DNA from: Bacteroidaceae bacterium
GTDB lineage: Bacteria > Bacteroidota > Bacteroidia > Bacteroidales > Bacteroidaceae
Direction: 5' to 3'
Length of the DNA stretch: 64,000 nucleotides
Assembly (NCBI GenBank): GCA_017464815.1
Contig: JAFTYI010000038.1
Location: 1 to 64,000, forward strand
Of this stretch, positions 1 through 64,000 are shown in pieces (position 1 is the stretch's first letter; the number at the start of each line of letters is the position of its first letter). The translations under genes and the position numbers were made by a program. Under the pieces are notes generated by a model. That model worked only from the letters and a program-made list of their open reading frames with translations, was not told the DNA's origin and made no database searches.

Positions 1-513
1 ATATGCAATTACTCTGAGTTGTGAACCAGTGGTGGTTTCTAATGGCATATAATGCTCATCAAGAAGACCTCCGTCAACGGCTCTCTGCAATAGATCGACC
101 GTGCGTTCGTTTGCCAGTGCCGGAATCAAATCAGGATATTCCCCTTTATTCTCAGCCTTGATTTTTCTAACAACGGCTTCAATCTTATGTGTCTTTTTAA
201 TGAAACATATAAGATTTGGACGTAATCTGGCATCCAATCTGCCATTCTTATTATTCACATATTTCTCAATGTCATCTATTGAACCGATTCTATCAAACTC
301 TTCTGCAACAATCTTACAAGAACTCTCTTTCAGATATTTATATACGATGTCGGTCCATTCATTAGATTGGCTTATGTCTTCATCAAAAGTTGCGAAATAT
401 AGATCCGAGTCAGCTTCTGCATCAATCCAATAGCGAAGTTGTTTAACCAATCTTCCTATTTTGGCCATTGCTATAACGGCATGTTGTCTATTCATTGTTT
501 CCATACTTTCCAT
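1..513 (-). CDS. Partial gene next to integrase, function unknown
   Basis: An open frame on the minus strand starts at 513 and runs off the left edge; 171 codons are visible without a stop. Its start lies only 3 bases after the integrase stop, so the two are almost certainly co-transcribed. The visible part is mostly helical and charged, with no signal peptide or membrane segment. The stretch ending near the edge (LLQRAVDGGLLDEHYMPLE) resembles a motif I associate with unnamed proteins of Bacteroides integrated elements, and the position beside the recombinase fits that. I cannot assign a function. Alternative starts at in-frame ATGs 504 and 495 would shorten the N-terminus by 3 or 6 residues. 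Confidence 0.7.
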   Translation of the reverse strand, partial: MESMETMNRQHAVIAMAKIGRLVKQLRYWIDAEADSDLYFATFDEDISQSNEWTDIVYKYLKESSCKIVAEEFDRIGSIDDIEKYVNNKNGRLDARLRPNLICFIKKTHKIEAVVRKIKAENKGEYPDLIPALANERTVDLLQRAVDGGLLDEHYMPLETTTGSQLRVIAY

Positions 514-516
514 AAA

Positions 517-1680
517 TTAATCATCCAAACTAGGAATCAATGACACAGCCTTTTGCTTATTCTTGTCAAGTACCTTAGCGTATATTTGTGTAGTCTTGAT
601 GTCTTTATGACCAAGAAGCTTTGAGACGGTGAATAGGTCTGTTCCCAAATCAAGCATAAGAACGGCAAATGTGTGGCGACCACAATGGAAGGTCAATTCT
701 TTTTTGGTAATTCCTGCTGCGTCACACCATTTCCTCAAATATGTGCTTATCCAAACTCCATACTTAAATCCACTAAAGACACGTTCTGTTGGCTCTCCTC
801 GTTCACCAAGATATTTGACTGCCTGGGCAGGAATGTCCATATATTCTTGTCCGCCTGTCTTCTTCTGTTTGAATTCAATTCTTGTATATTCTCCAAACTT
901 CTTGACTTCTTCCCAAGTCAATTTTTCAATATCACTCGCACGGAGACCAGTTAAGCAGGAGAAAAGAAAAGCTCTTTTCAACAGTGGTGAAGCACATGGG
1001 GTGTTTGCAAGCAGCTTGACTTCATCAAAAGTGAGATAATCTCTTTTTACTTCTTCTGCTTTGAACCCTGTAATGCCAATTATAGGATTGGTCGGGATTA
1101 TCCGCTCATTGAATGCATGATTGATGCAAGCTCTCAATTTATTAAAGTATGATACTTTTGTATTGGTTGATAGTTTTTCGTAAACACGCTTTGGTGCATT
1201 GGGACCACGTTTGAAGTCTTCCTTGTCTGCAACGTCAAGATAATCCTTGAAGCCTTGTACAAATTCAGGAGTGACATCACGGAATGTAGTCTTCTCATCA
1301 CAATAGATTTCCAAGTAACGAAGACAACTCTTCCAGTTGCCATAGTTACCTTTACTATCAGCATTTTTACCTCGTTCTTCAATCATCTCCCTGAAATAGG
1401 GAAGAAACAATATGTCTTCCTTGAACTGACGAGTGAAGTCGTACTGACCATTTTGAATTTCAATTTGGCGTTTTGCTTTTATTGCTTGAGCAGTTGCCAA
1501 TGTTTCTCTGTTTTGTTCTTTCTCAGCCTGAGTGGTAGCTTTGATGAGATACAGTTTCAAATATTCCTTGTGGCGACGGCCATTACTATATATGTCAAGG
1601 AATAAACTGATACTTCCATTTTTGAGCACTTTCTCACGTAGCTTGACAGGCTCTTTTTGTACATCGATTTTCTTTGCCAT
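517..1680 (-). CDS. Tyrosine recombinase / integrase of an integrated element
   Basis: This 387-residue protein is a site-specific tyrosine recombinase that would integrate and excise a mobile element. The N-terminal part (about 10-60) looks like the arm-DNA-binding domain of Bacteroidetes integrases, followed by a SAM-like core-binding domain (about 95-195) and the catalytic domain (215-385). Catalytic residues are visible: R247 (TGLRASD), H332 and R335 (FHCGRHTF), H358 (LLGHKD) and the nucleophile Y367 (TTQIYAKV). Length and full active site suggest an intact enzyme. It lies 270 bases from the 3' end of mnmE, transcribed away from it, so the element extends to the left beyond the window. 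The intervening DNA holds repeats that could be recombinase arm or excision-factor sites. Confidence 0.93.
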   Translation of the reverse strand: MAKKIDVQKEPVKLREKVLKNGSISLFLDIYSNGRRHKEYLKLYLIKATTQAEKEQNRETLATAQAIKAKRQIEIQNGQYDFTRQFKEDILFLPYFREMIEERGKNADSKGNYGNWKSCLRYLEIYCDEKTTFRDVTPEFVQGFKDYLDVADKEDFKRGPNAPKRVYEKLSTNTKVSYFNKLRACINHAFNERIIPTNPIIGITGFKAEEVKRDYLTFDEVKLLANTPCASPLLKRAFLFSCLTGLRASDIEKLTWEEVKKFGEYTRIEFKQKKTGGQEYMDIPAQAVKYLGERGEPTERVFSGFKYGVWISTYLRKWCDAAGITKKELTFHCGRHTFAVLMLDLGTDLFTVSKLLGHKDIKTTQIYAKVLDKNKQKAVSLIPSLDD

Positions 1681-1710
1681 TTGATTACAGTATTAGTCGT
1701 TACTATTCAA

Positions 1711-1798
1711 TTTTTGTCCCCCGAGAATCCCGAGGGACAAAAAGGGACAAAATTTTAGTGCCTTTTTTGTCTCGGGGGACCATCTGGGGGACAAAATT
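1711..1798. repeat. Clustered GGGACAAAA motifs upstream of the integrase
   Basis: Three direct copies of GGGACAAAA (starting near 1733, 1744 and 1788) and two inverted relatives (TTTTTGTCCCCCGAGA near 1711 and TTTTTTGTCTCGGGGGA near 1763) lie within 90 bases just upstream of the integrase start. The inverted pair could form a stem containing CCCCCGAGA. Such iterated sites beside an integrase gene are typical of arm-type or accessory-factor binding sites. That role is inferred. Confidence 0.55.
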
Positions 1799-1839
1799 AA
1801 AACAAATATCTGATACTGCAAAATAAGCAACGATTTCGC

Positions 1840-1924
1840 ATGCAAAGAAACGCAAATACCGCAATCTGCTGTTTTATAGCATTTTAATTGCTGATATTTG
1901 CGTTTTATACGGTTTTCTTTGCAT
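1840..1924. repeat. Imperfect inverted repeat between integrase and mnmE
   Basis: ATGCAAAGAA (1840-1849) is repeated in inverse as TTCTTTGCAT (1915-1924), and GCAAATA (1852-1858) as TATTTGC (1895-1901). The two-part dyad lies inside the presumed attachment region and may mark recombinase or directionality-factor binding sites. Confidence 0.45.
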
Positions 1925-1950
1925 CCGTTTTCAATTCAAAAAAGTGCCAT

Positions 1951-1968
1951 TTATTTTCCGATGCAGAA
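1951..1968 (-). other. Candidate attachment core at the mnmE 3' end
   Basis: The last 18 bases of mnmE on the minus strand read TTCTGCATCGGAAAATAA and encode the invariant FCIGK end plus stop. The 3' end of this gene (trmE/thdF) is the known insertion site of SGI1-type islands, whose attB has nearly the same sequence. The integrase lies directly beside it, so this is the likely right-hand att core. The second copy would be to the left of the window. Confidence 0.55.
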
Positions 1969-3351
1969 ATGCTTAAAGATATTTTGAAGTACGGAGTCGG
2001 TGGAGACTTCGCCAACGATGTCGGAGAGATAATGGATGCATTCGCGGAGGTCCTGAGAGACGAAGTCACCGGAGAGATTCATCTGGAGCCCACTTTGTAC
2101 ACGGTGGATGGAGTCGAGGGCATGTACTAAAGCCTCGTAATGACGGAGGTTGGTGACGATGACGTCGTTTTGCGAGATTTCGGGGAGAGCTGCGGTTTCA
2201 GTCAAGAGGGTTTCCAATTCGTCCATACCCGCGCGATGTTTGGCGGAGATGAAGAGGTTGGGAGCATCCACGTCGGCAAAGGCTTGCTCCAGTGCGGTGC
2301 GACGCTCGGAGGTGAGCATGTCGGCCTTGTTGAAAAGGAGAATCAGATTTTTGTCTTCAAGATGGGGAAGAATCTCGGTCTTGAGTGCTGAGTGTTGGGT
2401 GCTGAGCGTTGAGTTGCCGGCATCAATCATCCAAAGGACAATGTCGGCTTGGGAAATTTTCTGGTAGGTGCGCTCGATGCCGATGCTCTCCACCACGTCG
2501 GTGGTTTGACGGATGCCTGCGGTGTCGATAAAGCGGAAGGTGGTGCCACGCAGGTTGATGGTGTCTTCAATCACGTCGCGGGTGGTGCCGTGTACGTCGC
2601 TCACGATGGCTTTCTCTTCATTCAACAAGGCATTGAGGAGGGTGGATTTGCCGGCATTCGTTTCGCCAATGATGGCCACGGGCACTCCGTTCTTCAAGGC
2701 ATTTCCCACGCTGAAGGAGTTGGCCAGGCGGGCGATGACACGCTCGATGTCATCGGCAATTTGCGAGAGTTCGGTGCGGTCGGCGAACTCCAGTTCTTCG
2801 TGGTCGCTGAAGTCGAGTTCGAGTTCCATCAGCGAAGTGAGGTGGAGGAGCTTGTCGCGCAAGGCGGAGAGTTCGCGGCTGAATCCTCCGCGCATCTGAT
2901 TCATCGCCAACCGGTGGGTCGACGAGGTGGCGGAGGAAATGAGGTCGGCCACGGCTTCAGCCTGACTCAGATCCATTTTGCCATTGAGGAAGGCACGTTG
3001 GGTGTATTCGCCAGGATTGGCCAACCGGCATCCGCCGGCGATGAGGAGGGCCATCACCTGCTGAAGGATGTAGGAGGAGCCATGGCAAGAGATTTCTACA
3101 GAGTTTTCACCCGTGTAGGAGTGTGGCGCACGGAAGACCGACACCAATACCTCGTCGAGAATTTCTCCCCCGTCTGAGAAAATTTTTCCGTAGGTAAGGG
3201 AATAATTCGGGCGTTCTTCAAGGGGTTTTCCACTCATCGGAGTGAATATGCGCGAGGTCGCTTCAATGGCAATGGGTCCACTGACGCGGATAACTCCGAT
3301 GGCTCCACCCTGAGCGGTGGCTATGGCGCAAATGGTGTCGGTGTGCATCAT
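1951..3351 (-). CDS. mnmE: tRNA modification GTPase MnmE
   Basis: MnmE acts with MnmG to install the carboxymethylaminomethyl group on U34 of certain tRNAs. The N-terminal tetrahydrofolate-binding domain is followed by a helical region into which a Ras-like G domain is inserted: G1 GETNAGKST, G3 DTAGIR, G4 NKAD. The C-terminus ends in the invariant CIGK, whose cysteine is needed for modification. The frame is open to 3387, but a TATCTTTG promoter at 3374-3381 lies within that extension, so I start at the Met pair at 3351/3348 (MMHTDTICAIATAQ). The segment between G3 and G4 holds an unusual five-unit 7-base repeat (2379-2413). The gene stands alone and its 3' end serves as an integration site. 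Confidence 0.97.
   Translation of the reverse strand: MMHTDTICAIATAQGGAIGVIRVSGPIAIEATSRIFTPMSGKPLEERPNYSLTYGKIFSDGGEILDEVLVSVFRAPHSYTGENSVEISCHGSSYILQQVMALLIAGGCRLANPGEYTQRAFLNGKMDLSQAEAVADLISSATSSTHRLAMNQMRGGFSRELSALRDKLLHLTSLMELELDFSDHEELEFADRTELSQIADDIERVIARLANSFSVGNALKNGVPVAIIGETNAGKSTLLNALLNEEKAIVSDVHGTTRDVIEDTINLRGTTFRFIDTAGIRQTTDVVESIGIERTYQKISQADIVLWMIDAGNSTLSTQHSALKTEILPHLEDKNLILLFNKADMLTSERRTALEQAFADVDAPNLFISAKHRAGMDELETLLTETAALPEISQNDVIVTNLRHYEALVHALDSIHRVQSGLQMNLSGDFVSQDLRECIHYLSDIVGEVSTDSVLQNIFKHFCIGK
2379..2413. repeat. Five 7-base repeats inside mnmE
   Basis: On the plus strand five heptads follow one another: TCTTGAG, TGCTGAG, TGTTGGG, TGCTGAG, CGTTGAG. On the coding strand they read as the sequence for NSTLSTQHSALK within the G domain. 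The unit length is not a multiple of three, so a change in copy number would shift the frame. Similar CTCAACA-type repeats are common in intergenic DNA of this group. Confidence 0.75.
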
Positions 3352-3373
3352 CTGAATTTCTGTTTTTGATGTG

Positions 3374-3381
3374 CAAAGATA
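3374..3381 (-). promoter_or_regulatory. mnmE promoter, -7 element
   Basis: On the minus strand TATCTTTG matches the Bacteroidetes -7 consensus TAnnTTTG. It lies 22 bases before the chosen ATG and decides the start, because the longer open frame would begin upstream of transcription. Confidence 0.75.
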
Positions 3382-3464
3382 CGACACAATGTGGAGAAAT
3401 CGAGCAAGAAGAGGTGCTATTTTGCTCTTCTTTTGTCAAAATGTCGTTTTTTTCGCCTTTTCGG

Positions 3465-3495
3465 TTGGCTTATCTCAGATATTACCGTATCTTTG
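3465..3495 (+). promoter_or_regulatory. Promoter for the gene at 3547
   Basis: TTG at 3465-3467, a 20-base gap and TATCTTTG at 3488-3495 match the Bacteroidetes -33/-7 promoter closely. It gives a leader of about 45 bases for the gene at 3547 and is divergent from the mnmE promoter. Confidence 0.8.
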
Positions 3496-3546
3496 CATGA
3501 AATTAACATCACCTTATATATATAATAAAGGAACTAAATAGAAACT

Positions 3547-4170
3547 ATGAGCATATTTTCAAAACTGTTCAAGAAGAAAGGGGAAGAGGAGGAGAAGGTT
3601 GGAGGAATCCAAGACTTCATGACTCTGATTCGCGTATACTATCAGGCGGTGATGGCGAGCAACCTGGGCATCACGAATGTGGCATTCCTGCCCGACATGG
3701 CCGTCTTCAAGCGCACGCTGAAAATCCCCACCCAGAACAATAAGTTGGGCGTGGCTGAAAAGAGCCGTTGCAAGAAGATGCTGATGAGCCTCTATGGCAT
3801 GAGCGAGGACTTTTTCAAAGAAATTGACGCCAGCATCAAGAAGAATTGCAAGAATGTGAATGACGTGAGAAACTACCTGTTCATGTTCCAAGGCTTCAGC
3901 AACGACCTGATGATGTTGCTCGGCAACCTGATGCAATGGAAATTCCGCATGCCGGGATTCATGAAAAAGGCCATGTACACCATGACCGAGAAATCCATCA
4001 ACGACATCATGACGAAGAACAACTGGAAGGACGCCGCCACGGCAAAAGCCTGCATGACCGTGCGTCAATACCAGCACTCGCTGGGCTACTCGGCCAAGTG
4101 GATGACAGAGTACGCCTACAACATCATTATGATGGCAAAAAAGGAGAAACAGCCCAAAGAAGAGGTGTAA
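3547..4170 (+). CDS. Conserved hypothetical protein, helical, cytoplasmic
   Basis: This is a 207-residue protein with no signal peptide. A lysine- and glutamate-rich N-terminus (FKKKGEEEEK) leads into an all-helical, methionine-rich body. I recognise no catalytic motif and assign no function. It has its own strong promoter (3465-3495) and is separated by 84 bases and another promoter from the small coiled-coil gene before zapA, so it is probably a single-gene unit. Codon use is like that of the neighbouring core genes, which argues for a resident gene rather than a recent arrival. Confidence 0.8.
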   Translation: MSIFSKLFKKKGEEEEKVGGIQDFMTLIRVYYQAVMASNLGITNVAFLPDMAVFKRTLKIPTQNNKLGVAEKSRCKKMLMSLYGMSEDFFKEIDASIKKNCKNVNDVRNYLFMFQGFSNDLMMLLGNLMQWKFRMPGFMKKAMYTMTEKSINDIMTKNNWKDAATAKACMTVRQYQHSLGYSAKWMTEYAYNIIMMAKKEKQPKEEV

Positions 4171-4227
4171 AATGTGAAAAAAGAATAAAACAAGGGAGAT
4201 TTTTTTCCACATTTCGACAATCATCTC

Positions 4228-4235
4228 TATATTTG
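4228..4235 (+). promoter_or_regulatory. Promoter -7 element for the zapA operon
   Basis: TATATTTG matches TAnnTTTG and lies 19 bases before the ATG at 4255. Confidence 0.6.
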
Positions 4236-4254
4236 TGTAGAATTTGGTGAAGCA

Positions 4255-4548
4255 ATGACTGACGAAGAGAAAAATCAGCTGAGTGTGTTTGAGGCGAGGT
4301 TGCGCCAGTTGATGTTCCTCCACGACGAACTGAAAGAGAAGAACCAGTTCCTGATGGAGGCGCTGGACAAGAAGGAACAGACCTTGCAGCAACTCCAGCA
4401 CGATTATGACGAATTGGAGGCCTGCTACACCAACCTGAAACAAGCGAGGATAATCAGCATTCACGACAGCGACGTGAGTGACACGAGAAAAAGAATATCC
4501 AAGCTGGTGCGAGAAATAGACAAATGCCTGGCATTGTTGAACGGATAA
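4255..4548 (+). CDS. Small coiled-coil protein upstream of zapA
   Basis: A 97-residue protein built almost wholly of a predicted coiled coil (about 5-65, with heptad leucines in LRQLMFLHDELKEK and LQQLQHDYDELEAC), followed by a short basic-acidic tail. It lies 20 bases before zapA and shares its promoter. Small coiled-coil proteins that partner ZapA (ZapB type) act at the division ring, and position and structure suggest such a partner. No sequence similarity to enterobacterial ZapB is evident, so the role is inferred from context only. Confidence 0.75.
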   Translation: MTDEEKNQLSVFEARLRQLMFLHDELKEKNQFLMEALDKKEQTLQQLQHDYDELEACYTNLKQARIISIHDSDVSDTRKRISKLVREIDKCLALLNG

Positions 4549-4568
4549 ACGGATAAAAAGTGTAAGGC

Positions 4569-4868
4569 ATGAACGATGATAAGAACATGTTGAACATTCA
4601 GCTGCGCGTAGCGGACATGTACCTGCCGATGACCATTCGCAGGGAGGAGGAAGAGTACTACCGCGAAGCAGCCAGAAGAATCGACACCCTTTTGAACCTG
4701 TATCGGGACAGTTTCAAGGAGCAAGCTACGGAGAAGTACATGACCATGGTGGCACTGCACCTGTCGGTAACGGCCGTAAGACTTGAACGGAAGAACGACA
4801 CGCAACCCTTCAAAGACAAAATCGAAGAGTTGACCCGTACATTGGAGGAATACCTGAAGAAGGGATAA
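4569..4868 (+). CDS. zapA: Cell division protein ZapA
   Basis: At 99 residues it has the usual ZapA length and layout: a short N-terminal beta-rich head (LNIQLRVADMYLPMTIRREE) and a long helix (about 30-95) that forms the coiled-coil dimer. ZapA binds FtsZ and bundles its filaments at midcell. The EEEYYREAARRIDTLLNLYR stretch is the typical family signature. It is second in a two-gene unit with the coiled-coil gene at 4255 and is followed by a hairpin terminator before rny. Confidence 0.88.
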   Translation: MNDDKNMLNIQLRVADMYLPMTIRREEEEYYREAARRIDTLLNLYRDSFKEQATEKYMTMVALHLSVTAVRLERKNDTQPFKDKIEELTRTLEEYLKKG

Positions 4869-4908
4869 TGACATCATACGTCTCAATGACATTTGGAATG
4901 AAATTTTC

Positions 4909-4964
4909 GCACCATTTCACTTCGCTCTCCTAAAAAAGGAGCCGAGTGCGTTGGTGCTTTTTTT
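4909..4964 (+). terminator. Hairpin terminator between zapA and rny
   Basis: GCACCA (4909-4914) pairs with TGGTGC (4952-4957), with further pairing inside (CACT with AGTG, CTCCT with AGGAG around a run of A), followed by seven T (4958-4964). It ends zapA transcription. Only 21 bases separate it from rny, so rny depends on read-through or on a weak promoter buried here. Confidence 0.75.
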
Positions 4965-4985
4965 ATAACTTTAATTTTAAATAAC

Positions 4986-6524
4986 ATGGATATAGGAATA
5001 ATTATAGCTATTGTTTGTGCTGCCGCAGTGGGTTTTGCCCTCGGCTACACGCTGTACAAGACGGCACTGAAGAAGAGATGCGACAGCATACTGAAGAAGG
5101 CCGAGGAAGAAGCCGAAGTCATCAAGAAGAACAAGTTGCTGGAGGTGAAGGAGAAATTCCTCAACAAGAAGTCAGAGTTGGAAAAAGAGGTGGCCGTGCG
5201 CAACCAGAAAATCCAGCAAGCTGAAAACAAGCTGAAGCAACGCGAAATCAGCCTCAACCAAAAACACGAGGAGCTCCAGCGCAAGAAGAACGAGACCGAA
5301 GCCGTGAAGGAAAACCTGGAAGCCCAGCTGGTAATCGTCGACCGCAAGAAGGAAGAGCTCGACATCCTGCAGGCACAAGAGCGCGAGAAGCTGGAGTCAA
5401 TCAGCGGACTGACCGTGGAAGAGGCCAAGGAACGCCTGGTGGAATCGCTCAAGGAGGAGGCCAAGACACAAGCCGCCTCGTACATCAACGACATCATGGA
5501 CGAAGCCAAAATGACCGCCAACAAAGAGGCCAAGCGCATCATCATCCAGAGCATCCAGCGCGTGGCTACGGAGACAGCCATTGAAAACTCCGTCACCGTC
5601 TTCCACATCGACTCTGACGAAGTGAAGGGCCGCATCATCGGACGCGAAGGACGCAACATCCGCGCACTGGAAGCCGCCACAGGCGTAGAAATCGTGGTGG
5701 ACGACACGCCCGAAGCCATCGTCCTCTCGGCCTTCGACCCCGTGCGTCGCGAAATCGCCCGCTTGGCCCTGCACCAACTGGTGAACGACGGCCGCATCCA
5801 CCCCGCCCGCATCGAAGAGGTGGTGGCCAAGGTGAAGAAGCAAGTCGAAGAAGAGGTTATCGAAACCGGCAAGCGCACCACCATCGACCTCGGCATCCAC
5901 GGCCTGCATCCCGAACTCATCCGCATCATCGGAAAGATGAAATACCGCTCTTCTTACGGACAGAACCTGCTCCAACACGCCCGCGAAACGGCCAACCTCT
6001 GCGCCGTGATGGCCAGCGAATTGGGCCTCAACCCCAAGAAGGCAAAGCGTGCCGGACTGTTGCACGACATCGGCAAAGTGCCCGATGAAGAGCCCGAATT
6101 GCCACACGCACTCTACGGTGCCAAACTGGCCGAGAAGTACAAGGAGAAGCCCGACATCTGCAACGCCATCGGTGCCCACCACGACGAGATGGAGATGAGC
6201 AGCCTGCTCGCCCCCATCGTGCAGATTTGCGACGCCATCAGTGGTGCCCGTCCCGGCGCACGCCGCGAAATCGTGGAAGCCTACATCAAGCGCCTCAACG
6301 ACCTCGAGCAGCTGGCCATGAGCTATCCCGGCGTGACCAAGACCTACGCCATCCAAGCCGGTCGCGAACTGCGCGTAATCGTTGGTGCCGACAAGATTGA
6401 CGACAAGCAGACCGAAAGCCTCAGCACCGAAATCGCCAAGAAGATTCAGGACGAGATGACCTATCCCGGTCAGGTGAAAATCACCGTCATCCGCGAGACT
6501 CGCGCCATCAGCTACGCCAAGTAG
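4986..6524 (+). CDS. rny: Ribonuclease Y
   Basis: RNase Y is a membrane-anchored endoribonuclease that starts mRNA decay. The 512-residue protein has the full family layout: an N-terminal membrane anchor (about 3-22), a long charged coiled coil (30-160), a KH RNA-binding domain ([15 protein letters not shown] at 215-229) and an HD metal-dependent phosphohydrolase domain (QHARETANL near 332 and LLHDIGK near 360). Length and order match Firmicutes RNase Y. It follows zapA, a conserved order in this group. An inverted-repeat terminator follows at 6552-6594. Confidence 0.97.
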
Positions 6525-6551
6525 TCGCGTCCTCATCTTGCAGAATCATAT

Positions 6552-6594
6552 AATCCCCTCCCAGTTTGTCGCCTTGGCAAATGGGGAGGGGATT
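6552..6594 (+). terminator. Strong hairpin after rny
   Basis: AATCCCCTCCC (6552-6562) and GGGAGGGGATT (6584-6594) form an 11-pair GC-rich stem just after rny. There is no long T run, but stem strength and position suggest a transcript end or 3' stabiliser. Confidence 0.7.
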
Positions 6595-6933
6595 ACTGCA
6601 TTATGGGGCTACAGAGGTTCATTCCCTGTAAACATTTCACCAACCGCCATGTAAGGAAACAGAAAAAACGCACTCTTCAGCAAACCTCACCCCGAAGTCA
6701 AACCGGCTTTGACTCAAGGCCGAAGCCGCATTGCTTCAGTGCTGATTATCTGCCGTTTACCACACGATTAGAAGTTTCCCTATTTTTCGCTCAACAGAAA
6801 AATCGCGGCCATATACGCGATTCTCGCGCAGTCCGTTTTGCATATTCATGCAGAGAGATTGTATAATTATGCATTCAAGCGGATTCGAGGAAGCGATTGC
6901 TCCACCGTCCAACATCCTTTTTGGGGTGCACCT

Positions 6934-7043
6934 CTCCTAAACATCCGCCGGAACGTTCCTAAACATCCGCCGAAGAACTCCTAAATTTCCGCCCATGCGC
7001 AACTGTGCACAAGCGGAACCACTCCTAAACATCCGCGCGTGTT
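6934..7043. repeat. Five-unit 22-base tandem array inside copy A
   Basis: Units begin at 6934, 6956, 6978, 7000 and 7022. Four begin with (C/T)TCCTAAA followed by CATCCGC or TTTCCGC; the fourth unit (7000) is a diverged or palindromic insert. The spacing is exactly 22 bases, as in several unrelated arrays of this window. Confidence 0.8.
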
Positions 7044-7253
7044 TAGGACAGGATGAGTGGAGCCGTCCGTTTACAACCATTTTCTTATGCCATTCCCCCG
7101 CCATCCTCATGCATGTTTATGCAGTAAATCACCCCTCGCGCAACGCTTTGCTTCAAAGAAATAGAAATGAAATAGGAGTGCGGGATTTATTACCAAAAAG
7201 AGTAAAAGAATGTCTTAATTCAGCGTGAGTTCGATTCCTTATTTCCTTCGAAA

Positions 7254-7311
7254 TCCAAATTTATTGCCATATTTTTGGATTATATTCCAAATTTATTGCC
7301 ATATTTTTGGA
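7254..7311. repeat. Direct pair of a 26-base near-palindrome
   Basis: TCCAAATTTATTGCCATATT plus TTTGGA occurs at 7254-7279 and identically at 7286-7311, spaced 32 bases. Each unit starts TCCAAA and ends TTTGGA. It lies in the part of copy A missing from copy B. Paired motifs like this often precede ATPase or toxin-like genes in the group; here no gene follows directly, so it may be a relic. Confidence 0.7.
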
Positions 7312-7540
7312 ATTGGCGTCATTTAGGCAGATTCTTAGTCGGACGCATAAGAAGAACATACACTTCCATAGTCCATCGATAGAGTTTCAGCATCCAACGG
7401 AACAGTTCCATAATCCACAGCGGTCGCATCCCATTTCATTCTTTACTCTTTCATTCTTCATTTGGAGTCTCATTTTGTGTTCTGCAACATGTTTTGTGAA
7501 ATAATTCAGAATTTAGAATTAAGAATTCATAATTAAAACG

Positions 7541-7640
7541 TATCTTTGTCCCGCCACTTCGCCCGTCGCCTTTCACAAGGCCAAGGGGATGGGGTGGCGG
7601 ACATATATGAAAAGGCGTTTACGACGCTTTGGTTTTCAAA
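7541..7640 (+). promoter_or_regulatory. Promoter and structured leader of the restriction locus
   Basis: TATCTTTG at 7541-7548 is a full -7 match. The RNA would start with a hairpin of CCGCCAC (7551-7557) with GTGGCGG (7594-7600) enclosing a smaller CCTT/AAGG stem, then a second near-palindrome (AAAGGCGTTTACGACGCTTT, near 7612-7631) just before the methylase start. The leader of about 100 bases looks structured. I do not recognise it as a known riboswitch. Confidence 0.55.
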
Positions 7641-7655
7641 TTAAACATATTAACA

Positions 7656-7991
7656 ATGAAAGCGAAACCATTCGTCAAATGGGTGGGCGGTAAAACGCAA
7701 CTCATTGACCAACTTGAAGCAATGCTTCCAGCTGACTTTGACCAATGGGAGAATGTCACTTACATTGAGCCCTTTGTGGGTGGAGGAGCTATGCTCTTCT
7801 ATATGTTACAGACACATCCTAATATTCAGTCGGCTGTTATCAATGATATTAACGAGGATTTGACTACTTGCTACAAAGTGGTCAAGCAATTTCCGCAACG
7901 GCTTGTGGACTCTTTAAGCGAGATTCAAAAGGAATACTATGCTTTGCAGTCAGAAGAAAGCAGAAAACAATTTTACAAAGCCGTCTGTTAA
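7656..7991 (+). pseudogene. Truncated DpnM/Dam-type adenine methylase
   Basis: The 111 residues are the N-terminal third of a D12-class adenine methyltransferase of the kind that modifies GATC. FVKWVGGKTQL and the SAM-binding YIEPFVGGGAM are clear, but the frame stops after KQFYKAVC, where family members continue for about 160-180 residues to the catalytic DPPY. The next gene starts 3 bases later, so a deletion has removed the C-terminus. The longer frame from 7629 is unlikely because MKAKPFVKWVGGK is the usual start. Without the catalytic motif it should not methylate DNA. Confidence 0.85.
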
Positions 7992-7994
7992 ATA

Positions 7995-8711
7995 ATGAAG
8001 AAAACACAAGAACAACAGGTCGTAGAGACGATGCGTAGGGTTGGCGGCTATGCTACACTACGTCGTCTGAATGAAATCGTGGACTTCTCGACGTGGCAAA
8101 CCAAAACCCCAGAGGCCACAGTCAGGCGAATTGTACAGGAAAGCAAGCAAATATTTAAGATTCAACCTGGGCTATGGGCTCTTGAAGAAGCACGAGAGGA
8201 AGTTCTGCAGAAATTTGAGTTGAAATTAGGTAGTAAACAGAGTGAGGAGTTGTTCAGCCACGGCTACTACCAAGGTTTGCTTGTTGAGATTGGTAAGTTT
8301 CGCAATCAAATAACCTACGTACCCGCCCAAGATCAGAACCGCAAATTTATCGGCCAACGTCTCGGTGACATTACGGACACTATCAAACTGCCTGCTTTCA
8401 CTTACGACAAGCTGATGAAACGAGCCAAAACTATAGATGTCATTTGGTTCAACGAAAGGTTGATGCCATCGAATTTTTATGAGGTTGAACACACGACGGA
8501 TATCAAGAATTCTCTCTCAAAGTTCTATGAATTACAAGACTTCTATGCAGGCTTTCATATCGTTGCTGATGCAGTCCGCAAAAAAGAGTTTGAAGACAAA
8601 CTCCATGTATCCATGTTTAGAGACATTGAGGAACGAGTGAAATTTGTCGACTATAATCGTGTAGTCAACATGTATGAAGGGCTTACTAAGGTCAAGAGTT
8701 CTGTTTGGTAG
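7995..8711 (+). CDS. Putative restriction endonuclease with winged-helix N-terminus
   Basis: This 238-residue protein starts with a winged-helix domain of HARE-HTH type (about 7-64, TLRRLNEIVDFSTWQTKTPE). The C-terminal half holds a possible PD-(D/E)XK core: D148 in IDVIWF and E163/E165 in FYEVEHTTDIKNS, on adjacent predicted strands. Its place between two adenine methylase genes points to the restriction subunit of a DpnII-like locus. I infer GATC specificity from the partners only. It overlaps nothing and starts 3 bases after the broken methylase, so it is probably read from the same leader. Confidence 0.65.
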   Translation: MKKTQEQQVVETMRRVGGYATLRRLNEIVDFSTWQTKTPEATVRRIVQESKQIFKIQPGLWALEEAREEVLQKFELKLGSKQSEELFSHGYYQGLLVEIGKFRNQITYVPAQDQNRKFIGQRLGDITDTIKLPAFTYDKLMKRAKTIDVIWFNERLMPSNFYEVEHTTDIKNSLSKFYELQDFYAGFHIVADAVRKKEFEDKLHVSMFRDIEERVKFVDYNRVVNMYEGLTKVKSSVW

Positions 8712-8751
8712 AGTAAAGAAAAGGCCGAAAACGTCCATTAAAAAAGAAAAT

Positions 8752-8821
8752 GATCTTTTTTGATCAAAAAACTTAAAGAATGATCTAATTCCATTTTTAT
8801 CAAAACTTGATCTTACCTTTG
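8752..8821 (+). promoter_or_regulatory. GATC-rich promoter of the second methylase
   Basis: Four GATC sites (8752, 8762, 8782, 8809) lie within 61 bases and end just before a TACCTTTG -7 element (8814-8821). The ATG at 8840 follows by 18 bases. One GATC is expected per 256 bases at random. If the enzymes recognise GATC, this promoter could respond to methylation state. Confidence 0.65.
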
Positions 8822-8839
8822 CAGCCGATAAGGTTACAA

Positions 8840-10198
8840 ATGGAATATCAAGTTACTATAAAAGAGACTCATTCGCATGCTTTGCGGATAAATCCTTCTT
8901 CAGCAAAAGAAGCTGAGGAAAAGAGGAGGGAGATCTATAGTAACGAAGAGATTGCTTTTGATTATTCAGACCAATTTTCCGATGTTCTTGCAAAGGCCAA
9001 GGAGGAAACATTAACCCCATATTATCGTTCCAAGGATTGCGATTTCACCCTCTTCAATGGTGATTGTTTTGAGCTACTTCCACGGTTAAATTTCAAGTTC
9101 GATATGATTTTCGCAGACCCTCCTTATTTCCTTTCAAACGACGGAATCAGTGTTCAGTCTGGTAAAATTGTTTCAGTCAACAAAGGTGAATGGGACAAGG
9201 GCGGCACTCCAGAGCAAATAAAAAACTTCAATAAGCGTTGGATAAAGTTTTGTCACGACAAATTAAAAGAGGACGGCACAATTTGGATTACTGGAACATA
9301 CCACAACATTTTTTCTGTGGCTAATTGCCTCACTGAACTTGGTTTTAAAATTCTGAATGTCATAACTTGGGCAAAAAATAACCCGCCTCCAAACATCAGC
9401 TGTCGTTATTTCACTTACTCGACGGAGTTCATTATTTGGGCACGTAAATACGAGAAAAAGCCTCACAAGTTCAATTATGAGACCATGAAATTGCTCAATG
9501 GTGGAACTCAAATGACTGATGTGTGGCGCATTCCAGCAGTAGGAATGTGGGAAAAGGCTTGTGGGAAACATCCCACACAAAAGCCGCTTCGCTTACTCTA
9601 TCGCATCATTCTCGCTTCAACAAATGAAGGAGACACAATTTTAGATCCTTTTGCAGGGAGTAGTACTACGGGAATTGCGGCCAACCTACTTGGACGTAAG
9701 TTTATTGGCATTGAGCAGGAACAGGAGTTTGTCGAATTAAGCTATCGTCGACGTGAATTGTTGGATAATTCTGTCGAAGCGCAAAAACTATTAAAAAAAA
9801 TGCGTGAAACACCGGAGGAAATAATGGTACTTGTCAATCATGCTCGTCCTAAGGATTACCAACTGATGATAGAAAAGGGTATATGTTATCTTCGCGCAGG
9901 GGATAGCAAAGGTTCATTATTGGTACAAAAAGGTTTTGAGCGGTTGGGATATGTATTGCTACATACAAATGGAGATAACCCACAACTATATCCTTTGACA
10001 AAGAAAGGCTTTCAAATCTGGACGGCTGAAAGTTTACAGGAGTTAGGCTTCAGTGCGGAACACGCGCCATATTATGCAGTTCTTTGTTTTGATTCGAGCA
10101 ACCCTATTCTGTATGATCAACCTGTCAACCTTCATCAAAGAACATATACCAATGTGGTTAAAATCAAGCCATTGAGCGATTTTATAAGAATAAAGTAA
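8840..10198 (+). CDS. Site-specific DNA adenine methyltransferase, DpnA-like
   Basis: A 452-residue methylase of the beta-type order: catalytic DPPY (residues 93-96, FADPPYFLS) precedes the SAM-binding motif (ILDPFAGSSTTGIA). The GTYHNIFS and HPTQKPLRLL stretches are typical of the DpnA/MboA group, which can methylate GATC on single- or double-stranded DNA. The family is usually 250-310 residues; here about 150 extra residues follow (from about 300), with no domain I recognise. The start at 8840 is chosen because the promoter TACCTTTG at 8814-8821 lies inside the longer frame. With the first methylase broken, this enzyme would have to protect the host. Confidence 0.88.
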   Translation: MEYQVTIKETHSHALRINPSSAKEAEEKRREIYSNEEIAFDYSDQFSDVLAKAKEETLTPYYRSKDCDFTLFNGDCFELLPRLNFKFDMIFADPPYFLSNDGISVQSGKIVSVNKGEWDKGGTPEQIKNFNKRWIKFCHDKLKEDGTIWITGTYHNIFSVANCLTELGFKILNVITWAKNNPPPNISCRYFTYSTEFIIWARKYEKKPHKFNYETMKLLNGGTQMTDVWRIPAVGMWEKACGKHPTQKPLRLLYRIILASTNEGDTILDPFAGSSTTGIAANLLGRKFIGIEQEQEFVELSYRRRELLDNSVEAQKLLKKMRETPEEIMVLVNHARPKDYQLMIEKGICYLRAGDSKGSLLVQKGFERLGYVLLHTNGDNPQLYPLTKKGFQIWTAESLQELGFSAEHAPYYAVLCFDSSNPILYDQPVNLHQRTYTNVVKIKPLSDFIRIK

Positions 10199-10331
10199 CA
10201 TTCTTTTTTGACGTGTATTAAATTGACTACGAAATATCACAATGAAGCCATGGATGGCTTCTTGGAGCTGTTAAAAACCTAAATAAAACAAAATTGTCCG
10301 CGGATTGAATGCGTATCTCAAAAATAATATC

Positions 10332-10339
10332 TATCTTTG
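10332..10339 (+). promoter_or_regulatory. ssrA promoter -7 element
   Basis: TATCTTTG lies 15 bases before the mature 5' end of tmRNA and fits TAnnTTTG. Confidence 0.7.
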
Positions 10340-10353
10340 CAGCGTGATATCAT

Positions 10354-10750
10354 GGGCTTGACTGGATTTGACAGCGGGCAGAGATGGTACGTAAGCATGC
10401 AGTGCGTCGATGATTGGCACTTAAATCCCAGTTGTCAAAGAATTATCTGGCGAAACAAACTACGCTCTCGCTGCGTAATCGAAGTATAGTAGATTACCTT
10501 TATTCTTTCACAAGGTGAGAGAACGGGACATCACTCAGGAGCTGTGGTTCCGAAGCGTCTTGACAAAGTGGTGCAGCTAAATCGGAAATAGTTTGGGCCT
10601 TTCCTCGCGGCCCTTGCGAAACCTTTAGAGGATAAGGTCCAGGTGGGTGGCTTCGGTCTTGCCTGGGCACGAAAACCGAAGGCGAAGATAAGCATGTAGA
10701 AAGCGTATGGTTTCCTCGTTTGGACGAGGGTTCGATTCCCTCCAGGTCCA
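10354..10750 (+). ncRNA. ssrA: Transfer-messenger RNA (tmRNA)
   Basis: tmRNA rescues stalled ribosomes and adds a degradation tag. The 5' end GGGCTTG pairs with CAGGTCC near the 3' end (10743-10749) to form the acceptor stem, with discriminator A at 10750. GACTGGATTTGACAG after the 5' end and GGTTCGATTCCCTCC before the 3' end are the conserved tRNA-like parts. The tag frame at 10449-10478 reads GETNYALAA and a TAA stop, the tag known from Bacteroides. CCA is not encoded (CAC follows). Open frames on the minus strand here, for example 10500-10751 and 10531-11013, are artefacts. Confidence 0.96.
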
Positions 10751-10760
10751 CACTTGACTA

Positions 10761-10822
10761 AGGCACGGATTGCACGGATTAACACGGATTTCCAACTCCA
10801 TTTATCCGCGTAAGCCGTGCCT
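10761..10822. repeat. cacggatt-family inverted repeat after ssrA
   Basis: AGGCACGG (10761-10768) pairs with CCGTGCCT (10815-10822); between them ACACGGAT and ATCCGCGT extend the stem with interruptions. A T-rich run follows, so it can end tmRNA transcription. It is the least perfect of three copies in the window. Confidence 0.7.
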
Positions 10823-10858
10823 CTCTTTTTCTCAAGAGACGTAACGGATAAAAGAAAA

Positions 10859-11530
10859 ATGGTAAAGACAATGATTAAAAGACACTTCGCTGCCATCTTA
10901 TGCCTGATGCTCGCCGCCACTTCGCTGCGGGCACAGGAGGTGAGGAGGGCGTTCGTGAATATGCCCGACTCCATCCTGCCCACACTGACGAAGGTCAACC
11001 GGGCGGACTGCATCGATTTTCTGGACAGTAAGATGAGGGCGTTGGTGAAGAACCGCTTCGACCAACAGTCGGAGATGACGTGCCTGTCAGAGGACTACAT
11101 TGCCATGCAACTGTCGCCGATGCACGTGTTTGAAATGAAGCTGTTGCCGACGAGCGACACGACACATGTCATCTGCACGGTGCAGACGGTGCGCAGCGGG
11201 GCATGGGACAGCCGCCTGAAATTCTACACCTCGTCCTGGGAGCCGCTGGATGGGGAGGGATTCATCGGCTTGCCCACGCAAACCGACTTTTTGCCCGACA
11301 CCATCCCTGCCGAGGTTGCCGACACGTTGTCCACTCCGTGGGAGAGCCTGCGGGCCGAGGCGGACATCCTGCTGATGAGGGCTTCGTTGGCGGACAGCAC
11401 ACGTGTGCTCACATTCGGTTACACCACACCCGACTACATGAGCAAGAAGTCGGGGGCACTTATCGCTCCGTTACTGAAGCGCAACGCCGTCCGCTATGAG
11501 TGGAAGGATGGCAAGTTTGTGCGGGAATAA
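10859..11530 (+). CDS. DUF3256 family secreted protein
   Basis: The 223-residue protein has a signal peptide (about 1-25, ILCLMLAATSLRAQ) and the pattern of DUF3256: MPDSILPTLTKVNRADCIDF, then MTCLSEDYIAMQLSP, EMKLLP and DSRLKFYTSSWEPL. The family occurs in Bacteroidales, is probably periplasmic, and has no known function. The start at 10859 keeps the whole signal peptide; the longer frame from 10817 would begin within the upstream inverted repeat. It converges closely with the GHL10 gene, whose stop lies 4 bases away. Confidence 0.85.
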   Translation: MVKTMIKRHFAAILCLMLAATSLRAQEVRRAFVNMPDSILPTLTKVNRADCIDFLDSKMRALVKNRFDQQSEMTCLSEDYIAMQLSPMHVFEMKLLPTSDTTHVICTVQTVRSGAWDSRLKFYTSSWEPLDGEGFIGLPTQTDFLPDTIPAEVADTLSTPWESLRAEADILLMRASLADSTRVLTFGYTTPDYMSKKSGALIAPLLKRNAVRYEWKDGKFVRE

Positions 11531-11534
11531 GGGA

Positions 11535-13034
11535 TCACAGTTTCACGCTCTTCTTCACGGGCTTTGACTCGTTGTGAAGGCGGTCGAGCGCTGTCACAAC
11601 GTAGGTGTATTTGGCCTCGCCCCCCTGATAGGGCAGGTTGTAGAATGTCTGCGAAGTGATGGTCATAATCTTCGACGGGTCTTCCAGATTCACTTTTTCC
11701 CCCTTCTCAAACCGGTAAACCACATATTGGCGGGCACGGTCCATCTCGGTCTTTGCCTTGGGCGCTGTCCAGAAGAGGACGGGGCCATCCGTTGTCCACA
11801 CCACCTTCATCTTTTTCACCTTCTTCGGCGCCTCGTCATCCATAAAGGGGAAACGAGGTTGCAGGGCGGGATAGCGATGATAGTCGCGCTCGAGTGCCGT
11901 GCGATAGCCTCCGGCATTGTCGACCACCGCACTGGCGGGCCACTGGCAGCTGCCCTGGATGGACTTGTGGGCACGTTGCATCTGCATCTTGGTCTGCTGT
12001 TGGTGGATGTGGGGATTATTCAAGTCGGCATGTTGCACGGTGCGCATCACATCCTGTCCGATGAACAGGGGGCGGTTGGCCGTATGCCCGGCCCACCACT
12101 CGACCAGGGTGGCATAGTCGGCAGCCGTGTGTCCTATCTGCCAATAGACTTGGGGGATGTTGTAGTCGATCCATCCCTCGTCGACCCACAAGCGGATGTC
12201 GGCATAGAGCTGGTCGTAGTTCTGCAAGCCGTTCGTGTCGCTTCCCTGGGGGTCGCTCTTCTTGTTGCGCCAGATGCCAAAGGGACTGATGCCGAACTTC
12301 ACCCACGGCTTCACCGAGCGCACCGTCTGTTGCACCTCCCGTATCAGCTTGTTCACATTGTCGCGCCGCCAGTCGCCCCGGTCGGCAAACCCACGTCCGT
12401 AGGTGGCAAAGGTGACATCGTCGTTGAAGGGAAGGCCATCCACGGGATAGGGGTAGAAATAGTCATCCATGTGCAGGCCGTCCACATCGTAGCGGGTCAC
12501 AATGTCGGCCACCACATTGCAGATGTATTTGCGATTTTCAGGAAGTCCCGGGTCGAAGCAGAGCAAACCGTCGTAAGCCACAAAGCGCTCGGGATGAAGG
12601 CGGGCCGGATGGTTGGAGGCCAAGGCCGTGGTGCCCTTCGTCTTTGCCCGATAGGGATTTATCCAGGCATGAATCTCCATTTCGCGCCCGTGGCACTGCT
12701 CGACCATGAATTGCAGGGGGTCCCAATAGGGATTGGGAGCTTGCCCCTGCACGCCTGTCAGATAGCGGCTCCAGGGTTCGTACTCCGACGGGTAGAGCGC
12801 ATCCGCCTCGGGACGCACTTGGAAGATGATGGCATTGATGCCCGCCTTCTGCAGGCTGTCCAATTGTGAAGTCAGCGTCCGCTGCAACTCGGCACTGCCC
12901 ATGCCCATGAACTGCCCGTTCACACATTGAATCCACGCGCCACGAAACTCTCTTTTGGGTGCCACCTGTGCCATCACTGCTCCCGACAAACATGCTGCCA
13001 GAAGCATCAGTATAGATGTTTTTATTCTTTTCAT
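11535..13034 (-). CDS. GHL10 (DUF187) family glycoside hydrolase
   Basis: A 499-residue secreted protein (signal peptide about 1-22, ending AVMAQ). Residues 28-340 form the GHL10 TIM-barrel domain: REFRGAWIQCVNG at the start, INAIIFQVRPEADALYPS and GLHMDDYFYPYPV, where acidic residues near strand ends are the likely catalytic ones. Residues from about 405 look like a fibronectin type III module (VLFWTAPKAK to YVVTALDRLHNESKP). Members are thought to act on cell-wall or glycan substrates; the substrate here is unknown. Its promoter (13058-13065) lies close upstream. Confidence 0.9.
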   Translation of the reverse strand: MKRIKTSILMLLAACLSGAVMAQVAPKREFRGAWIQCVNGQFMGMGSAELQRTLTSQLDSLQKAGINAIIFQVRPEADALYPSEYEPWSRYLTGVQGQAPNPYWDPLQFMVEQCHGREMEIHAWINPYRAKTKGTTALASNHPARLHPERFVAYDGLLCFDPGLPENRKYICNVVADIVTRYDVDGLHMDDYFYPYPVDGLPFNDDVTFATYGRGFADRGDWRRDNVNKLIREVQQTVRSVKPWVKFGISPFGIWRNKKSDPQGSDTNGLQNYDQLYADIRLWVDEGWIDYNIPQVYWQIGHTAADYATLVEWWAGHTANRPLFIGQDVMRTVQHADLNNPHIHQQQTKMQMQRAHKSIQGSCQWPASAVVDNAGGYRTALERDYHRYPALQPRFPFMDDEAPKKVKKMKVVWTTDGPVLFWTAPKAKTEMDRARQYVVYRFEKGEKVNLEDPSKIMTITSQTFYNLPYQGGEAKYTYVVTALDRLHNESKPVKKSVKL

Positions 13035-13057
13035 CGCTTTCCTTTGTTTTTGCGTAG

Positions 13058-13065
13058 CAAAGATA
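13058..13065 (-). promoter_or_regulatory. Promoter -7 element of the GHL10 gene
   Basis: TATCTTTG on the minus strand, 23 bases before the ATG. Confidence 0.7.
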
Positions 13066-13124
13066 CAGAGAATATGGGAGATACACCAAGGATTATGAAG
13101 AAAAAAGCACCGTCGTCAGGATAA

Positions 13125-13304
13125 ACGTTGTTATCTCCCAAGGGTGACGATTGTTTCCGTGTGCTGCAACGTCGTTTCCCCACGTTATCCTCACGAGTAG
13201 TGTTAACAGGCGTCCCAGTACTTCCAAAGGAATACTCCAGTACTTCCTATATGGTACTACAGTACTTCTTAGGGAGTACTGGAGTACTTATTAGGAAGTA
13301 CTAG
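13125..13304. repeat. Two adjacent 22-base tandem arrays (ACGnnGTT and AGTACTT types)
   Basis: The gap between fba and the GHL10 gene holds no gene. Three loose 22-base units begin with ACG at 13125, 13147 and 13169. Four clearer ones begin with AGTACTT at 13217, 13239, 13261 and 13283; each is a near-dyad (AGTACTTC..GGAGTACT). The AGTACTT type recurs at 63726-63879. The rest of 13066-13377 shows nothing else. Confidence 0.8.
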
Positions 13305-13377
13305 CTTCAGACTTAAGCGTGGCTGATTATCTCTTGACATCTTCTGACTTACGCATCAGTAATGGAGGAGGGAGGAA

Positions 13378-13417
13378 AAGAAAAAAAAGGAGGCGCACCA
13401 CCTTGCGGGGGTACGCC
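13378..13417 (-). terminator. fba terminator
   Basis: On the minus strand GGCGTACCCCC and GGTGGTGCGCC form a GC-rich hairpin followed by a T-rich run (13389-13378). It begins 31 bases after the fba stop. Confidence 0.88.
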
Positions 13418-13447
13418 TTCTTGCTTTATCAAATCGTCGCAAACGGA

Positions 13448-14449
13448 TTATGCCAACTTGTTGTCGGAACCGAGAACGTTGATAATCTTGTGCTTGTACA
13501 TCTTCTCCATGTTCGTACGAGCGGGGCCGAGGTACTTGCGGGGGTCGAACTCAGCGGGCTTCTCAGCCAACACCTGACGAACAGCAGCTGTCATGGCAAG
13601 ACGAGAGTCAGAGTCGATGTTGATTTTGCAAACTGCGCTCTTGGCAGCTTCGCGCAACCACTCTTCGGGAATACCGATAGCAGCCTTCAAGGCACCACCG
13701 AACTTGTTGATGGTTTCAACCTCTTCCTGAGGAACTGAAGATGAACCGTGGAGAACGATGGGGAATCCGGGGAGCTTCTCCTCTACGGCCTTCAACACGT
13801 CGAATGCCAAGGGAGGGGGAACCATGCGGCCAGTAGCGGGGTCGATGGTGCACTGCTCGGGAGTGAACTTGTAAGCACCGTGAGAAGTACCGATTGAGAT
13901 AGCCAAAGAGTCGCAACCTGTGCGAGTAGCAAAGTCGATTACCTCTTCAGGGTTGGTGTAAGTGTGGTGGTCAGAAGAAACCTCATCTTCCACACCGGCC
14001 AATACGCCGAGCTCGCCCTCAACAGTCACGTCGAACTGGTGAGCATACTCAACAACCTTCTTAGTCAAAGCAACGTTCTCTTCATAGGGAAGGTGAGAAC
14101 CGTCGATCATCACTGAAGAGAAACCTGAGTCGATGCAGCTCTTGCAAGTTTCGAAAGAATCTCCGTGGTCGAGGTGAAGCACGATTTCGGGCTTTTCGCA
14201 ACCGAGTTCCTTAGCGTACTCTACAGCACCCTGAGCCATGTAACGGAGCAATGTGCCGTTAGCATAGTCGCGAGCACCACGAGAAACCTGGAGGATAACA
14301 GGAGACTTGGTTTCAACCGCAGCCTTGATGATGGCCTGCATCTGCTCCATGTTGTTGAAGTTGAAAGCGGGGATAGCATATCCGCCCTTGATGGCACGTG
14401 CAAACATCTCTTTGGTGTTCACAAGACCTAATTCTTTGTAATTTACCAT
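13448..14449 (-). CDS. fba: Class II fructose-bisphosphate aldolase
   Basis: This enzyme splits fructose 1,6-bisphosphate into dihydroxyacetone phosphate and glyceraldehyde 3-phosphate in glycolysis. The 333-residue length fits class II. Zinc and catalytic residues lie in VLHLDHGDS, with later motifs VEGELGVLAG, AISIGTSHGAYKF and IVLHGSSSVP. The N-terminus (GGYAIPAFNFNNMEQ) is typical. It is a single-gene unit with its own promoter (14493-14500) and terminator. Confidence 0.96.
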   Translation of the reverse strand: MVNYKELGLVNTKEMFARAIKGGYAIPAFNFNNMEQMQAIIKAAVETKSPVILQVSRGARDYANGTLLRYMAQGAVEYAKELGCEKPEIVLHLDHGDSFETCKSCIDSGFSSVMIDGSHLPYEENVALTKKVVEYAHQFDVTVEGELGVLAGVEDEVSSDHHTYTNPEEVIDFATRTGCDSLAISIGTSHGAYKFTPEQCTIDPATGRMVPPPLAFDVLKAVEEKLPGFPIVLHGSSSVPQEEVETINKFGGALKAAIGIPEEWLREAAKSAVCKINIDSDSRLAMTAAVRQVLAEKPAEFDPRKYLGPARTNMEKMYKHKIINVLGSDNKLA

Positions 14450-14492
14450 TTTCTTTAAGTTTATGTTTGGTTAGTAATATTCAATTCCAGCG

Positions 14493-14500
14493 CAAAATTA
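14493..14500 (-). promoter_or_regulatory. fba promoter -7 element
   Basis: TAATTTTG on the minus strand, 43 bases before the fba ATG, fits TAnnTTTG. Confidence 0.65.
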
Positions 14501-14699
14501 CAGAATAAACCCTAAACAATCGAATGAAAGCGATGGTTTTTTAACGTTTTAAGGGAGAAAGTGAAGAGTTTTCATCCGTCGCGCCCATCAGCCTTGAAAA
14601 ATTGCAATCTCCACCTTGCAATAAATAAATCCGTGAAGATGTGTTTTTTTGCAAACTTTTTTGTTTCTTTGCAGAAGTTTCCAACAAGATATGCGAGCC

Positions 14700-15773
14700 A
14701 TGAGACAAAACATCCTATACCTTATTATATATATCACACTCTGCGGAGGGGTGTGCAGTTGCGAACGAATGGACATCCCCGTTCAAGACGAAGAGGGAAT
14801 CGGGAAGGAGGAGAGCACCCCCTTGCCCGAGATAGGTGAAGACGACACAAGGGACGGTTCGCTGGAGGCGCCCTACACCGTGGCTCACGTGCAAATGTTA
14901 GGAAGAGAGGGGATAGAAATAACCGATGCCTGGATTGAAGGATTCATCGTCGGATGGATTTCGGGGAGCCACTATCCGGCAGGGGCCCGCTTCGATGCGA
15001 TGTCGGCAGGAGAGACAAACCTGTTGTTGGCCGACTCCATTTACGAACACGACCCCGCGCGTTGCATCCCCGTGCAATTGCCCAACAACTCTGTTGTCAG
15101 AGACACGCTCAACTTACAAGACCACGAGGCCAACATGCGCCGGCACGTCAGACTGAAAGGAGACATCACAAGCTATTTCAACGTGACGGGCTTGAAGAAG
15201 ACCGACAATTATAAGTGGACAAGCACTTCTGCACTTGAGGATGAGTTGATTGCGACATCCGTCACCGGGCTGTATGAAGACTTCAGCGAATGCAACGTGG
15301 GCGACACGCTGGTGACGCTGAAGAACTGGAGGACCCGCGTGCGCTATCAGCCCAACCATTGGGTGGTGGGTGGCAACATGTATGAACGCTACGTCAGCAT
15401 TTGCCACACGGACACGTTCACCAACCGGCCGTATGAATGCTGGCTGATAACGCCTCCTATCAACCTCGCCCGCATGAAGAATCCCTACATCTCGTTCACA
15501 ACGGCTTATGACAATTGGGACGGGAAGGCAGAACTAATGGTGTTCATCTTCGGCGAAAAAGACCCCGTCAAACTGGGCTTGCTCCCCCGCTTGGATGTTC
15601 TGACGGCCAATCCCACACAATGTGGAGCACGCCAATGGCTTCCGTCAGGAGAGATTGATTTGCACTCCTTCTCCGGCATCCAATACATCGGTTTCAGATA
15701 CAAGGGGAAAAGCACGGGGAAGGACGGCACCACCTTCTACATCGACAACATCCGTTTGGTGGACAAGAAGTAG
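14700..15773 (+). CDS. Lipoprotein with DUF6359-like and choice-of-anchor J-like domains
   Basis: A 357-residue exported protein. The N-terminus is a lipoprotein signal (ILYLIIYITLCGGVCSCE), so it is probably attached to the outer membrane. After an acidic linker, residues about 55-170 (GSLEAPYTVAHVQ, RCIPVQLPNNS, VRLKGDITSYFNVTGLKK) match the OB-like pattern of DUF6359. The C-terminal part (LYEDFSE to IGFRYKGKS and FYIDNIRLVD) has the beta-jelly-roll signature of choice-of-anchor J domains. Such proteins are usually surface glycan- or protein-binding; the ligand is unknown. The start at 14700 gives a normal signal peptide. Confidence 0.75.
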   Translation: MRQNILYLIIYITLCGGVCSCERMDIPVQDEEGIGKEESTPLPEIGEDDTRDGSLEAPYTVAHVQMLGREGIEITDAWIEGFIVGWISGSHYPAGARFDAMSAGETNLLLADSIYEHDPARCIPVQLPNNSVVRDTLNLQDHEANMRRHVRLKGDITSYFNVTGLKKTDNYKWTSTSALEDELIATSVTGLYEDFSECNVGDTLVTLKNWRTRVRYQPNHWVVGGNMYERYVSICHTDTFTNRPYECWLITPPINLARMKNPYISFTTAYDNWDGKAELMVFIFGEKDPVKLGLLPRLDVLTANPTQCGARQWLPSGEIDLHSFSGIQYIGFRYKGKSTGKDGTTFYIDNIRLVDKK

Positions 15774-15820
15774 CATCCCCTACCCCACCTTTGTCCAACA
15801 CGCTTGAGCCTCCCCCTACA

Positions 15821-15881
15821 GGCATAAACAGTTAGTGGTGTCAGCTAAAACTTTTAGCAAACACTACTGATTATTTATGCC
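15821..15881. terminator. Long hairpin between convergent genes
   Basis: GGCATAAA (15821-15828) pairs with TTTATGCC (15874-15881), TTAGTGGTGT region with ACACTACTGA, and at the tip GCTAAAA with TTTTAGC. The 61-base structure spans the end of the small minus-strand gene at 15871 and probably ends transcription from both sides. Confidence 0.65.
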
Positions 15882-16062
15882 GATTGGCCCGCTTCTTGCG
15901 GAAGTCGGCCTTCATCTTGGCCGAACCGGAGCCGTGTGCACCGGTGACATAGGCTTTTTTCTTGGCCTTGGTCTTTACTTTCTCCTCCTTGGGGCGCGAA
16001 GAGGCTCCCTTGAAGGTTATGCCTTGCATGATGGTTTTGGAAATGTCGTCCATACGGTTCAA
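15871..16062 (-). CDS. Small basic hypothetical protein
   Basis: A 63-residue, strongly basic frame (RPKEEKVKTKAKKKAYVTG, ADFRKKRANRHK) downstream of pgeF on the same strand. Codon third positions are GC-rich, as in neighbouring real genes, and the gene would be last in the adk-obgE-pgeF direction, 68 bases after pgeF. No domain is recognised; the charge suggests nucleic-acid or ribosome contact, which is a guess. Overlapping frames at 15875-16066 (minus) and 15877-16083 (plus) look less gene-like. Confidence 0.45.
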   Translation of the reverse strand: MNRMDDISKTIMQGITFKGASSRPKEEKVKTKAKKKAYVTGAHGSGSAKMKADFRKKRANRHK

Positions 16063-16130
16063 TCAAAAAAAAAAAACAGGTAACAATCTATTATCTTCTA
16101 CTATCTGGAGAGGGTGAGATGCGGCCACGT

Positions 16131-16910
16131 TCAACCGACGCTTCGCCGCATGATGGCGGAGAGTATGCGGCCCGAATGAAGGCCCAAGCGGCGAGCCGAG
16201 AAGAAACGGTCGGAATGGTGCCAGGTGCAGACACCCGCCACATCAATGAGATGCGGCAACACCCCCTCGTCCAGCAATTGGAGGCGATTGGCCTCCCAAA
16301 GGTCGATGTGCCATTTGGCGCATCGGCGAGCAATTTGTCCCATGGGGAAGCCGGCTTGCCAGAAAGCATCGTACACCTCGTCGCCCACCTCAAAAGCCTC
16401 AACCGATATGCTTGGTCCGATGACGGCCTGCACATCAGCTCCCCGGGTGCCATACAACGCATTCATCTGACGCAACGTGAGCGAAGCAATGCGAGCCACC
16501 GTCCCCCTCCACCCGGCATGGATGGCTGATACAACGCGGTTGCGTGCATCATACAACAACAGGGGGACGCAATCGGCCGTAGAGATTGCCAGGCACACAT
16601 CAGACAAAGGGGAAATGAGAGCATCCACCCCATCAATCATGGCCTCCCGCTTGGCTGACGGATGTGCAAGAAAAGCATCATCAACAACCGCGACTTTGAC
16701 GCCATGTACCTGACGAGGCAGAATCAGACGCCCGTCAAGAATCTGCCAATCGGCACACAGACGGTGACGGTTGGCCAGGACATGCTCAGGATTGTCACCA
16801 CAATAGTGAGTGCAATTGAAGGAGGCATACGCTCCCTCACCGACGCCTCCATCACGGCAGGTGCTGAAGGCATTTATCTCATCCGGGAAATGATAATGCA
16901 GGTAACTCAA
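16131..16910 (-). CDS. pgeF: PgeF/YfiH family protein (purine nucleoside phosphorylase-like)
   Basis: This 259-residue protein belongs to the multicopper-polyphenol-oxidase-like (YfiH/FAMIN) family. Members have purine nucleoside phosphorylase and adenosine deaminase activity, and E. coli PgeF edits peptidoglycan precursors. The conserved zinc-site stretches are present: LPRQVHGVKV, AISTADCVPLLL and VVSAIHAGWRGT, plus CTWHHSDRFFSARR near the end. It starts 9 bases after the obgE stop and is almost certainly co-transcribed. Confidence 0.92.
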   Translation of the reverse strand: MSYLHYHFPDEINAFSTCRDGGVGEGAYASFNCTHYCGDNPEHVLANRHRLCADWQILDGRLILPRQVHGVKVAVVDDAFLAHPSAKREAMIDGVDALISPLSDVCLAISTADCVPLLLYDARNRVVSAIHAGWRGTVARIASLTLRQMNALYGTRGADVQAVIGPSISVEAFEVGDEVYDAFWQAGFPMGQIARRCAKWHIDLWEANRLQLLDEGVLPHLIDVAGVCTWHHSDRFFSARRLGLHSGRILSAIMRRSVG

Positions 16911-16919
16911 GACCGGTTT

Positions 16920-18095
16920 TTACTCTTCTTCGTATTCAAAATCCTCCAGTTCTTCCCACTCTTCTTCCTCTTCCTCCCAATCATCGATGAATTCAATCTC
17001 TTCATCTTCGCCCATTTCGCGGAGCTCCTGAGCCAACTTGTTCATGTCCTTGGGACGATGCACCAGCTTGTCGTCACGCACAATGCCGGCCAACTTGTTG
17101 CTTTCGCTATTGAGAGCGACCCACAGGAGGTCTTTCAACTGCTGGATGCCTTGTCCGGTCAGCGACGAGATGAAGACGTGCGGCACATCCTCGGGCAGGT
17201 GCTCCTCCAACATCTGGATAAGCTCCTCGTCCAACATGTCACATTTTGTAATGGCCAATATACGTTGCTTGTCCAACATGTCGGGATTGAAGGTGGCCAG
17301 CTCGTTGAGCAACACCTCATACTCCTTCTTGATGTCATCCGTGTCACCAGGAACCATGAAGAGGAGAAGCGAGTTTCGTTCAATGTGGCGCAAGAAACGG
17401 AGTCCCAAGCCTTTACCCTCACTTGCTCCTTCAATGATACCAGGGATGTCGGCCATAACGAAGGATTTCCCTTCGCGATAAGGGACAATGCCCAAGTTGG
17501 GTTCTAAGGTTGTAAAGGGGTAATTGGCAATTTTGGGACGGGCGGAAGAGACTGACGAAAGCAAAGTGGACTTGCCGGCATTGGGAAAACCAACCAGACC
17601 GACATCGGCCAGGAGTTTCAGTTCCATAATGACGGTGAGTTCCTGCATGGGTTCACCCGGCTGGGCAAAACGCGGAGCCTGACGAGTGGCCGTGCGGAAA
17701 TGCCAGTTGCCCAATCCGCCACGTCCGCCTTTCAGCAACACCACCTGCTGGTCGTGTTCGGTCACATCGCAAATATATTCACCCGTCTCGGCATTGTAGA
17801 CAACTGTGCCACAAGGCACATCGATGATTTTATCCTCACCATCCTTGCCAAAGCTCTTGTTTTTGGAGCCATTGCCTCCGTGGCCGGCAAACACATGGCG
17901 GTCATACTTCAAGTGAAGCAGTGTCCAATAGTTGCGGTTTCCACGCAGGATGACGTCACCACCGCGTCCTCCGTCGCCACCATCAGGCCCTCCGTTGGGC
18001 ACGTATTTGGCACGATGCATGTGCATTGAGCCTCGACCACCCTTTCCCGAGCGGCAATAAATCTTCACGTAATCTACAAAGTTGCTTTCTGCCAT
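16920..18095 (-). CDS. obgE: GTPase Obg/CgtA
   Basis: Obg is an essential GTPase in late 50S ribosome assembly and stress control. The glycine-rich Obg fold is at 3-160 ([34 protein letters not shown]), then the G domain: G1 [10 protein letters not shown]3 DIPGI, G4 TKCD. The C-terminus from about 350 is a very acidic tail of D/E runs. Length 391 is somewhat above the short-form average because of this tail. It lies between adk and pgeF in one transcription direction. Confidence 0.96.
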
Positions 18096-18181
18096 AGTCG
18101 TTCAAACAATTTTAGGCACAGATTACACGCAACCATCTCTTTTCACATTGACCGTCCCGTGTACGCTGCGCCTATCACACT

Positions 18182-18757
18182 TTAACCTATCACATTGTCA
18201 ATGGCACCTGCAATTTCGGCAAATATGCCTTCCATGGTGCCCAAGCCATTGATGTGGCAATACTTGCCATCGGCCTTGTACCAGTCAATCAGGGGAGCCG
18301 TCTGAGAATGATACACCACAAGACGTTTCTTGATGGTCTCTTCATTGTCATCAGCACGTCCGCTCTCTTGTCCGCGCTTGATAAGGCGGGTCATCAGTTC
18401 ATCTTCAGGCACATCCAAGTCCAGCATGATGGAAACTTCCTGCCCACGCTCGGCCAGCATCACCTTCAGCGCCTCAGCTTGAGCAATGGTGCGGGGGAAA
18501 CCATCAAAGATGACGCCCTTACTTTCCCCGAATGAATCAAACACACTGGCCAAGATGTCTATCATCAATGCATCAGGAATCAGCTGCCCCTGATCAATGT
18601 AGCTTTTAGCCGTCTTCCCAAGCTCAGTACCATTTTTAATCTCGGCACGCAACACGTCACCAGTTGAGATGTGGTTCAATCCATACTTTTCTACAATGCG
18701 CGCACTCTGTGTTCCTTTACCCGAACCCGGAGCTCCAAAAATTACAATATTCAGCAT
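18182..18757 (-). CDS. adk: Adenylate kinase, short LID form
   Basis: Adenylate kinase converts ATP and AMP to two ADP. The P-loop is GAPGSGKGTQS near the start, the AMP-binding region STGDVLRAEIKNGTELG follows, and GFPRTIAQAEAL is the family signature. At 191 residues it lacks the zinc-type LID insertion; the short LID is RGQESGRADDNEETIKKRL. It is first of adk-obgE-pgeF and divergent from nnr, with 157 bases between the starts. Confidence 0.96.
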   Translation of the reverse strand: MLNIVIFGAPGSGKGTQSARIVEKYGLNHISTGDVLRAEIKNGTELGKTAKSYIDQGQLIPDALMIDILASVFDSFGESKGVIFDGFPRTIAQAEALKVMLAERGQEVSIMLDLDVPEDELMTRLIKRGQESGRADDNEETIKKRLVVYHSQTAPLIDWYKADGKYCHINGLGTMEGIFAEIAGAIDNVIG

Positions 18758-18914
18758 TTAGTTTTGTTATTAATTTATATTTATAATGTCTATTTTTCGA
18801 CCCATTTTCACCATCCAAGAAAACCTTTTCAGGAAAATTGGCACAAATTTAGTGCTTTTCTTTCATATTTTACCAAAAAACCACTACTTTTACATCATCA
18901 TTGATAGATATTTT

Positions 18915-20465
18915 ATGAAATTATTGACAAAATCACAGATAAGGGAGCTTGACAAGCGCACTATTGAGGAAGAAAACATCCCATCCGTCGACTTGATGGA
19001 ACGGGCAGCAACGGCACTGTCCAATGCCATCAAGCACATGTTCCAACAACCACGCACGTTCAAAATATTTGCCGGCCCCGGCAACAATGGAGGCGATGCG
19101 TTGGCCGTGGCCCGTATGCTGACGGGATGTGGGCACAAGATTGAAGTCTACCTGTTCAACCCCAAAGGACATTTGTCAGATGATTGCCAGACAAATGCCG
19201 AACGCCTGCTGGATTATCCCGAGATACAATTTACCGAAGTGACGTCGCATTTCGCTCCCGTCCCTTTGCTGAAGAGCGACGTAGTCATCGACGGTCTGTT
19301 CGGCTCGGGACTGAACAAAGCGTTGGATGGAGGATTTGCGGCCGTAGCCAAATACATCAACGCTTCACCTGCCATGGTGATTTCCATTGACATCCCTTCA
19401 GGTCTGATGTGTGAAGACAACAGCTACAACATCGGTGAAAACATCATCAAAGCCGACACTACACTGAGTCTGCAACTGCCCAAGCTAGCCTTCTTCCTTC
19501 CCGAGAATCAGAAGTATATAGGGGAATGGTTCTGTCTGGACATCCGCTTGAGCCAACAAGGCCAGAACGAAGCTGCCAGCAAATACTACGTGACAACGAT
19601 GGAGATGGTGCGCCCCATGCTGAAAGCACGCAACGAGTTTTCACACAAGGGCACCTATGGACACGCGTTGCTGATAGCCGGCTCACATGGTATGGCTGGT
19701 GCATCGGTGTTGGCCGCACGTGCGTGCATGAGGAGCGGAGCCGGATTGCTGACTGTGCATGCGCCATTGTGCAACAATGCGATTCTGCAAACCGCCGTAC
19801 CGGAGGCTATGGTGCATCACGACGAGAACGAACATCACTTTGCCACCTCGTTGGACGCCCAGAATTACACGGCTGTAGCCATAGGCCCCGGCCTCGGGCA
19901 ACACGAAGAGACGACACGTGCCCTGCACGAACAGTTGGAACTCAGCCTCTCGCCCATTATCTTGGATGCTGACGCCCTCAACATACTGGCCAACCACAAG
20001 ACATGGCTTCCTCTCATTCCCAAACACAGCATCCTCACCCCTCATCCCAAGGAATTGGAGCGATTGATTGGGCACTGTTCAAACAGTTATGAACGACTGA
20101 CCCGAGCACAAGAGTTGGCAGAAAGGATGTGTGTAAACATCATACTGAAGGGAGCTTGGACAGCCGTCATCACTTCTGAAGGAGTCTGTCATTTCAACCC
20201 CACAGGAAATCCAGGAATGGCCACTGCCGGCAGTGGCGATGTTCTGACAGGAGTGTTGCTTGCCTTGATGGCACAAGGCTATTCACCTGAAAATGCGGCA
20301 CTCATCGGCACCTACATCCATGGAGCCGCAGGCGACCTCGCTACCGAAGAGAAGGGAGAAAACGGCATGATTGCCAGCGATATTATAGAGAATTTGCCCC
20401 TCGTATGGACTCAATTGAAAAAGAATAGCTATCTTTGCAGCAACAAGGAGCTGAAATGTTATTAA
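18915..20465 (+). CDS. nnr: Bifunctional NAD(P)H-hydrate epimerase / dehydratase
   Basis: The 516-residue protein repairs damaged NAD(P)H. The N-terminal epimerase domain (1-215) has GPGNNGGDALAVARML; the C-terminal ADP-dependent dehydratase (about 225-505) has GTYGHALLIAGSHGMAGA, AIGPGLGQ, TPHPKELERLIG and NPGMATAGSGDVLTGVL. The first 43 codons of the longer frame (from 18786) lack family similarity, so I start at ATG 18915 (MKLLTKSQIRELDKRT). The gene faces away from adk. A promoter for the next gene lies inside its last codons. Confidence 0.94.
   Translation: MKLLTKSQIRELDKRTIEEENIPSVDLMERAATALSNAIKHMFQQPRTFKIFAGPGNNGGDALAVARMLTGCGHKIEVYLFNPKGHLSDDCQTNAERLLDYPEIQFTEVTSHFAPVPLLKSDVVIDGLFGSGLNKALDGGFAAVAKYINASPAMVISIDIPSGLMCEDNSYNIGENIIKADTTLSLQLPKLAFFLPENQKYIGEWFCLDIRLSQQGQNEAASKYYVTTMEMVRPMLKARNEFSHKGTYGHALLIAGSHGMAGASVLAARACMRSGAGLLTVHAPLCNNAILQTAVPEAMVHHDENEHHFATSLDAQNYTAVAIGPGLGQHEETTRALHEQLELSLSPIILDADALNILANHKTWLPLIPKHSILTPHPKELERLIGHCSNSYERLTRAQELAERMCVNIILKGAWTAVITSEGVCHFNPTGNPGMATAGSGDVLTGVLLALMAQGYSPENAALIGTYIHGAAGDLATEEKGENGMIASDIIENLPLVWTQLKKNSYLCSNKELKCY
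20430..20437 (+). promoter_or_regulatory. Promoter of the DUF4831 gene within nnr
   Basis: TATCTTTG, followed by CAGC, lies in the last codons of nnr, 54 bases before the DUF4831 ATG. Confidence 0.6.
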
Positions 20466-20490
20466 TCATATATTTATTATAAGGTATCAC

Positions 20491-21552
20491 ATGAAGAAAG
20501 GTATCGTACTATTAAGCCTGCTTGCCAGCATGAACGGCTTGGCACAAACTGAAGTAAGCGACTACACTCCAGGGATAAATGCCGAAGGAGTCACCTATTT
20601 CCTCCCTCGCACGTTGATTGAGGTCACATTGAATGCCGAAAGGGAAGAATACACGCCAGGAGAATTTTGTGACTATGCCAACAAATTCCTGCGTATGCAA
20701 GGTATTGCCAACACACCTCACACCAAGTGGAACATGAAAAGCATGACCGTAAAGGCCGTGGGAGTGCGCGACCCTCAAAAAGGCTTTACCGTAAAACTGA
20801 AGGACAAGGGCATTGCCTCGTTGCTGGAGTTGACGGATGAGGGTGTGTTGCTATCCATCAACCGGCCAACCAAAGTTGAAGCACCCAATCCACAAAACGA
20901 CAACGGACAAGCGAAAAAAGAGGCCGACCCGAAAGATTTCTTGAATGAAGAGATTCTATCGTCCACATCTACGGCCAAAATGGCAGAACTTGTAGCTAAG
21001 GAAATCTACAACATACGCGAAAGCCGCAACGCTATCCTGCGAGGACAAGCAGAGAATGTCCCCAAGGACGGAGAGGCATTGAAAATCATCTTGGCCAGTC
21101 TCGACGAGCAGGAATCTGCCCTCATTGCCATGTTCAAAGGAAAGACAAAAGTCATCAAAGAAGAGGCGACAATCCTGCTTTCTCCCGATGAGACGAACGA
21201 CGACGAGAATGTGTTGTACCGCTTCTCTGCCAAACAAGGTATATTGGCAGTTGATGACCTGAGCGGATCACCTGTCTATTACAGCATCAAGAACTTGACC
21301 GACCTGCCACAACCTGTGGAGGAGAAGAAAGCCAAGAAGGCAAAACGTCCGCAAGGAATCGTTTACAATGTTCCCGGAAAGGCTCTGCTGAAAATCTTCA
21401 ATAACAAGGAGGTGCTTTACGAAGAGGAGATTCCCGTGGCCCAATTCGGTAACACGGATGTGCTTGCCACCGATCTTTTCAACAAGGGAGTCACCACTCG
21501 CATCTCCTTTGACCCAAGCACAGGAGCCATACGCAAGATTGAACGGGAATAA
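20491..21552 (+). CDS. DUF4831 family secreted protein
   Basis: A 353-residue protein with a signal peptide (KKGIVLLSLLASMNGLAQ). YFLPRTLIEVTLNAEREEY near the start and KEIYNIRESRNAILRGQAEN in the middle match the pattern of DUF4831, a Bacteroidales family of unknown function that is probably periplasmic. Residues 155-175 and 305-315 are low-complexity and charged. It follows nnr by 25 bases but has its own promoter. A perfect 27-base inverted repeat lies downstream. Confidence 0.85.
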   Translation: MKKGIVLLSLLASMNGLAQTEVSDYTPGINAEGVTYFLPRTLIEVTLNAEREEYTPGEFCDYANKFLRMQGIANTPHTKWNMKSMTVKAVGVRDPQKGFTVKLKDKGIASLLELTDEGVLLSINRPTKVEAPNPQNDNGQAKKEADPKDFLNEEILSSTSTAKMAELVAKEIYNIRESRNAILRGQAENVPKDGEALKIILASLDEQESALIAMFKGKTKVIKEEATILLSPDETNDDENVLYRFSAKQGILAVDDLSGSPVYYSIKNLTDLPQPVEEKKAKKAKRPQGIVYNVPGKALLKIFNNKEVLYEEEIPVAQFGNTDVLATDLFNKGVTTRISFDPSTGAIRKIERE

Positions 21553-21657
21553 ACTGGCAGGTACCTCGTATTTTGCTTTTCACCAAGCAGGCACGAGGTT
21601 TCAAAAAGAGAAGTGAACAGTAAGAGAGAGGAAGTTGTGTCATAATTCAAACCTCTC

Positions 21658-21752
21658 AAAATTTTAGGCACGGATTTCACGGATTTCACGGATAAATTGT
21701 ACACAATGAAGTATAATACCGTGTTAATCCGTGAAATCCGTGCCTAAAATTT
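21658..21752. repeat. Perfect 27-base inverted repeat, cacggatt family
   Basis: The 27 bases 21658-21684 (beginning AAATTTTAGGCACGGATTTC) are exactly the reverse complement of 21726-21752, with a 41-base loop. It lies between convergent genes. A/T runs flank both arms, so it can act as a two-way terminator. Confidence 0.9.
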
Positions 21753-21840
21753 ATTTATGCTCCCTTGTTCTCTTCTTTTCACAACTTATCATACTCCTTT
21801 TTTTACACCTTATTCTTTTCGGGGGGAGAAGGGGCACGCA

Positions 21841-24789
21841 TCAGAAGCGGCCACCACCCATGCCACGGCCACCGCCCATGCCACGGAAACCACCGCCCAT
21901 GCCGGGACCACCCATACCAGGGCCACCCATACCGCCACGCGGGCCACCACGGAAGGCATTCTGTCCGTCACCAAAGATATTCAAGCGATAGATGAAGTGT
22001 ACCATGCAATAACTGTTGATGGCATTGCTTTCGCTATCACGACGCATCGATGCATTGATTGTGCGGCTGATGTTACTCTGCTCCTGCAAGATGTCGTAGA
22101 ATTGCAACGAGAGGGTTCCGGCTCCATTGAACAACGTCTGGGCAATCTGTGCATTCCAGATGAGTTCATTGGTGTTCATGTTGGGATCGCTATATCCACG
22201 ACGGCTGTTCATGCTCATGTCGGTAGAGATGGTCATATTCCAAGGGAAGGTAATGTTGGTGCTACCACCGTATGAGAACATGTAGGTATCCATGTTACGG
22301 TCGGGTTGCAACTCGTTTTCGGCGTGCTGGTAGTTGAGGTTTCCAGTGAGCGACACTTCCAATCCCCAACCTGTCTCCCAATCGTTGCGGTAAGTACCAC
22401 GCAGGTTTTCGCCAAGGTTGATGTTGCGGGTCGTACTCTTCTGGCTTTCCATGCCATTCTGAGCGAAGAACTGCACGCTGTTGTTGTACATCGCATTGGT
22501 GTTGGAGCTGATGGTGAACTTCTTGTTGGGCAATGCGGTGTTGAATCCGAACATACCGTTGGTACTCCAGTTACCGTTGATGTTCTCGGGACGAGTGATG
22601 CGTCCACCAGTTTCGGTGTTATAGGTCACCTTGCTGCTTACGCTATTCTGCGTGAATTGTCCGCTTAACATACCAAAGATGCTGCGCTGGTTCTCCATGT
22701 TGAAGGTGCGGAAATGGGCGCTCAAGTTGTGGCTGAACGAAGGCTTCAATCCCGGATTACCCTGGGTGATGTTCAGCGGATTGGTGTCGTCCTCGAAGTC
22801 CAACATGTCGGTCATGCTGGGTTGACTGGTGCGGCCACGATAGTTCACGTCCAACTGAGTCTGTTTGTCCCAACGATAACGGAAGCGCACGTTCGGTGTG
22901 AAGTTTATCACATTACGCGTCACGGTGGTGTCAATCTTCAGGTATTTGTACTCCATCTCAGTCTTTTGAGGCAACACGGTGAAGCCGACGTTGAACTGGT
23001 AGTTGTCGCGATTGATGCGCAACATGGCTTGTGCTTCGTGGGTGTAGTTATAGTACTCTGAGAACTGGCTTTGTGCCTTGTCCAGATAATCCTTGTAATC
23101 TTCGGGCAACATGGGGAATCCAAGGATTGCACTGGTCATGTAGTCGGGGTAGGCATCGCTGAAGTCGTAAGTCGAGCGGTCGTTCTTGTTGTAGCTCTCG
23201 GTGAACTTATAGCTGAATTGCAGATAGGTCTGCTTCATGATAGGCTCGCTATAGGTGAATTGGGCGCTGTAGTTCCAATTCTTGCCCGGAGTGACATTGT
23301 AACGGTTGCGGATGTCTTTTTCGCGAGTCTTGTCCAAGAAGTAGTTTACCTCGGATGCTGACACTGATTCGCTCTCGCTATCGCCGTAGCTGTAGCTACC
23401 CACGAAGGTGATGTTGCGTCCTTCGTTGTTGAGGCGACGGTTCACTTGCAACGTACCGCTGGCGCTCAGGCTTTCGCTATTGCTCTGCGACTTGCTACGG
23501 TCGGAGTTCACGCGCACCTCTTCTCCCTTCCACACATCATCGGCATCGATATTGGCCAGGGGGTCTTCGGTGAACTCATAGGGGTCCTGATTGAAGGTTG
23601 CCGACACACTTTCCGAACTGTTATTGGTTTTGCTGATTGAGAAACGGGGACGGAAGATGATGTTTGTCAACGTGTCGGGTTCCCACTCCAAGCGGAAGTT
23701 GATGTCCCATCCGTCGTTGCACCCCATGCTTGAGCTACGGCTATTGGAGAATGAACTTCCTGATTGAAGGAAGGTTTCACTTGCGGTCTTGGTCTTGTTA
23801 TCCGAGTCGCTATGACGATAACGGATGTCTCCACCGAGCTCGATGTTTCCTTTCTCAAATGCGAAGTTGAAGCCAGCATCTTTGTTAGAGCGCAGGCCTC
23901 CACCGCCCATGCCACCCATGAAGCCTCCGCCCATGCCTCCACCGGGGAAGCCACGGCCACCTACGTTGCCGGCGTTACCCAGCAACGACATCTGTTTGGC
24001 GTCATCGAAACGGTTCAACATCGCACGGCCTGAATAGCGCTCTTCGGTGCCATAGCCTACGTCGGCATTGCCGAACCATCCTTTGGCCATATTGGGTTTC
24101 ACCTGCATGTCAATCACGGTCTCTTCGTTGCCATCGTCGATGCCTGTCACGCGAGCCAGGTCGCTCTGCTTGTCGTACACCTTCAGACGCTCCACCATCT
24201 CTACGGGCACGTTCTTCATGGCCGTTTCGGTGTCTCCGTTGAAGAATTCCTTACCGTTCATCATGAACTTCTTCACCTCCTTGCCATTGATGGTGATTTT
24301 TCCATTTTCGTCCACCTGTGCACCGGGCAATTTCTTCACCAGCTCTTCCAGCATCGAGCCAGGAGGCACGCGGTAAGCTCCGGCGTTGTACATCACCGTG
24401 TCTTCCACCACTTGCACTTCGGCCAACTCGGCGGTGACGGTTGCCTGCTTCAGCAGGACGGCATCCTGCTCGAGGGGGATAATGCCCACGTCGGTAGACT
24501 TCTTCAGTGTCAGGTTCTTCCACTGGGGGACATATCCCGTGTAGGAAATCTTCAGCAGGTAGTTTCCGGCCGCTACACCGGGCAATTCGAACTTTCCGTC
24601 CAAGTCGCTGACGTTACCTGCCACAAAGGAGGTATCCTTCACGGTTAACAACTGCACGGTGGCTTGCATCACCGGCTCGGCGCTCTTCTTGTCCTGCACC
24701 CATCCGCTAACCACCACGTCCTTACTCTGTGCCATCGCCACGACCGATGCGCACACACACACAATTACAAATGACAGTAGTTTTTTCAT
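21841..24789 (-). CDS. Outer-membrane beta-barrel protein with carboxypeptidase-like N-terminal domain
   Basis: The 982-residue protein has a signal peptide (LLSFVIVCVCASVVAMAQ), a carboxypeptidase-regulatory-like domain (about 25-110, SGWVQDKKSAEPVMQATVQL), a plug-like domain (about 115-220, YRVPPGSMLEELVKKLPGAQ) and a large barrel with many aromatic beta strands: the OMP_b-brl_3 type. These resemble TonB-dependent receptors without a clear TonB box; the cargo is unknown. Two glycine/methionine-rich stretches stand out (about 275-300 and the last 35 residues, ending MGGGRF). The end is therefore not the usual barrel strand with terminal Phe. The start at 24789 gives the signal peptide. Confidence 0.88.
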   Translation of the reverse strand: MKKLLSFVIVCVCASVVAMAQSKDVVVSGWVQDKKSAEPVMQATVQLLTVKDTSFVAGNVSDLDGKFELPGVAAGNYLLKISYTGYVPQWKNLTLKKSTDVGIIPLEQDAVLLKQATVTAELAEVQVVEDTVMYNAGAYRVPPGSMLEELVKKLPGAQVDENGKITINGKEVKKFMMNGKEFFNGDTETAMKNVPVEMVERLKVYDKQSDLARVTGIDDGNEETVIDMQVKPNMAKGWFGNADVGYGTEERYSGRAMLNRFDDAKQMSLLGNAGNVGGRGFPGGGMGGGFMGGMGGGGLRSNKDAGFNFAFEKGNIELGGDIRYRHSDSDNKTKTASETFLQSGSSFSNSRSSSMGCNDGWDINFRLEWEPDTLTNIIFRPRFSISKTNNSSESVSATFNQDPYEFTEDPLANIDADDVWKGEEVRVNSDRSKSQSNSESLSASGTLQVNRRLNNEGRNITFVGSYSYGDSESESVSASEVNYFLDKTREKDIRNRYNVTPGKNWNYSAQFTYSEPIMKQTYLQFSYKFTESYNKNDRSTYDFSDAYPDYMTSAILGFPMLPEDYKDYLDKAQSQFSEYYNYTHEAQAMLRINRDNYQFNVGFTVLPQKTEMEYKYLKIDTTVTRNVINFTPNVRFRYRWDKQTQLDVNYRGRTSQPSMTDMLDFEDDTNPLNITQGNPGLKPSFSHNLSAHFRTFNMENQRSIFGMLSGQFTQNSVSSKVTYNTETGGRITRPENINGNWSTNGMFGFNTALPNKKFTISSNTNAMYNNSVQFFAQNGMESQKSTTRNINLGENLRGTYRNDWETGWGLEVSLTGNLNYQHAENELQPDRNMDTYMFSYGGSTNITFPWNMTISTDMSMNSRRGYSDPNMNTNELIWNAQIAQTLFNGAGTLSLQFYDILQEQSNISRTINASMRRDSESNAINSYCMVHFIYRLNIFGDGQNAFRGGPRGGMGGPGMGGPGMGGGFRGMGGGRGMGGGRF

Positions 24790-24971
24790 TTTTAATCGTC
24801 GGTTTATTACCTTATTATTATATTTATTACACTTTTTCTTGTTTTTAACACACAACCCTATGACGCGGAGATGTGTGAAAAGTTTAATCCATTCATCCAA
24901 AACGGACGCATTCATCGACAAAGCCACCTTTTTTATCGACGAAACGAAGGCTTAGAATCAGGAGAGGAGAA

Positions 24972-25103
24972 ACATCAGTGGCCGACTAAGATGACATCAG
25001 TGACCGACTGAGCAGACATCAGTGACCGGTTGAGACGACATCAAGCCAGGGTTAAGGTAACCTTAAGCCAAGGTTAAGGTAGCCTTAAGCTAGGGCTAAG
25101 GTT
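24972..25103. repeat. Six-unit 22-base tandem array, two unit types
   Basis: Units start at 24972, 24994, 25016, 25038, 25060 and 25082. The first three are ACATCAGTG(A/G)CCG types; the fourth begins ACATCA but ends in GGGTTAAGG; the last two are CCTTAAGC..GG.TAAGG types. Unit length stays 22 through the switch. The rest of 24790-25191 holds only the flanks of the divergent genes. Confidence 0.85.
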
Positions 25104-25191
25104 TCACCAGCTATCGGGCAAAGAGGCGGACGAGGAAAAATTTCAGCACAATTCCTTGCCACGAATGGGCGATGATTTCTAAAATTTACAC

Positions 25192-25199
25192 TATCTTTG
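25192..25199 (+). promoter_or_regulatory. aroB promoter -7 element
   Basis: TATCTTTG, 34 bases before the aroB ATG. Confidence 0.7.
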
Positions 25200-25233
25200 C
25201 CGACTGAAACAAACAAAGAGCTGAGATTGGATT

Positions 25234-26292
25234 ATGAGCAAACAAGAAGTGATACTGTCAGAAGACCTGAGAGAGAGCCTCAGACAAGCCATCGAGGCTT
25301 GTCCGCATGACAAGCTTTTCATCCTTGCCGACGAATGTACGGCCCGCCTGTGCCTGCCTCTGATAAAGGACTTTGACTACTTGGCCGAAGCCGAATACAT
25401 CACCATCGGAGCCACCGACACGCATAAGACGCTGGAGACCCTTGCCCACGTGTGGAAGGAACTGGGCGACAAGGGAGGCACACGCCATTCGCTGATGCTG
25501 AACGTGGGCGGAGGCATGGTGACCGACTTGGGCGGATTTGCCGCCTCCACCTTCAAGCGCGGCATTGCCTACGTCAACATCCCCACCACCCTGTTGGCCA
25601 TGGTGGACGCCTCGGTAGGCGGAAAGACGGGCATCAATTTCAACGGATTGAAGAACGAAGTGGGCGTATTCTCCCCCGCCAGACGCGTACTCATCGACAC
25701 CAACTTCCTGCGCACGCTGGATTACGAAAACGTGGCGTCGGGCTACGCCGAGATGCTCAAGCATGGCCTCATAAGCACCATCGGACATTGGGCGGAGCTG
25801 CTGAACTTCGACCTTCACAACGTCGATTACACCACCCTTCAGACACTGGTGGCCAAGAGTGTGCAAATCAAGGAAAACATTGTAGAGCAAGACCCTCTGG
25901 AGCACGGCATCCGCAAGGCTCTGAACTTGGGACACACCGTCGGCCACGCTTTTGAGAGCCTGGCCTTGGAGGAAGAGCGGCCTCACCTGCATGGCTACGC
26001 CGTAGCATGGGGAATGGTGTGTGAACTTTACCTCTCGTGCCTCAAGACAGGCTTCCCACAGGACAAGATGAGGCAAACCATCCGCTTCATCCGCGACACC
26101 TACGGCACCTTTGCCTTCGATTGCAACCACTACGACCGCCTCCACCAATTCATGACGCACGACAAGAAAAACACGTCGGGCACCATCAACTTCACCCTGT
26201 TGGGCGAGGTGGGCGACATCCGCATCAACCAAACCGCCACCCGAAAGGAGATTGACGACATGTTGGATTTCTATCGCGAAGCAATGGGGTGA
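25234..26292 (+). CDS. aroB: 3-dehydroquinate synthase
   Basis: AroB is the second shikimate-pathway enzyme; it closes DAHP to 3-dehydroquinate using NAD and a metal. At 352 residues it has family length. NAD-binding and metal motifs are visible: NVGGGMVTDLGGFAASTFKR, NIPTTLLAMVDASVGGKTGI, GYAEMLKHG and NLGHTVGHAFE with metal-binding His residues. It has its own promoter and a strong terminator at 26323-26365. Confidence 0.96.
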   Translation: MSKQEVILSEDLRESLRQAIEACPHDKLFILADECTARLCLPLIKDFDYLAEAEYITIGATDTHKTLETLAHVWKELGDKGGTRHSLMLNVGGGMVTDLGGFAASTFKRGIAYVNIPTTLLAMVDASVGGKTGINFNGLKNEVGVFSPARRVLIDTNFLRTLDYENVASGYAEMLKHGLISTIGHWAELLNFDLHNVDYTTLQTLVAKSVQIKENIVEQDPLEHGIRKALNLGHTVGHAFESLALEEERPHLHGYAVAWGMVCELYLSCLKTGFPQDKMRQTIRFIRDTYGTFAFDCNHYDRLHQFMTHDKKNTSGTINFTLLGEVGDIRINQTATRKEIDDMLDFYREAMG

Positions 26293-26322
26293 ACTCCATC
26301 ACCACCCCCCCCTTTTTACTTT

Positions 26323-26365
26323 AACGCTTTTTGCACAAATCGGGTGCAAAAAGCGTTTCTTTTTT
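26323..26365 (+). terminator. aroB terminator
   Basis: AACGCTTTTTGCAC (26323-26336) pairs perfectly with GTGCAAAAAGCGTT (26344-26357) over a 7-base loop, followed by a T run. Confidence 0.95.
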
Positions 26366-26438
26366 GAAAAAGAGTTAAAAAAACTTTAACTTGAAAGAAT
26401 ATTTCACAAAAAACATAGGGACTATAAAGAAAAAAGCA

Positions 26439-26446
26439 TACCTTTG
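26439..26446 (+). promoter_or_regulatory. Efflux operon promoter -7 element
   Basis: TACCTTTG fits TAnnTTTG, 57 bases before the adaptor gene ATG. Confidence 0.6.
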
Positions 26447-26503
26447 AGGAGTCAAAAACGAAAACATAACAGCATCTAAAGAATCAAGAAAAAACGTATA
26501 GCT

Positions 26504-27586
26504 ATGAACAAACCTACCAAATGGGGGCTCATCGGTGTCATCGTCATCGGATTAGCCGGATGGGGCATCTGGTCACAAATGCCCAAAGAAAATGAAGAGT
26601 TGCAACTGGCTGACAAAGTGAAAAGCACAGGAGGAGGAGGCCGTAAAGCATTGAACGTGACGGCCGAAATCATCAAACCCCGCTCGCTCACCGACGAAAT
26701 CGTGGTGACGGGCCGACTCATCCCCGATGAAGAGGTAAGCCTGTCGTTCGAAACCTCAGGAAAAATCATCAGCATCAACTTCACCGAAGGCTCCTACGTG
26801 ACCAAGGGACAACTGCTTGCCAAGGTAAACGACGGCCCCCTGCAAGCCCAACTGAAAAAACTGGAGTCACAAGTCCAATTGGCACAAGACCGTGTCTATC
26901 GCCAAAGCGCCCTGCTCGAGAAAGATGCAGTGAGTAAAGAGGCATACGAAGAGGCCCGCACAAACCTGGCCTCGTTGCAAGCCGACATCGAACTGGTGAA
27001 AGAGAACATTGCCCAGACGGAGCTGCGTGCACCGTTCGACGGCATCATCGGATTGCGCCAAGTGAGCGAGGGAGCATACGCCTCCACCGGCACAATCGTG
27101 GCCACACTTACCAAGATAACCCCCTTGAAGATTGAGTTCGCCGTGCCCGAGCGATACACCAGTTCGGTGAAGCCCGGCATGAACCTCACCTTCAGCATCG
27201 AAGGCCAACTGGAGCGCATGGATGCAAAGATATACGCCACCGAATCGAAGGTTGACCAGACGACACACACTTTCCCCGTGCGTGCCCTCTATCCGAACTC
27301 AAACGGTGCACTCTTCCCCGGCCGATTCACCAACATCCACTTGAAGACGCTGGAAATCCCCGAAGCCATAGCCATCCCCACCGAATCCATCGTGCCGGAA
27401 ATGGGCGTGGACAAAGTGTTCCTCTACAAGAATGGCAAAGCACAACCCGTAGCCATCACCAAAGGCATACGCAACGAAGCCCGCGTGCAAGTGTTGCAAG
27501 GCCTCAACTATGGCGACACCATCCTGACATCGGGCACCATGCAATTGCGCACAGGGCTGGCCGTGACGTTGGATGAAGTGAAATAG
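26504..27586 (+). CDS. RND efflux periplasmic adaptor subunit
   Basis: This 360-residue membrane-fusion protein links the inner-membrane RND pump to the outer-membrane channel. It has an N-terminal anchor (about 7-22, GLIGVIVIGLAGWGIW, no lipobox), a split lipoyl domain (SFETSGKIISINFTEGSYVT and LRAPFDGIIGLRQVSEGAYA), an alpha-helical hairpin (110-165) and the beta-barrel and membrane-proximal domains. It is first of three genes (adaptor, pump, channel), 99 bases before the pump gene. The substrate cannot be told from sequence. Confidence 0.94.
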   Translation: MNKPTKWGLIGVIVIGLAGWGIWSQMPKENEELQLADKVKSTGGGGRKALNVTAEIIKPRSLTDEIVVTGRLIPDEEVSLSFETSGKIISINFTEGSYVTKGQLLAKVNDGPLQAQLKKLESQVQLAQDRVYRQSALLEKDAVSKEAYEEARTNLASLQADIELVKENIAQTELRAPFDGIIGLRQVSEGAYASTGTIVATLTKITPLKIEFAVPERYTSSVKPGMNLTFSIEGQLERMDAKIYATESKVDQTTHTFPVRALYPNSNGALFPGRFTNIHLKTLEIPEAIAIPTESIVPEMGVDKVFLYKNGKAQPVAITKGIRNEARVQVLQGLNYGDTILTSGTMQLRTGLAVTLDEVK

Positions 27587-27685
27587 TGATTAGCAACCAG
27601 TTGTTGGTCACTTGAATTCATAATTAGCTCGAGCAAAGCTCTCATCAACTTCGTAGTCATAATTTATAATTCATAATTCCCCAAA

Positions 27686-30600
27686 ATGAATATATCAGAA
27701 CTCAGCATACGCCGCCCGGTGCTCTCCACCGTAATGACGCTGATTATCCTGTTGTTCGGCCTCATCGGCTACAACACATTGGGCGTGCGCGAATATCCGT
27801 CGGTCGACAACCCCATCATCTCGGTCAGTTGTTCCTATCCGGGAGCCAATGCCGACGTGATTGAGAACCAGATTACCGAACCCCTGGAACAAAACATCAA
27901 CGGTATCCCCGGCATCCGTTCGTTGACAAGCGTCAGCAGCCAGGGAAGCAGCCGCATCACCGTGGAGTTTGAACTGTCGGTCGACCTAGAGACGGCTGCC
28001 AACGACGTGCGCGACAAGGTGTCGCGTGCCCAACGCTTCCTTCCCCGCGATTGCGACCCCCCCACCGTTTCGAAAGCCGATGCCGACGCCACTCCCATCT
28101 TGATGGTGGCCATCCAGAGCGACAAGCGCTCATTGTTGGAAATCAGCGAGATTGCCGACCTCACAGTGAAGGAGCAGTTGCAAACCATCCCCGACGTCAG
28201 TAGCGTAAGCATCTGGGGAGAAAAGAGATACTCCATGCGCCTGTGGCTCGACCCCATCAAGATGTCGGGCTATGGCGTCACTCCCATGGACGTGAAAAAC
28301 GCCGTGGACATGGAGAACGTGGAGCTTCCATCGGGCAGCATCGAAGGAAACACCACCGAACTTAGCATCCGCACCCTGGGCTTGATGCACACGGCACAGG
28401 AGTTCAACGACCTCATCATCAAGGAAGACCAAGGACGCATCATCCGCTTCAGCGACATCGGACGAGCCGAAGTGGAGGCCCGCGACATCAAGAGCTACAT
28501 GAAGATGAACGGTGTCCCCATGGTGGGCGTTGTGGTCATCCCCCAACCGGGCGCCAACCACATCGAAATTGCCGATGCCGTCTATGAGCGCATGAAGATT
28601 ATGGAAAAAGACCTGCCCGAGGATGTGAAGTACACCTACGGATTCGACAACACGAAGTTCATCCGCGCCTCCATTGCCGAAGTGGAAGAGACGGTGTACG
28701 TGGCCTTCCTGCTGGTAATGGTCATCATCTTCCTGTTTTTGCGCGACTGGCGCGTCACGCTGGTGCCTTGCATCGTGATACCTGTGTCGCTCATCGGCTC
28801 GTTTTTCATCATGTACATCTGTGGCTTCTCCATCAATGTGCTATCCATGCTGGCGGTGGTGCTGGCGGTAGGTCTGGTGGTGGACGATGCCATCGTAATG
28901 ACGGAAAACATCTACATCCGCATCGAGCGGGGCATGAATCCCATGGAGGCGGGCATCGAAGGGTCGAAGGAAATCTTCTTTGCCGTCATCTCCACCACGG
29001 TGACACTGGTGGCGGTGTTCTTCCCCATCGTCTTCATGGAGGGAATGACAGGACGTCTCTTCCGCGAATTCAGTTTCGTGGTGTCGGGCGCGGTCATCAT
29101 CTCATCGTTTGCCGCCCTGACCTTCACCCCCATGTTGGCCACCAAGTTGTTGAAGAAGCGCGAACAACAGAATTGGTTCTACCGCAAGACAGAACCATTC
29201 TTCGAGGGATTGAACAACATCTATGCCCGTGGCCTGGATTTCTTCCTGCATTATCGCTGGATTTCAATCATCATTTTTGTTGTCACATTAGGACTCATCG
29301 GTTGGTTATGGAATGCCGTGCCCTCCGAAATGGCCCCGCTTGAAGACCGCTCACAAATCAGCATCAACACCCGAGGCCCCGAGGGAATCACCTACGAATT
29401 CATCCGCGACTACACCGAGGACATCAATGCATTGGTAGATTCCTTGGCCGATGATGTGCCTGCCGTCACGGCTCGCGTGTCCAGTGGCTCGGGCAACGTA
29501 CGCCTCACACTGAGCGACATACGTGACCGCGACTACACCCAGATGGAGCTGGCCGAAAAAATTTCTGCCGCCGTACGCACAAAGACCAAAGCCCGTGCCT
29601 TCGTGCAACAACAATCGACCTTTGGCGGACGCCGTGCCGGTATGCCTGTACAGTATGTATTGCAGGCGACCAACATCGAAAAGTTGGAAGAGGTGTTGCC
29701 TCTGTTTATGGAAAAGGTGTACGACAGCCCTGTTTTCCAGATGGCAGACGTGGATTTGAAGTTCAGCAAACCCGAGGCGCGCATCAACATCAATCGCGAC
29801 AAGGCCAGTGTGATGGGCGTTAGCACCAAGAACATTGCCCAAACCCTCCAATATGGATTGGCCGACCAACGCATGGGATACTTCTACATGAACGGTAAGC
29901 AATACGAGATTGTGGGCGAAATCAACCGCCAACAACGCAACAAGCCTGTAGATTTGAAGTCAATCTACGTGCGTAGCAACGATGGAGACATGATTCAGAT
30001 GGACAACCTCATTGAGTTGGAAGAAGGTATCGCACCACCAAAACTCTACCGCTACAACCGTTTTGCATCGGCCACCGTGTCAGCCGGATTGGCTGAAGGA
30101 AAAACCATCGGCGACGGGTTGGACGAAATGGACAGGATAGCCGAAGAGGTGTTGGACGACACCTTCCGCACAGCCCTCTCAGGCGACTCGAAGGAGTATC
30201 GCGAAAGTTCTTCCAGCCTGATGTTTGCCTTCATCTTGGCCTTGGTACTCATCTACCTTATTTTGGCCGCCCAATTCGAGAGTTTCAAAGATCCGCTCAT
30301 CATCATGTTCACCGTGCCGTTGGCCGTAGCCGGGGCACTCGTCTTCATGGCCATCGACGGACAGACGATGAACATCTATAGCCAGATTGGTATCATCATG
30401 CTCATCGGCTTGGTAGCCAAGAACGGAATCCTCATCGTGGAGTTTGCCAACCAACGGCAGGAGAGTGGCGAGAACCGTTTCGACGCCATCCGCATGGCCT
30501 CCATCCAACGCTTGCGCCCCATCCTGATGACCAGTGTATCCACCATCCTCGGCCTCGTGCCATTGGTGTATGCCACAGGTGAAGGTGCCAACGGACGCAT

Positions 30601-30712
30601 CGCCATGGGTGTGGCCGTCGTAGGCGGCATGTTGGTGTCCACGATTCTCACCTTGTTCGTGGTGCCGGCCATATACCTTTATATATCTACCGACCGGTCA
30701 AAGAAGAGTTGA
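27686..30712 (+). CDS. RND efflux pump permease
   Basis: A 1008-residue RND transporter of AcrB type that uses the proton gradient to expel substrates. The N-terminal TM1 is followed by a large periplasmic loop (about 30-330), TM2-6, a second loop (about 550-855) and TM8-12. TM4 carries the proton-relay acidic pair in LVVDDAIVMTENI. GLVAKNGILIVEFANQ in the C-terminal half is typical. It lies between adaptor and channel genes and is surely co-transcribed with the adaptor. The 16-base gap plus hairpin before the channel frame may tune relative expression. Confidence 0.96.
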   Translation: MNISELSIRRPVLSTVMTLIILLFGLIGYNTLGVREYPSVDNPIISVSCSYPGANADVIENQITEPLEQNINGIPGIRSLTSVSSQGSSRITVEFELSVDLETAANDVRDKVSRAQRFLPRDCDPPTVSKADADATPILMVAIQSDKRSLLEISEIADLTVKEQLQTIPDVSSVSIWGEKRYSMRLWLDPIKMSGYGVTPMDVKNAVDMENVELPSGSIEGNTTELSIRTLGLMHTAQEFNDLIIKEDQGRIIRFSDIGRAEVEARDIKSYMKMNGVPMVGVVVIPQPGANHIEIADAVYERMKIMEKDLPEDVKYTYGFDNTKFIRASIAEVEETVYVAFLLVMVIIFLFLRDWRVTLVPCIVIPVSLIGSFFIMYICGFSINVLSMLAVVLAVGLVVDDAIVMTENIYIRIERGMNPMEAGIEGSKEIFFAVISTTVTLVAVFFPIVFMEGMTGRLFREFSFVVSGAVIISSFAALTFTPMLATKLLKKREQQNWFYRKTEPFFEGLNNIYARGLDFFLHYRWISIIIFVVTLGLIGWLWNAVPSEMAPLEDRSQISINTRGPEGITYEFIRDYTEDINALVDSLADDVPAVTARVSSGSGNVRLTLSDIRDRDYTQMELAEKISAAVRTKTKARAFVQQQSTFGGRRAGMPVQYVLQATNIEKLEEVLPLFMEKVYDSPVFQMADVDLKFSKPEARININRDKASVMGVSTKNIAQTLQYGLADQRMGYFYMNGKQYEIVGEINRQQRNKPVDLKSIYVRSNDGDMIQMDNLIELEEGIAPPKLYRYNRFASATVSAGLAEGKTIGDGLDEMDRIAEEVLDDTFRTALSGDSKEYRESSSSLMFAFILALVLIYLILAAQFESFKDPLIIMFTVPLAVAGALVFMAIDGQTMNIYSQIGIIMLIGLVAKNGILIVEFANQRQESGENRFDAIRMASIQRLRPILMTSVSTILGLVPLVYATGEGANGRIAMGVAVVGGMLVSTILTLFVVPAIYLYISTDRSKKS

Positions 30713-30726
30713 ACCCAATAACCCAA

Positions 30727-30768
30727 GGTTGTCTGAAAACTCCGAAAGTTTCGAGTTCTCAGACAACC
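30727..30768 (+). other. Intercistronic hairpin between pump and channel
   Basis: GGTTGTCTGA (30727-30736) pairs with TCAGACAACC (30759-30768), with inner ACTC/GAGT and GAAA/TTTC pairs. It is followed by A-rich sequence, not T, so it is more likely an mRNA stability or processing element than a terminator. Confidence 0.7.
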
Positions 30769-30791
30769 AAACAAAAAAAAGGAAAAAAGAA

Positions 30792-32126
30792 ATGAAACAT
30801 ATCATCCGACACATCTGTTTGGGCGTGGCACTGACCAGTGCCACCTCCATGCAGGCACAACACATCTACACACTGGAGTCGTGCCTCGACGAAGGATTGC
30901 AGAACAACTATTCGCTGCGCATCGTCCGCAACCAAGAACAGACGGCCCACAACAATGCCACCATCGCCAACGCCGGCTATCTGCCCACCTTGGACTTGAG
31001 CGCCGGATACAGCGGTTCGCTCGACGACACCGACACCAAACTGCGCTCTACGGGCGAAACGGTGAGCGAAAACGGAGCATTTGACCAGACCCTCAACGCC
31101 GGCTTGTCACTCAACTGGACCATCTTCGACGGATTGGGCATACAAGCCAACTATCAGAAGCTGAAAGAACTGGAGCGACAGGGCAAAACCCAGACACGCA
31201 TCGCCATCGAGGACTTCATTGCCACCCTCTCGGCTGAGTACTACAACTTCGTACAACAGAAAATCCGTCTGAAGAATCTCCGCTACGCCGTGTCGCTCTC
31301 CAAAGAACGCCTGCGCATCGTTGAAGCCCGCTACAACATCGGCAGCTTCTCACGCCTCGACCTCCAGCAGGCCCGCGTAGACTTCAATGCCGACCAAGCA
31401 TCCTTCATCAAGCAACAGGAGTTGCTCCACACCTCACGCATCCGTCTGAACCAACTGATGGCCGTGCGCGACATGAACGGACCCGTCATCGTTGAAGACA
31501 CACTCATCATCCCCAACACCATGCTCCGCTTCGAACAGTTGTGGAACAACACCCTGCGCACCAACGCCTCGTTGCTCAAGGCCGAACAGAACCAAACCTT
31601 GGCCAAGCTGGACCAAAAAGCTGTGCTGAGCCGCAACTACCCCTACGTGAAGGCCAATGCCAACTACGGATATACCCACAACAAATACGAACTGGGAAGC
31701 AATATCAGCCGCGACAACCTGGGGCTGAGCTTCGGCGTCACCGTGGGCATCAACCTGTTCAACGGCAACAAGCGACGCGAAAGCCGCAATGCCCGACTGG
31801 CCGTAGAGAATGCACGTCTTGAGCGCGAAGAGCTGGAGCAAAGCCTGCGCGCCGACCTGATGAACCTGTGGCAAGCCTACCAAAACAACATCGACCTGCT
31901 CCAACTGGAGCGCGACAATCTGATAGCCGCACGCGACAACTACGAGATTGCCCGCGACCGCTACCTGCTTGGCGACCTCTCGGGTATCGAGATGCGCGAA
32001 GCACAAAAGAGCCTTCTGGATGCCGAAGAGCGCATCCTCTCTGCCGAGTACGACACCAAGATGTGTGAAATCTCCCTGCTGCAACTCAGCGGAAGCATCA
32101 CCGACTACTTGGGTTCGGATTGGTAA
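30792..32126 (+). CDS. TolC-family outer-membrane channel
   Basis: The 444-residue protein forms the outer-membrane exit duct of the RND pump. A signal peptide (about 1-22, ending SMQAQ) precedes two repeats of the outer-membrane efflux fold, rich in helices (SAEYYNFVQQKIRLKNLR and ADLMNLWQAYQNNIDLLQ). The start at 30792 is chosen because the longer frame from 30729 lies within the hairpin and lacks a signal sequence in position. It is last in the operon. Confidence 0.92.
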   Translation: MKHIIRHICLGVALTSATSMQAQHIYTLESCLDEGLQNNYSLRIVRNQEQTAHNNATIANAGYLPTLDLSAGYSGSLDDTDTKLRSTGETVSENGAFDQTLNAGLSLNWTIFDGLGIQANYQKLKELERQGKTQTRIAIEDFIATLSAEYYNFVQQKIRLKNLRYAVSLSKERLRIVEARYNIGSFSRLDLQQARVDFNADQASFIKQQELLHTSRIRLNQLMAVRDMNGPVIVEDTLIIPNTMLRFEQLWNNTLRTNASLLKAEQNQTLAKLDQKAVLSRNYPYVKANANYGYTHNKYELGSNISRDNLGLSFGVTVGINLFNGNKRRESRNARLAVENARLEREELEQSLRADLMNLWQAYQNNIDLLQLERDNLIAARDNYEIARDRYLLGDLSGIEMREAQKSLLDAEERILSAEYDTKMCEISLLQLSGSITDYLGSDW

Positions 32127-32229
32127 GCGTAAAGAGCCACAAGGGGAAAGAACACAAGGTTATGCTCAGAAGAAATTCCTTAAACAAAACGGTGCAATGC
32201 AGGAATAAATAATGGTGTTTTATTTAATC

Positions 32230-32283
32230 CATTAAACAAAAACACCCGTTTTTTTGTGTATTCATTAAACAATAGTATCTTTG
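32230..32283 (+). promoter_or_regulatory. Operator-like direct repeats and promoter of the DUF4143 ATPase
   Basis: CATTAAACAA occurs at 32230-32239 and 32263-32272 (spacing 33), the second directly before TATCTTTG (32276-32283). Paired repeats overlapping the promoter suggest repression by a DNA-binding protein. Confidence 0.55.
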
Positions 32284-32311
32284 CAGCACTATTTATCAGA
32301 AATGAATAATT

Positions 32312-33580
32312 ATGGATAAACAACTTCTGAAGCAAATATTGATAGACAACCAGCAAGAGGTTGTCCGTTATAGGATAGAGCCTCGCGAGCTCACTATTGC
32401 AGATTTCCCATGCTGTGTGTTAGTAGGTGTTCGCCGTTCGGGCAAATCCTACATGTTATACCATCGGATTCAACAATTGCTCCGTGAAGGCAAGCAGTGG
32501 GACGAAATGCTTTATCTCAACTTTGAGGATGAGCGTTTGGAGAATTTCGGGTCCGAAGACTTCAACCACATTCTCGAATGTCATCAGGAAATGTACGGAA
32601 AACGTCCTATGCTCTTCCTTGACGAGATACAGAACATTGAGCATTGGGAAAAGTTTGCCCGCCGTATGGCCGATGCGAATTACACCATTTATATTACCGG
32701 GTCGAATGCCAAGATGCTCTCCGGCGAAATCAATACCACGCTCGGAGGCCGCTTCCTCACGAGCGAAGTTTACCCTTACAGTTTCAGAGAATATGTGAAT
32801 GTGCATCGGTTGTCAGTATCATCCCATGATTTGCTTTCTACCGAGGGAAGAGCTACGGCAGTCAGATGTTTTAATGAGTATCTGCACGACGGAGGCCTGC
32901 CCGCTTCAGCTTTGATGCCAGCCAAACGCAATTACCTGAGTAGTGTATTCCAGAAAATATACTTGGGAGACATCATTGCGCGCAACAATATCAGCAACAT
33001 AGCAGGAATCAAAATACTGATAAGGAAGATTGCCGAGAGTGTTTGCCGACCTATCTCGTTCAACAGAATCAATAATCTGCTATCGAGCGTAGGAGGGAAA
33101 TTAAGTTTGGCAACCACTATCAAATACATAGAGTACTGTGAAGAGGCCTGGCTTTTGCTCCGTCTGAAGAATTATGCTTCATGCCTTGCTGACAAGGAAA
33201 GCAACTGTAAGTACTACTTCGTTGACAACGGCATATTGAACCTCTTCTTGATTGACAAGGACACAATGCTGTTAGAGAATATGGTAGCCCTGCAACTTTT
33301 CCGCATGTATGGACACGACACCAACAACGAACAAGTTTTCTTCTACAACGAAAACTATGAAATAGATTTCTATATTCCCGAAGACGAACTTGCCATACAA
33401 GTATGCTACTCACTTCACGATAAAGAGACTTTGGATAGAGAAGTGGCTGCATTGACAAAACTTCCCAAGCGACTCACTTGCCGTCGACGCATTATTCTCA
33501 CTTTTGACGAAGAAACCTCCTTTACCGATCAGCATGGGGTGATAGAGGTCCTTCCTTGTTGGAAATGGATGTTGCAATAG
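32312..33580 (+). CDS. AAA ATPase with DUF4143 domain
   Basis: The 422-residue protein is of the AAA_14/DUF4143 family, common in gut Bacteroidales and often strain-variable. The Walker A is VGVRRSGKSY, Walker B MLFLDEIQNI, and TIYITGSNAKMLSGE is the sensor stretch. The C-terminal DUF4143 part (about 215-400) includes a possible nuclease-like core (VFFYNENYEIDFYIPED). The cellular role is unknown; links to mobile elements and toxin-like systems have been proposed. It has its own promoter with paired repeats and is less GC-rich than the efflux operon. Confidence 0.9.
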   Translation: MDKQLLKQILIDNQQEVVRYRIEPRELTIADFPCCVLVGVRRSGKSYMLYHRIQQLLREGKQWDEMLYLNFEDERLENFGSEDFNHILECHQEMYGKRPMLFLDEIQNIEHWEKFARRMADANYTIYITGSNAKMLSGEINTTLGGRFLTSEVYPYSFREYVNVHRLSVSSHDLLSTEGRATAVRCFNEYLHDGGLPASALMPAKRNYLSSVFQKIYLGDIIARNNISNIAGIKILIRKIAESVCRPISFNRINNLLSSVGGKLSLATTIKYIEYCEEAWLLLRLKNYASCLADKESNCKYYFVDNGILNLFLIDKDTMLLENMVALQLFRMYGHDTNNEQVFFYNENYEIDFYIPEDELAIQVCYSLHDKETLDREVAALTKLPKRLTCRRRIILTFDEETSFTDQHGVIEVLPCWKWMLQ

Positions 33581-33649
33581 CCTGATATGAATTCCCCGCA
33601 ACCAACAGTGATGGTTGCGGGGTTGAAAGTTTTATGGATTAATCAAATT

Positions 33650-34189
33650 CTAAAGAAACGTAAGTCCTATACCCCAAAATCCATTATCAAACATGTTTTC
33701 TGTTTTGAATTTAGGAGCAGAAATGTGGTAACCCACTGTGATGAAATTACTTTTCCAAAGCCTTATACCAATTGACAAGTTTGCAGATGCGCCATATCCA
33801 AATTTAAATCCCTCATCATAATCAAAGATTTTCCAATTAGTATATCCTAAATAAGGATAAATCATCCCATGAATCAAGAATGAGTTGTTTATAATATGGC
33901 GTTTGCGTAAACCCAATCCCAATGACATCGCACCACCCGCAACATCATCACCAAAACCTAAATCCCAATCCCATTTTAAATACCCTATTTTCCCAACATC
34001 AGCTCCGATGCCTGTTTTAACAATCTTGTAGTCAGAATCATAATTAACAACAATATCGCTTCCTCGATACTCCGTTTGTTGCTCTGAAACCGTTGTATTA
34101 CTTTCACTATTACCGTTTGCTGCGACTTGTGCAATAACACTATCCAATGTAAAGCACATGGCACATGCTATTAATATTATTTTCTTCAT
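33650..34189 (-). CDS. Small outer-membrane beta-barrel protein
   Basis: A 179-residue exported protein (signal peptide KIILIACAMCFTLDSVIAQ). The remainder alternates polar and aromatic residues in strands (YLKWDWDLGFG, GMIYPYLGYTNWKIF, FWGIGLTFL) and ends in leucine after an aromatic-rich strand, as 8-strand outer-membrane barrels do. No specific family is recognised. The only clear promoter upstream is at 34573-34580, which would give a leader of about 375 bases containing a small open frame. Confidence 0.75.
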   Translation of the reverse strand: MKKIILIACAMCFTLDSVIAQVAANGNSESNTTVSEQQTEYRGSDIVVNYDSDYKIVKTGIGADVGKIGYLKWDWDLGFGDDVAGGAMSLGLGLRKRHIINNSFLIHGMIYPYLGYTNWKIFDYDEGFKFGYGASANLSIGIRLWKSNFITVGYHISAPKFKTENMFDNGFWGIGLTFL

Positions 34190-34283
34190 AATTATTTAAT
34201 TTTTTTGATTAAATGTTTTAAATAGAAAAAGGCGAAAACCATCCGATACTGTTTTACTTCGGGGCTACCGCCAAGTGGCCTTC

Positions 34284-34490
34284 TCACAAACAAGTACAGA
34301 ATAGTCCACGCCTAATCCAGCGTGAACTTTCAGTCAACCTGTCCTCGTGAGAAATAATTGGCGGTAATTTCGAAGTGAGAACAAGAGCTAAAAGCTCAAA
34401 TCCAATATAATTACAAGTACGAATGGGAACGCTTTCCGTTGTTAATTGCTTTAAAATCTCGATGAAAGGGCTTGCCTCATGGACAAACAC
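34284..34490 (-). CDS. Possible small ORF in a long leader
   Basis: A 68-residue frame (MFVHEASPFIEILKQLTTES, with LLALVLTSKLPPI) lies between the promoter at 34573-34580 and the barrel gene. Codon use does not clearly mark it as coding and no domain is recognised. It may be an upstream peptide, a gene relic, or chance within an untranslated leader. Confidence 0.25.
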   Translation of the reverse strand: MFVHEASPFIEILKQLTTESVPIRTCNYIGFELLALVLTSKLPPIISHEDRLTESSRWIRRGLFCTCL

Positions 34491-34572
34491 AACTTTCGGT
34501 AATACGTTCGTGAGTACTGTCTGTTTCTTGAAAAATTAGTAAATTTAATGGGTTAGTAATTCTTATACGCGA

Positions 34573-34580
34573 CAAAGATA
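34573..34580 (-). promoter_or_regulatory. Promoter -7 element reading toward the barrel gene
   Basis: TATCTTTG on the minus strand. Between it and the barrel start at 34189 no other full TAnnTTTG was seen, so this is the probable promoter of a long-leader transcript. Confidence 0.55.
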
Positions 34581-34653
34581 CACTTTAATTATGAATTTAC
34601 GACTATACTTTAATGAAAAAATAGAAATATTTTTGATGAGCGATAGCGAACCA

Positions 34654-35132
34654 ATTATAAATTCTGAACTATTTCACAGAATATGTTGTAGAAGACAAAA
34701 TGAGGGGGGGCAAATGAGAGAGTTCGATAGAGAAAAGGTGGATTTTCTTTACATCACTCAGTAATAAATCCCGCACTTCCATTTCATTCCTATTTTGCTA
34801 AAAAGAAACGTTGCGTAGCGAGTGATTTCCCGCATAAATATGCATGAGAGTGGAGGAAGAATGGAATAAGAAAACGCTTGCAAACGGATGTCCCCACTCA
34901 CCCTATCCTAAACATGCGCGGACGTTTAGGAGTGATTCCGCTCGTGCGCAGTTGCGCATGGACGGAACTTCGGCGGACGTTTAGGAGCGCTTCAGCGGAT
35001 ATTTAGGACAGGTGGTTCCAAAAGGCTTCGTTGAATGGGATTTGCTATCACTTTCTTGTTCGCCTTGAGTGTATATTTATACCCATACCCTGCATAAATA
35101 TGCAAAACCGACCGCGCGAGAATCGCCTGTAT
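34654..35132. repeat. Long non-coding repeat, copy B (inverted)
   Basis: This is the reverse-complement counterpart of copy A (6811-7520). It carries in inverse the GCGATTCTCGCGC block (35115-35127), the TGCATAAATATGCA palindrome (35091-35104), TCCTAAAC.TCCGC units, the GTGCGGGATTTATTAC block (near 34765) and the TGTGAAATA.TTCAGAATTTA block (near 34655-34680). It lacks the 230-base insertion of copy A. No gene is seen. Confidence 0.8.
34911..35009. repeat. 22-base units inside copy B
   Basis: Units of 22 bases lie at 34911-34932, 34966-34987 and 34988-35009, with a 33-base palindromic spacer (containing TGCGCAGTTGCGCA) after the first. They correspond to the TCCTAAACATCCGC units of copy A. 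Confidence 0.7.
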
Positions 35133-35177
35133 GCACACAAGTTTTCTTTCGTGCAAAAAATGGGTAGAATTTCAATT

Positions 35178-35265
35178 GCATCGTAAGTTATTGAGGGCCA
35201 ATCTTGTACTAAGACGGTTTTAGCTTTGAGATAAGGCGGGCTTAGCCTTTGGATAACACTGGTGG
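35178..35265. repeat. Degenerate 22-base array before the nrdJ terminator
   Basis: Four loose 22-base units start at 35178, 35200, 35222 and 35244. The last three share A..CTTTG..ATAA..C.GG with variations. The match is weaker than in other arrays, but the period is the same. Confidence 0.45.
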
Positions 35266-35390
35266 AGAAGTGAGTTTTTTCAGTTTTCTTACATAGTGGA
35301 TGGCGAAATGTTTACAGAAGCGTAAAACTATTTGTTGCATTACAGATGTTACACACATGGGGATTGCGGATAAAAAGAGAGGCACGTGTA

Positions 35391-35436
35391 AAAAGAGAAT
35401 AGCCTCCGACAGCATTTCGCTGACGGAGGCTATTCT
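35391..35436 (-). terminator. nrdJ terminator
   Basis: On the minus strand AGAATAGCCTCCG and CGGAGGCTATTCT form a perfect 13-pair stem followed by CTTTTT. It lies 30 bases after the nrdJ stop. Confidence 0.93.
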
Positions 35437-35465
35437 ATGTAATCTGTCAAATGTTCGGTTCTTCC

Positions 35466-38003
35466 TTATCCGCAACGCGAACTGCCACAGTGCTTGCAGA
35501 TGAGGCAACCTTCCTGATATACCAGAGTTTCGTGGCCACAGTTGGGACACTTTTGTCCCTTGGCTTCGGTGCCGTCCTGGATGTATTTCTTCAGGGCGCG
35601 CTCAACACCGTTTTTCCAGGTGTTGATGCTTTCGCTGTCGAGTTGGAGCGAACCTACGAGCTTGATTACCTGCTCGATGGGCATGCGGTAGCGAAGCACG
35701 CCGGAGATGAGCTTGGCATAGTTCCAGTACTCTTTGTTGAACTTCTCGGAGAGGCCTTCGACGGTGGTCTTGTAGCCACGTTTGTTTTCAAACTGGAAGT
35801 CGTAGCGTTTGCGTCCTTCCTCATCGGTGGTCTTGATGATGCGTCCGCGAGTCACGCTCTTGGGCAGGATGATTCCCTCTTCGTCGTCTTGCAAACCGGT
35901 GAAGATTTCGTAAGGATATCCGTCGAGCAGTCCCACGAAGGCCACCCACTTCTCTTTGTTATTTTGGAAACGCACGATGTCGCAATCGAGCACGGCCGGG
36001 CGCACTTCGGTCACCGTAGGTGGTTTGCAGGGGAGCGGTTCGTCCTTCTTGTCGTTCTTGGTGGAGATGAGCACGCCTGCACGGCTGCCATCGCGGTAGA
36101 CGGTGCATCCCTTGCAGCCGCTCTTCCATGCTTCCACGTAGAGGCGGTTCACCAGCTCTTCGTCCACGTCGTTGGGCAGGTTGATGGTGACACTGATGCT
36201 GTGGTCGACCCACTTCTGGATGGCTCCCTGCATCTGCACCTTCATCAGCCAATCCACGTCGTTGCTGGTGGCTTTGTTGTAGGGCGACTGGGCTACCAGT
36301 TCGTCGATTTCTTCCTGCGTGTAGCGCTTTTCAGTGTCGTAGCCATTCACGCGCATCCATTCGAGGAACTTGTGGTGATAGACGATGTATTCCTCAAAGG
36401 CATCGCCCGTTTCATCCATAAAGTCCACGTGCACTTCGGGGTCGTTGGGGTTCACCTTGCGACGGCGTTTGTAGACGGGCATAAAGACGGGCTCGATGCC
36501 GCTCGTCGTCTGTGTCATCAAGCTGGTGGTTCCCGTGGGTGCGATGGTGAGGCAGGCGATGTTTCGGCGGCCATACTGTTTCATCTCCTCATACAGGGCG
36601 GGATCGGCCTCCTTGATGCGGTTCACGAAGGGGTTGTTCTTTTCGCGCTCGCTGTCGTAGACGGCGAATGCTCCGCGCTCCTTGGCCATGTTTACTGATG
36701 AACGGTAGGCTTCCAAAGCCACGGTCTTGTGTACCTCCACGCTGAAATCAGTAGCCTCCTGTGTGCCATAGCGCAAGCCCATGGCGGCAATCATGTCGCC
36801 TTCGGCAGTGATGCCCACGCCGGTGCGTCGTCCCTGTCCGCTCTTCTTGTAAATCTTCTCCCACAGCGTCATTTCGCTGCCCTTCACTTCGTCGCTTTCG
36901 GGGTCGCTCTTAATCTTCTCCATGATGCGCTCAATCTTTTCCAACTCCAGGTCGATGATGTCGTCCATGATGCGCTGTGCCAATCCCACGTGTTTGCGGA
37001 AGAGGTCGAAGTCGAAGTAGGCGTCCTTCGTGAAGGGGTTCACTACGTAGGAGTAGAGATTGATGGCCAACAGGCGGCACGAGTCATAGGGGCAGAGGGG
37101 AATCTCGCCACAGGGGTTGGTGCTGACGGTGCGGTAACCCAGGTCGGCATAGCAGTCGGGCACACTCTCGCGAATGATGGTGTCCCAGAAAAGCACGCCA
37201 GGTTCGGCGCTCTTCCATGCATTGTGTACAATCTTCTTCCACAGGGCCGAGGCGTCAATCTGCTTGCTCACCATCGGGTCGTTTCCCGTGATGGGATATT
37301 GCTGTGTATAGGGGACTCCCTCGATGGCTGCGCGCATGAAGTCGTCGTCCAGTTTCACGGAGACATTGGCACCCGTCACCTTGCCCTCGGTCATCTTGGC
37401 ATCGATGAACGACTCTGAATCGGGATGCTTGATGCTCACGCTCAACATCAGGGCGCCACGGCGTCCGTCCTGTGCCACCTCGCGCGTACTATTAGAATAG
37501 CGTTCCATAAAGGGGACCAAACCCGTAGAGGTCAGCGCCGAGTTCTTCACCGGTGAGCCTTTGGGGCGGATGTGCGAGAGGTCGTGACCCACTCCACCGC
37601 GACGCTTCATCAGCTGCACCTGCTCTTCGTCGATGCGGATGATGGCACCGTAGGAGTCGGCCTCGCCGTCCATACCGATAACGAAGCAGTTGGAAAGCGA
37701 GGCAATCTGGAAATCATTGCCGATACCCGTCATGGGGCTGCCCTGCGGCACAATGTACCGGAAGTGGTCCATCAGGTCAAACAGCTCTTTGGCTGAAAGC
37801 GGGTTGGCATACTTCTGTTCGATGCGAGCCACCTCGTTGGCTATGCGCCAGTGCATATCCTCGGGCGAGCGCTCATAGATTTTTCCGAACGAGTCTTTCA
37901 CGGCATACTTGTTCACCCACACACGGGCTGCCAGCTCGTCGCCTTTGAAGTATTCGAGCGACGCCTCGAACGCTTCGTCATACGTATAAGTTTTCTGTTC
38001 CAT
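35466..38003 (-). CDS. nrdJ: Adenosylcobalamin-dependent (class II) ribonucleotide reductase
   Basis: This 845-residue enzyme reduces ribonucleotides to deoxyribonucleotides using vitamin B12. Family motifs are SNCFVIGMDGEADSYGAI, KRRGGVGHDLSHIRP, STNPCGEIPL (active-site cysteine), LTIAPTGTTSLMTQTTSGIE and the C-terminal part with a zinc-ribbon-like CPNCGHET..CKHCG and the CGSSRCG tail, whose cysteines can pass electrons to the active site. The start at 38003 (MEQKTYTYDEAFEASLEYF) is normal. Cobalamin need implies uptake or synthesis elsewhere; no cobalamin riboswitch is seen upstream. Confidence 0.95.
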   Translation of the reverse strand: MEQKTYTYDEAFEASLEYFKGDELAARVWVNKYAVKDSFGKIYERSPEDMHWRIANEVARIEQKYANPLSAKELFDLMDHFRYIVPQGSPMTGIGNDFQIASLSNCFVIGMDGEADSYGAIIRIDEEQVQLMKRRGGVGHDLSHIRPKGSPVKNSALTSTGLVPFMERYSNSTREVAQDGRRGALMLSVSIKHPDSESFIDAKMTEGKVTGANVSVKLDDDFMRAAIEGVPYTQQYPITGNDPMVSKQIDASALWKKIVHNAWKSAEPGVLFWDTIIRESVPDCYADLGYRTVSTNPCGEIPLCPYDSCRLLAINLYSYVVNPFTKDAYFDFDLFRKHVGLAQRIMDDIIDLELEKIERIMEKIKSDPESDEVKGSEMTLWEKIYKKSGQGRRTGVGITAEGDMIAAMGLRYGTQEATDFSVEVHKTVALEAYRSSVNMAKERGAFAVYDSEREKNNPFVNRIKEADPALYEEMKQYGRRNIACLTIAPTGTTSLMTQTTSGIEPVFMPVYKRRRKVNPNDPEVHVDFMDETGDAFEEYIVYHHKFLEWMRVNGYDTEKRYTQEEIDELVAQSPYNKATSNDVDWLMKVQMQGAIQKWVDHSISVTINLPNDVDEELVNRLYVEAWKSGCKGCTVYRDGSRAGVLISTKNDKKDEPLPCKPPTVTEVRPAVLDCDIVRFQNNKEKWVAFVGLLDGYPYEIFTGLQDDEEGIILPKSVTRGRIIKTTDEEGRKRYDFQFENKRGYKTTVEGLSEKFNKEYWNYAKLISGVLRYRMPIEQVIKLVGSLQLDSESINTWKNGVERALKKYIQDGTEAKGQKCPNCGHETLVYQEGCLICKHCGSSRCG

Positions 38004-38039
38004 TAGATTAAGTTATATGATCATTTTTCTAAGTGGGTG

Positions 38040-38047
38040 CAAAGCTA
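38040..38047 (-). promoter_or_regulatory. nrdJ promoter -7 element
   Basis: TAGCTTTG on the minus strand, 37 bases before the nrdJ ATG. Upstream (38070-38160) the sequence is AT-rich with TTTTCCACA and TTATCAACAA stretches that loosely resemble DnaA boxes. The rest of the 550-base gap to 38553 holds no gene. Confidence 0.55.
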
Positions 38048-38403
38048 CACAGACTTTTTGAGTTGGCCAAACTTTTCCACAAGAAGTTATTAACAATCTG
38101 ATAAAGTTTTCCAAAACAAAAACAATTAATATTGATTATCAACAAGTTATAATTTTGTCAAAGAAGAAAAGTTTCCCAAAAGAGAAAGCTCCCGCTTGAC
38201 TATGTTTATTTTTCCGGGCATTCTTGGCTCGCAAAAATTCTATCAGATCCCCTTTGTGCCGAATGTCAGATAGTGAAAAATTCATCAGACATTCAAGAAA
38301 AACTATCACGTATCCGAGGAACTTCTGTCAGCAGACAGCCGGAGGTCGCCCTGTTGACTGAATAAATCCATCATCTGCCTTTGGGCGTGTCGAAGAAAAA
38401 ACG

Positions 38404-38504
38404 TACTTTTGCAGGCGGACAATCAAAATGATGCATAACTGCCCGGAAAGAGGCAGATTACAGGCAAGAACTGTTGGAACATTCACAAAAGTTTCCTACA
38501 TTTG
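38404..38504 (+). promoter_or_regulatory. Promoters of the ATPase-DUF4435 pair
   Basis: TTG at 38474-38476, a 20-base gap and TACATTTG at 38497-38504 form a full promoter 49 bases before the ATPase start. A second match, TACTTTTG, lies at 38404-38411. Confidence 0.65.
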
Positions 38505-38553
38505 CACCTGAAAGTGACGAATAACGCTTACCAACAAAAAACATCAACCTGCA

Positions 38554-39372
38554 ATGAAGAAGTTTGCCGAATATATCCAGCGGATAGAGATTAAGGCCCT
38601 GTGGGGGCGGAAGAACATCGTGTGGAACCTGCGTCCCGACGTGAACATTCTGAGTGGCATCAACGGCATAGGGAAGAGTACGATTCTGAACGAGTCGGTG
38701 CTCTCGCTCGGCATACTGGACAGCACTCCGCGCACCGACGGGAGGGCCATCGTGAAAACCGTTCTCTATCCCGAGGACGCCACTGCCATACGGTTTGATG
38801 TAATCCGCAGCTTCGACCGTCCCCTGCTGCATGGCGACTTGCTGGAGAAGATGGCCGACAAGAATGTGAAGACCGAGCTGGATTGGCAGCTCTACCAGTT
38901 GCAGCGCCGCTACCTGGACTATCAGGTGAACGTGGGAAACCGCATCATTGAGAGGCTGACCAACGGCACTCCCGAGGGACAGACCGAGGCTGCCTTGCTG
39001 TCGGTTCCTAAGAAGATGTTTCAGGACATGGTGGACGAACTGTTCAATGAGACGGGCAAACAAATCATCCGGCAGAGCAATGAAATCATGTTCGAGCAGG
39101 ATGGTGAGACGCTCTATCCCTACCAGCTCTCTTCGGGTGAGAAGCAGTTGCTCGTCATTCTGTTGACGGTGCTCGTGCAGGACGGACAGCCGGCCGTGCT
39201 GTTTATGGATGAGCCGGAGGTGAGCCTCCACATCGAATGGCAACAGCGCCTCATCGAACTGATTCGCCGACTGAACCACAACGTGCAGATTATCCTCACC
39301 ACCCACTCGCCTGCCGTCATCATGAACGGATGGCAAGATGCCGTCACCGAGGTGAGCGACATCACGGAATAG
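38554..39372 (+). CDS. SMC/ABC-type ATPase, AriA-like
   Basis: A 272-residue ATPase with all ABC-type elements: Walker A SGINGIGKST (34-43), signature YQLSSGEKQLLVILL, Walker B AVLFMDEPEVSLHIEWQ and H-loop TTHSPAVIM. The middle is short and helical. With the next gene (DUF4435) it forms the pair of PARIS anti-phage systems, where the AriA ATPase holds the AriB nuclease until an anti-restriction protein triggers release. AriA proteins I know of are longer, so this is a compact relative; a housekeeping DNA-repair role is the alternative. It has a strong promoter. Confidence 0.75.
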   Translation: MKKFAEYIQRIEIKALWGRKNIVWNLRPDVNILSGINGIGKSTILNESVLSLGILDSTPRTDGRAIVKTVLYPEDATAIRFDVIRSFDRPLLHGDLLEKMADKNVKTELDWQLYQLQRRYLDYQVNVGNRIIERLTNGTPEGQTEAALLSVPKKMFQDMVDELFNETGKQIIRQSNEIMFEQDGETLYPYQLSSGEKQLLVILLTVLVQDGQPAVLFMDEPEVSLHIEWQQRLIELIRRLNHNVQIILTTHSPAVIMNGWQDAVTEVSDITE

Positions 39373-39441
39373 TCCCGAGCCGCGCGCCCTCCCTCCCCTA
39401 ATCTCTACACCTTACGCCCTATACCTTATTATATATATAAC

Positions 39442-40470
39442 ATGGGAAAAAGACTTGCCGACAACATCAACTCGCAATACATAGCCGCCGCTAACCTGCT
39501 GCGCCCAAAGAAGGCGCGGAAGAAGATTGTGGCCTATGTTGAGAGCTACGACGATGTCTTTTTCTGGCGCTCGCTACTGAGTGAGTTTGAGGACGAGGAG
39601 TACTACTTCGAGGTGATGCTGCCCTCGTCGGAGTCGCTACAGAAGGGCAAGAAGGCTGCCTTGATGAACCGCTTGGGATGCGGACTGGGGCAAAACATGA
39701 TTGCTTGTGTGGATGCCGACTACGACTACCTGATGCAGGGAACGACCCACACCTCGCGGCAGATTATCCGCAGCCGATATGTTTTTCACACCTATGCCTA
39801 TGCCATCGAGAACTTCCAGTGCTACGCCGAAGGTCTGCACGAAGCCTGTGTGATGGCCACGCTGAACGATCGTGTCATCGTGGACATTCCGGTTTTCATG
39901 CGCCTCTATTCACAGACCATCTTCCCGCTGTTTGCCTGGTCGATATGGTTCTACCGCCAAGGCATACTCAACCGTTTTTCTATCACCGACTTCAACAACA
40001 CCGTGTCGCTTGACTCCGTAAACCTGCGCCAGCCCGAGGAGGCGCTGAATGCTGTGGCCGGCCGTGTGCGCCGCAAGCTGAACTGGTTGGAAAACCGTTT
40101 CCGCAATGCCCGTGCCGCCGTAAAAGCGTTGGAGGAGGAGTTGCAACAACTGGGTGTCACTCCCGAAACCACCTACCTCTTTGTTCAGGGGCACAACCTT
40201 TTCGAGAATGTGGTGTTGAAGTTGCTCCACCCCATCTGTGCCCAACTGCGTCGCGAACGCGAATGCGAGATAAAATACCTGGCCGAACACAACCAGCAGA
40301 TGCAGAACGAACTGACCTGCTACCAGCATAGTCAAGCCGGCATCGACTTCATCCTGCGCAAGAGCATCGGCTACAAAGAGGCCCCCCTCTACCAGCGATT
40401 GAGGGATGACGTGCGCCGTTTTTTGGATGATATTCGTCCCAAAAAGCAGGAAAACACGCCCAAAGAATAA
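39442..40470 (+). CDS. DUF4435 TOPRIM-type protein, AriB-like
   Basis: The 342-residue protein has the TOPRIM fold signature of DUF4435: the conserved Glu at 34 in KKIVAYVESYDD and the DxD at 91/93 in MIACVDADYDYL. In PARIS the AriB effector of this family is a nuclease that cleaves host tRNA. A helical region (about 200-340, KALEEELQQLGVTPETTYLF) follows. It lies 69 bases after the ATPase gene, same strand, presumably co-transcribed. Catalytic residues look intact. Confidence 0.78.
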   Translation: MGKRLADNINSQYIAAANLLRPKKARKKIVAYVESYDDVFFWRSLLSEFEDEEYYFEVMLPSSESLQKGKKAALMNRLGCGLGQNMIACVDADYDYLMQGTTHTSRQIIRSRYVFHTYAYAIENFQCYAEGLHEACVMATLNDRVIVDIPVFMRLYSQTIFPLFAWSIWFYRQGILNRFSITDFNNTVSLDSVNLRQPEEALNAVAGRVRRKLNWLENRFRNARAAVKALEEELQQLGVTPETTYLFVQGHNLFENVVLKLLHPICAQLRRERECEIKYLAEHNQQMQNELTCYQHSQAGIDFILRKSIGYKEAPLYQRLRDDVRRFLDDIRPKKQENTPKE

Positions 40471-40511
40471 AAAATCCCGCCATGTTTCTTGGCTATGTGC
40501 CAAATAATTAG

Positions 40512-40604
40512 TTACTTTGCAGCCGCTTTCGCGCAATCGCTGTCAAAAGTAAGAGAGATTTGATATGTTGCGTAGTAACGATAAACAATTTAATAATAAA
40601 CAAA
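40512..40604 (+). promoter_or_regulatory. rplS promoter and leader
   Basis: TTACTTTG (40512-40519) is a near-consensus -7 element. The leader of about 80 bases contains GCGCAATCGC and TGTTGCGTAGTAACG-like small stems. L19 genes in Bacteroidetes can have autoregulatory leaders; whether this is one is unproven. Confidence 0.5.
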
Positions 40605-40958
40605 ATGGATTTAATTAAAATTGCTGAAGAAGCATTTGCTACCGGTAAGGAGCATCCCGCATTCAAGGCTGGTGACACTGTAACCGTAGCATACCGTATC
40701 GTTGAGGGTAACAAGGAGCGTGTACAGTTGTACCGCGGTGTTGTTATCAAAATTGCTGGCCACGGAAACAAGAAGCGTTTCACCGTGCGCAAGATGTCAG
40801 GAACTGTAGGTGTTGAGCGTATCTTCCCCATCGAGTCTCCGGCTATCGACAGCATCACAGTTAACAAGATTGGTAAGGTTCGTCGCGCCAAGTTGTACTA
40901 CCTGCGCAAACTTACCGGTAAGAAGGCCAGAATTGCAGAGAAGCGCGTTAACGCCTAA
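40605..40958 (+). CDS. rplS: 50S ribosomal protein L19
   Basis: A 117-residue ribosomal protein at the 30S-50S interface. The [20 protein letters not shown] start, [34 protein letters not shown] and [20 protein letters not shown] are the conserved L19 sequence. The start at 40605 is chosen because the first 15 codons of the longer frame (40560) are not conserved. It stands alone with its own promoter and terminator. Confidence 0.97.
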
Positions 40959-40987
40959 TCATACGAACTGGTTTCAACAAAAAAAGG

Positions 40988-41020
40988 AAAGGGCACATCC
41001 GCACAGGATGCGCCCTTTTT
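40988..41020 (+). terminator. rplS terminator
   Basis: AAAGGGCACATCC pairs with GGATGCGCCCTTT (one mismatch) over a 5-base loop, followed by T residues. Confidence 0.93.
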
Positions 41021-41136
41021 CTTTTCCTACAACCCTCATGCCGAGGCTACTGGAGGGAGATCCAGTCCGAAAAGCCAGTTGCTGATTATGGGTCAGCCTT
41101 TGTCATTTTCCAGACTGTCCCATAGGATGCCCGAAT

Positions 41137-41274
41137 GACATCAAGTTCCCACCTTCGGTGACATCAAGTTCCCACCTTCGGTGACATCAAGTTCCCACCA
41201 TCGGCGACATCAAGTTCCCGCCATCGGTGACATCAAGTTCCCATCACCGGTGACATCAAGTTCCCTCGAAGGGG
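41137..41274. repeat. Six-unit 23-base tandem array
   Basis: Units start at 41137, 41160, 41183, 41206, 41229 and 41252, each GACATCAAGTTCCC followed by a variable AC(C/A).TCGG(T/C) end. The last unit is degenerate. It lies between convergent rplS and rhaM. Confidence 0.93.
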
Positions 41275-41305
41275 GAGATCTTGATGGCTCATGAGGGGAG
41301 TTTGT

Positions 41306-41620
41306 TTAGTCCATGTGGAACACCTCGGGCAGAGGAATGGAGATGGGTGAATTGTCGGGATTCACCTCCATGATGTCGGCCATATAGTCCCACCACTTCT
41401 GCACGATGGGGTTGGTGCCCATGTCCTGTGATGACTCTTCGCCACGTGTCTTCTGGAAGGCGAACAGGATGTTGGTGTCCTTGTCCCAATAGATGGAGTA
41501 GTCGTACACTCCGTTATTGGACAACAGCTCTTTCAACTCGGGCCAGATGGCTGCATGGCGTCTTTCATACTCTTCCTCGAAGCCAGGCTTCAGGAACATC
41601 TTGAATGCTTCTCTTTTCAT
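41306..41620 (-). CDS. rhaM: L-rhamnose mutarotase
   Basis: The 104-residue protein interconverts alpha and beta anomers of L-rhamnose. AFKMFLKPGFEEEYERRHAA, IWPELKELLSNNGVYDYSIY and NPIVQKWWDYMADIM are the family's conserved stretches, with the catalytic His in RRHAAIW. It is the last gene of the rhamnogalacturonan cluster on the minus strand, 49 bases after the GH105 gene. It would help feed released rhamnose into metabolism. Confidence 0.95.
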   Translation of the reverse strand: MKREAFKMFLKPGFEEEYERRHAAIWPELKELLSNNGVYDYSIYWDKDTNILFAFQKTRGEESSQDMGTNPIVQKWWDYMADIMEVNPDNSPISIPLPEVFHMD

Positions 41621-41669
41621 GTCTTTAGGTTTTTGTTTTTAGTTATTTTTTCATGGGGGGGGAGAATCT

Positions 41670-43112
41670 TTACAAAATCAGTTTGTCCACGTTCCCTTCG
41701 TGGAAGATGGGTTTGTCGGTCTTCTGCTCGGTGCGATAGAACTGCACGGCACTGTCGTTCATCTTGGGATGTTGTGCCTTCATCAGTCTGATAATCTCGG
41801 CACCCGCCCAGATGACAGGGCCATAGCCATGAGCCGCCATCTTGTGCACAGGGCGATAGTAGTAGAAGGCGTGGTCGAAGGCCATGCCTGTGCCCACGCA
41901 TGTGCCTCCCACTTGTCCTTGCTCGTCGATCTGGGTAGTGACGGCATTCCAGGCAAGCTGAGCCACAGGACCATACGTCATGGCATCCAGCCACCCTTTG
42001 TTGATGCCGTGGGCAATGCAATAGGCATAGATGGCCGTCGCCGAAGTCTCGAGATATGAGTCGTTGCGGTCGAGCAACTGATGCCAGAATCCTTCGCCAC
42101 TCTGCAAAGCGGCCAATCCGCGCACGTGGTTGCGGTAGAGGGTCAAGATGTCGTTGCGTTGAGGATAATTCTCGGGCAGCACATCGAGCACCTCGCACAT
42201 GGTGAGCAGTGCCCAGCCGTTGGCGCGTCCCCAGTGGAAGGAGGGATGCTCGTCCATGCTCTCTACCCATCCGTGGCGGAAGAGGTTCTTCTCGGGCACC
42301 CACATGCGGTCGGCAAACTGGAGCACCTGGCGCACGGCCTCGGCCTGATAACGCCCTTGCTCTTCACCGGCAATCACCGAATACCATGCCACGGGAGGGA
42401 TGCCCATGAACATGTCGTCCAACCACACGGTGTTGCGGAAGGGGCGTGTGCGGGCAAAGGTGCCGTCGGCCAAGCGGTATTCGCCGTTCATGATGTAGTT
42501 GATGTAGTTCTGAATCAAGGGAGTGACGGGCAAAGAGGCGTCCTTCAATTGTGCCTTAATCATGGCCGCACACACGGCACCGGCATCATCCAATGCATGA
42601 GGGTCAAGGATTTGGCGCATCTGAGGGTCGACCTTGCCATGCTTTTCGTGCAAAGCGCGGAAGTGAGGAGCCACCTCGGCCAGGAAGCGGAAGCGCTTGG
42701 TCACGTAGTCGCGATAAGCCTCGTCGCCCGTAGCTTCGGCAGCAGCCAGCATGGCTGAGTAGGTGACACCCCATTCGTAGCTTGCCAAGCGGAAAGTGCC
42801 GCGTTCGAGTTGGGCATCAGGCCCCATGTTGGCATAGTCGGTGATGGTTTCTCCCGTCTTCTCATTCACCACGCGGGTGGGAGTGCATCCTTCCAGATAG
42901 TGGAGCACCCTGTCCATATAGCCCTTCACCTCCTCTACCGACATCACTCCGTAGGGTGTCTTATACTCGGGTTGCATCAGGTGCAAGGGGGTGTTCGAGT
43001 CGTTGATAACGGCCTTCTCTCCTGCGTTGTCTTGCGGGGCCGTACAAGCGGTGGCCATCAAAGTTGCAAGGGCGGCTATGGTGTAGGTTCTTGTTTTCAT
43101 CTTTGTCTTCAA
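41670..43112 (-). CDS. GH105-type unsaturated rhamnogalacturonyl hydrolase, lipoprotein
   Basis: A 480-residue enzyme with a lipoprotein signal (TIAALATLMATACTAP), so anchored in a membrane. The alpha/alpha barrel motifs of GH88/GH105 are present: DPHALDDAGAVCAAMIKAQ, TVWLDDMFMGIPPVAW, FHWGRANGWALLTMCEVLD and ETSATAIYAYCIAHG. GH105 enzymes remove the unsaturated galacturonyl residue left by rhamnogalacturonan lyases, which fits the PL11 gene just upstream. An internal ATG at 43100 is an alternative start. Confidence 0.9.
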   Translation of the reverse strand: MKTKMKTRTYTIAALATLMATACTAPQDNAGEKAVINDSNTPLHLMQPEYKTPYGVMSVEEVKGYMDRVLHYLEGCTPTRVVNEKTGETITDYANMGPDAQLERGTFRLASYEWGVTYSAMLAAAEATGDEAYRDYVTKRFRFLAEVAPHFRALHEKHGKVDPQMRQILDPHALDDAGAVCAAMIKAQLKDASLPVTPLIQNYINYIMNGEYRLADGTFARTRPFRNTVWLDDMFMGIPPVAWYSVIAGEEQGRYQAEAVRQVLQFADRMWVPEKNLFRHGWVESMDEHPSFHWGRANGWALLTMCEVLDVLPENYPQRNDILTLYRNHVRGLAALQSGEGFWHQLLDRNDSYLETSATAIYAYCIAHGINKGWLDAMTYGPVAQLAWNAVTTQIDEQGQVGGTCVGTGMAFDHAFYYYRPVHKMAAHGYGPVIWAGAEIIRLMKAQHPKMNDSAVQFYRTEQKTDKPIFHEGNVDKLIL

Positions 43113-43196
43113 TCTTTGCTTTATCTTTTGTTTTACTTGTTTATTAGTCTCCCGATGATGTTGTCACTTCTTACATGTTGGCATACATGCGCGTTG

Positions 43197-45284
43197 TCAC
43201 TTCTTTATTTCGTATCCACGGAAAAGTCCCTCCTTGAGGTCGGCACCGAAGTAGAAGCCCTGTTGGGTGGGTTGGTTGTAAGCCACATTCTGTGTGGCAA
43301 TGCTGATGCGGTAGACGGGGTCTTCAAGGAAGGTGTGGAAGCGGTAGTCGGTAGGTATGGTTGTGACGTAGAGGCGGAGTGCCGAGTTGTCCTCGGTGCG
43401 CAGGAGCACCTCTTCGCGCCAGTCGCCCAAGATGTCGGCGTGCAGGCAGGGATTGCTCTTGCTTCCATTGTTGCGCACGCCCTCCAGTGTCACCAGTTCT
43501 TCGCATTGGCGTGTCTCCCAATTGTACTTCGAGATGCGGGTGCCGTCGAGCAGTTCGCGCAACAGGTCGCCATCCCACCACACGGCCATGTTGCACGCCA
43601 GGCGGCCAGGATTCTCATTGATGAGTTCGCCCTTCACGTTGCGGATGCCTCCCGTTGCAAGCGACCACATTTCGACGCCCCATGAGGTGGGGTCGATGTC
43701 GGCAGCCATGCAACGGCCCACGTCTTCGCCCGACTTCACTTGGAAGATGACCTTGCCCGTGGCAGCATCGCGGAAGGTAGAGCCATCCCTGCGATTCTCG
43801 TGGCAGTCCCACACCTGCAACTTCTCCGAGTCGGGGAAGAATCCCATCAGGTGCATGGCGTCGCCATGTCCCATGCGGGTGGTGTAGAGGCCCTTGCCAT
43901 TGTGGTCAACGGCCATCGATCCATAGATGATTTCGTCGCATCCGTCGCCATCCACGTCGCCCACGCGCAGGTTGTGGTTGCCTTGTCCGGCGTAGCGTTT
44001 GTTGCCTTTGTCGTTGGAGTCGAACACCCAGCGTTGCTTCAGCTGCTTGCCATCCCAATCGAAGGCGGCGAGCACGGTGCGGGTGTAGTAACCACGGCAC
44101 ATCACCACGCTGGGATGCACGCCATCGAGATAGGCCACGCAGGCCAGGTAGCGGTCACTTCGGTTGGCCTTCGTGTCGCCCCATCCGGCCAAGTCGCCAC
44201 GCTCGGGCACATAGTCGATGGTGCAGAGAGCCTCGCCTGTCAATCCGCTGAAGACGGTGAGGTATTCAGGTCCCTTGAGGATGCGTCCCTGCATGGCGGG
44301 GGTGAATGAGCGGAAGCGCCGGCGTTGTTGCTGATTGTTGCGAGGGTCACCTCCTTGAGGCGGACGTTGTCCGTCGGGGCGCATCTGCGGACGTTGTCCG
44401 TCCATCATGGGCGGACGTTGGTCATCGGGGCGTCTACCCTCGGTTCTCATGCGTTCTTCGCGCTCCTTCATCATCTTTTCATACTCCTGCATACGCTTGT
44501 ATTGTCCCACGGTGTCGCCCATTTCGCGCCAGTCGGCATCGGCGTTGCCAATCACCTTGCCTGTGCCGTCCACGGTGCCGTCGCCCGTCTTCATCACCAC
44601 CTCGGCACGGTTGTCGCCATCGAGGTCGTACACCATGAATTGGGTGTAGTGGGCGCCGGCGCGGATGTTGCGTCCGAGGTCGATGCGCCAAAGGCGTTCG
44701 CCCGTCAGGCGGTAGCAATCGAAGAGCACGTTGCCCGTGTAGCCGTCATGCGCATTGTCGTGTGCATTGCTGGGATCCCACTTCAGGATGATTTCATATT
44801 CGCCATCGCCATCCACATCGCCGATGCTGGCGTCGTTGGCGCTATAGGAGTAGGTCTGCCCTGAGGGTGTTTTCCCATCTTCAGGCTTTTGCAGGGGGAT
44901 GTTCAGATAACCCACAGGGGCATTGGCCATAAGGGCATACTTCCCATCCGCGTTGTGCGTCTCGGCTCCGTTCACCACGGGGCGCACTTCGTAGAGAGCC
45001 GCTTTGCCGCCCGCCTGCTTGTCCACCCACATGGTGGCTTTGCCGGCTGGCACGGTGGCCACCCGTTGTCCGTCGCGATAGACGTTGAAGGCCGTCTCCA
45101 GCGGGTCGGTGGAGAGGTAGCGCCACGTGAGGCAAGTTTCCGTCTCGCTTTGACGGATGGCCACCACGCCACGATTCAGCTCCTCGCGTTGGAGTTTGGT
45201 GAAGTCATACTTGGGTTGTGATTGAGTGCCCAATGCCGTGCTCATCAGCACCGAAAGGGCGAAGAGGCTTCTTCTGATGTTCAT
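43197..45284 (-). CDS. Rhamnogalacturonan lyase, PL11 family
   Basis: The 695-residue secreted enzyme (signal peptide about 1-22) cleaves the rhamnogalacturonan-I backbone. It begins with an FnIII-like module (LTWRYLSTDPLETAFNVYRD) and then the eight-bladed beta-propeller with calcium-binding repeats: IGDVDGDGEYEIILKWD, YDLDGDNRAEVVMKTGDG, VGDVDGDGCDEIIYGS and ADIDPTSWGVEMWS. Between blades, residues about 261-327 form a low-complexity insertion rich in Glu/Arg, then Gly-Gln-Arg-Pro repeats. The promoter TATATTTG lies at 45325-45332. Confidence 0.93.
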   Translation of the reverse strand: MNIRRSLFALSVLMSTALGTQSQPKYDFTKLQREELNRGVVAIRQSETETCLTWRYLSTDPLETAFNVYRDGQRVATVPAGKATMWVDKQAGGKAALYEVRPVVNGAETHNADGKYALMANAPVGYLNIPLQKPEDGKTPSGQTYSYSANDASIGDVDGDGEYEIILKWDPSNAHDNAHDGYTGNVLFDCYRLTGERLWRIDLGRNIRAGAHYTQFMVYDLDGDNRAEVVMKTGDGTVDGTGKVIGNADADWREMGDTVGQYKRMQEYEKMMKEREERMRTEGRRPDDQRPPMMDGQRPQMRPDGQRPPQGGDPRNNQQQRRRFRSFTPAMQGRILKGPEYLTVFSGLTGEALCTIDYVPERGDLAGWGDTKANRSDRYLACVAYLDGVHPSVVMCRGYYTRTVLAAFDWDGKQLKQRWVFDSNDKGNKRYAGQGNHNLRVGDVDGDGCDEIIYGSMAVDHNGKGLYTTRMGHGDAMHLMGFFPDSEKLQVWDCHENRRDGSTFRDAATGKVIFQVKSGEDVGRCMAADIDPTSWGVEMWSLATGGIRNVKGELINENPGRLACNMAVWWDGDLLRELLDGTRISKYNWETRQCEELVTLEGVRNNGSKSNPCLHADILGDWREEVLLRTEDNSALRLYVTTIPTDYRFHTFLEDPVYRISIATQNVAYNQPTQQGFYFGADLKEGLFRGYEIKK

Positions 45285-45324
45285 AAACTGAGACCGTTTT
45301 TAATGGTATTAATCAATAATGCGG

Positions 45325-45332
45325 CAAATATA
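45325..45332 (-). promoter_or_regulatory. PL11 promoter -7 element
   Basis: TATATTTG on the minus strand, 41 bases before the PL11 ATG. Confidence 0.6.
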
Positions 45333-45407
45333 CATCTTTTTCTTCATATAAAAGAGCAAAACGTCGTTTTTTTGTCACATCATCCACAATCCCATCTGTT
45401 AACAACC

Positions 45408-45480
45408 CTTAACCCATGGCTGAGGCAGGCTTAACCCATGGCTGAGGAGGGCTTACCCCTGGGCTGAGGAGGGCTTAACT
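45408..45480. repeat. 22-base tandem array in a divergent intergenic region
   Basis: Units start at 45408, 45430 and 45452, with a partial fourth at 45474. Each begins CTTAACCC or CTTACCCC and contains ATGGCTGAGG or GGGCTGAGG. Confidence 0.9.
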
Positions 45481-45565
45481 TTCCCTTTATCCTATTTTTC
45501 CTCCGAAAAACTTGTGTAGTTTCACATTTTTTCCGAACTTTACCCACGTTTTCAAACTAACGACT

Positions 45566-48500
45566 ATGAAAAGACTTGTTTACACACTTTTTACCCTCTG
45601 CATCAGCATGTGCACATCAGCCTTCAGCGCTATGGCACAGGAGGTTGCCTCAGGCCTCGACCAACGGAATTTCAAGAAATACTGGATGATAGAATCCGAG
45701 GCGCCCGATTATCAGGTGAAACACTTGGGCGACACGCTGGAGATTGTCTCGCCAAAGGGACTCACCCTGTGGCGCAAGGAGCCGATGAAAGGCAACGTGG
45801 TGATTGAGTACGACGCTTGTGTGATGGACGAGGGACGGCCCGAAGACCGACTGAGCGACCTCAACTGCTTCTGGATGGCCAGCGACCCCAAGCACCCCGA
45901 CAACTTGAAGAAGCGTATGGCGTGGCGAAGCGGCATCTTCGTGCGAAGCTACTCGATGCAACTCTACTACGTGGGCTTCGGAGGCAACCACAACACGACC
46001 ACACGCTTCCGCCGATACGATGGCGACGAGGCGGCCATCACCGACAAGGAGAAACGACCTGCCATCCTGAAGGAGTACACCGATGAGGCCCACCTGCTGA
46101 AGCCCAACAAATGGTATCACATCCGCCTTGAGAGCCGCAACGGACGCGTGACCTACACCATTGATGGCGAGCAACTGGTGGATTTCCGCGACGCACGTCC
46201 GCTCACCGAGGGATGGTTTGGTTTCCGCACCACCCTCTCGCGCACACGCATCGCCAACTTCCACTACACGTGTACCCCCATCGAAAAGCAACCGCGCCAC
46301 ATCACCCTCCGATGGATAGGCAACACCCCTGAGACGAACACGCCGAACACATGGGGAGTGCCCTTCGAGCCGGGAAGTGTGCAACCTCATTCCCTCTTTT
46401 CACTAACGGCTAAGGACAGCACCCTTGCTCACGACTTCTGGCCACTTGCCTATTGGCCCGACGGCTCGGTCAAGTGGGGAGCCTTTGCCACCGTAGTGCC
46501 TGGTGGCGCGGATAGTGTGACATTGAAACTCGATTTCAAAAGAAGTTGGACACAAAAGGGGAAGAAGAAAAAATCAGAGGTTCCCCCTTTCACAAGTCAG
46601 AATTCAAAATTCACAATTAACACCGGCCCCCTGACCGCCCACATCAGTCGCGAGGGCGGAAGCCTCTTCGACAGCCTTATATATAAAGGTACGAAAGTGG
46701 CCGGAAAGGCGCGTCTTATTTGCCAGACGAGAGAAATATTTTTCCCCAACGGGGAAGAAAAAACTTTCAGGCAGGGAAATTTTGAAAGCCAGATAAAGGC
46801 GTGCGACATCGAGCGCACCGACCACGTGCGCACCGTGGTGAAGGTGGAGGGAGTGCACACCGATGGCAAGCGCGAATGGCTCCCCTTCGTAGTGCGCCTC
46901 TACTTCTATCAGGGAAGCGAACAGGTGAAGATGGTGCACACGATGCTCTACGATGGTGATGCCGAGAAGGACTTCATCAGCGGCCTTGGCGTGCAATTCG
47001 ACGTGCCCCTACGCGACGAAGTGTACAATCGCCACGTGGCCTTCACCAACACCGAGGGCGGCGTGTGGAGCGAGCCGGTGCAACCATTGGTGGGACGCCG
47101 CGTGCTCTCGCTCGACCGGCAAGACATGCAACCCCTTCAGATGAAGGGCGAGCGCATCCCCTCACCCGAGACTTTTGACGAACGTGGGCAAGCACTCATC
47201 CGCGAATGGGCGGCATGGGAGGGCTTCCGCCTTACGCAACTCTCGCCCGACGGATTCACCATACGCAAGCGGGCCACCGACGATTCGCCATGGATAGGCA
47301 CCATGGGTGGCCAGCGGGCAAACGGACTTGCCTTCATCGGCGACACGCAAGGAGGACTGGCCGCTTGCCTGCAGGAGTTTTGGCAATCCTACCCCTCGAC
47401 ATTGGAGATTGGTGGCGCACGCTCACAAGAGGCCACCATGACCCTCTGGCTATGGAGCCCCGAGGCGGATGCGATGGACCTCCGCCACTACGACAAGGTG
47501 GCTCATGGCCTCAACTCCAGCTACGAGGATGTGCAAGAGGGCCTCAGCACCCCCTATGGCATCGGACGCACCAGCACCCTGATGCTCACACCTTACATAT
47601 ATAAGGGAAAACAGGAGATGGCCCGCTTTGCCGAATCGCTCACCACCGAGCACCAGTTGGCTTGCACGCCCCAGTACCTCCACGACCGCCGCGCCTTTGG
47701 TGTGTGGAGTCTGCCCAAGCACGATACCCCCTTGGCCCGCCAGATAGAGCAACGCCTCGACGACTACATCCACTACTACCAGCAAGCCATCGAAGGGCAT
47801 CGTTGGTATGGTTTCTGGGATTATGGCGACGTGATGCACGCCTACGACCCCGCCCGCCATTCGTGGAAGTACGACGTGGGTGGCTTCGCTTGGGACAACA
47901 CCGAGTTGGCCAGCAATATGTGGCTATGGTATATGTACCTGCGCACTGGTCGTGCCGACATTTGGCAGATGGCCAAGGCCATGAGCCGCCACACGGGCGA
48001 AGTGGACGTCTACCACTTTGGCCCCAATGCAGGATTGGGAAGCCGCCACAACGTGAGCCACTGGGGATGTGGCGCCAAGGAGGCACGCATCAGCCAAGCA
48101 GCTTGGAATCGCTTTTTCTATTACCTGACGGGCGACGAGCGCACAGGCGACCTGATGACCGAGGTGAAGGATGCCGAGCAGAAGCTCTACACCCTCGACC
48201 CCATGCGCCTGGCCCAACCACGCGACCTCTACCCCTGCACGGCCCCTGCCCGCCTGCGCATAGGCCCCGACTGGCTTGCCTACGCCAGCAACTGGATGAC
48301 CCAATGGGAGCGCACGGGCGACACCCGCTATCGCGACATGATTGTGGCCGGCATGAAGAGCATCGCCGCCCTTCCAAGTGGCATCTTCACAGGGCCTAAA
48401 GCCTTAGGCTTCGACCCCGCCACAGGCATCATCAGCCACGAGGGAGACCCCACCTTACAAAGCACCAACCACCTGCTTCCCATTATGGGAGGTTTCGAGG

Positions 48501-48850
48501 TGATGAACGAAATGACCCGCATGTTACCCCTTCCCGAGTGGGAGAATACCTGGTTGCACTACACCCGCCACTACCATCAGAAGGCCGAAGAACTGCACGG
48601 TAGCGGTTTCCGCATCCCTCGCCTGCCGGCTTATGCGGCTTATCATTCCGCCGACCCCAAGGCGGGTGAAGAGGCATGGAAACTCCTCTTGCGACGCGAC
48701 TATCCCCACACACTGCCCCCGCTGAAGATGGACACAGTGCCCACTCCTGAAGTGCTCAACCCTATACTTGAGGACCTGACGATAAGCACCAACGGAGTAG
48801 CCACCTGGAGCCTCGATGCCATCTACCTCCAAGAAGTGTGGCCAAAGTAA
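45566..48850 (+). CDS. DUF6250 plus PcRGLX/YetA-like exo-rhamnogalacturonan lyase (PL26-like)
   Basis: A 1094-residue secreted protein (signal peptide about 1-25, SAFSAMAQ). Residues 26-230 form a concanavalin-like DUF6250 domain (YWMIESEAPDYQVKHLGDTL, WYHIRLESRNGRVTYTIDGE). From about 240 it has the RIFT-barrel domain, central beta-sandwich and alpha/alpha toroid (YDVGGFAWDNTELASNMWLW, GSRHNVSHWGCGAKEARISQ) of the PcRGLX/YetA group. PL26 members release unsaturated disaccharides from rhamnogalacturonan ends. The cluster context supports this. The start at 45566 gives the signal peptide. A low-complexity patch (about 332-352) is encoded by an AT-rich dispersed-repeat-like sequence. Confidence 0.85.
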   Translation: MKRLVYTLFTLCISMCTSAFSAMAQEVASGLDQRNFKKYWMIESEAPDYQVKHLGDTLEIVSPKGLTLWRKEPMKGNVVIEYDACVMDEGRPEDRLSDLNCFWMASDPKHPDNLKKRMAWRSGIFVRSYSMQLYYVGFGGNHNTTTRFRRYDGDEAAITDKEKRPAILKEYTDEAHLLKPNKWYHIRLESRNGRVTYTIDGEQLVDFRDARPLTEGWFGFRTTLSRTRIANFHYTCTPIEKQPRHITLRWIGNTPETNTPNTWGVPFEPGSVQPHSLFSLTAKDSTLAHDFWPLAYWPDGSVKWGAFATVVPGGADSVTLKLDFKRSWTQKGKKKKSEVPPFTSQNSKFTINTGPLTAHISREGGSLFDSLIYKGTKVAGKARLICQTREIFFPNGEEKTFRQGNFESQIKACDIERTDHVRTVVKVEGVHTDGKREWLPFVVRLYFYQGSEQVKMVHTMLYDGDAEKDFISGLGVQFDVPLRDEVYNRHVAFTNTEGGVWSEPVQPLVGRRVLSLDRQDMQPLQMKGERIPSPETFDERGQALIREWAAWEGFRLTQLSPDGFTIRKRATDDSPWIGTMGGQRANGLAFIGDTQGGLAACLQEFWQSYPSTLEIGGARSQEATMTLWLWSPEADAMDLRHYDKVAHGLNSSYEDVQEGLSTPYGIGRTSTLMLTPYIYKGKQEMARFAESLTTEHQLACTPQYLHDRRAFGVWSLPKHDTPLARQIEQRLDDYIHYYQQAIEGHRWYGFWDYGDVMHAYDPARHSWKYDVGGFAWDNTELASNMWLWYMYLRTGRADIWQMAKAMSRHTGEVDVYHFGPNAGLGSRHNVSHWGCGAKEARISQAAWNRFFYYLTGDERTGDLMTEVKDAEQKLYTLDPMRLAQPRDLYPCTAPARLRIGPDWLAYASNWMTQWERTGDTRYRDMIVAGMKSIAALPSGIFTGPKALGFDPATGIISHEGDPTLQSTNHLLPIMGGFEVMNEMTRMLPLPEWENTWLHYTRHYHQKAEELHGSGFRIPRLPAYAAYHSADPKAGEEAWKLLLRRDYPHTLPPLKMDTVPTPEVLNPILEDLTISTNGVATWSLDAIYLQEVWPK
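46599..46620. repeat. Dispersed AT-rich motif inside the PL26-like gene
   Basis: AATTCAAAATTCACAATTA, in frame within the coding sequence, resembles the AGAATTAAGAATTCATAATT stretches in intergenic DNA of this window (7509-7534, 27612-27676). It encodes part of a linker after a run of four lysines. Confidence 0.5.
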
Positions 48851-48887
48851 ATGAAGAGTTTTCTTTGCTCAATCAACAAATTATCCT

Positions 48888-48895
48888 TATCTTTG
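48888..48895 (+). promoter_or_regulatory. Promoter -7 element of the second GH105 gene
   Basis: TATCTTTG, 66 bases before the ATG at 48962. Confidence 0.65.
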
Positions 48896-48961
48896 CCCCA
48901 ATTTATAAAAAAAAAGAGATAGAAACTATTAACCATTAAACCTATTTTTAAGTAAGAACAG

Positions 48962-50095
48962 ATGAAGAAAATGTTTTTTGCAGCCCTGCTCTTCGCATTT
49001 GCAGGCATCTGTGCCACGCAAGCACAGGAACTTCCCGACAAGAAAGCAACGTTGGAGACACTGCTCTCTGTCAACAAGTATTTCATGCGCAAGAATCCCG
49101 ATCCCGGTTGCCCCACATTCGCACACAACAAGATGCGCACCAGCAACCTCTGGACACGTGGCGTATACTACGAAGGAGTGATGGCCCTCTATGACATCTA
49201 TCCCTTGGAAGAGCTCTACGACTACACCTACCAATGGGGCGAAGCCCACAAATGGATGGTGCGAGGCGGCAGCCAACATCGCGATGCCGACAACTACTGC
49301 TGCGGACAGACCTATATCGACATGTATCGCAAGACTGGCGACCGCCGCATGATTCGCAGTATCGACGCCTGCATGAACATGCTCATCAACACCCCACAGG
49401 TAAACGACTGGTGGTGGATTGATGCCATACAGATGGGAATGCCCGTGCTCGCCAAGATGGGCGTAGAGAAAGGCAACGACCAGCGCTACTTCGACAAGAT
49501 GTGGGACATGTATGAATACACCCGCAACCATCATGGCGAAGCCGGCATGTACAACCCCAAGGACGGACTTTGGTGGCGCGACCACGACTTCGACCCTCCC
49601 TATAAAGAGCCGAACGGTGAAGACTGCTACTGGTCACGCGGAAACGGTTGGGTGTACGCAGCCCTCGTGCGTGTGATGAATGAAATCCCCGCCGACGAAA
49701 AACACTATGCCGACTATCTGGCCGACTTCAAAGCCATGAGCAAAGCACTGAAGGCCTGTCAGCGTGCCGACGGATATTGGAACGTAAGCCTCCACGACGA
49801 GAGCAACTTTGGAGGCAAGGAAGTCAGCGGCACCTCACTCTTTGTCTACGGCATGGCATGGGGCGTGCGCAAGGGCATCCTCGACCGCGACGAATATCTG
49901 CCCGTCCTCCTCAAAGCCTGGAATGCCATGGTAAAGGAGTGTGTCCACAAGAACGGTTTCCTCGGCTACGTACAAGGCACTGGCAAAGAACCTAAGGACG
50001 GACAACCCGTCACCTACAACAGTGTCCCCGACTTCGAAGACTACGGCCTCGGATGCTTCCTCCTCGCAGGTACGGAGGTGTACAAGTTGAAGTAA
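48962..50095 (+). CDS. GH105-type unsaturated rhamnogalacturonyl hydrolase
   Basis: A 377-residue secreted enzyme (signal peptide about 1-22, FAGICATQAQ). TSNLWTRGVYYEGVMALYDI, WWWIDAIQMGMPVLAKMG, CYWSRGNGWVYAALVRVM and VSGTSLFVYGMAWGVRKG are GH105 signature stretches; the Asp in WWWIDAIQ corresponds to the usual catalytic acid. It follows the PL26-like lyase on the same strand but has its own promoter. With the lyases and the other GH105 it would finish depolymerisation of rhamnogalacturonan I to monosaccharides in the periplasm. Confidence 0.93.
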   Translation: MKKMFFAALLFAFAGICATQAQELPDKKATLETLLSVNKYFMRKNPDPGCPTFAHNKMRTSNLWTRGVYYEGVMALYDIYPLEELYDYTYQWGEAHKWMVRGGSQHRDADNYCCGQTYIDMYRKTGDRRMIRSIDACMNMLINTPQVNDWWWIDAIQMGMPVLAKMGVEKGNDQRYFDKMWDMYEYTRNHHGEAGMYNPKDGLWWRDHDFDPPYKEPNGEDCYWSRGNGWVYAALVRVMNEIPADEKHYADYLADFKAMSKALKACQRADGYWNVSLHDESNFGGKEVSGTSLFVYGMAWGVRKGILDRDEYLPVLLKAWNAMVKECVHKNGFLGYVQGTGKEPKDGQPVTYNSVPDFEDYGLGCFLLAGTEVYKLK

Positions 50096-50126
50096 ACCAT
50101 TGCCGCAAGTATGTAAAGAAAATAAA

Positions 50127-50205
50127 TTTAGGCACGGATTACACGGATAAATTATCCCCTTTTTAGGGTATAATACAAAAGAAATCCGTGTAATCCGTGC
50201 CTAAA
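50127..50205. repeat. Perfect 22-base inverted repeat, cacggatt family
   Basis: The 22 bases 50127-50148 (TTTAGGCACGGATTACACGG and AT) are the exact reverse complement of 50184-50205, with a 35-base loop. As with the copy at 21658, it lies between convergent genes and probably ends both transcripts. Confidence 0.9.
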
Positions 50206-50251
50206 AAACAACTTGTCGCAATTCTATAGTTAAGGCAACCCGGTCAGGCAA

Positions 50252-50737
50252 TCACTTCTCCTCGAAAGCCTCAAAGAAGCCTTTCAGTCCCTCTTCCAAC
50301 GAACTGCCTAAGTCCTCCAGCATCTCCTCCAGCCCTTCAAGTTCACCCTCCATTCCTTCGGCCACACCTTCCAGTTCCTTGGACGAAATCTCCAATTCCT
50401 TTTCCAAGCCCTCCATGCCACCTTCAAACTGTTTGAGCAATGTCTTCAGCTGGCTGCCGGCCACCTTCACAGCGCTCTTGGTCAACAATCCCACGTAGCG
50501 CCCCTTCAAGCGTCCAATCTCCTTCAGTTCCTCTTCCGAATATTCATTTTCCTTCAAGGTTTCATTGATGGCCGAATACTCCTTTATCACAGCCGTCCAA
50601 TCCTCCTCGGTGAACTCCTTGCGGTTCTTTTCCACATTCTCCACCAAAGACTCCAAGTCGTTGATTGCCGACTTCGGCGTAGAGCACGACGCCACCATCA
50701 TGGCCACAGCCACAATAAAAATCATCATTTTATTCAT
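50252..50737 (-). CDS. DUF6565-like lipoprotein
   Basis: A 161-residue lipoprotein: signal MIFIVAVAMMVASCS with the lipobox cysteine at 18. The rest is helical and very acidic; AINDLESLVENVEKNRKEFT followed by EEDWTAVIKEYSAIN is the pattern I associate with DUF6565 of Bacteroidales. The C-terminal half is a repeat-like glutamate/glycine/leucine stretch (LEGVAEGMEGELEGLEEML). Function unknown; probably periplasmic or on the outer membrane. Confidence 0.8.
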   Translation of the reverse strand: MNKMMIFIVAVAMMVASCSTPKSAINDLESLVENVEKNRKEFTEEDWTAVIKEYSAINETLKENEYSEEELKEIGRLKGRYVGLLTKSAVKVAGSQLKTLLKQFEGGMEGLEKELEISSKELEGVAEGMEGELEGLEEMLEDLGSSLEEGLKGFFEAFEEK

Positions 50738-50848
50738 AGTCCTTTTATCACTAATTATTCACATTATTCTTGTTTTCAGCGGCCAAAGGTATAAATACTT
50801 CTCCATTTTCCAATCACCCGCCACCAAATAAATGATAAAAATCTGCGA

Positions 50849-50915
50849 GATGGACAAAATTTGATGGTGTTATTCTTTATTTCACCATTATTTTAATACA
50901 TTTGCAGCAAATCTA
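50849..50915 (+). repeat. Duplicated 67-base promoter block, copy 1
   Basis: Identical over 67 bases to 52453-52519. It contains the dyad ATGGTG-N13-CACCAT and a TACATTTG -7 element (50897-50904) followed by CAGC. The downstream 40-60 bases also match copy 2, except for a deletion that removes the ATG of the small frame found there. It drives the YhcG gene at 50995. Confidence 0.9.
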
Positions 50916-50994
50916 TATATACCGAACAGAAACGCCAGAACGGTGAAGCCAATATGCTGGTGGACGAGATACAAAAAGCATAGAAGAACTGAAA

Positions 50995-52041
50995 ATGAAA
51001 CAGAATACATTAAGCGTTAGCGGAGGAAACTCCATAAAATCACTCTATCAGGATGCACGCCGGATTATAGAGCAAGCTCGTAACAATGCAGTCCGCAGTG
51101 TGGACTTTTGCCGTGTGCAGATGTACTGGAATCTAGGCAGACGCATTTTTGAAGAAGAACAGCAAGGGAAGGAACGCGCAGATTATGGAGCATATTTGAT
51201 AAAGAACCTGTCAGCACAACTTTTGCCTGAATTTGGAAGCGGATTTGGAGTAAGACAATTGGAAACATGTCGCCAATTTTATAGGCTTTATCCAATTGCG
51301 CACACACTGCGTTCGCAATTGAATTGGAGCCAATACAGGCGTCTTATACAGATAGAAGACCCCGACAAACGTGAGTATTATGAATTGGAGTCTGTCAACA
51401 ACGCATGGACGGCACGTGAGACCGAACGACAAATTAACTCCATGCTCTATGAGCGTCTGCTAATGAGCAACGACAAGGAGAGCGTATTGGCCGTAGCTCG
51501 CAAACAACGTATTCCTGACTCCCCCACAGAAGTCATCAAAGACCCAATGGTACTTGAATTCTTAGGGCTTCACCGCGAATCAAGTTATTATGAGAAGGAT
51601 ATAGAGGGAGCGATAATCTCACACCTGACAGAGTTTCTGCTCGAAATGGGCAAAGGTTTCTCTTTTGTGGCTCGCCAGAAACGCATTCAGCTCGAAGATG
51701 ATGAATTCTTTGCCGACCTCGTTTTCTACAATCGTCTGCTACGCTGCCATGTAGTCATTGAACTGAAAACAGGCGAGTTGACACATCAGGATTTGGGACA
51801 ATTGCAGATGTATGTCAACTACTACGACCGCAACGAAAGATTGCCCTATGAGAATCCTACCATAGGCATTCTACTTTGTACGGCGAAGAACAACACTGTT
51901 GTCAAAATGACTTTACCCGAAGATAACAAAACGATTCTCGCCAGCGAATATAAGTTGTATTTACCTACTACAGAAGAACTCGTTAAGGAGATAGATGCAG
52001 TGAAGAAAATGGCAAGACAAAAGAAGGAAGAGGAAGTATAA
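50995..52041 (+). CDS. YhcG/DUF1016 family PD-(D/E)XK nuclease-like protein
   Basis: The 348-residue protein has the DUF1016 N-terminal helical domain (about 15-165, MYWNLGRRIFEEEQQGKERA, FGVRQLETCRQFYRLYPI) and the C-terminal YhcG PD-(D/E)XK domain (about 180-345): EDDEFFADLVFYNRLLRCHV with the Asp and VIELKTGELTHQDLGQLQMY with the ELK catalytic pair. Family members accompany type I restriction loci and defence islands; the function is unproven. It is read from the first copy of the duplicated promoter and followed by a relic of the XRE gene start. Confidence 0.9.
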   Translation: MKQNTLSVSGGNSIKSLYQDARRIIEQARNNAVRSVDFCRVQMYWNLGRRIFEEEQQGKERADYGAYLIKNLSAQLLPEFGSGFGVRQLETCRQFYRLYPIAHTLRSQLNWSQYRRLIQIEDPDKREYYELESVNNAWTARETERQINSMLYERLLMSNDKESVLAVARKQRIPDSPTEVIKDPMVLEFLGLHRESSYYEKDIEGAIISHLTEFLLEMGKGFSFVARQKRIQLEDDEFFADLVFYNRLLRCHVVIELKTGELTHQDLGQLQMYVNYYDRNERLPYENPTIGILLCTAKNNTVVKMTLPEDNKTILASEYKLYLPTTEELVKEIDAVKKMARQKKEEEV

Positions 52042-52065
52042 AAAAGAAAATGAATCAACAATATA

Positions 52066-52110
52066 ATGGCAAATCTGAACCGAATCATGGATAATATTGC
52101 AAACAAATAA
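52066..52110 (+). pseudogene. Relic of an XRE regulator start
   Basis: AACAATATAATGGCAAATCT at 52057 and the next 9 bases are identical to the start region of the XRE gene at 53677; the frame then diverges and stops after 14 codons (MANLNRIMDNIANK). It shows that the first YhcG gene was once followed by an XRE gene, as the Fic and second YhcG genes still are. Confidence 0.7.
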
Positions 52111-52114
52111 CGGT

Positions 52115-52420
52115 TCATTTATACATCTCTGGTCGTCTGGTTTTGTTATACTCTGCTATTCTTTGGCTTAGTTCTGAATCTGGCGGAACGATTTCATAAG
52201 AAGAACGATTGGAGTACATCTGTGCGTAATGCTCAGCAATCATCGTTCGAGCTTCATCCATGGTGATTTTTCCCTCTATTTCTTGACGAGCCACTTCAAT
52301 CAAGAAGTCAGACACACTAAGTCCATCCACGCGTTGCAGACCGATTGCAACAGCCCAGTTGCCAGCTCTTTCCCTGACTGATTCATCCGGGTGATTCCTA
52401 TATCCTTCAAATAATGCCAT
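52115..52420 (-). CDS. VbhA-like antitoxin domain protein
   Basis: A 101-residue protein whose middle (VSDFLIEVARQEIEGKITM and DEARTMIAEHYAQ) resembles the VbhA antitoxin family, small helical proteins that inhibit Fic AMP-transferases. Here it lies on the minus strand, convergent with YhcG and divergent from the Fic gene at 52624, with no Fic gene downstream on its own strand. It may be an orphan or may act on the nearby Fic protein. Confidence 0.65.
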   Translation of the reverse strand: MALFEGYRNHPDESVRERAGNWAVAIGLQRVDGLSVSDFLIEVARQEIEGKITMDEARTMIAEHYAQMYSNRSSYEIVPPDSELSQRIAEYNKTRRPEMYK

Positions 52421-52452
52421 ATTTTTCTTTCAAAGTTACGAAAAATCTACAA

Positions 52453-52519
52453 GATGGACAAAATTTGATGGTGTTATTCTTTATTTCACCATTATTTTAA
52501 TACATTTGCAGCAAATCTA
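52453..52519 (+). repeat. Duplicated 67-base promoter block, copy 2
   Basis: Identical to 50849-50915, with the ATGGTG/CACCAT dyad and TACATTTG at 52501-52508. It lies upstream of the small frame at 52536 and the Fic gene. Confidence 0.9.
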
Positions 52520-52535
52520 AATCCATTAGAACGAA

Positions 52536-52646
52536 ATGGCAAATCTGTATGACGAACAGAAACGCCAGAACGGTGAAGGCTCTGTACTGATGGATGAGAT
52601 GCAAAAGCATGGAAGGAACAAGAATGAGTACGGACTACACATATAA
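52536..52646 (+). pseudogene. Short frame, probable relic of a former gene start
   Basis: MANLYDEQKRQNGEGSVLM begins a 36-residue frame that runs into the Fic start. A matching stretch in another state (EQKRQNGEANMLVDEIQKA, then stop) lies after promoter copy 1 at about 50923-50982. The two look like remains of the same lost gene, or a conserved leader peptide. Confidence 0.45.
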
Positions 52647-53664
52647 CAAACTATTGGCATTGCTCGATGAGTATCATCGCTTAGGCATTGCAGAGCAGAT
52701 AGACTATCAGAAGTTCTATCTCTACTCGCTCATTACGCACTCCACCGCTATTGAAGGAAGTACAGTAACGGAGATTGAGAACCAATTGCTTTTCGATGAA
52801 GGTATTTCGGCCAAGGGCCGTAGCATTCAGGAACAGATGATGAACATCGACCTAAAAGCCGCCTACGAACGCTCCATGCAAATGGCTAGCCTGCATACCG
52901 ACTTTTCGGTAGAAATGCTTAAAGGCCTCTCGGCATTGGTGATGAAAAATACTGGCAGCGAATACCATACCCTACAAGGTACATTCGATTCTTCTAAAGG
53001 CGACCTCCGTTTGTTGGGCGTAACAGCCGGTGTGGGTGGTAGTTCATATATGAATTATCAGAAAGTACCTGCCAAGTTGGATGAGTTTTGCAAGCAGTTG
53101 AATGAACAAAGAAAAGCCTTGTTGCAAACCGATGATGTAATTGCCAAGTACCTGTTGAGTTTCGATGCTCACTTTCAGTTGGTCACCATTCATCCGTGGG
53201 TGGACGGTAATGGTCGTATGTCGCGATTGGTGATGAATCATTTACAATACGAGTTTGGCTTGATACCATCGAAAATTGTAAAGGAAAACAAAGCCGAATA
53301 TATTCAATCATTGACAGATGCCCGAGAGCAAGAAACATTGGCTCCTTATCGGGAATTTATGGTAGAAGAACATATCCGCAATTTGACCCGAGAAATTGAA
53401 TCTTTCAAGAAATCACAAGCTTCTGACCCGATAAATATAGCCATTGACCCGATAAACAAGTTCGCTGACCCGATAACAGAGCAACTTTATCAAGCAATCT
53501 TAAAAGATAACACGCTTAACTATGCAGCTTATGGCAAGCAGATAGGCATTTCAGAAGCTACTGTCAAGCGCCGTTTGGGTGAATTGAAAAAGTCCGGCCT
53601 TATTGTTCGTGTAGGAAGCAACAAGAATGGACATTGGGAGATTATTGACAAACAAAAAAAATAA
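52624..53664 (+). CDS. Fic family protein with built-in inhibitory helix
   Basis: The 346-residue protein carries the Fic core motif HPWVDGNGRMSR (H190), which transfers AMP or another nucleotide to a target. The N-terminal STAIEG (40-45) fits the (S/T)xxxE(G/N) inhibitory motif of class II Fic proteins, so it is probably self-inhibited. A C-terminal winged-helix region (IGISEATVKRRLGELKKSGL) suggests DNA binding. The start at 52624 is the first Met with a plausible ribosome site (AAGGAAC); the frame opens at 52594. An XRE gene follows 12 bases later. Confidence 0.9.
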   Translation: MSTDYTYNKLLALLDEYHRLGIAEQIDYQKFYLYSLITHSTAIEGSTVTEIENQLLFDEGISAKGRSIQEQMMNIDLKAAYERSMQMASLHTDFSVEMLKGLSALVMKNTGSEYHTLQGTFDSSKGDLRLLGVTAGVGGSSYMNYQKVPAKLDEFCKQLNEQRKALLQTDDVIAKYLLSFDAHFQLVTIHPWVDGNGRMSRLVMNHLQYEFGLIPSKIVKENKAEYIQSLTDAREQETLAPYREFMVEEHIRNLTREIESFKKSQASDPINIAIDPINKFADPITEQLYQAILKDNTLNYAAYGKQIGISEATVKRRLGELKKSGLIVRVGSNKNGHWEIIDKQKK

Positions 53665-53676
53665 GGAAACAATATA

Positions 53677-53877
53677 ATGGCAAATCTGAACCGAATAAAA
53701 GTAGTGCTTGTCGAACAACAGAAGACAGGCAAATGGTTGGCTGAACAGATGGGAAAATCCGCTTGCACAGTCAGCAAATGGTGCAGCAACTCCATTCAGC
53801 CCGATTTGGCTACATTGGATAAAATTGCCACCCTTTTAAATGTGGATAGACGAGAACTAATTGCACCCTCGAAATAA
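53677..53877 (+). CDS. XRE-type helix-turn-helix regulator, copy 1
   Basis: A 66-residue protein that is almost only an XRE helix-turn-helix: LVEQQKTGKWLAEQMGKSA, TVSKWCSNSIQPDLATLDKI, then VDRRELI. Such small regulators bind operator dyads. The ATGGTG/CACCAT dyad in the duplicated promoter is a candidate target. It is nearly identical to the protein at 55121 and lies 12 bases after fic and 17 before the second YhcG gene. Confidence 0.9.
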   Translation: MANLNRIKVVLVEQQKTGKWLAEQMGKSACTVSKWCSNSIQPDLATLDKIATLLNVDRRELIAPSK

Positions 53878-53894
53878 ATTTCATCGCAAAAGAA

Positions 53895-55118
53895 ATGACG
53901 CAAGAAAATAAAGACATACAGTCACAGACTGAACCATATATCGTGAAGTCACATGACATTCACATTGACAGTGACTATGCGGACTGGATAGCAGACATCA
54001 AGAATCGCTATCGTTCCGCACAGGTGAAGGCTGCTGTTAAAGTGAATGCAGAGAAACTTTTGTTCAATTGGGAACTGGGGCGTGACTTAGTACAAAAGAA
54101 AGCAGAAGAACGTTGGGGAGCAGGAGTTGTTGAACAGGTAAGCTTAGATTTGAAGCGAGAATTCCCTAATGCAGATGGCTTCTCCACTTCCAATCTGTGG
54201 TACATGAAGAAGTGGTATTTGTTTTATACTCAAGGAGAGGAAGGAATTCTGCACCAAGCTGGTGCAGTATTGCAAATACCTGAAAAACATCATGTTGTAA
54301 AACTCCACCAAGTTGGTGGAGAATTTAGTTCTGAGAGACTCCACCAGGCTGGTGGAGAATTTCCATCGCCTTTTGCGTTGGTACCTTGGCGGCATCATGT
54401 AGAGATTATAACGAAATGTAAATCTATCGACGAAGCATTATTTTATGTGGGCAAGACCATAGAGCAAGGATTAAGCCGTAATTCTCTTGCGAATTGCATC
54501 AAGGCAAACCTCTATGAACATCAAGGTAAGATAGTCAACAACTTTACCGACCATCTGCCTGCATTGCAAAGCAAACTTGTTCAGGAGGTTCTGAAAGAGA
54601 ACTATGACTTTGGCTTTGCCACGGTTGAGCACGAAATTTATGACGAAGCCGAGTTGGAAGAAGCTCTCACAAAGAATGTGACAGGCCTTTTGCTAGAGTT
54701 AGGAACAGGATTTGCCTTTCTCGGCAGACAGAAAGAACTTGTTGTGGGTGGTCAATCACGCAAGATAGACTTGCTGTTTTATCACATTCGCCTGCGTTGC
54801 TACGTCGTTTGCGAACTGAAGGCTAAGCCATTTGAACCCGAGTTTGCTGGTAAGTTGAACTATTACGTGAATGCCGTTGATGAATTGTTGAAAACGGACG
54901 ATGAAAACCCGACAATCGGCTTGCTAGTTTGCTCCGATATGGATAAGATTGATGTTCAATGGTCATTCAAAGGAATCTCTACTCCGATGGGTGTAGCCAC
55001 GTATAATAACATCAGAATCAAAGATGCCTTGCCGAGCCAAGAGCAATTAGCAGAGCGTGTACGTCTTTTACAAAAGGAGTTACAAGAAACAAAACGATTG
55101 ATGAATAAAAACAAATAG
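53895..55118 (+). CDS. YhcG/DUF1016 family nuclease-like protein with repeat insertion
   Basis: A 407-residue relative of the gene at 50995. The DUF1016 N-terminal part has LLFNWELGRDLVQKKAEER and FSTSNLWYMKKWYLFYTQ; the C-terminal PD-(D/E)XK domain has SRKIDLLFYHIRLRCYVVCE with E-L-K. Between them (about 118-155) an insertion of repeated LHQ(A/V)GGEF units is encoded by three DNA palindromes. It sits in the operon fic, XRE, yhcG, XRE with 2-17 base gaps. Confidence 0.9.
   Translation: MTQENKDIQSQTEPYIVKSHDIHIDSDYADWIADIKNRYRSAQVKAAVKVNAEKLLFNWELGRDLVQKKAEERWGAGVVEQVSLDLKREFPNADGFSTSNLWYMKKWYLFYTQGEEGILHQAGAVLQIPEKHHVVKLHQVGGEFSSERLHQAGGEFPSPFALVPWRHHVEIITKCKSIDEALFYVGKTIEQGLSRNSLANCIKANLYEHQGKIVNNFTDHLPALQSKLVQEVLKENYDFGFATVEHEIYDEAELEEALTKNVTGLLLELGTGFAFLGRQKELVVGGQSRKIDLLFYHIRLRCYVVCELKAKPFEPEFAGKLNYYVNAVDELLKTDDENPTIGLLVCSDMDKIDVQWSFKGISTPMGVATYNNIRIKDALPSQEQLAERVRLLQKELQETKRLMNKNK
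54249..54357. repeat. Three in-frame 19-base palindromes within the YhcG gene
   Basis: CTGCACCAAGCTGGTGCAG (54249-54267), CTCCACCAAGTTGGTGGAG (54303-54321) and CTCCACCAGGCTGGTGGAG (54339-54357) are near-perfect palindromes. Their spacings, 54 and 36, are multiples of 18, so they keep the frame and encode LHQ(A/V)GG repeats. Confidence 0.9.
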
Positions 55119-55120
55119 AT

Positions 55121-55324
55121 ATGGCACAGGATATAAATCGTATAAAAGTAGTACTTGTTGAACAACAGAAAACAGGTAAATGGTTGGCTGAGCAATTGGG
55201 CAAATCCGCCTGCACAGTCAGCAAATGGTGCAGCAACTCCATCCAGCCCGACTTGGCTACATTGGATAAAATCGCTACATTGTTGGATGTGGATAGGAGA
55301 GAATTGATTGCGCCTTCAAAATAG
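55121..55324 (+). CDS. XRE-type helix-turn-helix regulator, copy 2
   Basis: A 67-residue near-duplicate of the regulator at 53677, differing mainly at the N-terminus (MAQDIN instead of MANLN) and two conservative positions. It begins 2 bases after the second YhcG gene. Keeping an almost identical regulator behind each effector gene suggests module duplication or recombination. Confidence 0.9.
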   Translation: MAQDINRIKVVLVEQQKTGKWLAEQLGKSACTVSKWCSNSIQPDLATLDKIATLLDVDRRELIAPSK

Positions 55325-55405
55325 GGCCTATTTAAACAGTTCTAATGTAAATGTGAAAGATTAGTTAGGGCATTAAAGAATATATATTGTTTATAATAGG
55401 GTAAT

Positions 55406-56446
55406 ATGGCAACCAATAAAAATGCATCTATACGTTATCGAGCATTAGATAAATGCTTTCGTGATTATCGTCATCGTTATTTCATAGAAGATTTGATTGA
55501 CAAATGCGAAGAGGAGTTGGAATCATTCAACTTCACTGCTAATGTGAGTCGTCGTCAGATATTTGATGATATTCGTTTTATGGAAAGCGAAGCGGGATGG
55601 AGCATACCGCTTGATAGATTAAAAGAAGGGAAAAGAACATATTACCGTTATTATGATAAGGATTTTACCATTAACGAACAACCATTGACAGACGAAGAGG
55701 CCCAGCAGTTCAAGACAATGATTATTACTCTTAGTCGTTTTCGTGGTTTACCAAGCAACGCATGGGTTGAGGAATTAATATCAAATCTTGAGTGGCGTTT
55801 TAATTTGAAAGGGAAAAATGAGAACATTGTTTCATTTGAACAAAATCAAGACTTAAAAGGAATAGACAAACTTGGGGAGATACTTGATGCCACATCCAAT
55901 CATCAAGTATTAAAATTACTATACCATAATTATAAAAATGGTGGCAGAGACATTTCTTTCATTCTCCATCCTTACTATGTAAAGCAGTTTAATAATCGTT
56001 GGTTCCTTTTGGGGTTAAACGATGAGTATAAAACAATATCTACCATCGCATTGGATAGAATAGTAGAAATGGAGATTACAGAGAACATTCCCTTTATTCC
56101 CAACGAGCATGTTGACTTCGAGCACTATTTCGACGATGTAGTTGGAGTTACTATTCCCAAGGATGATATTGCAAAGGAGCATATAGTTCTAAAATTCTCT
56201 AAGGAAAGATTTCCGTACATCACTTCCAAACCTATCCATCATTCTCAGAAAACAGAAAGCGAAGATGAATGCATTATTAGTATTGAAGTTCGTCCTAATC
56301 GAGAGTTAGATGCTCAGATTCTTTCTTATGGCTCTGATGTTGAGGTGTTGGAATCAGCAGCTTATTGCGAACATATTTCTAAGATAATTGAAGAAAACTT
56401 CAAAAAATATTTTGCCGTGCAGGATAACTGCACAAAAGGGATGTAA
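55406..56446 (+). CDS. WYL-domain transcriptional regulator
   Basis: A 346-residue regulator with an N-terminal winged helix (about 8-65, NVSRRQIFDDIRFMESEAGW) and a WYL domain (about 160-250: LLYHNYKNGGRDISFILHPY, FNNRWFLLGLNDEYKTISTI). A WCX-like C-terminal part follows. WYL proteins of the BrxR/CapW type repress defence operons and release on a nucleic-acid signal. It lies directly upstream of the methylase-kinase gene, with a dyad overlapping its own stop that may be its operator. Confidence 0.9.
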   Translation: MATNKNASIRYRALDKCFRDYRHRYFIEDLIDKCEEELESFNFTANVSRRQIFDDIRFMESEAGWSIPLDRLKEGKRTYYRYYDKDFTINEQPLTDEEAQQFKTMIITLSRFRGLPSNAWVEELISNLEWRFNLKGKNENIVSFEQNQDLKGIDKLGEILDATSNHQVLKLLYHNYKNGGRDISFILHPYYVKQFNNRWFLLGLNDEYKTISTIALDRIVEMEITENIPFIPNEHVDFEHYFDDVVGVTIPKDDIAKEHIVLKFSKERFPYITSKPIHHSQKTESEDECIISIEVRPNRELDAQILSYGSDVEVLESAAYCEHISKIIEENFKKYFAVQDNCTKGM

Positions 56447-56454
56447 TTTTGCAG
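56428..56454 (+). promoter_or_regulatory. Dyad over the promoter of the methylase-kinase operon
   Basis: CTGCACAAAA and TTTTGCAG form an imperfect dyad (56428-56454) covering a TAATTTTG -7 element (56444-56451). The ATG follows at 56477. Its position suits an operator for the WYL protein or another local regulator. Confidence 0.5.
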
Positions 56455-56476
56455 CGTAAACCAAAAAACAATACTC

Positions 56477-58954
56477 ATGACAGCAGTAAAAGACAATAGA
56501 CCATCGGCCAAAGTAATGCAAATCCTTTATGCTTATGCAAACAGAGCTCGTATAAAGGGCTTCTTTAATGATTGTTGGATTAGACTATTTGTTTCTTTGG
56601 AGTATTATTGGATACATGTGTTAAACGAAGGCGAAATTACGATAGATGAAAGAGTTTTTGATATTTTATCTAATTATATATTCGATGTTGTAGAGGAATT
56701 CGGTGAAGAAGATTTATCTACTCTCATTGAAGGCGAAGACAATATTTTAGTATTGGAATATTGTTGCAACATGTTTGATAAAGACATATTGTCGAATAAT
56801 ACAGCCGAGCACTCACAACCTGAAGCTCTTACTAATTTTATTTGTAAACTTCTTGATATCGAAGATGGAACTTCTATATATATGCCATTTTCTGGCTATT
56901 GCTCAGAGATTGTTGAACTAAAGAAAATGGATATTTCCTGTGATATTGAAGGAGAGGAATTATCTTCGTTTGCTTGGGCAATATCAATATTACGACTTGA
57001 AGCAAATTGTGTTTATTTTAATAATAGCAAAATTAGTGCTAAAATTAAAAATTCAGATTCATATAAAAATCTTTTAGCAGTAGATAAGCTATTCAATTAT
57101 GTTCTTTTTACCCCTCCTTTTGCATTCAAAACTCCTGATGGGTATGACGAATTTGATGCTGTGCGTATGGCTATAGAGAACAAATTGATAGATGGAGGTA
57201 AGTTGTGCTGTATATTACCCTCGTCATTTTTATACAACAACAGCAAAAGTGTTATACGATTAAAAGAATACTTGATAAACAACAGGTATTTACGTTCTAT
57301 CATTTCATTGCCTCAAATTTTTGCACCTATCACACAAATCAACACAATAGTTTTGTTAGCAGAAAAGTGCGAAGGAGAAAATATCGCTCTTGTTGATGGA
57401 AGCAGTTTTGTTACAGAAGGTCTAAAAGAAAATGGTGGAGGACGTTTAAAAGCCGAATCATTGTACGAAACCATAGCACAATTTGATGAGAAATACGTAT
57501 GGGTGGGTAATTATGATGAGTTAAAAGATGATCATAACCTTTCTCCTGCGAGATATTTGATAAATAAAATTCTTCCGACTCCGCAACAGGGAGAAGTTTT
57601 ATTACCGATTAAAAGTTTAGTGGACATCGTTCCTTTAGTACGAGTTGAGAATAGAGAAAATAATCGCCAACTTCTAGGCATGGCAGAACTCTCTAATAAC
57701 TATCTTAACTGTAATATTTCTGTGAACAATATTCCAACAAAAAGGAGTATAAGTTCCAAATGCATAAAAGACAACTGCCTATTGGTGGGATATATTGGAG
57801 GAAAATTCAAAGTTGGAAGCCTCACTGAGAATCTTGAAAATTTTTCTATTGAGTTAAGACAGGAAATAATTCCCATTAAACTCAAGGAAAACATTAGCGT
57901 AGCAATAACTGAGGATTTCTTGCTTCGATGCATTATGTCTGAATATTGTGAATTGCAAGCTTCAATGTATGCAAAAGGTAGTACTATTAAACGTATTAGC
58001 ACCGATGACTTCTTAAATATAAGTATAATAGTTCCTTCTCTCGATGAGCAAAGACGTTTATGCAAAGACGATACTCGTGCTAGTTTAACTGAAGCAGATA
58101 GAAAACTTTTGGAATCTTTTGAAGATTTCAGAAAAGACATGCATATGAAAAAGCATGCGATTGGACAAACTCTGTTTAATCTTAATAATTGGTGGGATGC
58201 TTTGCAGCAGGCCAGAAAAGAAGGTCACGGAATCGTTTCTGATGATGCTACAACTGGTCGAATACGCAAAGTCTCAGTTTCATCCATTTACGATAGTTTG
58301 CAAAAAACAATCAATCAACTTCAACAGCAAATCAATAAGTTTGACCGTGGGAATGGGCTTTCTGTAAAAAGATTTGCTTTAACAGAGTTTATTGAAGATT
58401 ATATTTTACGAAAGCAAAGTCCTCTATTTACGTTTTCTTACAACTCTGCATCACATCGTGCATCACAATCTTTACCTGAAATAGAGTATGACGAAATTAC
58501 AAATATTGCTTGTGAAACAGGCAAAATCATACTAAATGTGGGAGACCCAATAGAATATATAGAGTTTGCTCCTGATGCTTTGGAAATAATCTTCGACAAT
58601 ATTGTGAGCAATGCATGTTGTCATGGCTTTAAAGATTCTTCGGATAAGCACTATATTATAAAAATAGAGCTTAAACCTGAAGAGAATAATTATGTGGTAA
58701 TCATTTCCAATAACGGAGATGCTATACATAGCCAAATTAAGCCTAATGAAGTTTTTGTCTATGGAAAGACATCTAAAATGGGGAAAGGTTCTCATGAAAA
58801 AGAAGCACATTTTGGGATTGGTGGTTATGAGATACAAAAGTTAATGCGTGAATTCGGAGGCGATGCAGAATTTATATCAGATTCAGGATCTGATTTCCCC
58901 GTTTCATACAAGCTAACTTTCTATAATACTAACATTGAAAATGTTGAATTATGA
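56477..58954 (+). CDS. Fusion: HsdM-like methylase, HsdS-like recognition domain and histidine kinase
   Basis: This 825-residue protein joins three parts. Residues about 10-305 follow the HsdM layout (helical N-terminus, HSQPEALTNFICKLL, SAM-site region IYMPFSGYCSEIVE at 134-147, FTPPF at 211-215, GGKLCCILPSSFLYN), but both motifs are degenerate: no GxG, and T replaces N/D in the PP motif. Residues about 370-528 look like an HsdS target-recognition half (YAKGSTIKRISTDDFL, IIVPSLDEQRRL). The end is a histidine kinase: a DHp-like helix with H560 (MKKHAIGQTLFNL) and a HATPase domain at 690-815 with N-box N708/N712, SNNGDAI and HFGIGGYEIQKL. The stop overlaps the next start by 4 bases. No known family combines these. 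Confidence 0.8.
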   Translation: MTAVKDNRPSAKVMQILYAYANRARIKGFFNDCWIRLFVSLEYYWIHVLNEGEITIDERVFDILSNYIFDVVEEFGEEDLSTLIEGEDNILVLEYCCNMFDKDILSNNTAEHSQPEALTNFICKLLDIEDGTSIYMPFSGYCSEIVELKKMDISCDIEGEELSSFAWAISILRLEANCVYFNNSKISAKIKNSDSYKNLLAVDKLFNYVLFTPPFAFKTPDGYDEFDAVRMAIENKLIDGGKLCCILPSSFLYNNSKSVIRLKEYLINNRYLRSIISLPQIFAPITQINTIVLLAEKCEGENIALVDGSSFVTEGLKENGGGRLKAESLYETIAQFDEKYVWVGNYDELKDDHNLSPARYLINKILPTPQQGEVLLPIKSLVDIVPLVRVENRENNRQLLGMAELSNNYLNCNISVNNIPTKRSISSKCIKDNCLLVGYIGGKFKVGSLTENLENFSIELRQEIIPIKLKENISVAITEDFLLRCIMSEYCELQASMYAKGSTIKRISTDDFLNISIIVPSLDEQRRLCKDDTRASLTEADRKLLESFEDFRKDMHMKKHAIGQTLFNLNNWWDALQQARKEGHGIVSDDATTGRIRKVSVSSIYDSLQKTINQLQQQINKFDRGNGLSVKRFALTEFIEDYILRKQSPLFTFSYNSASHRASQSLPEIEYDEITNIACETGKIILNVGDPIEYIEFAPDALEIIFDNIVSNACCHGFKDSSDKHYIIKIELKPEENNYVVIISNNGDAIHSQIKPNEVFVYGKTSKMGKGSHEKEAHFGIGGYEIQKLMREFGGDAEFISDSGSDFPVSYKLTFYNTNIENVEL

Positions 58955-60288
58955 TAACAGACGTTATATATAAGGTCCTTTGGGTAGATGACCAAAACAA
59001 GGATGAAGATGGCATGTTGACTGAATTCTATGAAGGTTGGCAATTAAAAGCTGATAAATACAACATAGAACTCGTTCCTTTTGATAATTGGGAAGAAGCC
59101 GAGTATTCATTGAGAAAAGATTTCGATGAGTATTCAGCCATTATTCTCGATGCAAATTGTAAGATTCACAAGAATGACACAGAGCAAGAAGAATTTATCA
59201 CTGCTGTTCTTCCTTCTTTGACTAATATATTTGGTGAGAAACGCAAAGTTTTGCCTTGGTATTTATTATCCGCTGGTACAATGTCAAATTTCGGTAAAAT
59301 TGTGAGCGGTGCGCGCTATCAACATTCAAAGCACGAAGAAGATTGGGGAACAATGCTTTACCTCAAAGACGCGGATGATAGTAGCGACAATGCTCCTTCC
59401 ATACTATTTGAGAATATTGCGAGAATTGCGAAAGATTTAGCTATGAATGTTGTTCTATACCGACATCATGACACATTTTGTTACTTAGGGAAAGAGAAAC
59501 TTATAGATGCTAGAGCAAGGACATTGATGCTTCGTATGCTAAGTGCATTGTATTATCCCGAAGACAATATCAAATATGAGTATGCGGGGAATCCTTTACG
59601 CAAGGTTTTGGAATATACCTTCCGAAGTGCAAGAACAAAAGGACTACTGCCGGATGAATGTTTTAACGGAGACGAAGTTGCAGTTCAGCTTGCAAGTCTT
59701 TTCATGGCAGGATATAATGTTAGATACGAAGAAGATGGCATTAAAAAACAAATCAGATGGGGGAACTCATCACCTGATCCAAAAATAAAAGTTGGAGATG
59801 CAATATTTCCACAAGAGATTACGAATCTTGTCAATAGTATTCGTGAATATACAAACTTAGAGTCGCATACCAATGAAGATGAGCCATGGTATATAGATGA
59901 AGAGCGTAAAGACAGTTTCTTTGGTCATGTACTTCACATGTGTTATGTTATTAAATGGTTTGGGAAATATGTGTCAGATCATCCGAATGTAGCAGAAAAC
60001 AAGAAAATGCATCAGAGAATTAATGCATCTTGTGAGAGTAAGTCTATTAATAAAGACAATGCGACGGACCAGAAACCTCAAGTGAAAATAGAGGATTTTA
60101 AAGGAAAAACTTACCCTGTGCTTAATGCTGGTAAATTCTTTTATGCTGGATGTTGCAAATTGTCTTCAGATTGTAAAGAGACTCTTAAAGTCAGTGATAG
60201 AATCATGATACTAAAAGCGATAGAGAATATGGATGAAGACAATGCCAAATATCCATTTGTGGCAATCAAAATCAAAAAGTCAATATAA
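58951..60288 (+). CDS. Receiver-domain protein with HEPN-like C-terminal region
   Basis: The 445-residue partner of the kinase begins with a receiver domain holding all expected residues: D13-D14 (LWVDDQN), phospho-acceptor D67 (AIILDANC), S107 (YLLSAG) and K139 (LYLKD). The remaining 280 residues are unlike common response-regulator outputs. A motif at 298-306 (REYTNLESH, R-x3-N-x3-H) followed by helices recalls HEPN-type domains such as DUF4145, many of which are RNases. The ATGA overlap with the kinase gene implies translational coupling. I infer a phosphorelay from kinase to this effector. Confidence 0.75.
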   Translation: MITDVIYKVLWVDDQNKDEDGMLTEFYEGWQLKADKYNIELVPFDNWEEAEYSLRKDFDEYSAIILDANCKIHKNDTEQEEFITAVLPSLTNIFGEKRKVLPWYLLSAGTMSNFGKIVSGARYQHSKHEEDWGTMLYLKDADDSSDNAPSILFENIARIAKDLAMNVVLYRHHDTFCYLGKEKLIDARARTLMLRMLSALYYPEDNIKYEYAGNPLRKVLEYTFRSARTKGLLPDECFNGDEVAVQLASLFMAGYNVRYEEDGIKKQIRWGNSSPDPKIKVGDAIFPQEITNLVNSIREYTNLESHTNEDEPWYIDEERKDSFFGHVLHMCYVIKWFGKYVSDHPNVAENKKMHQRINASCESKSINKDNATDQKPQVKIEDFKGKTYPVLNAGKFFYAGCCKLSSDCKETLKVSDRIMILKAIENMDEDNAKYPFVAIKIKKSI

Positions 60289-60320
60289 CCAGCTGTTTTC
60301 TTTTATTTGGAACATTACGA

Positions 60321-60425
60321 ATGACAGTACAGGTTTTCACTAAAGGTGATTACAAGAAGATTATTTTGCCCATGATGGAGCTTCGGCGTTTGGACATATT
60401 AATGACATATTTCTGTTATGTTTGA
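60321..60425 (+). pseudogene. Fragment of a type I methylase (hsdM) start
   Basis: A 34-residue frame contains FTKGDYKKIILPMMELRRLD, the pattern of the HsdM N-terminus (DYKxVILPxxxLRRLD). It stops soon after. It suggests a conventional type I methylase once stood here. The remaining 190-base gap holds nothing else. Confidence 0.55.
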
Positions 60426-60476
60426 TGCTTCCTTTAAAAAGTTTGACTAGTTTTAACAAATTAATATTAGTAGCAT

Positions 60477-62612
60477 ATGAAAGGCGATGCACAACCATTA
60501 ATAAAGTTCTTTGATGGCTCAGACAAACGATTCATCATTCCTCTTTACCAGCGTAATTACGACTGGAAAGAAGAGAACTGTGAACAGTTGTTTCAAGACT
60601 TGATGAAACTCCATAATAGCGACCGTAGAAGTCACTTCTTTGGCAGCATTGTGTCAAGTATCCAATCTGGGACAGAAGACAGATTTATTATTGATGGCCA
60701 ACAACGAATTACAACTGTTTCTTTGTTGATGATTGCAATGGTGAATGCCAAGAAAGAAGGACAGATTGAAGCTACTGACGCTAAACTTGTAGAGAAAATC
60801 TTCAAGCGTTATTTAGTGGATGAATACCAAGAAGACGAACGTAAGGTGAAGCTTAAACCTATAAAGAAAGATATGCAGGCCTTTGATGCTTTGCTGTATA
60901 AACCCAAAGAACAATACATCAAAGAATCGAATGTCACTCGTAACTACGTCTTCTTCTATGATAAAATCACTCGTGCAGGATTAACAATCGATGAACTCTT
61001 TGAGACCATCAAGAAATTGGAAGTAATCAATATCCGTCTTGACGAAGATGATGACCCACAGTTGATATTCGAAAGTCTGAACTCAACTGGTCTTGATTTG
61101 AGTGAAGCAGACAAGATACGTAATTATCTATTAATGTCACTCGCACCAACAGAACAAGATGATTTGTACACTCGATATTGGAATCCTATAGAAGAGTTTA
61201 CAAAATATGATCCCTCTTCTTTTGTACGCGATTACCTGACCATGAAGCAAGGAAAGATAGGTCGTATCAATAAGATTTACTTTATTTTCAAAGAGTATGC
61301 CGAGGCTGCAAATATCGACAGAGCAACGCTTTTGGAAGAAATGCATCACTATGCCAAGATATACAGCCAAGTGGATAATGCCATGATAGGTACCGATAAA
61401 CTAAACAGAAAGCTGAACCAACTGCGCACGTTGGATTCTACTGTTGCTTATCCATTCTTTATGGCATTCTTTGACCATGCATCAAAAGTGGGATTAATAG
61501 AAAATGAGATTTATCGTGTACTTGATGTCATTGAAGCTTACTGGGCACGCAGAATCATCTGTAATCTCCCATCAAATGCGTTAAACAAGGTGTTCGCAAC
61601 ACTCCATAGAGATGTATTGAATCACGTCAGCAAAGCAGGCGAAGATGCTGTACCTTCGTATATTGAGGTGCTGACCTACGTCTTATTGAAGAAAGGACGT
61701 TCTTCAGTCTTCCCATCTGATGAAGAGGTGCGTGGTGACTTTAAAACTCGTCAGGTTTATAAGATGCCAGCTAATGCCCGTATGTTTATTCTGGAGCGTA
61801 TGGAGAATCAAGATAATAATGAACGGCACGATGTGGTAAAGGAGTTGACAGATAAGAATATAACCATAGAACACATTATGCCACAGACTCTGTCAGACAA
61901 GTGGAAAACGGCGTTGGGAAATGACTGGGAAAGAATTCATGAACAGTATCTTCACACAATGGCAAACCTCACCCTTACTGGTTATAATTCTCAATATAGC
62001 AATCTTACTTTTATTGAGAAAAGGGACATGGAGAAAGGTTTCAAGGATAGTGCCTTCCGTTTGAATAATTCTGTGAAATCGTGTGAGCAATGGACGGGAA
62101 AAGAACTAAAAGCACGTCAGGAAGAACTGTTAAATGTGTTCATGCGCCTTTGGCCAATGCCAACTACGACATTTGAACCCTTGAAACGTGAAGTAGAATC
62201 AGCATCGCTTGATGATGAAGACTATGAGTTTACTGGAAAAAAACTTCAGGCATATATACTTCATGGGGTCAGATATACTGTTAATACTTGGAAGGAAATG
62301 CTCATTCAAGTTTGTGGACACATTTTATTGGAAAAACGTTCAACTATTGAATGGTTATGCGCTAATGAGAATCATGGTTTTTCACAAACATCTGAATCTT
62401 GGAGAAAGGAATTAGCTCCTAATATGTATGTTTGGACAGACAACAGTACATATACTAAAATAAATATTCTTAGAGGAATGCTAAATGAATGCAATATTCC
62501 TCTGTCTGAGTTGTTTTTTGAGTTCAGAGCAGATGTAGTTGATGAAGATGAAGATGGAATGAGGAACATGAAAAATGGTATTGACTATATAGAATGTTAT
62601 GGAAAAGCGTAG
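60477..62612 (+). CDS. GmrSD-type DUF262/DUF1524 protein
   Basis: The 711-residue protein has the DUF262 ParB-like domain (IPLYQRNYDW and IIDGQQRITT at 71-80, then IFESLNSTGLDLSEADKIRN) and the DUF1524 HNH-type domain (ITIEHIMPQTLSDKWK, HTMANLTLTGYNSQYSN). GmrSD and BrxU proteins of this layout cut modified phage DNA in a nucleotide-dependent way (type IV restriction). A C-terminal region (about 600-711, YILHGVRYTVNTWKEMLIQV) is of DUF5655-like type. It follows the receiver gene by 188 bases and overlaps the rhuM-like gene by 14. Confidence 0.9.
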   Translation: MKGDAQPLIKFFDGSDKRFIIPLYQRNYDWKEENCEQLFQDLMKLHNSDRRSHFFGSIVSSIQSGTEDRFIIDGQQRITTVSLLMIAMVNAKKEGQIEATDAKLVEKIFKRYLVDEYQEDERKVKLKPIKKDMQAFDALLYKPKEQYIKESNVTRNYVFFYDKITRAGLTIDELFETIKKLEVINIRLDEDDDPQLIFESLNSTGLDLSEADKIRNYLLMSLAPTEQDDLYTRYWNPIEEFTKYDPSSFVRDYLTMKQGKIGRINKIYFIFKEYAEAANIDRATLLEEMHHYAKIYSQVDNAMIGTDKLNRKLNQLRTLDSTVAYPFFMAFFDHASKVGLIENEIYRVLDVIEAYWARRIICNLPSNALNKVFATLHRDVLNHVSKAGEDAVPSYIEVLTYVLLKKGRSSVFPSDEEVRGDFKTRQVYKMPANARMFILERMENQDNNERHDVVKELTDKNITIEHIMPQTLSDKWKTALGNDWERIHEQYLHTMANLTLTGYNSQYSNLTFIEKRDMEKGFKDSAFRLNNSVKSCEQWTGKELKARQEELLNVFMRLWPMPTTTFEPLKREVESASLDDEDYEFTGKKLQAYILHGVRYTVNTWKEMLIQVCGHILLEKRSTIEWLCANENHGFSQTSESWRKELAPNMYVWTDNSTYTKINILRGMLNECNIPLSELFFEFRADVVDEDEDGMRNMKNGIDYIECYGKA

Positions 62613-63633
62613 AGAAATAAGAAATAGCACAGCAGAGTTCCTAATCTTTCAAATTGAAGGGAAGGAACAAGGTGTTGAGGTCTATTACAAAGATAAAACT
62701 GTGTGGTGTACGCAGAAGGCAATGGGGATACTTTTCGATGTGAACATACCTGCAATAAGCAAGCACCTTAAAAACATTTATGAACAGGGAGAACTCACAG
62801 AAGAGCGAACTGTTTCCAAAATGGAAATAGTTCGAATGGAAGGTAATAGGCAGGTTAAACGAGAAACTGTGTTCTACAATCTCGATGCCGTTATCAGCGT
62901 CGGTTATCGTGTGAACAGCATTCGTGCAACTCAGTTCCGTCAATGGGCAACGAGCGTATTGCGAGAGTTCGCTATACGTGGTTATGTCTTGGATAAGAAG
63001 AGAATGGAGAATGGCTCGTTCCTTGGCGAAGATTATTTTGAGCATCTGTTGGCTGAGATACGGGAGATTCGACTATCGGAGCGTCGATTCTACCAGAAAC
63101 TGACAGACATCTATGCCACTGCCGTTGACTACAATCGGGATGCACCAACTACGCGAATGTTTTTCAAGATGATGCAAAACAAAATGCATTATGCCGTTCA
63201 CGGACGAACAGCGGCAGAGCTGGTTGTAGAACGAGCCGATGCGGAACAAGAGCACATGGGGTTGACTTCGTGGGAGAATGCGCCGGATGGTAAAATCGTA
63301 AAGACTGATGTGGTGATTGCCAAAAACTATCTGATAGAGGCTGAACTGGCCGATATGGGGCAGTTAGTGAATGGTGTGCTTGAATTGGCTGAAAGAATGG
63401 CAAAACGTCATATTCCTATGACCATGGAAGACTGGGCAAAGCGGATAGACACCATTTTGGTTGCTGGTGGAAACGAAGTTCTACAAACTGCAGGGCAAGT
63501 GACTGCCGAACAAGCAAAAGAACATGCCGAAACGGAGTTTGAAAAGTATCGTATCATACAAGACCGCCTGTTCCAAAGTGATTTCGACAGATATATGGAC
63601 GCTCTTCCTTTTGAAGAAGGGCCTAAAGAATAA
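62599..63633 (+). CDS. rhuM: RhuM family protein
   Basis: A 344-residue member of the RhuM (virulence_RhuM) family, first seen in a Salmonella pathogenicity island and common next to restriction loci. VWCTQKAMGILFDVNIPAIS and KHLKNIYEQGEL form a DNA-binding-like N-terminal part; YNLDAVISVGYRVNSIRATQ and FRQWATSVLREF are the family signature. The C-terminal half (RFYQKLTDIYATAVDY, RTAAELVVERADAEQEHMGL) is helical. Function unknown. Its start lies inside the end of the GmrSD gene, indicating translational coupling. It closes the island. Confidence 0.9.
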   Translation: MEKRREIRNSTAEFLIFQIEGKEQGVEVYYKDKTVWCTQKAMGILFDVNIPAISKHLKNIYEQGELTEERTVSKMEIVRMEGNRQVKRETVFYNLDAVISVGYRVNSIRATQFRQWATSVLREFAIRGYVLDKKRMENGSFLGEDYFEHLLAEIREIRLSERRFYQKLTDIYATAVDYNRDAPTTRMFFKMMQNKMHYAVHGRTAAELVVERADAEQEHMGLTSWENAPDGKIVKTDVVIAKNYLIEAELADMGQLVNGVLELAERMAKRHIPMTMEDWAKRIDTILVAGGNEVLQTAGQVTAEQAKEHAETEFEKYRIIQDRLFQSDFDRYMDALPFEEGPKE

Positions 63634-63641
63634 AATACATG

Positions 63642-63691
63642 ACCATTTGTCCATGATTACAAAAAAGATTTGTATGCTTCGGACAAATGGT
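63642..63691 (+). terminator. Inverted repeat after rhuM
   Basis: ACCATTTGTCC (63642-63652) is the reverse complement of GGACAAATGGT (63681-63691), with a 28-base loop. It begins 9 bases after the rhuM stop and may end the operon, though no T run follows. Confidence 0.5.
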
Positions 63692-63725
63692 TAGTATGCT
63701 TCAACTAATAAGTCCAGCACCTCAT

Positions 63726-63879
63726 CCAGTACTTCTTAGAAAATACTCCAGTACTTCCTATATAGTACTGCAGTACTCCCTAGGAAGTACTGGAGTATTC
63801 CTTAGGAAGGATTGCAGTACTTATCAGGGATGATTGCAATACTTCCAGTGAGGAAACGCAGTACTTCTTAAGGAAGGTT
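63726..63879. repeat. Seven-unit 22-base tandem array, AGTACTT type
   Basis: Seven units of 22 bases start at 63726, 63748, 63770, 63792, 63814, 63836 and 63858, most beginning (C/G)CAGTACTTC and ending in a dyad partner such as AGTACT or AATACT. The unit matches the array at 13217-13304, 50 kb away. Confidence 0.93.
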
Positions 63880-63904
63880 GGGGAATACCTTTGGAGTGGT
63901 GGGA

Positions 63905-64000
63905 TTATGGTTCCCAATTGATGCCCTCAACGTATTGGTCAAATTCCATTGCTTGGGTGATTCCGCTCCGTTTAAGGGCTTTTTTGATAATCTCTTGTTC
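63905..64000 (-). CDS. C-terminal end of an unknown gene
   Basis: On the minus strand an open frame enters from the right edge and ends at a TAA at 63907-63905. The visible 31 residues include KKALKRSGITQAMEFDQYVE and end INWEP. Too little is visible to assign a family. Confidence 0.5.
   Translation of the reverse strand, partial: EQEIIKKALKRSGITQAMEFDQYVEGINWEP

Follow-up and report, generated by a model that had tools for sequence, protein, structure and literature searches.

Two overlapping genes from a Bacteroidaceae bacterium encode what we read, with moderate confidence, as a DNA-reading two-component system attached to restriction or other defence loci, its input part being a retired type I methyltransferase. 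The window, meaning the whole stretch of DNA that was analysed, is 64,000 nucleotides long (assembly GCA_017464815.1, contig JAFTYI010000038.1, positions 1-64,000, forward strand), and all features described here lie on its forward strand. As judged from sequence comparison and structural models, the first gene product is an HsdM-like core joined to half an HsdS and to a histidine-kinase end. The same kinds of evidence back the reading through this domain make-up, the conservation of signalling residues, the loss of the methylase motif, the pairing and co-variation of kinase and receiver, and the recurrent linkage to restriction genes and, once, to a CRISPR locus. A sequence-only reading had earlier picked out the fusion as a candidate defence system; the observation itself is confirmed and its interpretation partly supported, and phage defence, the reading of methylation and a toxic effector role of the receiver may be put forward as proposals.

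Architecture of the kinase and its receiver

The fusion sensor histidine kinase (825 aa, 56477..58954) comprises, according to Pfam, PDB profile comparison and a predicted structure, a pseudo-HsdM, half an HsdS, a histidine-bearing helix and an ATPase domain, much as had been read from the letters. The HsdM-like methyltransferase region (residues 109-361, 56801..57559) matches Pfam N6_Mtase, and its motif IV reads TPPF, as against the [N/D/S]PP[Y/F/W] of the motif tables, so that the window fusion lacks what an active N6-adenine methyltransferase requires at this motif. For the HsdS-like target-recognition half (residues ~374-520, 57596..58036), Pfam Methylase_S falls slightly below its cut-off, and the assignment is supported by PADLOC Specificity_I models, a PDB profile match to 5ybb_D and the predicted structure. 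A single helix, predicted for residues 522-582 (58040..58222; block pLDDT 67-92), exits the HsdS half and bears the phospho-accepting-type histidine H560 (codon 58154-58156). Pfam, alignment, PDB profile and model agree on the HATPase_c catalytic and ATP-binding domain (residues ~631-815, 58367..58921), as anticipated for the C-terminal region; the Pfam score of the window protein is slightly above cut-off, and 21 of 22 family kinases match HATPase_c at E up to 0.01. The best fold matches of the kinase model, in a listing that spans residues 38-542 and hence the input part, are 7eew, a Vibrio vulnificus type I-type MTase (Foldseek E 2.6e-23), and CamA (Foldseek E 1.2e-16), which likewise hold an HsdM-like core and a recognition domain in one chain. 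Both, however, are named methyltransferases, whereas the window family has a histidine kinase appended and has for the most part lost motif IV.

The conservation alignment covers 22 kinases, three of them of a shortened form, and H560, previously suggested as the kinase histidine, is invariant in all 22, as are the ATP-site residues N712, H716, F718, N745, G747, G780 and G782. Of the examined fusions with a methylase region, 21 in number, two (L038 and L075) show the strict motif [NDS]PP[YFW] and the other 19, the window included, lack it, which extends to the family a degeneracy first noticed in the window; all ten genuine HsdM proteins encoded at the same loci keep it. At five loci (L045-L049) the methylase region is wholly lost and the HsdS half, the kinase and the receiver are retained. 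With the signalling residues invariant and the methylase motif mostly lost, selection seems, as far as sequences can tell, to hold the signalling parts and let the methylase chemistry go.

The second gene (58951..60288), delimited by its ORF, alignment and model, overlaps the kinase gene by ATGA and encodes a receiver protein of 445 aa. Its receiver domain (residues ~5-162, 58963..59436) carries D67 (codon 59149-59151) and K139, both named beforehand as key residues and both invariant, together with R217 and E221 further along, in 21 of 21 aligned receivers; the best fold match is PorX (PDB 8tef and others), in a listing that spans residues 5-164, the receiver part. The helical, DUF4145/HEPN-like output domain (59428..59988) has R217, E221 and H306 invariant in all 22 receivers of a set that leaves out L041 and takes in L094 and L115. 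Compared with a DUF4145 profile that is itself small (nine of ten sequences fetched, one below the Pfam cut-off), the output-domain profile gave an hhalign score of 29.2 (E 6.4e-4, probability 28), the controls reaching at most 16.3 for 30 column shuffles, 14.0 for the WYL profile and 15.1 for the kinase profile, and the stretch that holds the invariant R, E and H aligned with the R-E and H regions of DUF4145. DUF4145 is a member of the HEPN superfamily and has been reported in fusions to restriction endonucleases; Rx4-6H is the HEPN RNase motif, and HEPN families with altered motifs also exist (PMC3710099, excerpt). Since Rx4-6H is present in one of the 22 output domains and absent from 21, an active HEPN RNase as output is not supported, and a binding or regulatory role would, on sequence grounds, be as likely. 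Against solved structures, the output-domain profile returned four matches, the best at E 0.055 and none convincing. The longer receivers, and only these, end in a small beta-rich tail (60088..60285, with strands at residues 387-443, from the model and alignments), whose profile also returned four matches, the best (E 0.012) to an unrelated-looking viral protein.

Distribution, pairing and genomic company

Fusions or their shortened form were found at 27 loci in Bacteroidota (the window, L004, L035, whose contig is also that of L043, L036-L039, L041, L042, L044-L049, L070-L080 and L127), collected from genomes of the order (393) and of the phylum (395), GTDB contigs, plasmids and phage records; these loci do not amount to 27 separate events, L045-L049 being one syntenic group and L004 representing three plasmid records with the same match. 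Searching the order with the fusion matched 86 of 393 genomes, six of which (the window's own, G315, G333, G157, G052 and G336) join the methylase and later parts in one frame, and matches confined to the methylase, HsdS or ATPase region were left out of the family. With the family profile, 239 of 395 genomes of the phylum matched and, among the matches listed, 12 (own included) reach the kinase part; the receiver profile matched 13 of 395 genomes, 12 of them the same as in the fusion search and the thirteenth, G458, having a related kinase beside its receiver. A further search matched 26 of 391 genomes, from which G458, G974 and G849 were examined, the other listed matches being to the receiver part only. 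Scanning GTDB contigs with a two-row seed alignment, which favours close relatives, yielded nine loci including L043, and a scan of viral contigs with the fusion gave one pattern match and zero relatives. Among plasmids, the window fusion matched 16 records, of which only three Myroides records span most of it; these three Myroides records were likewise all that the L037 and L072 receivers found, and plasmid searches with the window and L077 receivers found none. L004 is a mobilizable Myroides plasmid. L127 is a phage-labelled record (MT835483) whose two integrases and TraM make it look like a conjugative transposon; its fusion aligns with 99 % of the window protein at 37.3 % identity. The gene order of L127 is WYL, fusion, receiver, HsdM, HsdS and HsdR; by eye, the start of this HsdR resembles DUF4145 sequences of other HsdR proteins, and a Pfam search at E up to 0.001 gave no DUF4145 for it.

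A search for the same two-gene pair elsewhere in Bacteroidota, proposed when the fusion was first noticed, shows the receiver gene directly following the kinase in 26 of the 27 loci, the contig of L038 stopping at the 3' end of the kinase gene and that of L048 truncating the receiver. Family alignments (A7, A8) left out L078, whose 5' end is cut, and L004; L046 and L048 were dropped because they nearly duplicate L045, a receiver sequence is lacking for L038, and the short L041 receiver (270 aa) was left out of the distance tests and the output-domain alignment. Kinase and receiver distances, taken pairwise over 20 loci, show a correlation of 0.916, a value reached by 0 of 2000 permutations; these permutations leave shared ancestry in, and comparisons with WYL and HsdM serve as controls. 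Kinase and WYL distances correlate at 0.136 over 13 loci (273 of 2000 permutations as high), and in the nine hsdM-adjacent loci the values are 0.054 for kinase and HsdM (reached by 1664 of 5000 permutations), 0.474 for receiver and HsdM (81 of 5000) and 0.745 for kinase and receiver (6 of 5000). Common descent of the kinase and the neighbouring HsdM is thus unsupported, and the receiver-HsdM value makes it possible that some of these loci share descent. Because WYL and HsdM do not track the kinase, the kinase-receiver pair looks like a portable module joined to unrelated restriction systems. The simplest reading of the sequences would be that it joined unrelated R-M cassettes several times and at the same position, and such repeated joining argues for a shared function.

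The WYL-domain transcriptional regulator upstream of the window pair (346 aa, 55406..56446; Pfam WYL 34.5 bits and WCX 39.7 bits, both above cut-off) is a frequent, non-universal companion. A gene of the same kind is adjacent in 13 of the 27 loci, three divergent (L072, L077 and L079), and lies one ORF off in L039 and L042, which brings the adjacent or nearly adjacent cases to 15, and five genes off in L070; this gene, pointed out earlier upstream of the window pair, does not track the kinase. The neighbours at the window are YhcG, Fic, YhcG, WYL, GmrSD and RhuM, and a set of HsdM, HsdS and HsdR was not found among them. GmrSD and RhuM, drawn upon earlier as context, are indeed neighbours here but not conserved parts, type I R-M being commoner: type I genes, the commonest neighbour, occur in 12 of 27 loci (L004, L041, L044, L070-L076, L079 and L127), the other restriction neighbours being GmrSD at the window, type III Mod/Res upstream of L036 and McrBC in L078. 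In the stretch read at each locus, restriction genes were recognised in 15 of 27 loci and none in the remaining 12, a count made with Pfam on some of the neighbours; this agrees with the defence-type surroundings first described. Nine loci (L004, L044, L070-L073, L075, L079 and L127) have hsdM immediately behind the receiver gene and, with gaps of -8 to +71 nt, co-transcription of the two is likely.

Such linkage bears on a different account, a serious contender that we hold to be somewhat short of probable, in which the pair would be a regulator of R-M rather than an effector system. The pseudo-enzyme would sense methylation of host sites, and the receiver would toggle restriction, in establishment control or restriction alleviation, perhaps through docking of its DUF4145-like domain on the R-M complex. 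The close succession of receiver and HsdM, the joining to unrelated HsdM types and the gene order of L127, with its HsdR start that appears DUF4145-like by eye, are all in keeping with such a controller. However, at 15 of the 27 loci, the window included, the stretch read shows no type I gene, relatives occur in CRISPR and orphan settings, and the recognition half bears no special likeness to neighbouring HsdS. In the nine loci compared, a set to which L127 does not belong, the own HsdS was the best match in one (L073, E 0.016), so that reading of the same site by the fusion and the own-locus HsdS is unsupported; the other HsdS of the window's genome likewise gave no special likeness (best E 0.118).

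The CRISPR setting is that of G458, whose kinase has a different N-terminal part; there the pair is flanked by Csm5 on one side and Csx1/Csm6-Cas6 on the other, in a type III-A CRISPR locus whose array counts ~30 repeat units. G974 has a gene that matches RtcR (E 9.2e-8) and, weakly, Csm6-CARF (E 0.0051), followed by a kinase of 435 aa, whose GIY-YIG match is below threshold (E 0.023), and by its receiver. Together, G458 and G974 suggest a kinase-receiver core common to different sensors in defence settings.

Proposed working and its alternatives

Under the preferred reading, that of a soluble DNA-reading two-component system, two fusion proteins would pair via the long helix running on from the HsdS half into the kinase end, and their two HsdM-half-HsdS arms would clamp a bipartite DNA site, by extension from 7eew and similar half-S enzymes. 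As most members have lost the methylation motif, the arms would report on DNA rather than modify it, for example on unmodified sites on incoming DNA. Binding of DNA would alter the helix and lead the kinase to autophosphorylate on H560, the phosphate then being passed to D67 of the receiver protein, whose DUF4145/HEPN-like domain would act on the neighbouring restriction or defence machinery, or jointly with it; the WYL protein, where present, would regulate expression. In this chain we infer the ligand (DNA), the phosphate transfer, the kind of output and an antiviral role. Counted against it were the recognition half, unlike the HsdS of its own locus, the methylase-less L045-L049, in which no defence gene was recognised, and the 12 loci whose stretch read gave no restriction gene.

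An alternative that we judge unlikely would have the dead HsdM-half-HsdS serve as a decoy, whether for DNA mimics made by phages (Ocr, ArdA) or for inactivation of R-M, with the receiver triggering a second defence line by the logic of PrrC silenced by EcoprrI. In the structure that matches best, 7eew, an intact MTase is bound to Ocr, and a type Ic R-M system keeps PrrC inactive until the T4 anti-restriction peptide Stp releases it (PMC3710099, excerpt). PrrC with EcoprrI also offers a HEPN-superfamily partner of a type I R-M system, but PrrC is an ABC-ATPase/HEPN nuclease without phosphorelay (same excerpt), whereas the window output domain is without Rx4-6H, and this lack of the RNase motif weighs against the decoy.

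The chemistry of the kinase bears on a further account, improbable in our estimate, in which the GHKL domain would be the paraMORC-like clamp of an ATP-dependent DNA machine and the receiver its structural partner, no phosphotransfer taking place. An acidic residue directly after the histidine, a HisKA-type feature that is not required in every kinase class, occurs in four of the 22 kinases and is missing in 18, and the G1 box of the ATP site reads N-x-G where the usual form is D-x-G, so canonical autophosphorylation is not assured. R-M-linked GHKL ATPases have, moreover, been described (PMC8011034 and PMC3710099, excerpts). The invariance of the histidine in the long helix before the ATPase nonetheless argues for a signalling kinase, as do the invariant aspartate and lysine of the receiver and the strong kinase-receiver correlation. 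Least probable of all is a DNA-binding two-component system taken into core regulation, its defence neighbours hitch-hiking, which L045-L049 would favour as MAG loci that lost the methylase and share one chromosomal place, L045 lying beside Met_synt_B12 and LpxK genes, but these look like one lineage-specific group, a restriction gene was recognised in 15 of the 22 other loci (stretch read), L004 is on a plasmid and L127 on an apparent conjugative transposon.

Known relatives and what the family may mean

Detocs follows a defence-type two-component logic with a receiver-fused output and has an additional stand-alone receiver, DtcB. The window pair shares the defence-type two-component logic and the receiver-fused output, but sensor and output differ, and no DtcB-like stand-alone receiver gene lies beside it, the adjoining genes being WYL and GmrSD, which bears out the earlier remark that Detocs is built differently. 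The expectation that no named system has this fusion also holds within the ground covered: in PADLOC 2.0.0 (2023), the best 25 of 49 matches of the fusion are partial type I MTase or specificity models and the receiver matches 0 families, and open-licence papers, a scope that excludes subscription literature and preprints, yielded no description of a methylase- or HsdM-histidine kinase fusion. In excerpts of PMC12839542 the only histidine kinase mentioned is that on Schlafen RNases of BREX loci, and excerpts of PMC7159879 and PMC10799925 hold no such fusion. HEF_HK and Response_reg_2 (PF19191 and PF19192) likewise form a soluble kinase-receiver gene pair linked to R-M genes; HEF_HK kinases, however, mostly carry the paraMORC HATPase_c_3, and the gene pair is found especially beside C5-cytosine methylases and Vsr (PMC8011034, excerpt), and neither profile was matched by the 22 kinases (Pfam, E up to 0.01) or 21 receivers (E up to 0.1). 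An HEF_HK example was met in G849 (L116), with HEF_HK at cut-off and Response_reg_2 below it. PorX also has a receiver fused to a non-DNA-binding output domain, which in PorX is a PglZ domain (PMC12839542, excerpt) and in the window receiver a DUF4145/HEPN-like helical domain.

A wider joint reading, which we offer tentatively and regard as possible but somewhat doubtful, is that of an immune two-component family, in which one kinase-receiver core would serve several nucleic-acid sensors (in the window a dead restriction methylase, elsewhere half an HsdS on its own, a GIY-YIG-like part beside an RtcR/CARF-type gene, and another input inside a type III-A CRISPR operon) and a HEPN-derived output would act on neighbouring defence machinery. 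Histidine kinases are best known as sensors of small molecules, light and envelope stress; if this family reading is true, bacterial immunity would report infection through histidine kinases that read DNA. Here the input is a site-specific DNA-recognition enzyme whose catalytic motif is lost and whose attached kinase and receiver residues are kept, which gives a testable answer to what HsdM-like proteins of degenerate kind may do in defence islands and draws attention to a receiver output domain as yet undescribed. If the proposed working is true, a phosphate signal would convey the modification state or presence of particular DNA, and phosphorelay could switch restriction, CRISPR and further defences.

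The island around the WYL module

Positions 50995-63633 of the window form a compact island of defence-type genes, comprising YhcG, Fic, YhcG, a small HTH gene, the WYL module (regulator, fusion kinase and receiver genes), GmrSD, and RhuM, the small HTH gene (55121-55324) lying between the second YhcG gene and the module. Downstream of the island, the same contig carries a Schlafen/AlbA_2 gene (4413-6029 in the coordinates of locus L040).

Neighbourhoods of related pairs

In genome G458, a kinase-receiver pair of the window family occurs with type III-A CRISPR genes (locus L094, 1170-10188; CRISPR repeats at 12021-14375), flanked by Csm5 and Csx1/Csm6, the kinase having an input region of approximately 500 aa. 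An RtcR/CARF-like gene precedes the kinase and receiver genes of this family in G974 (4777-8019 in locus L115), and that kinase gives a weak GIY-YIG match. In contrast to window-family receivers, the receiver adjoining a kinase with a HEF_HK match in G849 (locus L116, 4466-7823) lacks the helical output domain. Judged by eye, further genes of this locus resemble a C5-cytosine methylase (500-1741) and Vsr (7804-8235).

Two divergent loci both carry a DUF7255 gene adjoining the pair (L037, 4028-4408; L039, 10861-11508), possibly as an accessory gene. The receiver protein in L041 (9440-10252), adjoined by an HsdR gene, comprises only 270 aa, its C-terminal end falling before the conserved histidine, and may be a decayed copy. 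Record MT835483.1 (L127) is labelled bacteriophage, yet encodes integrases and the conjugative-transposon protein TraM, and is probably not a phage.

Methylase-free pairs

In L045-L049, an HsdS-kinase without the methylase is paired with a receiver (about 8950-11775; 4785-7596 in L047). This pair occupies a single conserved chromosomal site in these Bacteroidales MAGs, flanked in L045 by Met_synt_B12 and LpxK genes, in what looks like domestication.
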